Part shown: piece by piece, positions 1 to 42,170 of the stretch
Layout: each line of letters begins with the position of its first letter
Numbering within the stretch: position 1 is the first letter of the stretch
Assembly (NCBI GenBank): GCA_017883235.1
Contig: JADGNY010000051.1
Span: 1 to 42,170, forward strand
Reading direction: 5' to 3'
DNA: 42,170 nt
Source: Thermoanaerobaculia bacterium
GTDB lineage: Bacteria; Acidobacteriota; Thermoanaerobaculia; Gp7-AA8
The notes under the pieces: generated by a model
What the model was told of the DNA's origin: nothing
The model's database searches: none
What the model saw: the letters and a program-made list of their open reading frames with translations, nothing else
Program-made: the position numbers and the translations under genes

Positions 1-317
1 TTCGCACGAGTGTGCCGGAATCTCGCTCACGCATCGCCCTGATCAAGGTCCCTCACTCCCGCGATCACCGTTCCTCCGGTTGCGTGGTGGATCGGTGTCT
101 TCGAAGATGTTCGTTTCGCCGTTTTCCACAACCAATAACCAGCGACGTACACATCAAGTGCACACAAACATGTGCACTCTTCACTCGCGGCCGCCGACGA
201 CACTACCCAATCCCTCCACGAATTCCGTTTTCCACAGGTTTCGAGGCATCCTCTGCGAAACGGTGAGAAATGCGGGCTAGCCAGCGGTTTCTGCGCGCGA
301 CAAGAAAATTTAACATC

Positions 318-416
318 GAGAGCCCTTCTCCCCCAGCGCTTTTCAGCTTGGGGGAGAAGAGCCTGCCCTGAGCGAGCGAAGCGAGTCGAAGGGTGCCGAA
401 GGCGGATGAGGGGGCG
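318..416. repeat. Dispersed hairpin repeat, copy 1
   Basis: About 100 bp opening with a strong hairpin (CTTCTCCCCC facing GGGGGAGAAG), followed by a segment containing GAGCGAGCGAAGCGAGTCG and ending GCGGATGAGGGGGC. A near-identical copy lies at 5025-5121, and a shorter inverted copy lacking the middle part lies at 39191-39254. It sits downstream of the cytochrome gene, whose 3' end is at 502. It is probably a REP-like dispersed element; its hairpin could also end transcription. Nothing else coding is recognised in bases 1-500. Confidence 0.7.
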
Positions 417-501
417 GTGCTTGCCGTGCCTCCCCGGCATCCACGTTTGGTTGCGGCTTCGCCGCGCTGCGCCTCTGTGGCTAAATTCTGTTCGAGCTTA
501 T

Positions 502-963
502 CTACTTCTCCGCACCGCTGGCCAGCGACCACGTTCCGGTCGCTTTGTTCAGCTTGTGGCAATGCGTGCATTCGCCCTGAAACTGCTTCACGAAATCGCT
601 CTGATCGCCTTTCGCGAGATGGATTCCATGGAGCATTGGCGCAAACGGGGGAAAGAGTTTCGATGTTGCGCTGTGGCATTTCATGCATGACGCGGGGATG
701 TCTTTGGTTGGCACGGCCGGATGCTTCCCCTTCAGCGTCATCCCCTTCGGCACGAACGCCTGCATGGCCGCGAGTGTTTTCGCATCGACCGTCCCGTTCC
801 AGCGCGCGAGCAGCGTACTGAGACGCATCTCTTTTACGTGGCAGTCGACGCAGCCGGCAGGATACATATCCTTCGCGGTGATTCCCGGAATGGCACGCGG
901 TGGCGCAGCCATCGCGGCCGGGACGAAGACGGCGAGTGCGAGTGCGATGAGACGTAATTTCAT
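502..963 (-). CDS. Small secreted triheme cytochrome c
   Basis: A 153-residue protein with an N-terminal Sec signal peptide (hydrophobic residues 4-20, likely cleaved after AMAA) and three CXXCH heme-binding motifs: C38-C41-H42, C93-C96-H97 and C132-C135-H136. Further histidines (H81, H112, H115) could be distal axial ligands. This pattern indicates a periplasmic multiheme electron carrier of the class III / c7-like kind. Its redox partner is unknown, because neither neighbour is a respiratory gene. It appears to be transcribed alone. The start at 963 gives a clean signal peptide. The family assignment rests only on the heme motifs and size. Confidence 0.85.
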   Translation of the reverse strand: MKLRLIALALAVFVPAAMAAPPRAIPGITAKDMYPAGCVDCHVKEMRLSTLLARWNGTVDAKTLAAMQAFVPKGMTLKGKHPAVPTKDIPASCMKCHSATSKLFPPFAPMLHGIHLAKGDQSDFVKQFQGECTHCHKLNKATGTWSLASGAEK

Positions 964-1146
964 AGATTGATGATGGCGCCCGGCCGGACGGCTCGCCGTG
1001 ATCTGCGTCCGCGTCCTCGGAGCGCTGCGTCACGATGCCGTGTGCGGCCTCCCGAACACGAGGTAGCCACGTCAGCTTCCCTTTGGACATCGCCCCCGAC
1101 ACGTTACCGTGACTCCCACGCAGTACTGTGGAACCTTACGACGCCG

Positions 1147-1355
1147 CGATAGCGGCTTAAGAAGGTAGCCAGGGGTGCGAGCGTTTTTTGCGAGCACCCC
1201 TGGTCTGCGTTGTCTCTTGGAAGCGTGCCGCGTCAGCGGCACTGGAGTAATCGGGGACTTCATCAAGTGCCGCTGACGCGGCACCGATTTCGGATCGCAT
1301 CGGTCCAGGGGTGCTCGCAAAAAACGCTCGCACCCCTACCATCTTTGTCGCCGCT
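1147..1355. repeat. Nested inverted-repeat element
   Basis: Two nested inverted repeats. The outer arms (about 1170-1205 and 1303-1339) contain GGGGTGCGAGCG and its reverse complement around runs of T or A; pairing partly continues to the edges. The inner arms (about 1224-1243 and 1263-1283) carry GTGCCGCGTCAGCGGCAC and GTGCCGCTGACGCGGCAC, each itself palindromic. No ORF of note lies inside. It looks like a non-autonomous palindromic element. The rest of 964-1476 holds nothing recognisable. Confidence 0.6.
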
Positions 1356-1476
1356 AACGCGGCGCGCGAGACTCGTTACGAATGGATCACTACGACTACA
1401 CCGCGGGCTTCGTCCGGTACAGAAACCTCAGCGAGCATTCGTCACGAACAGGTGGATGTTAGCCCAGCATCATTCT

Positions 1477-1692
1477 TCAAACGTTGTAAATCTCTTCCTG
1501 CGTGAGCCAGGCGGCGTACTCGACCGCCTGCTCGACGTCTCCACGTTCGAGATCCGGATAGCCTTCGAGGATCTCCTCAAACGAGGCACCGTGCGCCACC
1601 TGTCCGACGATGACGGCGACCGTAATCCGCATACCGCGGATGCATGCCCGGCCACCCATGATCTCCGGAGTAAATGTAATTCGTTCGAACAT
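1477..1692 (-). CDS. DUF433 antitoxin-like protein, orphan
   Basis: A 71-residue protein starting MFERITFTPEIMGGRACIRG. The pattern of a short N-terminal strand, GG-x-(A/P)CIRG-x-RITV, then an acidic helix (FEEILEGYPDLERGDVEQAV) is the DUF433 family, a winged-helix antitoxin normally paired with a DUF5615 PIN-like toxin. The reading frame is open upstream to 1923, but that part runs through a palindromic element and is unlikely to be coding, so the start at 1692 is preferred. No DUF5615 toxin follows it at positions below 1477. Compare the complete pair at 10188-10744. Confidence 0.75.
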   Translation of the reverse strand: MFERITFTPEIMGGRACIRGMRITVAVIVGQVAHGASFEEILEGYPDLERGDVEQAVEYAAWLTQEEIYNV

Positions 1693-1828
1693 CGAAGGCT
1701 TCTTCTCGTCCTTACTGAGCGTCCTGGTCATTCCCTGGCAAGCGAGACATACGTTTGCCAGTTTACTGCCGGTCAGCCGCCTCTTTCGCGGCGAGCTCCT
1801 GTTTTGTGAGTGGCAGAGGCACCCGGAG

Positions 1829-1948
1829 CGCTGGCGTCTCGCCGGCTGGCCCGGAGGCGTCTCGCCTCCGCGCTTACCGCGAATGTATGGTGTCTCGCCC
1901 GGGTGGCGGCGAGACGCCGCCACGCCAGCCGCCGAGACGGCAGCGCTC
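1829..1948. repeat. Imperfect palindromic element
   Basis: Arms beginning AGCGCTGGCGTCTCGCCGGC and ending in its imperfect reverse complement frame an inner GGAGGCGTCTCGCC / GGCGAGACGCC palindrome. This is the GAGACGCC-type repeat common in this kind of genome. It lies just upstream of the DUF433 gene at 1477-1692 and inflates the ORF there. Confidence 0.5.
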
Positions 1949-1972
1949 CTTTATGCGGCGAAGCCCGCAATT

Positions 1973-2000
1973 GAGTGGCGGCCCGGGAGGGCCGCCACTC
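1973..2000 (-). terminator. Hairpin terminator of the 2021-2608 gene
   Basis: A perfect 11-bp stem (GAGTGGCGGCC with GGCCGCCACTC) around a 6-nt loop lies 20 nt past the stop codon of the minus-strand gene at 2021-2608. There is no strong T tract, so it may be a rho-dependent end or a REP. Confidence 0.55.
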
Positions 2001-2020
2001 GGAGACTTCTTACAGATGAC

Positions 2021-2608
2021 TCACTGCACCGCGGGTGTCGGCGGCGCCGGCGTCTGTGCCGGCGGTGTCGTCACCGGAGGCGTCTTCGACGCCGGAGCCT
2101 TCGCCTTGCGGCTCCTCTTCGGAAGCGTCGCGGCCATGATGTCGATGTGCGGCTGGAGAACCAGCCCCTCATCGCCGCCGAGCTGCTTGCCGACGCGGTA
2201 GGCCGTGCGCGACTTCGACGTCGCCTGCCAATGGTGGTAGTTCAGGCTGTAGCGCAGGATGTCCGAGAACGTCTTCAGCTCGTCATACACGGGGCGCTGC
2301 GCCTCGAAGTCACGATGCGCCCCCACCTCGGCGGACGTCGTCGCTGCCGACTGCTGCCAGACGTCCGAGGCGGTCAGACCGTTGATCGCCGCATCGACGA
2401 ACTGACGCGGAACCCCCTTGGCGAAGGTGATGCGCGTCTTCTGTTGCGGATCGGGCGGCACGATGTCGGGCATCGTCTCCCGTAAGGCCCTCAGGATTTC
2501 CACGCGGTCGGCCGGGGCCAGGGCCGTTGCGCGGATGGCGGTCGCGATATCCGCCGGAGCTGATGCCGCGGTTGCAGGATTCGTACTATTTGTAGCCATG
2601 ATGATCAC
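2021..2608 (-). CDS. Hypothetical protein with a Pro/Thr-rich tail
   Basis: A 195-residue protein (start at 2608, or the in-frame ATG at 2599) with no family I recognise. The N-terminal 20 residues are Ala/Thr-rich. The middle is globular, with the stretch FEAQRPVYDELKTFSDILRY. The last 25 residues are a Pro/Thr/Ala tail preceded by a basic patch (KRSRKAK). The minus-strand fragment at 25071-25371 carries a recognisable paralogue of the central part (F-E-A-x-RPV-x-D pattern and Y-x-(I/V)-x-K). It is transcribed alone and followed by a hairpin. Function unknown. Confidence 0.7.
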   Translation of the reverse strand: MIIMATNSTNPATAASAPADIATAIRATALAPADRVEILRALRETMPDIVPPDPQQKTRITFAKGVPRQFVDAAINGLTASDVWQQSAATTSAEVGAHRDFEAQRPVYDELKTFSDILRYSLNYHHWQATSKSRTAYRVGKQLGGDEGLVLQPHIDIMAATLPKRSRKAKAPASKTPPVTTPPAQTPAPPTPAVQ

Positions 2609-2824
2609 CTTTTCCTTTTCTCTCGTCGTAATGGGTCAAAATGATGCGAGCTGTCGCCAATTCGTCAGATCCTCACATATACACTTAGACGTAGCAGCCG
2701 CCAAAAGGTCACGGGGAGAACGCATCTTTTTGCGCGAGCGGAAGACGTCTCATAACAACGCAACAACGTATGAACACTATAGGTTGCTGTTTAGCGATGA
2801 CGCGAATCATTCACGGGTGAGGCG

Positions 2825-3286
2825 GATCTGTTCACAGATGGCGTGGATCTGTTCACTGATGGCACGGATCACCCAACTGATCGCGCCGATCACCCAACTG
2901 AGCTCGCCGATCACCCAACTGAGCTCCCCGATCATCCAACTGAGCTCGCCGATCACCCAACTGAGCTCGTCAATCACCCAACTGAGCTCGCCGATCACCG
3001 AACTGAGCTCGCCGATCACCCAACTGAGCTCCCCGATCACCCAACTGAGCTCGTCAATCACCCAACTGAGCTCGCCGATCACCCAACTGAGCTCGCCGAT
3101 CACCCAACTGAGCTCGTCAATCACCCAACTGAGCTCGCCGATCACCCAACTGAGCTCGTCAATCACCCAACTGAGCTCGCCGATCACCCAACTGAGCTCG
3201 CCGATCACCCAACTGAGCTCGTCGATCACCCAACTGATCGCGTCGATCACCCAACTGATCACGCCGATCAGTCAACTGGTGTCGCG
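2825..3286. repeat. Tandem repeat tract, 21-bp unit, about 22 copies
   Basis: Units start exactly every 21 bp from 2825 to 3266 with consensus GATCACCCAACTGAGCTCG plus CC. The first two units (GATCTGTTCAC...) and the last two are diverged edge copies. No unit is out of register. The minus strand is open from 3262 to 2807 and would encode heptads of the type ELSWVIG. The plus strand is also open, as expected for any repeat whose length is a multiple of three. It ends about 70 bp before cas6. Whether it is a heptad-repeat protein gene, a minisatellite or a protein-binding array cannot be decided here. Confidence 0.85.
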
Positions 3287-3357
3287 GTTCGCTCGGCTCG
3301 CCGGGACCGTCCGGTGTCTTCGCCTCACATATATCATTCGGTCACAGGTTACCCATC

Positions 3358-4305
3358 ATGATGTACGAGCCCCCTCCCCTTCGCATGGCCAGGCTGCGAT
3401 TCGAGCTCAGGCCGCGGACGACGTTGCACCTCGCTCCCGAGAGGCGCGGCGAAGTTCTGTACGGCGCCTTTGGCACGATCCTGCAGCGAATCGCATGCGA
3501 TCCCGCCTGCCCTGGCCCTGACACCTGCACCCGCCGGCAGGAATGCGCGTTCGCACAGATCTTCGAGCCGGCATCGCCCGCCGGCGACCGCTTTGGCGCG
3601 AGAGACGCGCGCAAAGGGTTTCTCTTCCGGCCTCCCCTCGACGCCGACCCCGAATACGGTCCGCGCCGCCCCCTCATCTTCGAGCTTCGGCTCTTCGGAC
3701 AAGCCATCCACGCCTCGGCGATCTTCATCGACGCCTTCCGGCGTCTCGAGACCTCAGGCCTGGCGGACCGCGGCGTCGATCTGGTCTCCGTTCTCTCCCT
3801 CGACTGGACGGGCACCTCGGCGCGCATCCTTTTCGAAGAAGGCCGCCCCACCGCCGCCGAGCTCCAGATCCTCGACTTCGCCTCGCTGATGCGTCAGCCG
3901 CCCTCTGGCGAGCGCATGCGAATCGCCTTCGACACCCCCATGTACCTGAAGGACCGCGGAACGGTGCAGCGCGAGCCCGCCCTCCCCGCCCTGATTCGCC
4001 GCCTGCGGGACCGCATCTCCATGCTCTCTCTGATCTGGGAAGGAAAAGAGTGGCAAGCCGAATACCGCGCCATCGGCGAGCTCGCCGAGGATGCCGTAAT
4101 GACCGTGGAGAACGGCGGCTGGAACGTGCACGCCCGGCACTCGACGCGGACCCACCGCAACATGCCCGTCGAAGGATTCCGCGGAACGGTCACCTACGAC
4201 CGCGTTCACCCGGAGCTGCTGCCGCTGCTCCGGATCGGACAGGAGATCCACGTGGGACAGCATGTGGTTTGGGGGAATGGCCGGTACCGCCTCCTGAATG
4301 CCTAG
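3358..4305 (+). CDS. cas6: Cas6 endoribonuclease (PF10040-type)
   Basis: A 315-residue RAMP-superfamily protein that would cut the CRISPR transcript inside each repeat. The N-terminal part has the GEVLYGAFGTIL segment followed by a four-cysteine cluster (C47, C51, C57, C63), as in the Cas6 group of PF10040. The C-terminal half has a ferredoxin-like second domain with a VEGFRGTVTYD strand and a terminal Gly-rich motif (GQEIHVGQHVVWGNGRYRL), the usual Cas6 ending. Possible catalytic residues lie in H-A-R-H-S-T-R-T-H-R, about residues 258-267. Start at 3358 or the next ATG; no clear ribosome site. It is separated from the effector operon by 10 kb of arrays and flanked on both sides by 21-bp tandem repeats. 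Confidence 0.85.
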   Translation: MMYEPPPLRMARLRFELRPRTTLHLAPERRGEVLYGAFGTILQRIACDPACPGPDTCTRRQECAFAQIFEPASPAGDRFGARDARKGFLFRPPLDADPEYGPRRPLIFELRLFGQAIHASAIFIDAFRRLETSGLADRGVDLVSVLSLDWTGTSARILFEEGRPTAAELQILDFASLMRQPPSGERMRIAFDTPMYLKDRGTVQREPALPALIRRLRDRISMLSLIWEGKEWQAEYRAIGELAEDAVMTVENGGWNVHARHSTRTHRNMPVEGFRGTVTYDRVHPELLPLLRIGQEIHVGQHVVWGNGRYRLLNA

Positions 4306-4623
4306 GAGCCTGCGCGGTAGAAACGTTCTTGCGCCACTGCTGGCGGAGCCTTGGGCAACCGACGCTGCCGGCCGTGCCGGCCTAGGGGACGAAGTCGCCA
4401 CGTAGATGTCGCCTGGACAAGGCGACAGCACCGTCCGCGTCTTCGGGTTCAGCTGTTGCCGGAACTCACCGCGGGCGAGACGCCTGGCGAGACGCCCCTC
4501 GGGCGCAGGCGCGGACGCCCACTCTCCGCTCGGGGGTGCGCATCCGCATCGTCTGCCGTCGGAAAACGTGATCCGCAGATGACGCAGATGGAACGCAGAT
4601 GCGACCCTCCACGTCCGCGGTTG
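4306..4623. other. Intergenic region after cas6
   Basis: No gene is recognised. The sequence is GC-rich with GAGACGCC-type short repeats around 4470-4500. The long minus-strand frame crossing it is carried by repeat tracts and overlaps cas6 antisense. Confidence 0.5.
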
Positions 4624-4938
4624 CATCGTTTCGATGCTCGCGCGCTTCGTTTTGACCTTCGCGCGCTTCATTTTCACCCTCGCGCGCTTCATTTTCACCC
4701 TCGCGCGCTTCATTTTCACCCTCGCGCGCTTCGTTTTCACCCTCGCGCGCTTCGTTTTCACCCTCGCGTGCTTCGTTTTGACCCTCGCGCGCTTCATTTT
4801 CACCCTCGCGTGCTTCGTTTTCACCCTCGCGTGCTTCGTTTTCACCCTCGCGTGCTTCATTTTCACCCTCGCGTGCTTCGTTTTCACCCTCGCGTGCTTG
4901 GTTTTGACCCTCGGGTGCTTCTTCTTGATGCGCGCGTG
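4624..4938. repeat. Tandem repeat tract, 21-bp unit, about 14 copies
   Basis: Units are spaced exactly 21 bp from 4645 to about 4918, with consensus CTTCATTTTCACCCTCGCGC plus G and variants CTTCGTTTTGACC and GCGTG. One diverged unit precedes and one follows. The plus frame would read hydrophobic heptads (LARFIFT); the minus frame would read basic heptads (ARVKTKH). The sequence is unrelated to the tract at 2825-3286, but the period is the same and it lies on the other side of cas6. Confidence 0.85.
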
Positions 4939-5024
4939 GTCAGTTGTTGACCCTCGGCGGTGCGATGCGAGGCGCCTAGGCCGCTCACACTCTCGCTGGA
5001 ATCGTCGGCACTCTGTACCCCGTC

Positions 5025-5121
5025 GAGAGTCCTTCTCCCCCGCGGTTTCTTGCGGGGGAGAAGAGCCTGCCCTGAGCGAGCGAAGCGAGTCGAAGGGTGC
5101 CGACATGCGGATGAGGGGGCG
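5025..5121. repeat. Dispersed hairpin repeat, copy 2
   Basis: Same element as at 318-416: a CTTCTCCCCC/GGGGGAGAAG hairpin, then the GAGCGAGCGAAGCGAGTCG segment and GCGGATGAGGGGGC. Confidence 0.7.
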
Positions 5122-5150
5122 CTTCACCCGTGCGTCAGTTGCGATTCAAA

Positions 5151-5233
5151 GGAATGTCCCCCGGAGGAGCGGAGATGCGGCAGGACGCGATTGGACCTTT
5201 TCGTCTTCGCGTCTGCGCGTCTTCGCGTGAAAC
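5151..5233. repeat. Module hairpin element, diverged copy
   Basis: Diverged form of the element that closes every CRISPR module (GGAATGTC at the left, CTTCGCGTGAAACC at the right). Here it is followed directly by a leader with no cas2 in between, so the first module has lost its cas2 or never had one. Confidence 0.5.
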
Positions 5234-5401
5234 CAACTTTCCATTTTCAAGCAGGGGTCTGCAATTCACGTATGTTGTTGGATCTTAAGGTTTTGCTGTC
5301 CGGACGGTCGATCGAGTATGAAGCTGCTGATGCGAAACCTGCACGGTCTGCCAAATCGGCCCCGCAAGGAGCACAGAATCAATGGGTTAGAATGCCTAGG
5401 G
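5234..5401 (+). promoter_or_regulatory. CRISPR leader 1
   Basis: About 168 bp, recognisable by the opening TTCCATTTTC, GGGGTCTGCAA, the central GCACGGTCTGCCAAATC and the end AATGGGTTAGAAT directly before the first repeat. TAGAAT is a plausible -10 element. It belongs to the TGTTGTTGGAT sequence class, shared with leaders 4 and 5. Confidence 0.65.
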
Positions 5402-5586
5402 GGCCGAACGAGTGCCCCGCTCGAAGGCGATTGCGACCTTCACTCCCTCCACCGTGACGGTGATGGTGTTGCGCTGTCCGAACGAGTGCGCCGCTCGAAG
5501 GCGATTGCGACTTACCAGTCCGCGGCTCGACGTCGCGGTTGTTGGTCGGGGTCCGAATGAGTGCGCCAGTTCAGAACCACGAATGC
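5402..5586 (+). CRISPR. CRISPR array 1: 3 repeats, 2 spacers
   Basis: Repeats at 5402 and 5476, plus a truncated terminal repeat at 5551 that matches only its first 17 nt. The first repeat has GGCC instead of GTCC and CCCC instead of CGCC. Spacers are 38-39 nt. It is the smallest and most decayed block. Confidence 0.85.
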
Positions 5587-5588
5587 TA

Positions 5589-5668
5589 TGTCACGCGGAT
5601 GCGCGGAGATGCGAATGAGACACTTCGATGTTTTCTTCTCCAAGTCCTCCGCGTCTCCGCGTGAAACC
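5589..5668. repeat. Module hairpin element
   Basis: GTCACGCGGATGCGCGGAG on the left and CCGCGTCTCCGCGTGAAACC on the right form an imperfect inverted repeat between array 1 and the cas2 copy at 5699. Confidence 0.65.
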
Positions 5669-5698
5669 GGCGGCTCAGCGGAGAAGGCAGACCCACTG

Positions 5699-5975
5699 AT
5701 GCAGTACTGGGTGTGCTACGACATCGCCGTCCGACCGCCGCCGGCAGCGGCTGTCGGACGTTCTGGTCGATTTCGGAACGCGCGTACAGGAGAGCGTCTT
5801 TCAATGCCGGATCGACCCGCAACTTGCCGAGGAGATGCTGGCGCGCGTCAAGCGAACGATCGAGGAGAACACGGACAAGGTCCACGTCCTGGCGTTGTGT
5901 GACGCCTTCGGAGTACGGGTAGCCCACTACGGGATCGCCCATGAGGCGGCGGATCCGGAGTACCTGATCCTGTGA
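5699..5975 (+). pseudogene. cas2: cas2 copy 1, frameshifted
   Basis: Starts with the Cas2 first strand MQYWVCYDIA, then one extra base near 5729 (GCCGTCCGACC instead of GCCGACGACC) throws the frame. The original frame resumes afterwards and runs to the normal ending DPEYLIL at 5975. The total length of 277 nt confirms a single-base insertion. Not functional unless the frame is recoded. Confidence 0.85.
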
Positions 5976-6141
5976 AAGCATTCCATTTTCGATGAGGGGT
6001 CTGCAGATGATGCAAGTGACTGGATCTGAATGGCTTGCGGGACAGGCGTTCGGCCGGGTTGGAGCCGCTGACGCGAATTCTGCACGGTCTGCCAAATCAC
6101 CCTCGCAAGGGGCGAAGAATCAATGGGTTAGAATGGGCAGG
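5976..6141 (+). promoter_or_regulatory. CRISPR leader 2
   Basis: Runs from the cas2 stop to the first repeat. It belongs to the GATGCAAGTGACTGGATCTG class and ends AATGGGTTAGAATGGGCAGG. Confidence 0.7.
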
Positions 6142-6620
6142 GTCCGAATGAGTGCGCCGCTCGAAGGCGATTGCGACACGCTCGACGACTTGAAGAGGAT
6201 GTAGTGCTTGTATTGTCCGAATGAGCGCGCCGCTCGAAGGCGATTGCGACGTGAATGGATGACGCTTCCTGACTCCCATGATTCGTGTCCGAACGAGTGC
6301 GCCGCTCGAAGGCGATTGCGACATGTTGCCCCGAGCCATCTGCTGACCGAAGGTGTACGACACGTCCGAATGAGTGCGCCGCTCGAAGGCGATTGCGACG
6401 TCCAGTCACGAACGCAGAAGTTCCCGTGTACTTGAGGTCCGAATGAGTGCGCCGCTCGAAGGCGATTGCGACAAGGCTATGTCGTAGTTGCGCATCACCG
6501 GATTGGTGTGTCCGAATGAGTGCGCCGCTCCAAGGCGATTGCGACATGTAGCACTTCTGGGCGCTCGGGACGAGCAGCAGGACGGTCCGAACGAGTGCGC
6601 CGCTCGAAGGCGATCCGCAG
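6142..6620 (+). CRISPR. CRISPR array 2: 7 repeats, 6 spacers
   Basis: 36-bp repeats start at 6142, 6215, 6287, 6364, 6437, 6510 and 6585. The repeat begins GTCCGAATGAGTGCG, has an internal CGCC...GGCG stem, and ends ATTGCGAC. The last repeat has lost its end (CGATCCGCAG). Spacers are 36-41 nt. The leader lies on the left, so the transcript is on the plus strand. Confidence 0.95.
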
Positions 6621-6623
6621 GGG

Positions 6624-6703
6624 ATGTCACGCAGAGGCGCTGAGACGCGAAGGAGACAATTCGAGGTTTTCTTCTCCGCGTCCTCCGCGTCTCCGCGTGA
6701 AAC
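6624..6703. repeat. Module hairpin element
   Basis: GTCACGCAGAGGCGC... pairs imperfectly with CCTCCGCGTCTCCGCGTGAA, between array 2 and cas2 copy 2. Confidence 0.65.
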
Positions 6704-6733
6704 TAGCGTCTCCGCGGAGAAGGAAGACTACTG

Positions 6734-7009
6734 ATGCAGTACTTCGCGTGCTACGACATCGCCGACGACCGCCGCCGGCAGCGGCTGTCGGATGTTCTGC
6801 TCGATTTCGGGACGCGTGTACAGGAGAGCGTCTTTCAATGCCGGATCGACCCGCAACTCGCCGAGGAGATTCTGGCGCGCGTCAAGCGAACGATCGAGGA
6901 GAACACGGACAAGGTCCACGTCCTGGCGTTGTGTGACGCCTGCGGAGTACGGGTATCTCACTACGGGACCGGTCATGAGGCGGCGGATCCGGAGTACCTG
7001 ATCCTGTGA
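6734..7009 (+). CDS. cas2: Cas2, copy 2 (intact)
   Basis: A 91-residue protein of normal Cas2 length. Strand 1 is [12 protein letters not shown], with the conserved Asp (D8) at its end. The ferredoxin-like fold is recognisable in [20 protein letters not shown] and VFQCRIDP, the helix LAEEILARVKRTIEEN and the strand DKVHVLALC. Cas2 is the structural core of the Cas1-Cas2 integrase, but no cas1 lies in this window. It sits between a hairpin element and leader 3, so it belongs to the duplicated array module rather than to a classical adaptation operon. One of only two copies with no visible defect. Confidence 0.93.
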   Translation: MQYFACYDIADDRRRQRLSDVLLDFGTRVQESVFQCRIDPQLAEEILARVKRTIEENTDKVHVLALCDACGVRVSHYGTGHEAADPEYLIL

Positions 7010-7175
7010 GAGCATTCCATTTTCGATGAGGGGTCTGCAATTGATGCAAGTGACTCGATCTGCATGGCTTGCGACACAGGCGGTCGATGGAGTTGGGAGC
7101 GCTGACCCGAATTCTGCACGGTCTGCCAAATCAGCCTCGCAACGGGCGAAGAATCAATGGGTTAGAATGGCCAGG
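7010..7175 (+). promoter_or_regulatory. CRISPR leader 3
   Basis: Same class as leader 2: CATTCCATTTTCGATGAGGG at the left and GGGTTAGAATGGCCAGG just before the first repeat. Confidence 0.7.
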
Positions 7176-8129
7176 GTCCGAATAGGTGCGCCGCTCGAAG
7201 GCGATTGCGACCCCTCCCGGTGACATAGTGCCATAGAAATCACTTCTGGTCCGAATGAGTGCGCCGCTCGAAGGCGATTGCGACTACCACGGAATCCCGT
7301 CAAGGTTCTGCCCGACCGTTCCTCCGTCCGAATGGAGTGCGCCGCTCGAAGGCGATTGCGACCTATAGGGCCCGAATCCCCGTCTAAGCCATGCAAAGGT
7401 CCGAACGAGTGCGCCGCTCGAAGGCGATTGCGACGTATTAAAAAACATACCCGGTTTAAGACCTGGAATATAGACTGGGTCCGAATGAGTGCGCCGTTCG
7501 AAGGCGATTGCGACGCATGAACCCGAATACCTCGGGTAATGTCCCCGCACAGTCCGAATGAGTGCGCCGCTCGAAGGCGATTGCGACACACCGTGGCCAC
7601 ATTCGCAGAAGCGGGGGCGAGCCATGTCCGAATGAGTGCGCCGCTCGAAGGCGATTGCGACTCCAGCTTCTCCAGAATCAAAAGGGTTGAGGTGAGGTCC
7701 GAACGAGTGCGCCGCTCGAAGGCGATTGCGACCCGACAGAACTGACGCCGATGACGATGACCTTGTTGTCGTTCACGTCCGAATGAGTGCGCCGCTCGAA
7801 GGCGATTGCGACACTTCTGCTTGCTCGTCCTGGAAGACTTCGGTGAAGAACTTCCGGTCCGAATGGGTGCGCCGCTCGAAGGCGATTGCGACGAAGAGCG
7901 CAGGTTGCACCAGTCGGCCTGGCGCTGCGCGGTTGGTCCGAATGAGTGCGCCGATCGAAGACGATTGCGACAGATCTGGTACACAGTACGGGTCACACGT
8001 GTCTAGTTGTGCGGAGTCCGAATGAGTGCGCCGATCGAAGGCGATTGCGACTATGTCTGCATGACTTTGAAGACCTTCAGCCTGTCGGCTTCGGCCCGAA
8101 TGAGTGCGCCGCTCGAAGGCGACTCGCAG
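7176..8129 (+). CRISPR. CRISPR array 3: 13 repeats, 12 spacers
   Basis: The largest block. Repeats start at 7176, 7249, 7326 (37 nt, one inserted G), 7399, 7479, 7552, 7626, 7697, 7777, 7857, 7936, 8016 and 8094. Spacers run from 35 to 44 nt; the longest, at 7435-7478, is AT-rich relative to the rest. Repeats at 7936 and 8016 share a GCCGATCG change, suggesting duplication of a mutated repeat. The terminal repeat at 8094 is degenerate (GCCCGAA start, CGACTCGCAGG end). Confidence 0.95.
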
Positions 8130-8130
8130 G

Positions 8131-8212
8131 AATGTCACGCGGAGGCGCGGAGATGCGGAGGAGACAATTCGAGGTTTTCTTCTCCGCGTCCTCCGCTTCT
8201 CCGCGTGAAACC
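8131..8212. repeat. Module hairpin element
   Basis: AATGTCACGCGGAGGCGCGG and CTCCGCTTCTCCGCGTGAAA arms, between array 3 and cas2 copy 3. Confidence 0.65.
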
Positions 8213-8241
8213 CGCGGCTCGCCGGAGAAGGCAGACCACTA

Positions 8242-8514
8242 GTGCACTGGGTGTGCTACGGCATCGCCGACGACCGCCGCCGCCAGCGGCTGTCGGACGT
8301 TCTGCTCGATTTCGGTACGCGCGTACAGGAAAGCGTCTTTCAATGCCGGATCGACCCGCAACTTGCCGAGGAGATGCTCTCTCGCGTCAAGCGAACGATC
8401 GAGGAGAACACGGACAAGGTCCACGTCCTGGCGTTGTGCGACGCATGCGGGGGAAAGGTGGCACACTACGGGATCGCCCATGAGGTGAGCGACCCGGAGT
8501 ACCTGATCCTGTGA
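8242..8514 (+). CDS. cas2: Cas2, copy 3, conserved Asp lost
   Basis: 90 residues, open from a GTG start at 8242 (the ATG of the other copies is changed to GTG by a small deletion). The sequence matches copies 2 and 5 across its length, except that the invariant CYDIADD motif reads CYGIADD: the conserved Asp at the end of strand 1 is Gly (GAC to GGC). Near the C-terminus it has GGKVAHYGIAHEVSDPEYLIL. The fold may be kept, but the residue linked to Cas2 metal binding is gone, so it is probably a decaying copy or a purely structural one. Confidence 0.85.
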   Translation: MHWVCYGIADDRRRQRLSDVLLDFGTRVQESVFQCRIDPQLAEEMLSRVKRTIEENTDKVHVLALCDACGGKVAHYGIAHEVSDPEYLIL

Positions 8515-8689
8515 GCGGACCGGCTGTTTCCATTTTCAAGGAGGGGTCTGCAATTGGCGTATGTTGTTGGATTTGAATGGCTTGCGAGCCGGACCGTCGA
8601 TGGAGTTTGGAGGAGCCGATGCGAATCGTGCACGGTCTGCTGAATCAGCCCCGCAAGGAGCATGGAATCAATGGGTTAGAATGGGCAGG
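8515..8689 (+). promoter_or_regulatory. CRISPR leader 4
   Basis: TGTTGTTGGAT-class leader, with CGTATGTTGTTGGATTTGAA in the middle and AATGGGTTAGAATGGGCAGG before repeat 1. Confidence 0.7.
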
Positions 8690-9251
8690 GTCCGAATGAG
8701 TGCGCCGCTCGAAGGCGATTGCGACAAAACAGCGGGAAGTGATAGCAAGTGTCGTGAAATCGTCCGAATGAGTGCACCGCTCGAAGGCGATTGCGACTCA
8801 CGAGCTAGATGCTCTTCACGATCTTTTTCACCTTGTCCGAATGAGTGCGCCGCTCGAAGGCGATTGCGACTCTCGGAAGTGAGCGAGACGCCAGTACTCT
8901 GCGTCGCGGTCCGAATGAGTGCGCCGCCCGAAGGCGATTGCGACGCATACGCCGCGCCGATGACGTAGGCGGTGGTATCGTCCTGCGCGTCCGAATCAGT
9001 GCGCCGCTCGAAGGCGATTGCGACTGTTCCCCGCGAGCCTGCTGAGCCGTCAGGCCAAACGTCCGAATGAGTGCGCCGCTCGAAGGCGATTGCGACTCTT
9101 GGCCGAGCTGGCGGTCGTCGGAGTTGTCGTCGACTGGTTCGGATGAGTGCGCCGCTCGAAGGCGATTGCGACACGATGTGATATGGCTTCTTGTCGTCGT
9201 CGCGCATGCGGATCCGTCCGAATGAGTGCGCCGCTCGAAGGCGATTCGCAG
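8690..9251 (+). CRISPR. CRISPR array 4: 8 repeats, 7 spacers
   Basis: Repeats start at 8690, 8762, 8835, 8909, 8989, 9061, 9137 and 9216. The repeat at 9137 is changed to GTTCGGATGAG. The last has the shared degenerate end GATTCGCAGG. Spacers are 36-44 nt. Confidence 0.95.
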
Positions 9252-9252
9252 G

Positions 9253-9334
9253 GAATGTCACGCGGAGGCGCGGAGATGCGGAGGAGACAATTCGAGGTTT
9301 TCTTCTCCGCGTCCTCCGCGTCTCCGCGTGAAAC
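9253..9334. repeat. Module hairpin element
   Basis: TGTCACGCGGAGGCGCGGAG and CCTCCGCGTCTCCGCGTGAA arms, between array 4 and cas2 copy 4. Confidence 0.65.
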
Positions 9335-9359
9335 CGGCGGCTCGGTGAGCAGACCACTG

Positions 9360-9635
9360 ATGCAGTACTGGGCCTGCTACGACATCGCCGACGACCGCCG
9401 CCGGCAGCGGCTGTCGGACGTTTTGCTCGATTTCGGTACGCGCGTACAGGAAAGCGTCTTTCAATGTCTGATCGACGCGTCGCTGGCCGAGGAGTGCTTG
9501 TGCGGATACGGCGAACGATCGAGGAGAATACGGATAAGGTACACGTTCTGAGCCTGTGCGACGCCTGCGGGGGACGGGTGGCCCACTACGGGGATCGCGC
9601 ATGAGGCGAGCGACCCGGAGTACCTGATCCTGTGA
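9360..9635 (+). pseudogene. cas2: cas2 copy 4, two frameshifts
   Basis: Reads as Cas2 from [12 protein letters not shown] to [14 protein letters not shown] one-base loss with local scrambling near 9494 then shifts the frame and the ORF ends at 9551. An extra G in the GGGG run near 9590 restores the length, so the gene remains 276 nt long but about 30 residues are wrong-frame. Synonymous-looking changes after the shift (AATACGGATAAGG) show it is one of the more diverged copies. Confidence 0.85.
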
Positions 9636-9805
9636 GCGGATCTTTCCATTTTCGGGGAGGGGTCTGCAACACGCGCATGTTGTTGGATCTTCATGGTTTG
9701 CTGGCCGGACTGTCGATCGAGTTTGAAGATGTTGATGCGAATCCTGCACGGTCTGCCAAATCTGCCCCGCAAGGAGCACAGAATCAATGGGTTAGAATTG
9801 ACAGG
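9636..9805 (+). promoter_or_regulatory. CRISPR leader 5
   Basis: TGTTGTTGGAT-class leader, ending AATGGGTTAGAATTGACAGG. Confidence 0.7.
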
Positions 9806-10092
9806 GTCCGAATGGGTGCGCCGCTCGAAGGCGCTTGCGACTACGGTTCTTGTTGTTTAGCCAGATGAACTCTCTGCTGGTGGTTGTCCGAATGGGTGCG
9901 CCGCTCGAAGGCGATTGCGACAAGCAGACCGCCTTTGCAGCGATGATGTGCATCATCGGTCCGAATGAGTGCGCCGCTCGAAGGCGATTGCGACCCGACG
10001 ACGATTACCTTTGGATTCTCGTAGAGTGCTTGTCCGAATGAGTGGGCGCTCCGAAGCCGGGACGAGCGCGCCGCTCGAAACCGATTCGCGAC
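9806..10092 (+). CRISPR. CRISPR array 5, left part: 4 repeats, 3 spacers
   Basis: Repeats at 9806 (GCGCTTGCGAC end), 9886, 9959 and a broken one at 10032. A second repeat-like fragment (GCGCCGCTCGAA) follows immediately and runs to 10092. The array is then interrupted by a toxin-antitoxin pair, and repeats resume at 10754. Confidence 0.9.
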
Positions 10093-10187
10093 TTCGTTTG
10101 CTGTTCGATTCGGCGACGAGAGAAGGCTACCCGCTCGTGCGGGCATCGGCGCACCCGGCGAGGAAGCGGCCGAGGTAGAATCATGCG

Positions 10188-10412
10188 ATGACCTACGAGC
10201 AGATCATCACCGTGGAGCCGGGGAAGCGTGGCGGACAGCCATGCATCCGCGGTCTTCGCATCACGGTCTACGACGTTCTGTCGTATCTGGCTTCAGGGAT
10301 GAGCGAGGAGGAGATCCTCTCCGACTTCCCGGACCTCACGCACGACGACATCGTGGCCAGCCTGAGCTACGCTGCTGATCGCGAGCGCAAGACGACGGTA
10401 TCGCACGGGTGA
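10188..10412 (+). CDS. DUF433 antitoxin
   Basis: 74 residues: MTYEQIITVEPGKRGGQPCI, then RG-L-RITV and a helix EEEILSDFPDLTHDDIVASL. This is the DUF433 winged-helix pattern, with the GG-x-PCIRG-x-RITV signature. It overlaps the DUF5615 gene by 4 nt (start GTG at 10409), the usual arrangement of this type II toxin-antitoxin pair, in which the antitoxin would neutralise the toxin and repress the promoter. The pair sits inside a CRISPR array. The orphan DUF433 at 1477-1692 is a distant paralogue. Confidence 0.88.
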   Translation: MTYEQIITVEPGKRGGQPCIRGLRITVYDVLSYLASGMSEEEILSDFPDLTHDDIVASLSYAADRERKTTVSHG

Positions 10413-10744
10413 AGCTGCTCTTCGACCACAACCTCTCCCACAAGCTGGTCAGCCGGCTCGCCGACCTCTACGTTGAGAGCACTCACACGCGTTTCCTCGG
10501 TTTCGAGCGTGCTGCAGATCCGGAGATCTGGTTTCATGCGCGAACGCATGGATTCGTCCTTGTCACGAAAGACAGCGATCTCGGAGAGTTGGCGGTATTG
10601 CGCGGCGCACCCCCCAAAGTGCTCTGGTTGCGCATCGGCAATTGCAGTACCGCTGCTGTGGAGAAACTGCTGCGACAAAACGCGCACGCAATTGCCGCGT
10701 TCGCGGACGACGCTGAAACAGTTGTCTATGAGCTCTTCGATTAA
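10409..10744 (+). CDS. DUF5615 PIN-like toxin
   Basis: 111 residues, GTG start overlapping the antitoxin stop. It opens with KLLFDHNLSHKLVSRL, the first strand and acidic residue (D6) typical of DUF5615 (Mut7-C-like/PIN fold). Further conserved acids follow in GFERAADPEIW and in LVTKDSDLGEL. PIN-like proteins are usually metal-dependent ribonucleases, so an RNase toxin is the likely role. It ends 10 nt before a repeat remnant of the interrupted array. Confidence 0.88.
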   Translation: MKLLFDHNLSHKLVSRLADLYVESTHTRFLGFERAADPEIWFHARTHGFVLVTKDSDLGELAVLRGAPPKVLWLRIGNCSTAAVEKLLRQNAHAIAAFADDAETVVYELFD

Positions 10745-10753
10745 GCGTGTTGC

Positions 10754-10943
10754 GTGCGAACGGGTACGCCGCTCGAAGGCGATTGCGACAGTGTCAGTGG
10801 CGTGGTCGCATTCTTGCTGAGTTGCTGCCAGTCCGAATGAGTGCGCCGCTCGATGGCGATTGCGACTGACGGAGAAGGAATCTCCCGCCCTGTTCGGTGC
10901 GACGTTCGTCCGAATGAGTGTGCCGCTCGAAGGCGATTTGCAG
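10754..10943 (+). CRISPR. CRISPR array 5, right part: 3 repeats, 2 spacers
   Basis: The first repeat (10754) is degraded at its start (GTGCGAACGGGTACGCC) but ends ATTGCGAC. The others are at 10831 (one G-to-T-type change in CTCGATGG) and 10908 (terminal, GATTTGCAGG). Both spacers are 41 nt. No leader precedes it, so it is the distal part of the array cut by the toxin-antitoxin pair. Confidence 0.85.
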
Positions 10944-11028
10944 GAATGTCACGCGGAGGGGCGGAGACGACGCGGAGGAGATAATTCGAGGGTTCTTCTC
11001 CGCGTCCTCCGCGTCTCTGCGTGAAACC
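10944..11028. repeat. Module hairpin element
   Basis: ATGTCACGCGGAGGGGCGGA and CCTCCGCGTCTCTGCGTGAA arms, between array 5 and cas2 copy 5. Confidence 0.65.
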
Positions 11029-11057
11029 GGCGGCTCAGCGGAGAAGGCAGATCACTG

Positions 11058-11333
11058 ATGCAGTACTGGATCTGCTACGACATCGCCGACGACCGCCGCC
11101 GCCAGCGGCTGTCGGACGTTCTGCTCGATTTCGGAACGCGCGTACAGGAGAGCGTCTTTCAATGTCTGATCGGCCCGCAACTTGCCGAGGAGATGCTGGC
11201 GCGCGTCAAGCGAACGATCGATGAGAACACGGACAAGGTCCACGTCCTGGCGTTGTGTGACGCCAGCGGAGTACGGGTAGCCCGCTACGGGATCGCCGAT
11301 GAGGCGGCGGATCCGGAGTACCTGATCCTGTGA
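11058..11333 (+). CDS. cas2: Cas2, copy 5 (intact)
   Basis: 91 residues, start [20 protein letters not shown], no frameshift, conserved Asp D8 present, normal ending. It differs from copy 2 at scattered positions (for example CLIGPQ for CRIDPQ, CDASGVRVARYG for CDACGVRVSHYG). Located between a hairpin element and leader 6. With copy 2 it is the best candidate for the working Cas2 of this locus, although a partner Cas1 would have to come from elsewhere in the genome. Confidence 0.93.
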   Translation: MQYWICYDIADDRRRQRLSDVLLDFGTRVQESVFQCLIGPQLAEEMLARVKRTIDENTDKVHVLALCDASGVRVARYGIADEAADPEYLIL

Positions 11334-11499
11334 GAGCATTCCATTTTCGAGGAGGGGTCTGCAATTGATGTAAGTGACTCGATCTGCGCGGCTTGCGACA
11401 CAGGCGTTCGATGGAATTGGAAGCGCTGACCCGAATTCTGCACGGTCTGCCAAATCAGCCTCGCTAGGGGCGAAGAATCAATGGGTTAGAATGGGCAGG
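11334..11499 (+). promoter_or_regulatory. CRISPR leader 6
   Basis: GATGTAAGTGACTCG-class leader, ending AATGGGTTAGAATGGGCAGG. Confidence 0.7.
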
Positions 11500-12122
11500 G
11501 TCCGAATGAGTGCGCCGCTCGAAGGCGATTGCGACGTGCGGGTCATTCGATCGCCTCGATTGACGGACTCTCTGTCCGAATGAGTGCGCCGCTCGAAGGC
11601 GATTGCGACACGTCAGTACTGTCCGCGTCGAAGGCATCAATCAGGAGTCCGAATGAGTGCGCCGCTCGAAGGCGATTGCGACTTTTTCTGGGTCACGATA
11701 CTGTGCCAGATGTAAACGGCGAGTCCGAATGAGTGCGCCGCTCGAAGGCGATTGCGACGATGTCTTTCCCTCGCACGGACTGACATGCGTGATGTCCGAA
11801 TGAGTGCGCCGCTCGAAGGCGATTGCGACCTTTACTCTACTCACGCCAGTTCGGGTGCCAGTTCCGGGTCCGAATGAGTGCGCCGCTCGAAGGCGATTGC
11901 GACTCACTGTGCTGCTCACTCCTGCTTTCTTCAAATTCCCCCGTCCGAATGAGTGCGCCGCTCGAAGGCGATTGCGACTGAAACTTCCCCTGTGTAATGC
12001 TGTGATGTGAAGTCCGAATGAGTGCGCCGCTCGAAGGCGATTGCGACTACTTGATCGCATCATGACCGGCCTCCGTCAGGCTCCAGGTCCGAATGAGTGC
12101 GCCGCTCGAAGGCGGTTGCGAT
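11500..12122 (+). CRISPR. CRISPR array 6: 9 repeats, 8 spacers
   Basis: Repeats start at 11500, 11574, 11647, 11723, 11794, 11868, 11943, 12012 and 12087. All are nearly identical until the last, which ends GCGGTTGCGAT. Spacers are 34-40 nt. The clean repeats suggest a young or active block. Confidence 0.95.
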
Positions 12123-12157
12123 TAACAACACTCACCTCGATGCCAATCAAGCAGGTA

Positions 12158-12241
12158 TCACGCGAAGCCGCGAAGGTCGCGAAGAAAAGAACCTTCGCTC
12201 CTTCGATGGACCACACTTCGCGTCTTCGCGGCTTCGCGTGA
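12158..12241. repeat. Module hairpin element, variant form
   Basis: A perfect 18-bp inverted repeat (TCACGCGAAGCCGCGAAG at 12158-12175 with its complement at 12224-12241). Same position and design as the other module hairpins, but built on a different sequence (CGAAG in place of CGGAG). It seems to have replaced the standard element and the 5' half of the next cas2. Confidence 0.75.
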
Positions 12242-12288
12242 CCGCAAGACAGTAGAGAAATGGCCGGTCCGGTCTCTCTCAAGTACGG

Positions 12289-12441
12289 CTCGCCGAGGAG
12301 ATGTTGGCGCGCGTCAAGCGAACGATCGAGGAGAACACGGACAAGGTCCACGTCCTGGCGTTGTGTGACGCCTGCGGAGTACGGGTGGCCCACTACGGGA
12401 TCGCTCATGAGGCGGCGGATCCGGAGTACCTGATCCTGTGA
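12289..12441 (+). pseudogene. cas2: cas2 copy 6, 5'-truncated remnant
   Basis: Only the last 50 or so residues survive in frame (RLAEEMLARVKRTIEEN through DPEYLIL). The first half of the gene is missing, replaced by unrelated sequence next to the variant hairpin. Confidence 0.85.
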
Positions 12442-12607
12442 GAGCATTCCATTTTCGATGAGGGGTCTGCAGATGCTGCAAGTGACTGGATCTGAACGGC
12501 TTGCGGCACAGGCGTCCGGCCGGTATGGAGGCGCTGACGCGGATTCTGCACGGTCTGCCAAAACGGCCCCGCAAAGAGCGAAGAATCAATGGGTTAGAAT
12601 GGGCAGG
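12442..12607 (+). promoter_or_regulatory. CRISPR leader 7
   Basis: GATGCTGCAAGTGACTGG-class leader, ending AATGGGTTAGAATGGGCAGG. Confidence 0.7.
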
Positions 12608-12926
12608 GTCCGAATGACTGCGCCGCTCGAAGGCGATTGCGACATAGCAGCATCTGTATCTCTAATTTTATCTGATAATGTCCGAATGAGTGCGCCGCTC
12701 GAAGGCGATTGCGACTCAGGATGCGCCAACCACGCGACCGCGCAGGCAGTCCGAATGAGTGCGCCGCTCGAAGGCGATTGCGACTCGGAGTTCTCGATGG
12801 CCTCCCAGTAGATGTTCTCGGGTCCGAATGAGTGCGCCGCTCGAAGGCGATTGCGACTCAGGATGCGCCAACCACGCGACCGCGCAGGCAGTCCGAATGA
12901 GTGCGCCGCTCGAAGGCCATTCGCAG
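12608..12926 (+). CRISPR. CRISPR array 7: 5 repeats, 4 spacers, one duplicated
   Basis: Repeats at 12608, 12680, 12749, 12822 and 12891. Spacers 2 (12716-12748) and 4 (12858-12890) are identical over all 33 nt, starting TCAGGATGCGCCAACC. The terminal repeat ends CATTCGCAGG. The first spacer (12644-12679) is unusually AT-rich. Confidence 0.95.
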
Positions 12927-12932
12927 GGAATG

Positions 12933-12998
12933 TCACGCGGAGACGCGGAGGAGACAATCCGAGGTTTTCGTCTCCGCGTCCTCCGCGTCTCCGCGTGA
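12933..12998. repeat. Module hairpin element, perfect copy
   Basis: A perfect 20-bp inverted repeat, TCACGCGGAGACGCGGAGGA at 12933-12952 with its complement at 12979-12998. It shows the consensus from which the other copies have drifted. Confidence 0.8.
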
Positions 12999-13043
12999 AA
13001 CCGGCTGCCCTGTGGAGAAGGCGGATCACTAATGCCGTACTGA

Positions 13044-13307
13044 GTGTGCTACGACATCGCCGACGACCGCCGCCGGCAGCGGCTGTCGGACGTTCTGCTC
13101 GATTTCGGGACTCGTGTACAGGAAAGCGTCTTTCAATGCCGGATCGACCCGCAACTTGCCGAGGAGATACTGGCGCGCGTCAAGCGAACGATCGAGGAGA
13201 ACACGGACAAGGTCCACGTCCTGGCGTTGTGTGACGCCTGCGGAGTACGGGTAGCCCACTACGGGATCGCTCATGAGGCGGCGGATCCGGAGTACCTGAT
13301 CCTGTGA
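13044..13307 (+). CDS. cas2: Cas2-like, copy 7, early stop
   Basis: In the usual frame the ATG at 13032 is followed by a stop at codon 4 (TGG to TGA). Translation could restart at GTG 13044, giving 87 residues beginning CYDIADD, which would remove most of strand 1 but keep the conserved Asp. The rest is a full-length match to the intact copies. Probably a pseudogene in formation; a shortened active protein is less likely. Confidence 0.7.
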   Translation: MCYDIADDRRRQRLSDVLLDFGTRVQESVFQCRIDPQLAEEILARVKRTIEENTDKVHVLALCDACGVRVAHYGIAHEAADPEYLIL

Positions 13308-13474
13308 GAGCATTCCATTTTCGATGAGCGGTCTGCAATTGATGCAAGTGACTGGATCTGCACGGCTTGCGGCACAGGCGTTCGATGGAGTTGGAAGCGC
13401 TGACCCGATTTCTGCACGGTCTGCCAAATCAGCCCCGCAAGGGGCGAAGAATCAATGGGTTAGAATGGGCAGGA
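13308..13474 (+). promoter_or_regulatory. CRISPR leader 8
   Basis: GATGCAAGTGACTGG-class leader, ending AATGGGTTAGAATGGGCAGG plus one extra base before the repeat. Confidence 0.7.
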
Positions 13475-13737
13475 GTCCGAACGAGTGCGCCGCTCGAAGG
13501 CGATTGCGACCAACTATTTACGTCGTCCACGCAGTGCTGTGCGAAAAGCTCGAGTCCGAATGAGTGCGCCGCTCAAAGGCGATTGCGACTCGTGATCGGA
13601 CATCGGCGGCCTAGTTCTTCTCGCGTCCGAATGGAGTGCGCCGCTTGAAGGCGATTGCGACCCACGCTGAAAATTGCCTTTTGCGGTATCTCTCTCAACA
13701 TGTCCGAATGAGTGCGCCGCTCGAAGGCGATTCGCAG
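13475..13737 (+). CRISPR. CRISPR array 8: 4 repeats, 3 spacers
   Basis: Repeats at 13475, 13554 (CTCAAAGG variant), 13625 (37 nt, inserted G as in the repeat at 7326) and 13702 (terminal, GATTCGCAGG). Spacers are 35-43 nt. Confidence 0.95.
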
Positions 13738-13740
13738 GAA

Positions 13741-13820
13741 TGTCACGCGGATGCGCGGAGACGCGGAGGAGGCAATTCGAGATTCTCTTCTCCGCGTGCT
13801 CCGCGTCTCCGCGTGAAACC
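13741..13820. repeat. Module hairpin element
   Basis: TGTCACGCGGATGCGCGGAG and CTCCGCGTCTCCGCGTGAAA arms, between array 8 and cas2 copy 8. Confidence 0.65.
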
Positions 13821-13847
13821 GGCGCTCGTCGGAGAAGGCAGCCCACT

Positions 13848-14121
13848 AATTCAGTACCAGGTGTCTACGACATCGCGACGACCGTCGCCGGCAGCGGCTG
13901 TCGGACGTTCTGCTCGATTTCGGTACGCGTGTACAGGAAAGCGTCTTTCAATGCCGGATCGACCCGCAACTTGCCGAGGAGATGCTGGCGCGCGTCAAAC
14001 GAACGATCGAGGAGAACACGGACAAGGTCCACGTCCTGGCGTTGTGTGACGCCTGCGGAGTACGGGTGCCCACTACGGGATCGCTCATGAGGCGACGGAT
14101 CCGGAGCACCTGATCCTGTGA
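13848..14121 (+). pseudogene. cas2: cas2 copy 8, degraded
   Basis: The start codon is changed to ATT. Small deletions near 13860 and 13878 and another near 14070 (GGGTGCCCACTACGG) break the frame. The middle ([11 protein letters not shown] to DKVHVLALCDACGV) is still readable. Confidence 0.85.
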
Positions 14122-14287
14122 GAGCATTCCATCTTCGAGGAGGGGTCATCAATTGATGCAAGTGACTGGATCTGCGCGGCTTGCAGCACAGGCGTTCGAT
14201 GGAGTTGGAAGCGCTGACCCGAATTCTGCACGGTCTGCCAAATCAGCCTCGCAAGGGCCGAAGAATCAATGGATTAGAATGGGCAGG
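14122..14287 (+). promoter_or_regulatory. CRISPR leader 9
   Basis: GATGCAAGTGACTGG-class leader, ending AATGGATTAGAATGGGCAGG. Confidence 0.7.
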
Positions 14288-15005
14288 GTCCGAATGAGTG
14301 CGCCGGCCGAAGGCGATTGCGACGACCAAACGAGTGCCGCCGCGCCAGCCACTGCCGGCGAAGGTCCGAATGAGTGCGCCGCCCGAAGGCGATTGCGACC
14401 AAGTGCTCTTGTCGATCGCACCCTCGATGCCGAACCGCCAGTCCGAATGAGTGCGCCGCTCGAAGGCGATTGCGACAGTCTCACTTCATGGCACCCGACA
14501 GACAGATGCTGGAAGTCCGAATGAGTGCGCCGCTCGAAGGCGATTGCGACGTCCAAGTGAACGTGGTGCCTCCATCCCGCTAGCGCCGTCCGAATGAGTG
14601 CGCCGCTCGAAGGCGATTGCGACTCGCGATAGCGACCGAGATACCAGGCCTGGCTGATGTAGATGTCCGAATGAGTGCGCCGCTCGAAGGCGATTGCGAC
14701 TCCGAATCGGCGACATCGCCGACCATCCGGGTGAGAAGGTGTCCGAATGAGTACGCCGCTCGAAGGCGATTGCGACTGTTCCAGAAATATCCTAGAGCAA
14801 GATTTTGATTGGCCTGGCCCGAATGAGTGCGCCGCTCGAAGGCGATTGCGACGGGTTGAGCTCGAGCCACTTCGCGACCGTCAGCGGGTTACGTCCGAAT
14901 GAGTGCGCCGCTCGAAGGCGATTGCGACTTAGCGGGAGGAATTGCGGGAAGCGAACTGGCGGCCGCCGAGCCGTGCGAATGAGTGCGCTCGAAGGTGATT
15001 GCGAC
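14288..15005 (+). CRISPR. CRISPR array 9: 10 repeats, 9 spacers
   Basis: Repeats start at 14288, 14364, 14441, 14515, 14588, 14665, 14741, 14817, 14893 and 14973. The first two carry GGCCGAA and GCCCGAA in the middle; the eighth starts GCCCGAA; the last is shortened to 33 nt. Unlike the other blocks it is not closed by GATTCGCAGG plus a hairpin. It is followed 140 bp later by the effector operon. Confidence 0.95.
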
Positions 15006-15148
15006 TGCGCCGAGTTACCGACGGAGTCTCCGTGACGCGCCGCCGCCGGGTGTCCTGGTCCGAGGAGTGAATTCGGTCCATAATCCACCAGACGGTTCCG
15101 AGCCCGGTGAAATCTGCACGCCGCGGCCATCTAAACAGAGCGCCAGTC

Positions 15149-16786
15149 ATGCAAGACCGAGATGCCGGTACGATTCCGCTTTGCGCGGGGAACCCCTATG
15201 GCGAACAACCGGCGTCCTTCACCCGGTTCGCTCTTCCGTTCGTCTGCAGGCTCGAGCGCGACGAGCGGACCCAGAAGCCGTCTCAGTTCTACGATGACGT
15301 TCCGATCCCGAGGCTCGCCGCGAGGTCGCGGTATTTCACGCCCGAGACCGCTGACGTCTTGTTCGGGCGTGCCCGATGGCTGGAGCTGAAAGGGTCCTTC
15401 GCGTACCAGACGCTTCGAATGCCCATCGGAGGCGACGAGATCGAGATCGAGATCGCTCCGCCCCGGCTGGTTCTGTTCGAGGCAGGCGCGAGGCCCCGCG
15501 TCGAGTTGACCTCCACGGCATTCTTGCTGGTCGACGTCTACTTCCCGCAACCGGCGAAGAACGGCGAGGGGAAACCGTCCTCGCCACCGACTCTGGACGA
15601 TCTGCTGCTGATCAACGAGCTGTTCCGCTACTGGCGCCAGCCGTTCGACAAGCATCCGGCCAAGGAGTGTACGACCGCGCGGGGCGTCACCTGTTTCACC
15701 AAGGCGATGGCTAACGTTGCCGCCGCGGCCAGGGCAGCGCTCGATGGTGCCGGGCGGCGTGGAGAGCGTCTGGGCAAGGATGACGACTACTTCGATCGAT
15801 GGGATTGGTTGCTTTCCTATCCGATTAAGGACGAGGGCGGATACATGCGGATCGCCTCGACGGCTCGCGAGGCGGCCAGACGGTGGACACACCCGGAAGA
15901 CCCCTCGGCCGCTCTCAATGCGCTCAGCGATGACACGGGCTGGATCGCCTACACCGATGAGCGCGCATTCGTCTGGACGTGTGTCATCACGAAAAGCGGG
16001 TCGGAGGATCTGAAGGATGCCTTGGAAGGCGATCCGTCACACAGCGGAATGTGGGTGCGGCTGCTGAACGTCGACCGTCCCTCCAACGGTCAGGCAACCG
16101 CGTTCGAGAAACGGTGGTTGCGGGGACGGACCTACGAGAGATGGAAGCACTTCGGCACGCTCTACGGATTCAACATGCACTCCGGGGCGATGCTCGCCTC
16201 TCCCTGCGAGGAGCCGCCGCTATGGAGGCATTTCAGCGAGACGTACTTCGATCAGGTGCTGCTCCTGCTCTACCTCCGGGTCTCCACATTCCGCTTCAGC
16301 AGGGAGCTGGCCAGGATCTCGGCCGATCTGCCGTTTCACCAGAAACGGGATTTCCGCGAGTTCCGGAAGATCCGACGCGTCTTCGCCATGCTGACGAACC
16401 TCTACCGCTTCCCTCTTCTCTCGAGCCAACAGCAGGGGATTGAGATGTACACCTGCGCCAGGAAGTGGCTCGACGTCGACGATCTCTTCGAGGAAGTCCA
16501 GGCGGAGATCAGAGAAACCCATGAGATGTTCGAGTTGTCGACCGCTTCCGAGATGGGTGTTGCCACGGGAGTGCTGGCCTGCATCGCCATCATCATCGGC
16601 TTCTGCGGAGGAGTGATGGCTCTGCTCGCCGCCGATGACATCAAGCCCTATAGACCGCCGCGCGAGGCAGTGCTCCGTTTGCTGAACCATTTCCCTGGGT
16701 TGACGCCGGCCTGGTGGCTGATCGTGCTTGCCTTTGGAGGGAGTACCGCGCTCGCACTCGCGCTGTGGCGGCGTCTGCGGAAATGA
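15149..16786 (+). CDS. corA: CorA-like membrane protein, predicted type III CRISPR effector
   Basis: 545 residues from ATG 15149; an in-frame GTG at 15107 would give 559. A large soluble N-terminal part (about 470 residues) with the motif YFDQVLLLLYLRVSTFRFS is followed by an acidic helical stretch (DDLFEEVQAEIRETHEMFEL). Two C-terminal transmembrane segments follow (about residues 483-509 and 533-553 in 559 numbering), then a basic tail. This is the CorA layout, but the GMN motif of Mg2+ channels is not seen after the first segment. CorA-like proteins are known partners of type III systems, where they act as membrane effectors switched on by SAM-AMP made by Cas10. Its place first in an operon with cas10 (23-nt gap) and a DHH hydrolase supports that role here. 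The channel or pore activity is inferred. Confidence 0.75.
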   Translation: MQDRDAGTIPLCAGNPYGEQPASFTRFALPFVCRLERDERTQKPSQFYDDVPIPRLAARSRYFTPETADVLFGRARWLELKGSFAYQTLRMPIGGDEIEIEIAPPRLVLFEAGARPRVELTSTAFLLVDVYFPQPAKNGEGKPSSPPTLDDLLLINELFRYWRQPFDKHPAKECTTARGVTCFTKAMANVAAAARAALDGAGRRGERLGKDDDYFDRWDWLLSYPIKDEGGYMRIASTAREAARRWTHPEDPSAALNALSDDTGWIAYTDERAFVWTCVITKSGSEDLKDALEGDPSHSGMWVRLLNVDRPSNGQATAFEKRWLRGRTYERWKHFGTLYGFNMHSGAMLASPCEEPPLWRHFSETYFDQVLLLLYLRVSTFRFSRELARISADLPFHQKRDFREFRKIRRVFAMLTNLYRFPLLSSQQQGIEMYTCARKWLDVDDLFEEVQAEIRETHEMFELSTASEMGVATGVLACIAIIIGFCGGVMALLAADDIKPYRPPREAVLRLLNHFPGLTPAWWLIVLAFGGSTALALALWRRLRK

Positions 16787-16809
16787 CCAATGTCTGAAGG
16801 AGACCTCGC

Positions 16810-18381
16810 ATGGATTCGACTCTCTATGTCCGCATCGAGGGCGTGAACCTCGATAACTTCGTCTATGACGTTCATGACCTCAGCACGATCCGCGGAGGCA
16901 GCTTTCTGCTGCTCGATGCCGTGCGGCGGGTTCAGGAGCGGTTCGGACTGACGGAGATCAGTACGGGCGCATCGTCGGGGTTCTTCACTGCTCCCGCGGG
17001 CGACGGGGCGGCGGGCGCTGACGCGCTGCGAGGGGAGATCGAGCGATTCCTGAGCGACAGCGACGGCCAACCGCGGCCGAAGGACGAGAGCGATCAGTTG
17101 AAGCACGCCACCTTCGTCGTCGATGTCCGCGCCGAGGGGGATGGGGACGAAGGGTTCGAACGGGCGCGGGAGCCGCTGCTGGCGATGAACCGCTGGCGGC
17201 AGTTCCAGCAGCCGACGCTCGCTGTTCCGGCGAGTGGAAACCGGCAGGATGAGTGCGCGTTCGATCACGTACGTCCGGCCACCACGGACGTTTGGGTGAA
17301 GGAGAACGAACAGACGGTGAAGAAGCAGGCCAGTGCCTCGGTAGAGGCACGACGGACATTTGGCAGGGAGAAGAGGACGGCGTTCTATACCGAGGAGCTC
17401 GAGCGACTTGCGGAAGCGATCATTAAAGACGACCCATCCGCCGGGGAGGAGAGCAAGGCGGTGTACGGGCTCGCGCAAACGGTCGCGGCCATGGACTTCA
17501 CGAAGGATCTGGAGACGCTGGCTGACCACGGGACGCCGCGGTCGCTGGACGGGAAGATCGCCGTCGTCTACTTCGACGGCAACCGGTTCGGCAAGATTCA
17601 GAAGGGGTGCGACCGGCCCGATCTCGAGACCTTCGACCGGACCGTGAAGCGCTACCGCGGGCAGGCTCTGCGCAGGCTGCTCCAAAGCATTGTCGACGCT
17701 CCCGAAGGATGGCTGGCCGGAGAGGAGATCCGCCTGGAGACGCTCCTCTGGGGTGGCGACGAGTTGATCTGGGTCGTCCCGGCGTGGAAGGGATGGAGCG
17801 TGCTCCGGCTCTTCTACGAGACCTCGCGCGCCTGGCAGTTCACGCCGAGGCGCAAGCCGGCCGAGCCGCTGACGCACGCGGGGGGCGTGGTCTTCTGTCA
17901 CCGCGTGGCACCGATCCACCGGATGACCGAGCTGGCGAAAAAGCTGGCAGACTCCTGCAAGGACGGGTTCGACCAGGAGCCGAAGCCGGCCGATGACCAT
18001 GCCGGGCGAGACGTATTCGCATACCAGGTGCTCGAGTCGTTCGATCACATCGGAACGGACTTCAAGGCGTTCCGTGAAGGGCGTGTGCCTCGAGGCCGTA
18101 GCGTCCGTGAGCTGGGCGTACATGGCGCCGGTATGGACAAGGCGACGTCTGCATTTGACATCGTCAAACACACCTTCCCGAGATCGAAGCTCCACGCCAT
18201 CGTGGCGGTGATTCGCGATCACGAAGCCGAGAAGGCGACGCAGATGATCGAGAACACTGTCCGCGAGCTGCGGCCGGAAGGGAAGAGCGCCCTGAAGGAA
18301 CTTCTCTTCTTCTTCGATCCCTCTTCCGAGGGCCTCACCGGCTGGTATCACATCGCCGAGCTGTGGGACTACGCGGTCTGA
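16810..18381 (+). CDS. cas10: Cas10-like signalling subunit, HD-less, GGDE cyclase motif
   Basis: 523 residues, well below the usual 700-900 for Cas10. Start ATG 16810 follows a GAAGGAG ribosome site. Palm 1 begins at the N-terminus (LYVRIEGVNLDNFVYDVHDL, then RGGSFLLLDAV), so there is no HD nuclease domain. Palm 2 has YFDGNRFGKI (D256) and the loop WGGDELIWVV with GGDE at 315-318, the polymerase/cyclase signature with E for the last D. A short helical C-terminal part follows. It should therefore be able to make a nucleotide messenger but not cut DNA. Given the CorA and DHH neighbours, SAM-AMP is the predicted product. The gap of 12 nt to the next gene contains a GAGGAGG-type site. Confidence 0.85.
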   Translation: MDSTLYVRIEGVNLDNFVYDVHDLSTIRGGSFLLLDAVRRVQERFGLTEISTGASSGFFTAPAGDGAAGADALRGEIERFLSDSDGQPRPKDESDQLKHATFVVDVRAEGDGDEGFERAREPLLAMNRWRQFQQPTLAVPASGNRQDECAFDHVRPATTDVWVKENEQTVKKQASASVEARRTFGREKRTAFYTEELERLAEAIIKDDPSAGEESKAVYGLAQTVAAMDFTKDLETLADHGTPRSLDGKIAVVYFDGNRFGKIQKGCDRPDLETFDRTVKRYRGQALRRLLQSIVDAPEGWLAGEEIRLETLLWGGDELIWVVPAWKGWSVLRLFYETSRAWQFTPRRKPAEPLTHAGGVVFCHRVAPIHRMTELAKKLADSCKDGFDQEPKPADDHAGRDVFAYQVLESFDHIGTDFKAFREGRVPRGRSVRELGVHGAGMDKATSAFDIVKHTFPRSKLHAIVAVIRDHEAEKATQMIENTVRELRPEGKSALKELLFFFDPSSEGLTGWYHIAELWDYAV

Positions 18382-18393
18382 GGAGGAAGAGCC

Positions 18394-21300
18394 ATGAAGC
18401 AGATACGCCTGACCATCGACCTCACGCTGATTGCGCCGATCCTGACGCAGGCCAGCACCGCCGGCAAGATGGCGCTGGACGCGCCGTTCGCCAAGCTGCC
18501 CGACCTCCGCTGCTTCCTGCCGTTCTCCCTGATCAAGGGGCGGCTCCGGCAGTCGTGGGACGAGCTGGATCTCCCCGACACCGATCTCTGGTTCGGGAAT
18601 CGAAAAGGCGGATGGCAGGGCTCACGGGGGCGATTCCGCTTCAGCGACTTCGAGGAACAGCCGTCGGCTGCACGCGCCACCAAGGATCTGAGAAGGAAGA
18701 CCGGCGAGCGTCACCGCATTCGGATCGACGAAGAGCGCGGTGCCGCGGACGAAGGGGCGCTGCAATTCATCGAGAGTCCGTTTCCCGCGGGCGCGCGGGT
18801 GACGTTCAGGGGCAAGGTGACGTGGTTCGACGACGACGGCGCGGACACCTCGCGGCAGTCGCTCCTGCGGGCGTTCCGATGGACCGGGAACTTCGGCGCC
18901 GGGCGGACGATCGGATGCGGCCGCGTCGACCGGGTCGAAACGCCCGAGGAGGAGACTCCTACAGTCAGCGAAGCAAAGGCCGCGACGGTGTCTCCTTCCG
19001 GCGTCTATCAGATGACGCTCGAGATCAGCGACCCCTTCTGTCTGGCGCGCAAGCGGATCGACGAGAATCTCTTCTCCTCGGACGAGGAGATCCCCGGCTC
19101 GGTCGTCCGCGGCATCCTGGCGACGACGCTGAACCGGCTGCTCAAACGAGACTCCGCGGCAGCCATCGAGCCGGGTGACGGGCGAGGGACGGAATGGAGT
19201 GAGATCGCCGATCACCTCAACGCCATCCGCTTCTCGCACTCCTTTCCGGCGGATAAGGTTCGCGGCAAGCGGCCTGTTCATCCTCCGCTCTCGCTCGTAC
19301 GCGATAGCGGCTCCCGCGATAGCGGCTCTCGCGACCTTGTGGACGTGGCACTTTGCGAAGGGCCTGTGCTGATCAATGGTGCAGCACCTGTGTTCTCGAT
19401 CGATTGGAAAGGCGACGAGCCTGGGGAGCTACTGGCGCAGTTCGACTGGCCAGCTCTGAAACGAACGATCCGCACCCGCACGGCGATCGACCGCGATACG
19501 AAGCGTGCCGAAACGTCGCGGCTCTTCTCCTACGAGATGATCGATCCGGCCGACATCGTCTGGATCGGTACGGCTGACTTCTCGGCCATCGACGACGCGA
19601 CGGTCCGCGCGAAGGTCATCGCGCAGTTCGAGCGCATCTTCGCCATGCAGCCGGCGGCGCTTGGGAAAACGAAAGCGCGCGTGGTCATTCACCTGACGGC
19701 CGCCGACACGAGTACGCCGGGCGCAGACGATTCCTCGCAGTGGGTGGTCACTCTGCAAACGCCCGCCCTGCTCTGCGACCCGTCGCGGCTGGACGAGGCA
19801 AGCGGCCGCGATGCTCTCTTCGCCGCCTATGCCTCGGCGTGGGCCGATATTGCGAACGGTGAATTGCAACTGGTCCGCTTCTTCGCGACCCAGAGCCTGA
19901 CGGGCGGCTATCTCGCGCACCGGTTCAACAGACAGAAGTCGTACGCGCCGTTTCTGCTCACCGATCCCGGAAGTGTGTTCGTTCTATCCGGGAGCGCCGC
20001 GGGAGCGAACCTGCTGAGGGATTGGACACGCACCGGTCTGCCTCTCCCGAAATGGGCGCGAACAACTCACGGCGAGACGTGGCAGTCGAATCCGTACCTT
20101 CCCGCCGACGGCTTTGGAGAAATCGCGGTCGATCTGTCATGCCACACGAAACAGCAGTCTCGGGATTTCGTTGTGGTCGATCAGTGGCCCGCGATCGATC
20201 TAAGCAACATTCCTCCGCCACCCGATGCCCCGCCACACGACGACAAACCGCTCGAAACAACGGATCGAAAAAAGGAGGACACGGCCGTTGGGACGGTGAA
20301 GAGGGCCAGATTCTCGAGCCGCTGGCGCATCAGCGGCCGGATCGAGACGGAGAGCGAGTTTCACCTCGGCTCAGGCGAGATCACCACGCACCCGAAACTC
20401 TTCGTCAAAGAGAAAGGCTCGAAGACAGGCGAGCTCGTGGAAATCAGCGCGGTCGCTGTCGACAAGGAAACCCACCCGTACATCCCGGGCAGCAGTCTCA
20501 AAGGGGCGCTCCGCTCGTGGGCAAGACCACGCTTCGATCAGGAGCTGGTCGATGCCGTCTTCGGCGGTGACAGCGACGACCCGAAGTCTCAGGCTGGAAA
20601 GGCGGAATTCCACGATGCGATGTCGCTCCCGCCTTCGGGGTCGTTTGAAACGGTCCCCTACTGGAGACCCGAGCGCCGTACAGGAGTCGTGGCCTCGGCA
20701 GCCATCGACCGCTGGACGCGGACGGCGCAGGACAAGAAGCTGTTCCACTACGAGGTTGTGCCGCCGGGTGTGGCGTTTGATGTGTCGGTGACCGCTCACG
20801 ATCTCACCAACGAGGAAGCGTCTCTGCTCCTTCAAGCGATGCGGGCATTCGGCAACGCTTCCGATCCGATCGACGACCTGGAACGGGCCACCCTCGGCGC
20901 GGAGACGCGCGGTGGTCTCGGACGATTCTCATGGAGCAACGAGAGCGTCGACCGCCTCACCGACCCCACGGCATGGGCCGGCGGCTGGGACTCTTTACCA
21001 AAGCTCACTCAAGCCGAGCGGGATCAGATCGCTACCGCGGTGGCGAGAACCAACCGCGCAGCCGGCAGGATCGCAATCCCCATCGACATCTCCTTTGATG
21101 GGCCATTCCTGGTGAATGAGCCGAGCCGCACGAACCAGGAGAAGGGTGACGGCTTTCCGAACTACGCGCCACGCATCGACAAGAACAGTAAGGTCTCCCT
21201 GCCCGCATCGTCGTTGCGCGGAGCGCTGCGCGCCCAGGCGGAGCGCATCGCACGGAGCGTAGGAATTCAACCGCTCTGTCACAGCACGGACCCGGCGGAT

Positions 21301-24267
21301 GCCTGTCCGCCAGTGCATGGTGCCGGTGAAGAAAAGCGTCTATGCATGGCTTGCCGTCTCTTCGGTGCGACCGGTTGGGCGTCTCCGATCGCGATCTCGA
21401 CGCCGGAATCGACAGGCCCGTTACGCGGCTATGACCAGGAGCTCGTGGCCATCGACCGCTTCACCGGCGGTGTGGCCGGAAGCGCCAAGTTCAAGCTGAA
21501 GGGTTTCTGGAAACCGGCATTCCACCTGTCGCTGTCCGTCGACTCGTCGTTGATCAAAGATCGCCCGGCGGCTCTTGGATTGCTCGCCCTGACGCTCCGC
21601 GATCTGAAGGAAGGCGACATTACGCTCGGCTTTGGCGCATCCAAAGGTCTAGGCGCCTGTTCCGCGGACGTCCAATGGCCGGCGGAGGCGCAGACGGACG
21701 CATGGATCGCAGCGTTTCGCGCGGAGGGTGCGAAGTCGATTCCTGCGCTCGATTCGAAGGCGCCGCGCGAGCAAGGTCAGACGATTGTTCCCGCCGCCAG
21801 AGCGGACGTCTTTCACAACCCCTACGCCTTTGTCCCTGTCGTGCAGCCCACGGAGACGATTGATGCTCTCGCGCTGCACACTGAAGCCGCAGGTTCGGTG
21901 AGACACGACAAGTACGTCCCTGGTACGTACTCCGGCAGGATCATCTGCCGGCTCGAGACCAAGGGTCCGGTCATCGTTGGCGCTGCGCACGTGGAGCATG
22001 CGGAGCAGAACCTGCCGGCGGACATCGAACCCTTCCTCGATCCCGACACGATGCGGCCCGCGATTCCGTCCACATCACTGCGGGGTCTCGTTTCGAGTCT
22101 GGCCGAGGCGGCCAGCAGTTCAGCGCTACGCGTGCTCAACGAACGGACGCTTTCCTATCGTTGTTCTGAGCACGAGAACCTGCCGGCGATCGGAATGGTT
22201 ACTGGCAACGGTAAGAGGCTCCGACCTCTCGCTCTGCCTCTGCTTCGCAACGGGATGATCTCCGAGCCCTACCGCGTGATGTTTGGCGATTTCAAAGTCC
22301 CGCCGGTTCGCGTATACCTCAACGGCTATCGTCCGACCGTCGCGGGGCCAACCGAGGTCGCGATCCTGAGGCCGGGGTCGTTCCTGGCAGCGCGCAATCC
22401 CAACTCCTCCTCGGCCGATAACCCGGCCGAGGTTTGGTACATGCGTCTGGGCAAACGGACACGCACGGGCTGGAATGTGACCGTCGAGCACGCGCACATG
22501 GCAGGGCCGATCCTTCTTGCGCAGGACCCCAATCCGGATCCGGACTACCGGGATCCGATCGACGCCAAGACATACGCCGCATTGCCGGCAGCAGAGAAGG
22601 AGCTGTATACGCGCGGGGTCATTCGCGTTCTCGGCGCTGTCGGAAGGGCATCGCTCTCGAGGCGGAAGCACGAGCTGTTCCTTCCTCTCCCGCCGCCAGG
22701 CATACCGGACTTTGATGCCAGCGCTGCTGTGGCCGAGTTCGAGAGACTTGCGGCCGAACGAACGGAAGAAGACGAGACGCTGCCCTACGAGCCGAAGGGA
22801 TCTCACAGGAACGGCGGGGCAAAACCGTCCGACAGGAACATCAAGTTGCGCGACGGGGACATCGTTTACTTCGCGCCAACCGAAGATGGCGCCAAAGTAG
22901 AGCGGGTGGCGATTTCATCGATCTGGAGAAAGTCGGTGCCGGGAACGATCCACGAGTTCTTCCGCGACATCTCTCCCGAGCTGCTTCCTTTCAATGGCGC
23001 ACGGCGCGAGGTCACCGTTGCCGAGAGCCTCTTCGGCTACGTTGACGATGGCGCTTCTCCGGACACAACGCAGCAGCGCGTTACCTCTCTGGCAGGACGA
23101 GTCCGTTTTTCGATGGCCAGGCTTGGAAGCAACCAGGACCCGGGCGGCGACCTTCTGCCTCAATCGACGATTCAGCCGTTGCTATCGCCAAAGCCACCAT
23201 CGCCAACCTTCTACTTCCGGCCAAAACAGAAGACTGGATCCATTCTGAAGCGGCAGCTCAACCGCAAGGATCACACGCCGCAGGGAAGGAAGTTCTACCT
23301 GCATGGGAAAGAGAGCTGGCGCCTCGAAGGAGCGGGCGATCGTTTCGCGAGCCGTGCCACACCGATTGCTCGCGGGCGGGTATTCTGGTTTCACGTCGAT
23401 GTAGAGAACCTCACCCCTCGGGAACTTGGCCTGCTGTTCTACTCCTTGCGGCCCTCGCCGGCGTTCAATCACAAGATCGGCATGGGAAAGGCGATCGGTC
23501 TGGGCAGCATTCAGATCGATCCGGTGGCCGTGTTTATGATCGATCGCGACGCACGCTACTCCGGAGCGGCAAGCAAGAGCCGATACAACGCCGCGTGGGC
23601 CGATCAGAAGCCCGGCGTCTCCGAGTGGCTAGAGGCCTATCCGCGCGAAGCGGCCGAATCCGATCAGTTGCCGGCCATGGCGCACCTTTTCGAGACGCTC
23701 CGGGATCAGTATCGTGACTCGATGAACCCGGACATCAGCAAGGCCCTGGAGCTGATCGGCGATCCCACACAGGTCGTGGCACCCGTCCATACGCCTCAGA
23801 TCGAAGACGCAGCGATCGGGCACGAGAGTTTCAAATGGTTCATGCGCAACGAGAAGAGCGCCAGCGTGCAATGGCTCGACCCGCTCGGACGCGAGTCGAC
23901 CGGGTTGCCGGTCTTTTCGAGAAAAGAGATGCGTGTACAGCAGCTCCGCACCGTTCCGGCAGCGCACCTGGTAACCGGACCGCAGCATGCGGTTGGCTCA
24001 AGCAGGCCGGAGGTCTCGCGGTCAAAAGAGCCCCAACGAGAGGTGTGGCCGAAGGCGATGCTGGTCAATGTTCCAAACCTCAACAGCATCAAGGCGGTCA
24101 TCAGACTCGACAGCGGAGCCACCCGGGATGCGTGGGCGGGAAGCACCTTCAAGGACTTTGAGAACCTCAAACTGCGCATCAAGCGAAAGGGTGAGCTGCC
24201 TGCGTCGGTTACAGTGCAAATGACAGCGAGCGGGAAATACGAAATCGTCGAACTGGAAATCCCCTGA
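18394..24267 (+). CDS. Giant fused RAMP effector: Cas7-like, Csx10-like, Cas7, Cas7-Zn, TIGR03986-like
   Basis: 1957 residues in one uninterrupted frame with no sign of assembly frameshift. At least five RAMP modules are visible by their Gly-rich loops. (1) About 1-200, Cas7-like, loop FSLIKGRLR at 44-52, Asp D29. (2) About 205-610, Csx10/Cas5-like, IPGSVVRG at 233-240, LTGGY at 502-506, PGSVFVL at 525-531. A Pro/charged linker follows at 605-640. (3) About 640-870, Csm3-like, D690, IPGSSLKG at 697-704. (4) About 890-1110, Cas7 with D929, LPASSLRG at 936-943 and a Zn site C962, C971, C984, C987. (5) About 1138-1710, resembling the TIGR03986 family, with HNPYAFVPV at 1141-1149, IPSTSLRG at 1224-1231 and HKIGMGKAIGLG at 1693-1704. 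A tail of about 250 residues is unassigned. It would form the crRNA-binding backbone and cut target RNA at the Asp sites. It overlaps the next start by 1 nt. Confidence 0.85.
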   Translation: MKQIRLTIDLTLIAPILTQASTAGKMALDAPFAKLPDLRCFLPFSLIKGRLRQSWDELDLPDTDLWFGNRKGGWQGSRGRFRFSDFEEQPSAARATKDLRRKTGERHRIRIDEERGAADEGALQFIESPFPAGARVTFRGKVTWFDDDGADTSRQSLLRAFRWTGNFGAGRTIGCGRVDRVETPEEETPTVSEAKAATVSPSGVYQMTLEISDPFCLARKRIDENLFSSDEEIPGSVVRGILATTLNRLLKRDSAAAIEPGDGRGTEWSEIADHLNAIRFSHSFPADKVRGKRPVHPPLSLVRDSGSRDSGSRDLVDVALCEGPVLINGAAPVFSIDWKGDEPGELLAQFDWPALKRTIRTRTAIDRDTKRAETSRLFSYEMIDPADIVWIGTADFSAIDDATVRAKVIAQFERIFAMQPAALGKTKARVVIHLTAADTSTPGADDSSQWVVTLQTPALLCDPSRLDEASGRDALFAAYASAWADIANGELQLVRFFATQSLTGGYLAHRFNRQKSYAPFLLTDPGSVFVLSGSAAGANLLRDWTRTGLPLPKWARTTHGETWQSNPYLPADGFGEIAVDLSCHTKQQSRDFVVVDQWPAIDLSNIPPPPDAPPHDDKPLETTDRKKEDTAVGTVKRARFSSRWRISGRIETESEFHLGSGEITTHPKLFVKEKGSKTGELVEISAVAVDKETHPYIPGSSLKGALRSWARPRFDQELVDAVFGGDSDDPKSQAGKAEFHDAMSLPPSGSFETVPYWRPERRTGVVASAAIDRWTRTAQDKKLFHYEVVPPGVAFDVSVTAHDLTNEEASLLLQAMRAFGNASDPIDDLERATLGAETRGGLGRFSWSNESVDRLTDPTAWAGGWDSLPKLTQAERDQIATAVARTNRAAGRIAIPIDISFDGPFLVNEPSRTNQEKGDGFPNYAPRIDKNSKVSLPASSLRGALRAQAERIARSVGIQPLCHSTDPADACPPVHGAGEEKRLCMACRLFGATGWASPIAISTPESTGPLRGYDQELVAIDRFTGGVAGSAKFKLKGFWKPAFHLSLSVDSSLIKDRPAALGLLALTLRDLKEGDITLGFGASKGLGACSADVQWPAEAQTDAWIAAFRAEGAKSIPALDSKAPREQGQTIVPAARADVFHNPYAFVPVVQPTETIDALALHTEAAGSVRHDKYVPGTYSGRIICRLETKGPVIVGAAHVEHAEQNLPADIEPFLDPDTMRPAIPSTSLRGLVSSLAEAASSSALRVLNERTLSYRCSEHENLPAIGMVTGNGKRLRPLALPLLRNGMISEPYRVMFGDFKVPPVRVYLNGYRPTVAGPTEVAILRPGSFLAARNPNSSSADNPAEVWYMRLGKRTRTGWNVTVEHAHMAGPILLAQDPNPDPDYRDPIDAKTYAALPAAEKELYTRGVIRVLGAVGRASLSRRKHELFLPLPPPGIPDFDASAAVAEFERLAAERTEEDETLPYEPKGSHRNGGAKPSDRNIKLRDGDIVYFAPTEDGAKVERVAISSIWRKSVPGTIHEFFRDISPELLPFNGARREVTVAESLFGYVDDGASPDTTQQRVTSLAGRVRFSMARLGSNQDPGGDLLPQSTIQPLLSPKPPSPTFYFRPKQKTGSILKRQLNRKDHTPQGRKFYLHGKESWRLEGAGDRFASRATPIARGRVFWFHVDVENLTPRELGLLFYSLRPSPAFNHKIGMGKAIGLGSIQIDPVAVFMIDRDARYSGAASKSRYNAAWADQKPGVSEWLEAYPREAAESDQLPAMAHLFETLRDQYRDSMNPDISKALELIGDPTQVVAPVHTPQIEDAAIGHESFKWFMRNEKSASVQWLDPLGRESTGLPVFSRKEMRVQQLRTVPAAHLVTGPQHAVGSSRPEVSRSKEPQREVWPKAMLVNVPNLNSIKAVIRLDSGATRDAWAGSTFKDFENLKLRIKRKGELPASVTVQMTASGKYEIVELEIP

Positions 24268-25058
24268 TGCCTGATCCTTCCAAGCTCGCCTTCTTCCTCG
24301 GAGGGCACGATCTCGAAATGTTGACCATCCGGGATCTCGTGAGGGAGGTTGCGCCTGATCGTCTTTTCGACAGGAACCTTCCATGGGGCGCGAAAGCGTC
24401 GGTGTATCGCGCGGAGATCGAAGACGCTGTTGCATCCGGGCTTCAGCCGGTGCTGATCGAGCTGGAGGATGACATCGGCGTACGCGGCGCACATGTAGTG
24501 GTGGATCATCACGGAAGCCGCGCCGGCGCAACCGCGCCGACATCGCTCCATCAGATCTTCGATCTCTTGCAGCTTCCTCGCTCACGCTGGACCCGACGGC
24601 TGGAACTGGTCGCGGCAAACGATCGTGGTCACATCCGCGAGCTGCGGCGGATCGGCGCAACGCAGGAGGAGATCCAACGGATTCGCGCCGACGACCGGGC
24701 CGCGCAAGGAGTCACAGAGATAGATGAACGTGCGGGTGAAAAGGCGATTCAACAGGCGCAAACGTTCGCGGATGGGCTCTTGACGGTCGTCGAGTTACCC
24801 CACGCGCGTTCTGCGGTCGTTGCCGACCGTCTCGAGATGCGTCCCGACCCGCCGGAAAGCCTTCTGGTGATCTCGCCAATCGAAGTGAACTACTTCGGTC
24901 CAGGACCGGTCATCGACGCACTTCACGATCGCTATCCCGGCGGATGGACCGGAGGATCGCTGCCTGAACGCGGATTCTGGGGTCACAAACCCATCCCTGC
25001 GGACATCATCGATTTCACCGAGTCCGCGATCGAGTTGGTTCGGAGATCGGTCCGATAA
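24267..25058 (+). CDS. nrn: DHH-family phosphodiesterase, NrN-like
   Basis: 263 residues, start ATG overlapping the stop of the giant RAMP gene (TGATG), so translationally coupled. Motifs of the DHH superfamily are GGHDLEML near the N-terminus (D15), VVVDHHGSRAG with D80-H81-H82, and AANDRGHIREL with D119. A C-terminal substrate-binding domain ends in GGWTGGSLPERGFWGHKP. DHH hydrolases called NrN accompany CorA in type III-B loci and degrade SAM-AMP. Here the enzyme is last in the operon and would switch the signal off. A generic nanoRNase or RecJ-like role is the alternative, but the operon context favours messenger turnover. Confidence 0.8.
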   Translation: MPDPSKLAFFLGGHDLEMLTIRDLVREVAPDRLFDRNLPWGAKASVYRAEIEDAVASGLQPVLIELEDDIGVRGAHVVVDHHGSRAGATAPTSLHQIFDLLQLPRSRWTRRLELVAANDRGHIRELRRIGATQEEIQRIRADDRAAQGVTEIDERAGEKAIQQAQTFADGLLTVVELPHARSAVVADRLEMRPDPPESLLVISPIEVNYFGPGPVIDALHDRYPGGWTGGSLPERGFWGHKPIPADIIDFTESAIELVRRSVR

Positions 25059-25070
25059 GTCTCGCCCCCG

Positions 25071-25371
25071 CTATTTCTTCTTCTTCCGCGGCCCTTTGCG
25101 GCCGAGGTCGCGCTGGAGCTGGCGGAGGCGGATGATCAGCGTGCGGTTTCGGCCGTCGCGGGCGAAGCCTTTGGCGATGGCGTAGGTCTGCAACGCCTTC
25201 GCGGCGACGGCGGCCAGCTTGGCGTCGATCGTGTAGGTGAGACTGGCCAGCAGGCGTGCTACATCGTCCGCGACGGGACGGAATGCTGCTTCGAATTGCA
25301 GCGCCTCGGCCGCTTCCTTGTTACCTTCAATGTCGATGATCGTGAGATTCAGCGCCCCGAAGCTCGATGAA
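25071..25371 (-). pseudogene. Truncated paralogue of the hypothetical at 2021-2608
   Basis: A minus-strand frame of about 100 codons ends at 25071 with a basic tail (GRKGPRKKKK). The segment FEAAFRPVADDVARLLASLT matches the pattern of FEAQRPVYDELKTFSDILRY in the protein at 2021-2608. Its 5' end is cut by the repeat element that starts at about 25372. No start codon is available in frame, so it is a remnant left by the insertion. It is convergent with the end of the CRISPR operon. Confidence 0.65.
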
Positions 25372-25700
25372 GAAAGTCGGCATGTGCGGAGGATTCAGCG
25401 CCGGAGGCGCACCGGACATCAGCCGGTGGCAAACGCGGAGCGCGCAGCCACCGGACCTCGGTTGGTTCTGTTTCTCCAGCCCCGGAGGGGCGTCGGAACT
25501 CACCACCTTGAATTCAATCCCGTGCCATTCCAGAAGGCGAATGTATTGGTCCTTGTGGACATTCTCCGACGCCCCTCCGGGGCTCCGGAATTATCCCACA
25601 TCGGTTCCGGTGGCCGCGCGCTCACGCGCTTGCCACCGGCTGATATCCGATGCGCCTCCGGCGCGAGATCACCGTAACTTCACAACGCCCCTCTCCTGGG
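25372..25700 (-). mobile_element. REP-transposase-derived inverted-repeat element
   Basis: Outer inverted arms (25397-25432 and 25630-25666; GCGCCGGAGGCGCACCGG with its partner) and inner arms (25478-25497 and 25565-25584; AGCCCCGGAGGGGCGTCGGA and its exact complement) enclose a short minus-strand reading ENVHKDQYIRLLEWHGIEFK. That string is the usual C-terminus of REP-associated (Y1, IS200-like) transposases. No intact transposase is present, so it is a remnant or a non-autonomous unit. It truncates the gene fragment at 25071-25371. Confidence 0.65.
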
Positions 25701-25743
25701 CTTGCGTTGGGCTAGCGTCGCATTGCACCGCGGTCCGCTTCTT

Positions 25744-28038
25744 CTACATCCTCGTGCGCGGTCCGAACTCGGACGAGTGTTGGGAGATGCCGTCGCCGAA
25801 GTCGATCACCTGGAGATACATGGCGTCGATGTATTTGCCGGTCATGTCGCCGCGGTAGCGGAGCGTGAATTTCCCGTTGGCGTCGGCGAGGACGGAGCCG
25901 AGGAAGAATTCTCCGCCGGCTTCGTCGCGCGTGTTTGCGTAGACATAGGCGGTCACCGTGCTCGGGTAACTGGCGATCGGCTGCGCCTGCGTGACTCCTT
26001 CGACGACCGTCTCCCCGGTGGACGGATCGAAGCGTGCCGAGGTGATGCGGGGTGCCGCGTCGAGCGTAGGACCGTCGAGGCCGAGGTCGATCCCTGGTTG
26101 CACGTTGTGGATGATGCGGTTTTCCAGGATCTGCGCGGCCGAGAATCGGGCCATGGCGACACCGAAGTCGCCGCTGTAGGCGATCACGTTGTGCTCGAGC
26201 AGTGCGCCGCTGTCTTCGCTCATGTAGACCCCGCTGGCGCCGTTGCCGAGCGGATCGTCGGCCGCGGCGGCGACACCGATCCGATTGTCCCGCATCGTTG
26301 CACCGGAGCGGTCGGTGAGGAACACGCCGCTGCGCCGGTTGCCGCTGATCACATTGCCGGTGATCTCGCCGTCAAAGCCGTCGCAGGTAAGGCCACGCAG
26401 GCCGTTCGGCACCGCGGTGGTGCCAGTCGGGTCGGTCCCGAGATAGTTGCGCTCGATGATGTGGTGAGTCTCGAGGAAGAGGATATGCCGCGTGACCGAC
26501 CGGATCCCATTGCCCGTAAAGCCGCCAATGGCCAGCCCGCGCACGGCCGCAGCGCTGGAAAGGAGATTGAGTCCCTCGGCGCCGTCGCCTGCCTGACTGC
26601 CGAGAAGGAAAATCTCAGGACCCAACGCATTCGTGTTGCCGGTGAACGCGGTCTGCGCCTCGCCGTCGACCAGCAGATCGGTCACGGTGATGCTGGGCAA
26701 CGGCGTGCGCGGCGCGATGGTGAACCATCCTTCCGGGGGAACCGGTGGAGGAATCTCGAACCGGATACTGCAAGGGAGTTTCCCGTCGTCGCTGCTGCAG
26801 GCGGCGTTGGCGTCGAGAATGGCCTGGCGCAACGAGCCGGGCCCGCTGTCTGCCGTGCTGGTCACCTTGAACGGACGATAGAACACCGCGTCCACGAACA
26901 CCGATTGCGCCTGCATCGTGAACTCGGGGGCCGGCTTCTGTGTGACGTTCGTACTGAACGACCCGCGGATCTCGTGAGAGGGAAACTGGACCGGCAGACG
27001 GAGGCCGCTGATGCTGTGCGGCGCGATCAGGTGATTCGTGCACAGCAGCCGATAGGGCCAAGAGGGCTTGCACGTCCAGCCGTTGCTGGCGGCCGAGGCG
27101 TCGGCATCGGCGGGGTAGGTGATGATCTCGGCCGTGACTTCGGGCGCCGGACTGTCGCTCACGTTGGCAAAGAGGAACTCGGCGGTCACGCGGTTGCCGG
27201 CATCGAGGGAGTCCGGCGGTGGTGTGATCCGGATATCGAGATCGTGGATGTCGTAGACCGGCTCGACGAGCGCGGCGCGATTGTCGGCCGGATTCCAATC
27301 GGGTTCCGAAGAGTCGATCGAGGCGGTGATGGTCACTGCAGGTTCGGGCAGGCCGGGAAGAACATCGAAGTAGGTGTAAGCGGTTCCGTCACGGCCGAAA
27401 TTCGGAAACGTACAGCGATACGACCCCGGCGCACCTTCGACGTCCGTGCAGAGAGGGTAAAGTTGCGTGACGGCCAGCGGCTCGGGGAAGGTCACGAAGA
27501 CGGTCACACTCGCAGGGCGGTGCGTAGACTTGTTGTTTACGGTGAGGTAGACACGGGAGGTCGTGGCGGGACGGAAACTGGCATCGTGGAAGATCGTTAC
27601 CGCGAGGTCCGCGATGCTGACGACGGCGGCAGTGGCGCTGGCGGCATCGTTCTCATGATTCGGATCTGCCCCGAACGATTCGGTCCGTGCGTTGAGAGCG
27701 AACGTTCCCTCGGCATCGGGCGGCGAGAACGGCACGTGGAAGTCGTGCGATTGGCCGGCAGCGAGTGTGGGGATGTTGCAAAGTATCGAGTCGGAGAATT
27801 CGATGCATCCGAGGTTCGCCGCGCCAACAAACCGCTGAATCGGTTTCGTCAACCGTACGCCGGCGGACGTCGCCGCATCGGGACCGAGGTTGGTCACCGT
27901 GGCCGTGACCGTGCCGGTCTCCCCCGCGTTGTAGCGTACGTCCGGGGTGAGCCGTAGCGTGAGGTCGGCGTTCTGCGCCGCCGCCGGGAGCGCGAAGAGA
28001 AGGGTGAGCAGGAGAAGGGACGCACGCTTCGGGGACAT
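25744..28038 (-). CDS. Secreted protein with DUF11-type repeats and a parallel beta-helix
   Basis: 764 residues with a clear signal peptide (basic start, LLLLTLLFALPAAAQ). Residues about 24-370 hold three Ig-like DUF11/CARDB domains (ADLTLRLTPDVRYNAGETGT, ADLAVTIFHDASFRPATTSR and DLDIRITPPPDSLDAGNRVT starts). A CSLREA-like junction follows (VTSTADSGPGSLRQAILDAN). Then comes a right-handed beta-helix with Asn-rich turns such as ITGNVISGNRRSGVFL and MRDNRIGV, and an all-beta end. Proteins of this type are surface or extracellular and may bind polysaccharide or act in adhesion; no catalytic residues are evident. It is transcribed alone, toward the REP element. Confidence 0.85.
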   Translation of the reverse strand: MSPKRASLLLLTLLFALPAAAQNADLTLRLTPDVRYNAGETGTVTATVTNLGPDAATSAGVRLTKPIQRFVGAANLGCIEFSDSILCNIPTLAAGQSHDFHVPFSPPDAEGTFALNARTESFGADPNHENDAASATAAVVSIADLAVTIFHDASFRPATTSRVYLTVNNKSTHRPASVTVFVTFPEPLAVTQLYPLCTDVEGAPGSYRCTFPNFGRDGTAYTYFDVLPGLPEPAVTITASIDSSEPDWNPADNRAALVEPVYDIHDLDIRITPPPDSLDAGNRVTAEFLFANVSDSPAPEVTAEIITYPADADASAASNGWTCKPSWPYRLLCTNHLIAPHSISGLRLPVQFPSHEIRGSFSTNVTQKPAPEFTMQAQSVFVDAVFYRPFKVTSTADSGPGSLRQAILDANAACSSDDGKLPCSIRFEIPPPVPPEGWFTIAPRTPLPSITVTDLLVDGEAQTAFTGNTNALGPEIFLLGSQAGDGAEGLNLLSSAAAVRGLAIGGFTGNGIRSVTRHILFLETHHIIERNYLGTDPTGTTAVPNGLRGLTCDGFDGEITGNVISGNRRSGVFLTDRSGATMRDNRIGVAAAADDPLGNGASGVYMSEDSGALLEHNVIAYSGDFGVAMARFSAAQILENRIIHNVQPGIDLGLDGPTLDAAPRITSARFDPSTGETVVEGVTQAQPIASYPSTVTAYVYANTRDEAGGEFFLGSVLADANGKFTLRYRGDMTGKYIDAMYLQVIDFGDGISQHSSEFGPRTRM

Positions 28039-28164
28039 TGCGGCTATCGTATAGCAAATAACATACGATTGCCCTGATTCGGTGCGTTCCCACGCAGCCC
28101 ATATGAACGTCCACTTTCCGGTGACCGTTCACGTTTTGACGGTGATCAACCCAGCCTGCTCGGC

Positions 28165-28349
28165 CTACGCCTGATTATTCGTCGCCGACATGACCATCCA
28201 TGGCGTGCCGAATCGATCGACGAGCATGCCGAAACCGTCGGAGTAGAACGTCTTCTCGAACGCCGTCGTTACCTGTCCGCCGCCGGCGAGTTTGTCGAAG
28301 AGTCCCTTCGCCTCGGCGGTCGCTGGTGCGGTGAGGGTGACGGAGAGTC
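28165..28349 (-). pseudogene. PhnB-like VOC protein, C-terminal remnant
   Basis: A minus-strand frame of 60 codons reads the end of a PhnB/3-demethylubiquinone methyltransferase-like VOC protein (TAEAKGLFDKLAGGGQVTTA, then FGMLVDRFGTPWMV). An in-frame stop lies directly upstream and no N-terminal half is found. It lies between the secreted protein and the STAND gene and marks a rearrangement. Bases 28039-28164 and 28350-28488 hold nothing recognisable. Confidence 0.7.
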
Positions 28350-28488
28350 ACGCCGAACCTGTTTGCGGTGCCGGCGCAGACGAACTCCGCGCACCAGCGA
28401 TGGTCAACGCGTCACGATTTCAGCGATCTGATGCGGCAAGGCTTGTTTCTGGTGTTCTCGGTCACGATCACGCTCCAACGAGTCGCCC

Positions 28489-31400
28489 ATGCTTCCGCTC
28501 AAGCGCCACGAGCGTCGCGCTGATACCGCGACACTTCAAAACTCCGGTTCAGAGCGTCTGTTCGCTGCTTACAATATAGGATTTGTGGAAATACCACGGT
28601 TTGCCGCGGGAAACTTCAACGAACGCATTGCCGGCAGTGACCCGGGCAGGGCCTTCCAGGTGTTTGCGGGAGAGGTGCTGGCCAAGCGTTACCCGAGCAT
28701 TCATTTATATGGTGCAGGCGGACGCGATGGCGGCATCGACCTCGACACGCAAGGCCAGGTTGTGGTCGAGTGCAAGCACTGCGATGACGGCGACGATTTG
28801 CAGAAAGCGTGGAGTGAGGTAGCAGCACGCCTCCTGCGGCATCTCGCTGATCCTGACCATCCCGGACAATCACAATACTCGCCTTGGTACGCGACAGGCG
28901 CGGACGCGATCACGGGCTATCGGCTTGTAACCGATGGCGTGTTTGCCAACAGGAGCCGCATCCAAGCGTTCCAAGGCGAGATTCGCGCATTCTTTGAGGA
29001 ACTGGGAAAACAGCGGCACCTCGCCCACCTTGGGGCCATCGACATCGAGGTGCTCGACTGGAACGACTTCGAGTCAGAGCTGAAGAGCCATCCGGAACTC
29101 TTGTTCCGCTGGTTTCCGTCGACGCGCCCAAATGGGTTGATGCCGCTCGATGAGGTTCAGGAAGGGCGGCTATTCCGATCTTTTCTCTCGGGCACTAAGC
29201 TGCCTTATTACAGTCGCAGTGCTCACGGCCTCGCGGTGGGGGATCTCGCCGATACGCCCCGGGAAGACGATCTCCTGGCCCTGCTCGACCGGACGACGGG
29301 ACTCATCATCACTGGGAAGGGAGGTGTCGGGAAAACCCGACTCACGATCGAGCTTGGACATCGTGCCAAGCAGAACGGATGGGTAGTCCTGCGCGCCTCC
29401 GCGATGTTCCGTGACGAGGCCATAGATGATCTCCTATCGCGTTCCGTCTCGCCAACGGACGTTCTCCTACTCATCGACTACGTCGAGATGATCGAATCGT
29501 TTGCGGACCGGATCGAGCACATCGAGATGCTCAATGCCACGCTCCCACATCGCATCCGTTATGTCGCAAATTGCCGAACGAGCTACTACCGAAACGTCCA
29601 GGCTATTGGTGGTCACACACGAGTCGACGTCAGCCCCACAGCCGGCCACCCCTCGACATGGCTCGAGGGCTATCGTCGCGCAATCGTCGAGAAGGTATTG
29701 TCGACTTCGGGGATCGACTTCACGCCGGCCCACTTGAAAGTCTGCCGGGACGTGCCGGTTTTTGCGGTCTTCATGGCGTTTTTGCAGAATCAGAAGCGGA
29801 CGGATGATCTTCACGAACTGGTGGCGGACGGCGAGTTTGGCCCCTGGATCGCGAGGCGGGTCCAGCAGAGTTTCGGGCGTCCGATCGGAAGTGCTCTGGC
29901 GATGCTGGTCGCGGCATTTCCGATGGAGGAGATGCGCCGGAGTGCGCTGTCTGGATCGATGCGCGACTTGTTTGAGCGCCTCGCCTCCGATGGATGGATC
30001 GAGAAGCTCATCGACGGACCGGATGCGGGACTATGGGTGACAGCGCACGACGCCCTCGCCGACCGAGTGATCCTGAACCACATCGAGAACCTTGGTGCCG
30101 CCGCCGATCTGTTTGTCGAGGAACTATTCGATTTTGCTGAAACGAACGACGGGATTGCCTCTGTCCTGATCGCGCTGCAGCGACTCGGGGATTCGGTGGT
30201 GCTCCAGGCGTTCAATTGGGTGAAGCTCTTGGCCGAGCGGGTACGTCGACGCGCTCCCCGATGGTTAGCCTCGCGGAAGCTGATTATGCAGAGCAACCTC
30301 CTGCCGGCCGCCGAACGAATCGAACTTCTCGAGCGCACGGCCGATTGTTGGGAGGATCTCCTTGGAGACACCGCCTTTCAGAACGCTCTTGGCTGGATCT
30401 GTAAACAAGTAGCGGACGCAGGCTCACCGGTAGCCGAAGTAGATTCGCTGCGGCCATGGGTGCTCAGAGCCGCAGATCAGGTCAGGACCTCGAATTACAT
30501 CCTCTCCCGCGGGTTGATTCTTTTTCCGGAGCTCCGAGCGGCTACCGAACAGTGGCTGAAAACGCGCCCGATCGAGTTTCGCAGTGATTACCTCATCGTG
30601 GTCTGGCTAAATCAGGGATACGCCGCTGCGGCAATCGCCCACTATGTCGCTGCATGGATCGGGAGATTCTCCGCAGACCCACAGGCGCAGTTTGTCTATA
30701 GTGCGTGGCTCAACGCAGGTGGCGACCGAGCGTTGGTCGAAGAGCCGATCAGGCGTTGGCTTACGCTACATGCCGAGCTTGAGGCGGCCCAATTTGTCTA
30801 TCGAGGCTGGCTCGACGCAGGTGGCGACCGAGCGATGGTCGAAGAGCCGATCAGACGTTGGCTCACGCTGCATGCCGAGATCGAAACGGCGCGGTTTGTC
30901 TATGGTGCGTGGCTCAACGCGGGTGGCGACCGAGCGTTGGTTGAAGAACCGATTAAGCGTTGGCTCGGGCTGCATGCGGAGATCGAAGCGGCGCGGTTTG
31001 TCTATAGTGCGTGGCTCAACGCAGGTGGCGACCGAGCGTTGGTCGAAGAGCCGATTAGGCGTTGGCTCACGCTGCATGCCGAGATCGAAACGGCGCGGTT
31101 TGTCTATGGTGCGTGGCTCAACGCGGGTGGCGACCGAGCGTTGGTCGAAGAGCCGATTAGGCGTTGGCTCACGCTACATGCCAAGGCCGAAGCTGCAGGG
31201 TTTGTCTATCGAGGATGGCTCGACGCAGGCGGCGATCGAGCGCTCGTCGAAGAGCCGATCAGACGTTGGCTCACGATGCACGCCGAGATCGAAGCGGCGC
31301 GATTTGTCCATTGCGCGTGGCTCGACGCAAGCGGCGATCGAGCGCTCGTCGAAGAGCCGATCAGACGTTGGCTCACGCTCCATGCCAAGATCGAAGCGGC

Positions 31401-32337
31401 AGGCTTTGTCTATCGTGGGTGGCTCGGCGCAGGCGGCGATCGAGCGCTCGTCGAAGAGCCGATCAGACGTTGGCTCACGCTCCATGCCGAGATCGAAGCG
31501 GCGCAATTTGTCTATTACGCGTGGCTCGACGCAGGCGGCGATCGAGCGCTCGTCGAAGAGCCGATCAGACGTTGGCTCACGTTCCATGCCGAGATCGAAG
31601 AGGCAGGGTTTGTCTATCGAGGCTGGCTCGACGCGCAAGGCGCTCTCAAAGCCGTGGAGTCGCAAGTGATCGGGTGGCTCGGCCTGCATTCCCGGTCTGA
31701 GGGCTCCGATTTCCTGGTCGTCGCCTACCTGAGGCGTGGCGGATCACTCAAACCAGTGCGCGAGGCAGCCCTCACCGCAATGGCTCGGCTTCGGGAAAGC
31801 GCATCTGGTTCATTCATTTCGAAGGCACTTGCGAAGCAGCACGACTTGCCGGACGAGGCTGTTCTCAACATCCTGCGGTGGTGCAGGCACTTCGCGCACG
31901 ATGACGACGCGCTGTGGCGATTGAGCCAGTTGGAGGAAAAGATCGCACGCGCTCAGGTGGCTGCCGAGACATGTGAGGTCGCGGAGTTTGTGCTTGATCC
32001 ATGGTTGAGCGAGACCTCGGCGCCGTCTCCAGAGGTAGCGAACAACGTAACGCGGATTCTTGCAGGAATGACCCTCATCACCGAGCCATCACTCCACGAA
32101 CGCGCCGGGGTGATGCTGGCCAGGTGGCTGCGGCACCCGCGCGGGTTCAGTACGTCGAACTGGTGTCCTGTGGCTTGCGTGGCGCCGCTCGTTTTGGAAG
32201 TGCGGGCATTGATCGAACGTGGGGTCGTCGATATGGCCAGCGATGCCGAAGCTATCGACCTGTTTGCGGAATGGAAGCATCGGCGCGACGCAGAAGTCCG
32301 CCGAGCAAGAATGATTGGAGTGCGCAATCGCGACTGA
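28489..32337 (+). CDS. Avs-like STAND NTPase with Mrr nuclease domain and 34-residue repeats
   Basis: 1282 residues. The N-terminal domain has GGRDGGIDL (D84) and VVVECKH (E94, K96), the PD-(D/E)xK pattern of Mrr-type restriction nucleases. A STAND/AAA-like NTPase follows, with Walker A GKGGVGKT at 276-283 and Walker B VLLLID at 325-330. After a helical region come ten 34-residue repeats at 733-1072, then more diverged helical repeats. Nuclease plus STAND plus repeat sensor is the design of Avs anti-phage proteins, in which the repeats recognise a phage protein and the nuclease degrades DNA. The ATG at 28489 is the first start; GTG 28585 (VEIPRFAAG) may be the real one, since the preceding 32 residues look unstructured. 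It is a single gene next to a tRNA, as is common for defence genes. The specific target is unknown. Confidence 0.8.
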   Translation: MLPLKRHERRADTATLQNSGSERLFAAYNIGFVEIPRFAAGNFNERIAGSDPGRAFQVFAGEVLAKRYPSIHLYGAGGRDGGIDLDTQGQVVVECKHCDDGDDLQKAWSEVAARLLRHLADPDHPGQSQYSPWYATGADAITGYRLVTDGVFANRSRIQAFQGEIRAFFEELGKQRHLAHLGAIDIEVLDWNDFESELKSHPELLFRWFPSTRPNGLMPLDEVQEGRLFRSFLSGTKLPYYSRSAHGLAVGDLADTPREDDLLALLDRTTGLIITGKGGVGKTRLTIELGHRAKQNGWVVLRASAMFRDEAIDDLLSRSVSPTDVLLLIDYVEMIESFADRIEHIEMLNATLPHRIRYVANCRTSYYRNVQAIGGHTRVDVSPTAGHPSTWLEGYRRAIVEKVLSTSGIDFTPAHLKVCRDVPVFAVFMAFLQNQKRTDDLHELVADGEFGPWIARRVQQSFGRPIGSALAMLVAAFPMEEMRRSALSGSMRDLFERLASDGWIEKLIDGPDAGLWVTAHDALADRVILNHIENLGAAADLFVEELFDFAETNDGIASVLIALQRLGDSVVLQAFNWVKLLAERVRRRAPRWLASRKLIMQSNLLPAAERIELLERTADCWEDLLGDTAFQNALGWICKQVADAGSPVAEVDSLRPWVLRAADQVRTSNYILSRGLILFPELRAATEQWLKTRPIEFRSDYLIVVWLNQGYAAAAIAHYVAAWIGRFSADPQAQFVYSAWLNAGGDRALVEEPIRRWLTLHAELEAAQFVYRGWLDAGGDRAMVEEPIRRWLTLHAEIETARFVYGAWLNAGGDRALVEEPIKRWLGLHAEIEAARFVYSAWLNAGGDRALVEEPIRRWLTLHAEIETARFVYGAWLNAGGDRALVEEPIRRWLTLHAKAEAAGFVYRGWLDAGGDRALVEEPIRRWLTMHAEIEAARFVHCAWLDASGDRALVEEPIRRWLTLHAKIEAAGFVYRGWLGAGGDRALVEEPIRRWLTLHAEIEAAQFVYYAWLDAGGDRALVEEPIRRWLTFHAEIEEAGFVYRGWLDAQGALKAVESQVIGWLGLHSRSEGSDFLVVAYLRRGGSLKPVREAALTAMARLRESASGSFISKALAKQHDLPDEAVLNILRWCRHFAHDDDALWRLSQLEEKIARAQVAAETCEVAEFVLDPWLSETSAPSPEVANNVTRILAGMTLITEPSLHERAGVMLARWLRHPRGFSTSNWCPVACVAPLVLEVRALIERGVVDMASDAEAIDLFAEWKHRRDAEVRRARMIGVRNRD
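30685..31704 (+). repeat. Ten in-frame 102-bp repeats inside the STAND gene
   Basis: Exactly 102 bp per unit, starting at 30685. Nine units are nearly identical and the tenth is diverged. The encoded motif contains FVYxAWLxAGGDRALVEEPI and RRWLTLHAEIE. Variable positions are concentrated in the first few residues (R/Q/G at 2, S/R/G/C/Y at 6) and at 31-34. They probably form an alpha-solenoid sensor surface. Confidence 0.9.
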
Positions 32338-32397
32338 GTGACGAGTGTCCGAACATCTCGTCGGTCCGGCCGGCCGCCGCGTTTCGGGATGAGGAAT

Positions 32398-32473
32398 TGG
32401 TGGAGCCGAACGGGATCGAACCGTCGACCTCCTGAATGCCATTCAGGCGCTCTCCCAATTGAGCTACGGCCCC
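32398..32473 (-). tRNA. tRNA-Ala (GGC)
   Basis: 76 nt on the minus strand including an encoded CCA end. The acceptor stem GGGGCCG pairs with CGGCTCC (one G-T pair). The D-arm region is GCTCAATTGGGAGAGC; the anticodon stem is CCTGA/TCAGG with loop ATGGCAT, giving anticodon GGC. The T-arm contains GGTTCGATCC. It ends 60 nt from the STAND gene, a typical site for integrated defence DNA, although no flanking direct repeat of the tRNA 3' end was found by eye. Confidence 0.93.
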
Positions 32474-32570
32474 ACGATGCCAGGAACTGAAGGCACGGAA
32501 ACTAACGCGATTACCGTGTCAAAATTTCCGTGAGCGCGCGATTCTAGTCGAGCGAGGGTGGGAACATCAA

Positions 32571-33926
32571 TTGCGAGTACCGGAGAGCTTGAATCGCATC
32601 ACCCGCGCTCTGCGCCATCGCAACTACCGCCTTTTCTTCGGGGGACAGTCGATCTCCCTCATCGGGACGTGGATCACCCGCATCGCCACGAGCTGGCTGG
32701 TATACCGGCTCACCGGGTCGGAGCTGCTCCTCGGCGTGGTGGCGTTCAGCAGCCAGATTCCGCTGCTCGTCCTCGCTCCGATTGCCGGCGTGCTGGTCGA
32801 CCGCTGGGACCGGCACCGCATCCTGGTCATCACGCAGATCCTCTCGGCGCTGCAGTCGGCGGCGCTGGCCGTGCTGGCGCTGATGAACGTGATCACGGTG
32901 GCCGAGGTCATCGTGCTGCAGATCGTGCAGGGGGTGATCAACTCCTTCGATACGCCGGCGCGGCAGTCATTCGTGGTGGAGATGGTCGAAGACCGCGAAG
33001 ACCTGCCCAACGCCATCGCCCTCAACTCCTCGATGATCAACGCCTCGCGCATCATCGGCCCGTCGGTGGGCGGCATCCTCATCGCCACCGTCGGCGAAGG
33101 TTGGTGCTTCGGCGCGGACGCCATCTCGTACATCGCGGTCATCGTCTCGCTGCTCATGATGCGCCGCGCGCCGGCGCGGAAGGCGCACGTCGATACACAC
33201 ATGCTCGAAGAGCTGCGCACCGGCTGGAAGTACGTGGCCGGCTTCGCGCCGGTGCGCTCGCTGCTGCTGATCGTGGCGTTGGTGGGAGTGATGGGAATGC
33301 CCTATGCCACGCTGATGCCGGTCATCGCCTCGAAGGTTCTGCACGGCGGCCCGCATACCCTCGGCATCCTGATGACCGCCTCGGGCGTCGGCGCGCTGGC
33401 CGGCACGATCTACCTGGCCTCGCGCCACACCGTGGTCGGCCTCGGCAAGGTCATCGTGGCGGCCATGGCGGCGCTCAGCATCGGCCTGATCGCCTTCTCC
33501 TTCTCGCGCACGCTCTGGCTCTCGGCGCTTCTGCTTCCGATCATCGGCGCGGGGATCATGGCCCAGGCGGCGTCGGCGAACACGATCCTGCAGACCGTCG
33601 TCGACGAGCGGCTGCGCGGGCGGGTGATGGCCTTCTTTTCGGTGGCCATCATGGGGATGCAGCCGATCGGCGCGCTCCTTTCCGGCATGGTCGCCGAACG
33701 GATCGGATCGGAGATGACCATCTTCTACGGCGCGTTGGCCTGCCTGGCGGGGTGCGTCTGGTTCGCCATCCGCCGGCCGATGCTGGCCGAGCACATCCGT
33801 CCCATCTACATCGAGCGGGGAATCATTCCGTGGGACGACGGCGACCTCGCCCCGGCCGCGGCGGCGAACGTGAACATCACGATTGACAATGGAGGAGGAA
33901 ATGCCCGCAAAGAAAAAGCCGGATGA
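32571..33926 (+). CDS. MFS transporter, MFS_3/EntS-like exporter
   Basis: 451 residues with about 12 hydrophobic segments. The start TTG at 32571 precedes RVPESLNRITRALRHRNYRL, followed by FFGGQSISLIGTWITRIATS, the typical opening of the PF05977 (MFS_3) branch. The loop between TM2 and TM3 carries AGVLVDRWDRHRIL, the MFS motif A form. A region FDTPARQSFVVEMV follows TM4, also characteristic. The family exports drugs or siderophores; the substrate here is unknown. The C-terminus overlaps the VOC gene start by 26 nt, suggesting an operon. Confidence 0.88.
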   Translation: MRVPESLNRITRALRHRNYRLFFGGQSISLIGTWITRIATSWLVYRLTGSELLLGVVAFSSQIPLLVLAPIAGVLVDRWDRHRILVITQILSALQSAALAVLALMNVITVAEVIVLQIVQGVINSFDTPARQSFVVEMVEDREDLPNAIALNSSMINASRIIGPSVGGILIATVGEGWCFGADAISYIAVIVSLLMMRRAPARKAHVDTHMLEELRTGWKYVAGFAPVRSLLLIVALVGVMGMPYATLMPVIASKVLHGGPHTLGILMTASGVGALAGTIYLASRHTVVGLGKVIVAAMAALSIGLIAFSFSRTLWLSALLLPIIGAGIMAQAASANTILQTVVDERLRGRVMAFFSVAIMGMQPIGALLSGMVAERIGSEMTIFYGALACLAGCVWFAIRRPMLAEHIRPIYIERGIIPWDDGDLAPAAAANVNITIDNGGGNARKEKAG

Positions 33927-34599
33927 CGTGCCGCAGTTCTTCAGGCTGAGTGTGGAGGTCGGCAATCTCGAGGATGCCATTCCGTTCTACACGAAGCTGC
34001 TCGACGTGGAGGGGCGCAAGCAGCCGGGGGCACGCTGCTACTTCGAATGCGGTCCTGTGACGCTCTCCGTGCTCGACGTCTCCTCGGCGCGGAAGCCCCA
34101 TCCGGCGGCGAAGGCGCTTTACTTCACGGTCAGAGATCTCGATGCCGCCTTCGCGCGCGCCAGGGAGCTCGGGTGCCTCTCGCAGGAGTCGGTTCACGAT
34201 GCGCCCGGCGGCGGAATCGTCGTCCGGCCGTGGGGCGAGCGGTCGTTCTACGCGGAGGATCCGTGGAGCAACCCGCTGTGTTTCGTCGAAGAGGGGACGG
34301 GCAACTGCCGCGTAAGACACAGGCACAGACAAGAGTGTCTGTGCCACATTTATCCTGCTAAGAGGATGGAGATCGGCCAATCGAGCAGGGCCGAATGTGG
34401 CACAGACACTCTTGTCTGTGCCTGGAAAAGTGGCAGCGGTGAACCTGCAAACATGTGGTGCCGCCAGACGGCGGCACCACACCTCATCAACTACTTCTTC
34501 AGCATCGCCGCAAGTGCTTCGAGCCGCTCGCTCCAGAAGGTACGCATGCGGTCCGCGTCAGCTTTGGTGGCATGCTTCCTGTGCTCTAGCGCCACCTGA
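33901..34599 (+). CDS. VOC (glyoxalase/bleomycin-resistance fold) protein with altered C-terminus
   Basis: Start ATG 33901 after GGAGGAA. Residues 1-130 form one VOC unit: FFRLSVEVGNLEDAIPFYTK, CYFECGPVTLSVLDV, AKALYFTVRDLDAAFARARE, GERSFYAEDPWSNPLCFVEE. Possible metal residues are at the standard strand positions (E on strand 1, E near the end), but the set is not clearly complete. A normal protein of this family stops near 34300. Here the frame runs on for about 100 residues through an inverted-repeat element and into the antisense of the next gene, so the tail is probably accidental. Function unknown; co-transcription with the MFS gene could point to resistance. Confidence 0.7.
   Translation: MPAKKKPDDVPQFFRLSVEVGNLEDAIPFYTKLLDVEGRKQPGARCYFECGPVTLSVLDVSSARKPHPAAKALYFTVRDLDAAFARARELGCLSQESVHDAPGGGIVVRPWGERSFYAEDPWSNPLCFVEEGTGNCRVRHRHRQECLCHIYPAKRMEIGQSSRAECGTDTLVCAWKSGSGEPANMWCRQTAAPHLINYFFSIAASASSRSLQKVRMRSASALVACFLCSSAT
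34321..34423. repeat. Perfect 30-bp inverted-repeat element
   Basis: The 30-bp arm at 34321-34350 (AGGCACAGACAAGAGTGTCT...) is exactly complementary to 34394-34423, and each arm is itself a partial palindrome (CACAGACA/TGTCTGTG). About 43 bp separate the arms. It looks like a MITE-like or REP element inserted at the end of the VOC gene. Confidence 0.75.
34455..34480 (-). terminator. Hairpin terminator of the SRPBCC gene
   Basis: A perfect 11-bp stem GTGGTGCCGCC/GGCGGCACCAC with a 4-nt loop, 10 nt past the stop of the minus-strand gene at 34491. There is no long T run. Confidence 0.6.
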
Positions 34600-35150
34600 C
34601 TCTTCGCCTCGCCCCGCGCATAAAACCCGATGTCGACGGGCGAACCGTCGTCCCAGCGGATGCGCATCGATTTGTTCACCGTCGCCGTTCGAATGGTCAG
34701 CTTCACCCCAGGCAGCCACTTCGCGCGCTGGCGGGCATTGCTGAATGCCGCGTACAGCTTCGCCAGCGGAACCACGATTGTCTTGCTCTTCGTAACCGAC
34801 CACTCGCCGCTGCGCTGCTGGCCATGCGCGCGCAGTCCACGAATGCGCTCGTATCCGACGGCCACCATCTGCGTCCACCAGCCGGACGTCTTGTACTTCT
34901 CGCGGATATGTGCCACCAGCTCGGGATGCGACATCTCCTTCCCGCCGGCTTTGTCGAGCACGAACACCCACTTCGACCATTCGCAGCCGGTGGCCTTTTT
35001 CACCGACTCATCGCTGAGGCGCGCGAGCGCCGCGTAATCGGGAGCGGGAGCTGGTTTGGGAACGAGATGAAGACGGGCCGTGGTGTACGACTCACCGGTC
35101 TTCTGCATGCGCGCACGAACGACGCGCTTGAGGTCTTTCTGCTTCGGCAT
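34491..35150 (-). CDS. SRPBCC/START-fold protein
   Basis: 219 residues from ATG 35150 (MPKQKDLKRVVRARMQKTGE); an upstream ATG at 35183 adds 11 residues. The N-terminal 45 residues resemble the small domain found before DUF4287/AHSA1-type proteins (RARMQKTGESYTTARLHL). The C-terminal part has the SRPBCC pattern: VPLAKLYAAFSNARQRAKWL, MRIRWDDGSPVDIGFYARGE, QVALEHRKHATKADADRMRT. Such proteins bind hydrophobic ligands; the ligand is unknown. It is transcribed alone and ends at a hairpin. Bases 35151-35332 upstream hold no gene. Confidence 0.8.
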   Translation of the reverse strand: MPKQKDLKRVVRARMQKTGESYTTARLHLVPKPAPAPDYAALARLSDESVKKATGCEWSKWVFVLDKAGGKEMSHPELVAHIREKYKTSGWWTQMVAVGYERIRGLRAHGQQRSGEWSVTKSKTIVVPLAKLYAAFSNARQRAKWLPGVKLTIRTATVNKSMRIRWDDGSPVDIGFYARGEAKSQVALEHRKHATKADADRMRTFWSERLEALAAMLKK

Positions 35151-35332
35151 CGCGAAATTCTCCTTCGTTCTGTCCGCGAGCACCGCTCCCAGCAGCGAAG
35201 CCCTCGAACGAAGGTTCGCAAGTACCCAACCCGGGAGTATGCCCCCCTTTGCCTCCGCATCGGACCTTCGCTGGGGACGGTCTCAGGAGGTTAGACGCGA
35301 GTCGCCGCCAGCGAAAAATTATAACCGCGGAT

Positions 35333-36589
35333 TCACTTCGGCAACGTCACCACGAACGTCGCCCCCCCGCCCGCCGCACCCTCCACCTCGATGTTCCCCC
35401 GGTGCTGGAGGATCAGGTGCTTGGTGATGGCCAGGCCGAGGCCGGAGCCGGCGATTTCCTGGGAGCGGCTTTTGTCGATGCGGTAGAAGCGGCGGAAGAT
35501 ACGGTCGCGCTCCTCGGGGGGGATGCCTTCGCCGTGATCGGCGATGCGGACGATGCCGCGGCCAGGGGTTGACAAGACATCGATGTCGATCGACGTCCCC
35601 TCGCCGCCGTACTTGATGGCGTTGTCGAGCAGGTTGGCGAAGGCCTGTTGCAGTCGCATGGCGTCGCCGTGGATGCGCACGCCGTCGCCGGTGATGACGA
35701 AGCGGAGTTGTTTCTGTGAGGCGCGGTCGCGGAAGTCTTCGCAGAGGTCTTCGACCAGACGGCGCAGCTCGATCTCCGCGCGCTCCAGACTGAGATCGCC
35801 GGCTTCGATGTGGCTCAGCTCCGATAGATCCTGGGCCAGCCGTTCCAGCCGCGCGAGCTGGCGCGACATGATCCGGCGGAGCTGGCTCTCCTGCTCTTCG
35901 GTCAACAGGCCGCGATCGAATTCGAACGTTTCGACGGCCGACTTGAGCGCGGCCAGCGGCGTACGGACCTCGTGAGAAAAGTCGGCGATGAACTCGCGGC
36001 GCAGCTCTTCGAGCCGCTCGACGTGCGTGACGTCGATGAACAAGGCGACGGCGGCGAGATCATGTGACGGCAGCGGAAAGGCGCGCATCTCGATCTTCCG
36101 CTCCTCGATGCCGCTGCGGATAGAGAAGCGTCTGGCCGAGTCGGCACGGCCGGCAGTATGGCCGAGCGCATCATCGAAACCGGAGAGGATGGAATCGTTG
36201 CGCAGCACGGCGGCGATCGGCTGTCCGACGAAACCGGCCTGCAGGTTGAACATCGCGGCGAACCGGCGGTTGGCCAGGACGACCCGCCGTTGCCGGTCGA
36301 TGGCCAGTACCCCTTCACCCATGCCGTTCATGATCTGTTGCAGCAGCGCATTCTGAAATTCGGACGCCGAAAGCTGCCGCGCCAGATCCGCGCGCGAGCG
36401 GTAGAAGCGCGCGGCAATCTCGTCGACGGCGCCAAAGGAATCGACGTCGAGCGATGCCAGAGCTTCGGCGTCAGGACGCCCGAGGCGATCGGAGAGACGG
36501 CGGATGTCGGAGTGCGTTCGCGACCAGAGGGTGGCGAAAACGATCGCGGCGGCGAGGGCGAGTATTGCTGTGAGAGCGAGAGGAAGCAT
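35333..36589 (-). CDS. phoR: PhoR-type sensor histidine kinase
   Basis: 418 residues. One N-terminal membrane segment (LPLALTAILALAAAIVFATL), a linker, a PAS domain (about 78-190, GEGVLAIDRQRRVVLANRRF), then the HisKA box DFSHEVRTPLAALKS with H206. The ATPase domain has N box FANLLDNAIKYG, G1 DHGEGIPPEE, F box IFRRFYRIDKS and G2 GSGLGLAI. It lacks a large periplasmic sensor, as usual for PhoR, which reads phosphate status through PstSCAB and PhoU. It is the last gene of the pst-pho cluster, separated from phoB by 290 bp of repeats. Confidence 0.92.
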   Translation of the reverse strand: MLPLALTAILALAAAIVFATLWSRTHSDIRRLSDRLGRPDAEALASLDVDSFGAVDEIAARFYRSRADLARQLSASEFQNALLQQIMNGMGEGVLAIDRQRRVVLANRRFAAMFNLQAGFVGQPIAAVLRNDSILSGFDDALGHTAGRADSARRFSIRSGIEERKIEMRAFPLPSHDLAAVALFIDVTHVERLEELRREFIADFSHEVRTPLAALKSAVETFEFDRGLLTEEQESQLRRIMSRQLARLERLAQDLSELSHIEAGDLSLERAEIELRRLVEDLCEDFRDRASQKQLRFVITGDGVRIHGDAMRLQQAFANLLDNAIKYGGEGTSIDIDVLSTPGRGIVRIADHGEGIPPEERDRIFRRFYRIDKSRSQEIAGSGLGLAITKHLILQHRGNIEVEGAAGGGATFVVTLPK

Positions 36590-36594
36590 TAGTT

Positions 36595-36879
36595 CTGCCG
36601 CTCTGCGGCGTTGTCTGCGGCTTCGCCGCGTTGTCTGCGCTTCGCGCGTTGTCTGCGGCGTGGCCGCGTGGTCGATGTTTGCCGCTCTGCAGCGTTGTCT
36701 GCGTTTCGCGCGTTGCTTGCGGCGGGGCCGCGTGGTGATGTTTGCTCAATCATGCTGACAGATCATCCGGCGAAGCCCGCAGACTACGCCGTCAGGCAAC
36801 ACACAACGCGCGAAGCGCAAACAACGCGGCGACAGCCGCAGACAACGCCGCGAAGCGGCAGACAACGCGCGAAGCGCAG
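36595..36879. repeat. Repeat-filled gap between phoB and phoR
   Basis: Many short palindromic units of the type TTGTCTGCGCTTCGCGCG on the left half and the reverse-complement type GCGAAGCGCAGACAACGC on the right half (from about 36770), so the whole gap can fold back on itself. The same family fills 38229-38383. Confidence 0.75.
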
Positions 36880-37557
36880 TTACACAGGCGGATCGTACCG
36901 GTACCCGAACCCGACCACTGTGGTAATCCGCTCGGTGCCGATCTTCTTCCGCAGGTTGCGGATGTGGGCGTCGACGGTTCGTGTCTCCACGTCGTCGTTC
37001 ATCTGCCAGACCTCGGAGAGGATGCGGTCGCGCGAGATCACGGTGCCGCGGTTGCGGACGAGCAGCAGCAGCAGCTCCATCTCCTTTTTTGCCAGCTTCA
37101 CTTCCTGGCCGAGGTGGTAGACGCGAAAAGCCTTCTCATCGATGCGCAGCTCGCCGTCGTCGTAGCCGGAGACATCGCGCGACGACGACTGCGTCCGGCG
37201 CAGGATGGCGGCCACGCGCGCGATCAGCTCGCGGATGGCGAACGGCTTGGTGAGGTAATCGTCGGCGCCGAGCTCGAGGCCGGTGATGCGGTCGCGCTCG
37301 GAACCGCGCGCTGTCAGCATCAGGATCGGGATCGACTTCGTCGACGGCTCGCGGCGCAGCTCGCGGCAGATCGTCAGTCCGTCGACATCCGGAAGATTGA
37401 GATCGAGGATGACGAAGTCGAAGCCGCCGCCCTGTACGGCCACGAGCCCCTCGTGGCCATCGCCGTAGAGGAACAAGCGGTAGCCTTCACGCTCCAGGTT
37501 CAGGCGGACCGTGAAGGCGATGTCGGCGTCGTCTTCGATCAGGGCAATCTTCGTCAT
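36880..37557 (-). CDS. phoB: PhoB-type response regulator
   Basis: 225 residues. The receiver domain has acidic cluster E8-D9-D10, phospho-acceptor D52 in FVILDLNLPDVDG, the T in MLTARG and K in YLTKPF. The DNA-binding winged helix (about 125-225) is of the OmpR/PhoB type (LAKKEMELLLLLVRNRGTVI, TRTVDAHIRNLRKKIG). The start overlaps the phoU stop by 4 nt. It activates phosphate-starvation genes when phosphorylated by PhoR. Confidence 0.93.
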   Translation of the reverse strand: MTKIALIEDDADIAFTVRLNLEREGYRLFLYGDGHEGLVAVQGGGFDFVILDLNLPDVDGLTICRELRREPSTKSIPILMLTARGSERDRITGLELGADDYLTKPFAIRELIARVAAILRRTQSSSRDVSGYDDGELRIDEKAFRVYHLGQEVKLAKKEMELLLLLVRNRGTVISRDRILSEVWQMNDDVETRTVDAHIRNLRKKIGTERITTVVGFGYRYDPPV

Positions 37558-38228
37558 TCGCCCGCCGCGGCGGCATGCGCCGTGTGCTTGATCATCTTCC
37601 CTTCGACGAGATAGACGACCATCTCGCAGATGTTCGTGGCGCCGTCGGCCATCCGTTCGAAGTACTTGCCGATGAAGGTCAGGCGGATCGCCGAGGAGAT
37701 GTTACGCGCGTCTTCGAGCATGTAGGTGAGCAGGTTGCGGAACGAGCTCTCGGTGAGCGCGTCGACGTTGTCATCCTCGGCGATGACCTTGCGGGCCAGA
37801 GCGGCGTCGCCTCGGACGAATGCGTCGAGCGCCTGGCGGACCATGGCCTGGGCATCGTGCGCGAGGCGCGGGAGGTCGGCGACGGGCTTGATCATCGGCT
37901 CGCGATTCAATTCGATGACGCGCTCGCAGACGTCCTGGGCCAGATCGGCGATCCGCTCCAGCTCCGGCGTGATCTTCATGATCGTGGCCACGAAGCGGAG
38001 ATCGCTCGCCGCCGGCTGCATCTTGGCGATCAGCTCGATCGTCTTCTGGTCGATGACGATCTCCATCCGGTCGATCTCATCGTCGCGGACGATGACCTCA
38101 TTGGCCAGCGTCGTGTCGCGCTCGAGGAGCGCCCGGATCGAGCGCGCCATGGCATCCTCGACCATCGCCCCCATGCGTAGAAGGAGATGATTCAACTCCT
38201 CGATGTCTTTGTCGAAATGGCGTTGCAT
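37554..38228 (-). CDS. phoU: Phosphate signalling regulator PhoU
   Basis: 224 residues, the normal length. Two PhoU three-helix repeats with the metal-binding E/D patterns: MEIVIDQKTIELIAKMQPAA followed by SDLRFVATIMKITPELERIADLA in the first, and ARNISSAIRLTFIGKYFERM-ADGATNICEMVVYL in the second. The start RHFDKDIEELNHLLLRMGAM is typical. It couples the Pst transporter to PhoR and represses the regulon when phosphate is plentiful. It overlaps phoB by 4 nt. Confidence 0.94.
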   Translation of the reverse strand: MQRHFDKDIEELNHLLLRMGAMVEDAMARSIRALLERDTTLANEVIVRDDEIDRMEIVIDQKTIELIAKMQPAASDLRFVATIMKITPELERIADLAQDVCERVIELNREPMIKPVADLPRLAHDAQAMVRQALDAFVRGDAALARKVIAEDDNVDALTESSFRNLLTYMLEDARNISSAIRLTFIGKYFERMADGATNICEMVVYLVEGKMIKHTAHAAAAGE

Positions 38229-38383
38229 AACTGCGCCTCCGGCGCGTTGTCTGCCGCTTCGCGGCGTTGTCTGCGCTTTGCGCGTTTTCTGCGGCTATCG
38301 CCGCGTTATTTCGTTTCGATCTTCTCGATCATTGAACATATTGACCACGCGGCCGCGCCGCAGACAACGCGTGAAGCGCATCA
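38229..38383. repeat. Repeat-filled gap between pstB and phoU
   Basis: Short palindromes of the TTGTCTGCGCTTTGCGCG type at the left and an inverted unit GCAGACAACGCGTGAAGCGC at the right. Same family as 36595-36879. Confidence 0.7.
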
Positions 38384-39142
38384 TCATCCAAACCTTCCCG
38401 TCACGTAATCTTCGGTCATCTTCTCTTTGGGGTTCATGAAAATCGCGTTGGTGTCGGCGTATTCGATCAATTTGCCGAGCATGAAGAAGGCAGTACGGTC
38501 GCTGACGCGGGCGGCCTGCTGCATGTTGTGGGTGACGATGACGATAGTGTAGTTGTCCTTGAGCTCGTAGATCAGCTCTTCGATCTTCGAGGTGGCGAGG
38601 GGGTCGAGCGCCGAGGCCGGCTCGTCCATCAGCACGATCTCGGGATCGACGGCCAGGGCGCGGGCGATGCAGAGCCGCTGCTGCTGGCCGCCGGAGAGGG
38701 CCATGGCGCTGGCGTGCAGCCGGTCTTTCACCTCGTGCCAGAGCGCGGCCCGCGTCAGCGAGCGCTCGATGATCTCGTCGAGCTGGCGCTTGTTGCGCAT
38801 CCCGCCGATCTTCAGACCGTACGCGACGTTCTCGTAGATCGACTTCGGGAAGGGGTTCGATTTCTGGAAGACCATCCCAACCTTGCGGCGCAACTCCACG
38901 ACGTCGGTATCGCCGCCGTAGACATCCTGCCCGTCGATCATGATCGCCCCGGTCGCCCTTGCCTCGGGGATGATGTCGTTCATCCGGTTGATGGAGCGAA
39001 TGAAGGTCGACTTCCCGCATCCCGAGGGGCCGATCAGCGCCGTCACCTTCTGTGCCGGAATCTCGAGCGAGATGCCGTGCAGCACTTTGGATGCGCCGTA
39101 GAAGAAGTCGAAGTTGCGGACGGAGATTTTCGATTCAGTCAT
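38384..39142 (-). CDS. pstB: Phosphate ABC transporter ATP-binding protein PstB
   Basis: 252 residues from ATG 39142 ([20 protein letters not shown]); the frame is open further upstream through a dispersed repeat, which is not coding. Walker [11 protein letters not shown]-loop in [18 protein letters not shown], signature LSGGQQQRL, Walker [15 protein letters not shown] and the switch His in [13 protein letters not shown] are all present. The end ([14 protein letters not shown]) is the standard PstB C-terminus. Confidence 0.95.
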
Positions 39143-39190
39143 TGTTTGCTCGTTCGGTGTCCGGGCAGAAACAAAGTCCTGCGCAAGCTC

Positions 39191-39254
39191 CGCCCCCTCA
39201 TCCGCCTTCGGCACCTTCTCCCCCGCAAGAAACCGCGGGGGAGAAGGGCTCTCG
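39191..39254 (-). repeat. Dispersed hairpin repeat, short inverted copy 3
   Basis: CGCCCCCTCATCCGCCTTCG, then CACCTTCTCCCCCGCAAGAA and its hairpin partner. It matches both ends of the elements at 318-416 and 5025-5121 but lacks their central GAGCGAGCGAAGCGAGTCG part. It lies between pstA and pstB. Confidence 0.65.
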
Positions 39255-39291
39255 AGGGTTGTGCTTCGAATACTTTGCAAGACAGAAGCAG

Positions 39292-40143
39292 TCACGGGCG
39301 GTTCATCCTTTCGAGACGGCGCACGGCCAGGCGCGCGGCGATCGACAGAGTCAGAATGATCATCACGAGCAGGAACGCGCCGGCCCATGCCTGCCGGTGC
39401 CAATCGTCGTACGGCGACTGGGCGTAGGTGTAGACCTGCACCGTGAGCGATGCGATGGGCTGGGTGAGGCTCGTCGACCAGAAGCGGTTGCCGAGTGCTG
39501 TGAAGAGCAGCGGTGCGGTCTCGCCGGCCACGCGTGCGAGCGCGACGAGGATACCGGTGAGGATGCCCGGCAACGCCGCCGGAACGATAACGCTGAAAAC
39601 CGCACGGCTACGCGTCGCACCAAGCGCCAGCGCCCCTTCGCGCAGACCTCCGGGAACGAGGCGCAGCAACTCTTCCGTCGTCCGAACGACGATGGGAACC
39701 ATCAGAAAGCCGAGCGCAACGCCGCCGGCGAGGGCGCTGAAGCGCTTGACGGGCAAGACCACCAGTCCATAGGCAAAGATGCCGACGACGATCGACGGCA
39801 CGCCGTTGAGAACGTCGGCCGCAAAGCGCACGGCGGAGGAAAACTTCGTCTCCGGATATTCGGCCAGATGGACTCCGCAAATGCCGCCCACCGGAATGGC
39901 GAAGAGCGCCGCGATACCGATGAGGATCAGCGTCCCGACGATGGCGTTGGCCATCCCGCCGCCGGTCTCACCGACCGGCTTCGGCATCTTGGTAAAGAAG
40001 TCCCAGTTCAGCGCACCGGCGCCTTCCTTGATCACATAGAAAAGGATCATCGCCAAAGGGATGAGCGCGACTACGACGGCAAGAGCGCAGAGGACCTCGA
40101 ACACCCGGGAGAAGAGCTTGCGCCGGCGGAGGTTGGCAGTCAT
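39292..40143 (-). CDS. pstA: Phosphate ABC transporter permease PstA
   Basis: 283 residues with six hydrophobic segments. The permease EAA loop is seen in [20 protein letters not shown], followed by [25 protein letters not shown], the PstA-specific pattern. The start overlaps the pstC stop by 4 nt. It forms the inner-membrane channel with PstC. Confidence 0.94.
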
Positions 40144-41090
40144 GCCAATGCCTCCTCGGCCGGTACAATCGGCGCGGCGATCGGCGCCACGACCCGGCGC
40201 TTCATCGACCAGATCAGCAGCCGCGAGATGATGTTCACGGCGACGGTGATGATGAAGAGGAGAAGCCCGATCTCGATCAGCGCGTGCAGATAAAGCTCGT
40301 CCGCGGCCTCGGTGAATTCATTGGCGATGACGGCGGCCATCGTGTATTGCGGCTTGAACAGCGATGCCGTTACCTGCGGCGAGTTGCCGATGACCATGGT
40401 CACGGCGATCGTTTCGCCGAGTGCACGGCCGAAGCCGAGCATGACCGCGCCGATGATGCCGCTCTTGCCAAAGCCGATGGCGACCTTGATGGCCTCCCAC
40501 CGCGTCGCCCCGAGCGCGTACGCGGCCTCGCGTTGTGTCGACGGGACGTTTTTCAGGATCTCGCGCGCCACCGAGGAGGTGAACGGAATCACCATCACGG
40601 CCAGAATCAACGCCGCGGCGAGCATGCCCACGCCGAGCGGCGGTCCGTTGAACAGCGGAATCTTCTTCAACGCGTCCGGGGTCGCCACTTCCAGCTTTCG
40701 GACGAACGGGACCAGCACGAAGACTCCCCATAGGCCATAGACGATCGACGGAATAGCCGCCAGAAGGTCGGTGAGATAGGCGAGCGGCTGGCGCAACAGG
40801 CGCGGCGACAGCTCAGAAATGAAGATTGCGATGCCGAGGGCGATCGGTGTGGCGATCAGGAGCGCCAGGATCGACGAATAGAGCGTTCCCCAGATGAAGG
40901 GAAGGGCGCCGAAGTCGCCGGAGACCGGATTCCAGGTCGAAGTCGTCCAGAATTTCAGACCGAACTTCGCGATCGACAGCATCGATTGCCGTGTCAGCTC
41001 AAAGGCGATTCCGAGCACGAGCAGCAGCACGAGAGCTGCGAACGCGCCGGTGCCGAGGCGGAAACTGCGGTCGTCCGAAGAGCGTCTCAT
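40140..41090 (-). CDS. pstC: Phosphate ABC transporter permease PstC
   Basis: 316 residues, six hydrophobic segments. Motifs are FIWGTLYSSILALLIATPIA, AAIPSIVYGLWGVFVLVPFV, the EAA-type loop STQREAAYALGATRWEAIKV and MLGFGRALGETIAVTMVIGN. It overlaps pstS by 4 nt and pstA by 4 nt, so the three are translationally coupled. Confidence 0.95.
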   Translation of the reverse strand: MRRSSDDRSFRLGTGAFAALVLLLVLGIAFELTRQSMLSIAKFGLKFWTTSTWNPVSGDFGALPFIWGTLYSSILALLIATPIALGIAIFISELSPRLLRQPLAYLTDLLAAIPSIVYGLWGVFVLVPFVRKLEVATPDALKKIPLFNGPPLGVGMLAAALILAVMVIPFTSSVAREILKNVPSTQREAAYALGATRWEAIKVAIGFGKSGIIGAVMLGFGRALGETIAVTMVIGNSPQVTASLFKPQYTMAAVIANEFTEAADELYLHALIEIGLLLFIITVAVNIISRLLIWSMKRRVVAPIAAPIVPAEEALA

Positions 41091-42130
41091 TGAATTGTTG
41101 CGAGCGCCTGCATTTCCTTCGGCACGACCGGTTGCGGCAGAGGGGCGTAGCCGAGCGCCGGGGCGAACTTCTGACCGTCACTCAGCGCCCACTTGAGAAA
41201 GTCGACCATGGCCGCGCTTCGTGCCTTGTCAGCCGGATGCTGGTAGAGAAGCATCCAGGTGAAGGAGGCGATCGGATAGGCATCAGCCCCGTCCGGGTTC
41301 GTAATCGAGACGCGGAAGTCGTCCGGCATCGTCACGCCGGCCGCTGCCGCCGTCACCGATTCCAGCGACGCGGTGACGAACTTCCCGGCTTTGTTCCGGA
41401 CGGAGCCGTACGGCATCTTGTTCTGGAGCGCGTAGATGAGCTCCACGTAGCCGACGGCTCCGGGCGTCTGGCGGACCAAACCGGAGACGCCTTCGTTCCC
41501 CTTCGCACCGACGCCGGCGGGCCAGCTCACCGATGTGGCCACGCCGACCTTCTGTTTGAAGTCGGAGGAAACCTTGGAGAGAAAGTCGCAGAAGATGTAG
41601 GTCGTCCCCGATCCGTCTGAGCGATGGACCACGGCGATGTCGGTGGCCGGCAGTTTCACGCCGGGGTTGAGCGTGGCAATGGCCGGATCGTTCCATTTGG
41701 TGATCTTGCCGAGATAAATGTCAGCGAGAAGAGAGCCGCTGAAATGGAGCGGCTGCGTCAGCCCCTCGACGTTATAGATCGGCACGACCCCGCCGAGCAC
41801 CGTCGGGAAGTGCAGAATCGAGGCATGGGCGGCCTGCAACTGCGCATCGGTCATCGGCCCATCACTAGCGCCGAAAAAAACGGTCTGCTCCGTGAGCTGC
41901 TTGATCCCGCCGCCCGAGCCGATCGACTGGTAATTGATCCGGACGTTCGGATGCGTCTTCTGATACTCATCGAACCATTTCGAGTAGATGGGATACGGGA
42001 ATGTGGCCCCGGCGCCGTTGATGGTGAGCGAGCCACCGGAGTCGGACCTCCCCGCCTGCGTCTTCGATTCGTTTGGTTGACACGCCGCAAGGGCGACCGC
42101 CAGAAACACTACGAGCGACTTCCATTTCAT
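41087..42130 (-). CDS. pstS: Phosphate-binding lipoprotein PstS
   Basis: 347 residues. Lipoprotein signal with lipobox LAAC (Cys17), then a low-complexity linker. The mature part has TINGAGATFPYPIYSKWFDE and INYQSIGSGGGIKQL, both phosphate-contact regions of PstS, and RSDGSGTTYIFCDFL, the second phosphate-binding loop. First gene of the pst-pho operon. Only 40 bp of upstream sequence lies in the window, so its promoter and any Pho box may lie outside. Confidence 0.95.
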   Translation of the reverse strand: MKWKSLVVFLAVALAACQPNESKTQAGRSDSGGSLTINGAGATFPYPIYSKWFDEYQKTHPNVRINYQSIGSGGGIKQLTEQTVFFGASDGPMTDAQLQAAHASILHFPTVLGGVVPIYNVEGLTQPLHFSGSLLADIYLGKITKWNDPAIATLNPGVKLPATDIAVVHRSDGSGTTYIFCDFLSKVSSDFKQKVGVATSVSWPAGVGAKGNEGVSGLVRQTPGAVGYVELIYALQNKMPYGSVRNKAGKFVTASLESVTAAAAGVTMPDDFRVSITNPDGADAYPIASFTWMLLYQHPADKARSAAMVDFLKWALSDGQKFAPALGYAPLPQPVVPKEMQALATIQ

Positions 42131-42170
42131 GGCGCGCAGGGTACGGGCGGGTGGTGGGAGGGGCGATGCA

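What the first reader, a model, noticed from the sequence alone, without database searches (positions are those of the whole stretch)
30685..31704. Ten 102-bp repeats in an Avs-like sensor, nearly identical at DNA level
Exact 34-residue periodicity with variation focused on a few positions suggests recent expansion and diversification of a phage-sensing surface, with copy number changeable by recombination.
Basis: partly seen in the sequence, partly recalled or inferred. Interest (0 to 1): 0.6.

Follow-up and report, generated by a model that had tools for sequence, protein, structure and literature searches.

The report
Immune sensor with diversified tandem repeats
A bacterial gene that looks like an NLR-type antiviral switch carries nine very similar 34-residue repeats whose differences fall mainly on one face of one helix, a design known from fungal self/non-self sensors, although what it senses is not yet known.

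Summary
The 102-bp array is real, exact in period and in frame, inside a protein of 1,250 or 1,282 residues. Nine copies are 78-93% identical in DNA; the tenth is a degenerate end copy (54-62%). The protein has a conserved PD-(D/E)XK-type motif, a STAND NTPase whose model is closest to Avs5, Avs4 and NLRs, and a TPR-like solenoid predicted with good confidence. No relative was found in 396 genomes of its phylum, but a DNA-pattern scan found a sparse family in several phyla; 17 relatives were read. Arrays hold 2-19 copies. In 14 of 14 arrays with enough copies, positions 2 and 6 of helix A vary between copies, whereas exposed helix-B positions, equally free to differ between proteins, are homogenised within each. 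This is the pattern published for fungal NLR repeats. Verdict: a new bacterial variant of a known kind.

The parts
28585..32337 (+). Whole gene, probable GTG start at 28585 (1,250 residues); the ORF also has an ATG at 28489 (1,282 residues). Residue numbers in this report count from the ATG.
   Evidence: start inferred from alignment with relatives and an AGGA a few bases upstream of the GTG.
28585..29200 (+). N-terminal PD-(D/E)XK-type domain (motif D84, E94, K96)
   Evidence: D84 in 12 of 13 and E94, K96 in 12 of 12 aligned members that have letters there; Pfam Mrr_cat only below its cut-off and only in 3 of 7 members, not in the window's. Borders approximate.
29240..30110 (+). STAND NTPase: Walker A (29314), Walker B (29464), conserved R363, H520-D521 (MHD-like)
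   Evidence: K282, D330, E333, R363, H520, D521 in 15 of 15 aligned members; Foldseek and VIA neighbours Avs5, Avs4, NLRs. Borders approximate.
30583..30684 (+). Divergent helical hairpin just before the array
   Evidence: (row -1) and helices 14-23 and 28-42 of the model.
30685..31602 (+). Nine in-frame 102-bp repeats; helix A = positions 1-10, helix B = 15-29
31603..31704 (+). Tenth, degenerate end copy
   Evidence: 54-62% DNA identity to the nine.
31705..32337 (+). C-terminal helical cap, lower model confidence towards the end
   Evidence: a similar sequence follows the arrays of several relatives.

Best explanation
The gene encodes an Avs-like (NLR-like) immune switch. The TPR-like solenoid made by the repeats is the sensor. 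When its groove binds an intracellular ligand, most likely a protein of an infecting phage or other mobile element, the STAND NTPase is released, exchanges nucleotide and oligomerises, and the N-terminal PD-(D/E)XK domain cuts DNA and stops the infection. Concerted evolution (unequal recombination or gene conversion) keeps the scaffold residues of the copies alike, while residues on the exposed face of helix A (positions 2, 6, 10, with 12, 33 and 34) stay different from copy to copy, so that gaining, losing or shuffling copies changes the binding surface. Shown here: the array, the domain order, the conserved motifs, the predicted fold, the different copy numbers across relatives, and the homogenised scaffold against the diverse helix-A face. 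Inferred: nuclease activity, activation by a ligand, phage origin of the ligand, that the variable face lines the groove, and recombination as the cause.
For: Exact in-frame array. NTPase half closest to Avs5 (Foldseek 2.2e-9; VIA Z 15.7 over 323 residues, 5.4 A) and Avs4 (6.7e-9), then NLRP and SAMD9 structures. Catalytic and NTPase motifs conserved in 12-15 aligned members. Solenoid model with mean pLDDT 86.3. Copy number 2-19 in 18 proteins, different in each of the six closest pairs. Positions 2 and 6 variable in 14 of 14 arrays; window profile against mean of the other 13, rho 0.74. Positions 2 and 6 more variable within arrays than exposed helix-B positions in 14 of 14 arrays (p 1.2e-4), although between proteins both classes differ alike (0.80 and 0.85); nearest neighbour in the same protein for 112 of 119 repeats by all positions, 110 by exposed helix B, 27 by positions 2, 6, 10. 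Same pattern published for fungal NLR TPR, ANK and WD40 repeats (PMC4986451 section 17; PMC12222747 passages).
Against: pN/pS at positions 2 and 6 is 0.58-1.45 and above 1 in only 5 of 14 arrays; in one array (Salinarimonas) it is lower than in the rest of the repeat; helix-B position 15 pools at 1.20. With position 10 included the contrast fails in one array (Rhodospirillales OFTM364). The variability profile is not significantly shared by the four-copy Neorhizobium array. By sequence profile, ArsA-type ATPases outrank Avs4 in the PDB. PADLOC Avs models do not match beyond the P-loop. Neighbourhoods of relatives give only a few defence candidates. No activity was tested.
Confidence: 0.6

Rival explanations
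1. Same kind of STAND switch, but the helix-A variation is neutral: positions 2, 6 and 10 are simply unconstrained, the solenoid is a spacer or autoinhibitory scaffold, and homogenisation plus drift gives the pattern; sensing happens elsewhere, for example in the C-terminal cap.
For: Pooled pN/pS is 1.03 at position 2 and 0.72 at position 6, the value expected without constraint; overall the repeats are under purifying selection (0.24-0.83).
Against: Exposed helix-B positions also change freely between proteins yet are homogenised within them; the most diversified positions (2, 10, 34, 6, 33, 12 among the 22 positions with between-protein difference above 0.5) lie within one residue of those reported as hypervariable and ligand-contacting in TPRs (PMC1261162 passages; compared after the result was seen).
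Confidence: 0.25
2. A STAND protein with diversified repeats that is not anti-phage: the solenoid recognises a cell's own or a kin-strain protein (self/non-self recognition as in fungal heterokaryon incompatibility), or a metabolic inducer as in transcription-regulating STANDs.
For: The closest evolutionary parallel, fungal HNWD receptors, senses an allelic self protein (PMC12222747 passages); no anti-phage evidence exists for this family.
Against: Nuclease-type N-terminus, nearest structures Avs5 and Avs4, a type III CRISPR locus upstream, very sparse distribution (2 of 298, 1 of 295, 1 of 195 genomes, query genomes included).
Confidence: 0.13
3. Artefact: the repeat number or the similarity of copies was created by assembly.
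For: The genome is a 246-contig assembly and tandem repeats are hard for short reads.
Against: Longest exact repeat 86 nt; copies differ at many sites; the same 34-residue arrays occur in other, independently assembled genomes, isolates among them.
Confidence: 0.02

Closest known systems
Antiviral STAND (Avs / AVAST) proteins, especially Avs5 and Avs4
   Same: N-terminal effector, central STAND NTPase, C-terminal helical-repeat sensor; best structural neighbours of the NTPase half. Avs1-4 use nucleases and sense terminase, portal or another phage protein (PMC12931631 passages).
   Different: No PADLOC Avs model matches beyond 51 residues at the P-loop; a near-identical repeat array is not mentioned in the passages seen of the Avs5 paper, whose repeats are described as poorly conserved.
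Fungal NLRs with internally conserved TPR, ANK or WD40 repeats (Podospora HNWD and others)
   Same: Very similar tandem repeats, variable copy number, homogenised scaffold with a few diverse positions; for fungal TPRs these map to the concave side (PMC4986451 section 17; PMC12222747 passages).
   Different: Bacterial, with a nuclease-type N-terminus; positive selection and within-species polymorphism not shown here; mean identity of the nine copies (83%) is just under the 85% used there.
Prokaryotic proteins with internally conserved repeats (WD40 proteins; a TPR-like protein class)
   Same: High internal repeat identity is already reported for bacterial WD40 proteins (statement in PMC12222747) and for a natural TPR-like protein (Marold 2015, seen only as a reference-list entry).
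   Different: Neither was read here; whether they include nuclease-STAND proteins is unknown to me.
DGR-diversified STAND sensors
   Same: Bacterial STAND proteins with a deliberately varied sensor (PMC10907252 passages).
   Different: There a C-type lectin domain is mutated by a retroelement; here tandem repeats vary, and the repeat profile found no second copy of them in the genome.
Streptomyces SAV_2336-domain P-loop protein (L008)
   Same: Related hairpin motif (WL..H....A.YV) in a P-loop protein; 29% identity over 168 residues.
   Different: Unit of about 38 residues by eye, different N-terminus.

Membership tests
Avs (antiviral STAND) | Central STAND NTPase | tested here: met
   Motifs in 15 of 15 aligned members; Avs5, Avs4 and NLRs are the best structural neighbours. 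Pfam STAND models are below cut-off for the window's protein and one relative passes nSTAND_NTPase5 (35.4 against 34).
Avs (antiviral STAND) | N-terminal effector domain such as an Mrr-like nuclease | tested here: inconclusive
   D84/E94/K96 conserved; Mrr_cat only sub-threshold in 3 of 7 members, none in the window's. VIA rows cover mainly residues 210-567, so the N-terminal fold was barely tested.
Avs (antiviral STAND) | C-terminal helical-repeat sensor domain | tested here: met
   AF2 solenoid, mean pLDDT 86.3.
Avs (antiviral STAND) | Sequence membership in a catalogued Avs family | tested here: not met
   PADLOC: Avs4 E 0.049 over residues 269-319 only; no Avs model for 8 relatives at 0.01.
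Avs (antiviral STAND) | Activation by a phage protein and protection against phage | not testable with these tools
   Needs experiments.
TPR repeat | 34-residue antiparallel helix pairs in tandem | tested here: met
   helices at repeat positions 1-10 and 15-29, period 34.
TPR repeat | Match to a TPR sequence model above its cut-off | tested here: inconclusive
   None for the window's repeats; TPR_14 just above cut-off in one relative (23.7 against 23.5).
NLR with internally conserved repeats (fungal type) | Repeats over 85% identical over at least 100 residues | tested here: inconclusive
   Nine copies average 83%, range 76-94%; definition from PMC4986451.
NLR with internally conserved repeats (fungal type) | Concerted evolution of the repeats | tested here: met
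   112 of 119 repeats are nearest to a repeat of the same protein.
NLR with internally conserved repeats (fungal type) | Repeat-number polymorphism within a species | not tested
   One genome per species is held. Between species the number differs: closest pair, 65% identical in the N-terminal/STAND part, 9 against 6.
NLR with internally conserved repeats (fungal type) | Positive selection at groove positions | tested here: inconclusive
   pN/pS at positions 2 and 6: 0.58-1.45, above 1 in 5 of 14 arrays, higher than the rest of the repeat in 13 of 14.

The most novel reading that the evidence does not exclude
The solenoid is a modular reader: each 34-residue repeat adds one recognition unit through residues 2, 6 and 10 of helix A (as designed armadillo, PUF or PPR repeats read one unit of a peptide or RNA each), so the array spells out its ligand, and bacteria re-program an NLR-like nuclease by gaining, losing and shuffling 102-bp cassettes.
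Probability: 0.1. Interest if true: 0.85.

Novelty: new variant of a known kind. Interest (0 to 1): 0.52.

Why it matters
How innate sensors encoded in the germline keep up with changing parasites is an open question. Fungal NLRs appear to do it with internally conserved repeats that recombine and vary at a few groove positions. Here the same signature appears in a bacterial, nuclease-bearing, Avs-like family found in several phyla, where it could be tested quickly with phage panels and repeat swaps. If the variable residues set specificity, the family would be a natural modular binding scaffold coupled to a DNA-cutting switch.

Tried and rejected
Close relatives by the whole protein: only the gene itself in 100 relatives (E 1e-10) and in 396 phylum genomes (E 1e-6; 'own genome' included in both counts); nothing in plasmids (1e-5), phages (0.01), viral contigs or genome contigs. 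Repeat profile A1: only the window's own array in 60 relatives; in 396 phylum genomes six further genomes at E 0.003-0.007, not followed. Tblastn of the repeat region: the Paenibacillus larvae plasmid hits are an acidic repeat linker, not relatives. L031 and L046 (STAND parts) against plasmids: none.

Diversity-generating retroelement: considered because DGRs diversify STAND sensors elsewhere (PMC10907252 passages). The repeat profile found no second copy of the repeats in the genome; reverse transcriptases were not searched for.

Solved structures by sequence: no useful match for the repeats. Foldseek with the solenoid gave helical solenoids only, none at E 0.001 or better (result). VIA's best, importin-alpha, Z 18.2 over 344 residues at 4.0 A, may mean only a common arrangement.

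The tRNA-Ala gene just downstream as an island boundary: no direct repeat of it longer than 13 nt in the window, so not supported.

In print? The listings (open-licence papers only) showed no bacterial nuclease-STAND family with this pattern; that is no proof of absence.

Rows dropped: of 38 pattern loci, 24 were handed; they lie in 23 genomes, 18 of which hold the family; 17 were fetched, G470/L054 was not. Of the 18 proteins including the window's, 14 had at least four core repeats and entered (L072, L073, L074, L076 left out), with at least five, entered. Copies there: weaker coupling of helix-A with helix-B segments than between two halves of the helix-B segment in 10 of 13 arrays, equal to two decimals in 1, reversed in 2.

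Full report
OBSERVATION. The array is real. Tandem Repeats Finder places a 102-bp period at 30684-31634 with 9.3 copies and no indels. In the protein the 34-residue lag dominates: 240 identities in 326 comparisons, against 43 for the next best lag of those tested. Nine copies (30685-31602) are 78-93% identical in DNA and 76-94% in protein; the tenth is degenerate, 54-62% in DNA. 'Nearly identical' is therefore generous, and synonymous divergence among the nine is appreciable (pS 0.31; 0.26 in copies 1-5, 0.14 in copies 6-9).

GENE. The array lies in a 1,282-residue ORF (28489-32337, +); alignment with relatives and an AGGA upstream favour a GTG start at 28585. From the N-terminus there is a PD-(D/E)XK-type motif (D84 in 12 of 13, E94 and K96 in 12 of 12 aligned members with letters there), a STAND NTPase (Walker A and B, R363, H520-D521 in 15 of 15), then the solenoid and a C-terminal cap. 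For this protein Pfam gives only sub-threshold matches to AAA_16, nSTAND_NTPase5 and nSTAND3; PADLOC gives PDC-S73 and Avs4 over the P-loop only, at E 0.026 and 0.049. One relative, L046, passes the nSTAND_NTPase5 cut-off (35.4 against 34). Mrr_cat is sub-threshold in 3 of 7 members. That the motif means a nuclease of the Mrr kind is therefore inference.

RELATIVES. The whole protein matched nothing but itself at the thresholds used in 100 genomes and in 396 genomes of the phylum, and nothing in plasmids, phages or viral contigs. A degenerate DNA pattern for W-L-x-x-H ... A-x-F/Y-V-x-x-x-W-L, taken from the repeat itself, matched 38 stretches in the collection of 84,980 species genomes, many with several hits 102 bp apart. 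Twenty-four of these were searched with a profile of the N-terminal and STAND part (A4), which lacks the repeats; 18 of 23 genomes had it, one match each. Seventeen were fetched. By their titles they come from Alphaproteobacteria, Magnetococcales, cyanobacteria, Anaerolineales and an Acidobacteria bin. Because the pattern came from the repeat, the set leans towards regular arrays. The family is sparse even near its hosts: 2 of 298 genomes of one family, 1 of 295 of another, 1 of 195 of an order, the query genomes included.

COPY NUMBER. With one score cut-off the 18 proteins hold 2, 4, 4, 6, 6, 6, 7, 9, 9, 9, 9, 9, 9, 10 (the window's, degenerate copy counted), 10, 11, 17 and 19 copies. Three arrays run off the end of their contig (L067, L073, L079), so their counts are minima, and L076 lacks its N-terminus. 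Spacing is 34 residues throughout in 16 of 18. The closest pair, 65% identical in the N-terminal/STAND part, has 9 and 6; the next two pairs 11 and 6, and 9 and 11. So the number is not fixed between species. Variation within a species could not be tested.

WHICH POSITIONS VARY. In the 14 arrays with at least four core copies, positions 2 and 6 vary (pairwise difference above 0.3) in all 14. The window's variability profile agrees with the mean of the other 13 (rho 0.74, p 4e-7); for single arrays rho runs from 0.24 (Neorhizobium, four copies, not significant) to 0.74. The informative contrast is within against between proteins. Exposed helix-B positions (15, 16, 19, 20, 21, 23, 24, 27, 28) differ between proteins at 0.85 on average, positions 2 and 6 at 0.80; yet within arrays positions 2 and 6 are the more variable in 14 of 14 (p 1.2e-4; in two arrays by 0.02 or less). 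With position 10 added, 13 of 14 (p 3.7e-4). Judged by all positions, 112 of 119 repeats have their nearest neighbour in the same protein; by exposed helix B, 110; by positions 2, 6 and 10, only 27, against 9 at random (ties shared). Scaffold residues thus evolve in concert inside each gene, while the helix-A face keeps a palette shared across the family.

SELECTION. By a simple pN/pS count the repeats are under purifying selection (0.24-0.83). Positions 2 and 6 together give 0.58-1.45: above 1 in 5 of 14 arrays, higher than the rest of the repeat in 13 of 14, lower in Salinarimonas, 0.67 in the window. Pooled over arrays position 2 gives 1.03, position 6 0.72, position 10 1.37 and position 15, on helix B, 1.20. 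This fits diversifying selection and fits loss of constraint equally well. Recombination between copies is suggested, not proved, by weaker coupling between helix-A and helix-B segments than between two halves of the helix-B segment (mean rho 0.11 against 0.40 in 13 arrays, p 0.027; 10 lower, 1 equal, 2 reversed; window 0.09 against 0.20).

STRUCTURE. AF2 on residues 686-1282 gives a regular solenoid (mean pLDDT 86.3): helix A is repeat positions 1-10, helix B 15-29. Among Foldseek's candidates VIA ranks importin-alpha (Z 18.2), trypanosomal RESC subunits (15.6), designed armadillo repeats (15.3) and PUF (13.9), that is, peptide- and RNA-binding solenoids; for repeats a Z near 13 may mean only a common arrangement, and Foldseek itself had nothing at 0.001 or better. 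On residues 1-700 (mean pLDDT 83.2) the top matches are Avs5 (2.2e-9) and Avs4 (6.7e-9), followed by NLRP and SAMD9 structures, and EfAvs5 by VIA (Z 15.7, 323 residues, 5.4 A, model residues 213-643). By sequence profile, Avs4 is found in the PDB at E 0.004 only, behind ArsA- and MinD-type ATPases. That comparison was made after seeing the result.

CONTEXT. Upstream in the window lie CorA-like, Cas10, a 1,957-residue fused RAMP protein and a DHH hydrolase. Among 83 ORFs near 13 relatives, PADLOC at 1e-10 lists a few candidates (mad2, mad3, mad6, mad8, PD-T4-6, AriA, HerA and two type III accessory models), and Pfam three phage integrases among the 25 of 97 families shown. Of ten of these proteins scanned singly, one, in the Neorhizobium locus, matches mad8 and HerA. 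This is weak support for a defence context.

COMPARISON WITH WHAT IS KNOWN. Fungal NLRs with internally conserved TPR, ANK and WD40 repeats show repeat-number polymorphism and a few positions under positive selection, mapped for TPRs to the concave side (PMC4986451 section 17; PMC12222747 passages). High internal repeat identity is also reported for bacterial WD40 proteins (statement in PMC12222747). The present family works like the fungal receptors and is built like Avs proteins; by sequence it belongs to no Avs family in PADLOC. I file it as a new bacterial variant of a known kind. The boldest reading that the data do not exclude is a modular code, one repeat for one unit of the ligand; nothing here tests it.

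Noticed in passing
window 5402-14928: 54 CRISPR repeats (36 nt, up to 3 mismatches) fall into several short runs separated by eight homologous blocks of about 320-560 bp (81-93% identical). The blocks carry a Cas2-like ORF (two of two tested match PF09827) and end in a shared leader-like stretch before the next run: apparently serial duplication of a cas2-leader-array module. Partial copies lie on other contigs of the genome.
   Followed up: partly
window 15107-25058: Unusual type III CRISPR effector locus: CorA-like protein, a 523-residue Cas10, a single 1,957-residue protein with Cas5/Csm4-like and several Cas7-like (RAMP) segments, and a DHH hydrolase of the CorA-associated kind.
   Followed up: no
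window 3358-4305: Cas6-like ORF (PF10040, E 1.5e-9) upstream of the arrays.
   Followed up: no
window 2823-3278 and 4637-4921: Two tandem arrays with a 21-nt unit, about 20 and 14 copies, near the Cas6-like gene.
   Followed up: no
window 32398-32473: tRNA-Ala (GGC) on the minus strand directly downstream of the STAND gene; no direct repeat of it longer than 13 nt in the window.
   Followed up: partly
window 36608-36879 and 38242-38307: Arrays of a unit of about 20 nt (GCGTTGTCTGCGGCTTCGCC-like), in one orientation at 36608 and the reverse at 36770.
   Followed up: no
L007 5632-7635: A Paenibacillus larvae plasmid AAA ATPase has a separate, near-identical acidic repeat linker (about 34 residues a unit by eye), unrelated to this family.
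   Followed up: no
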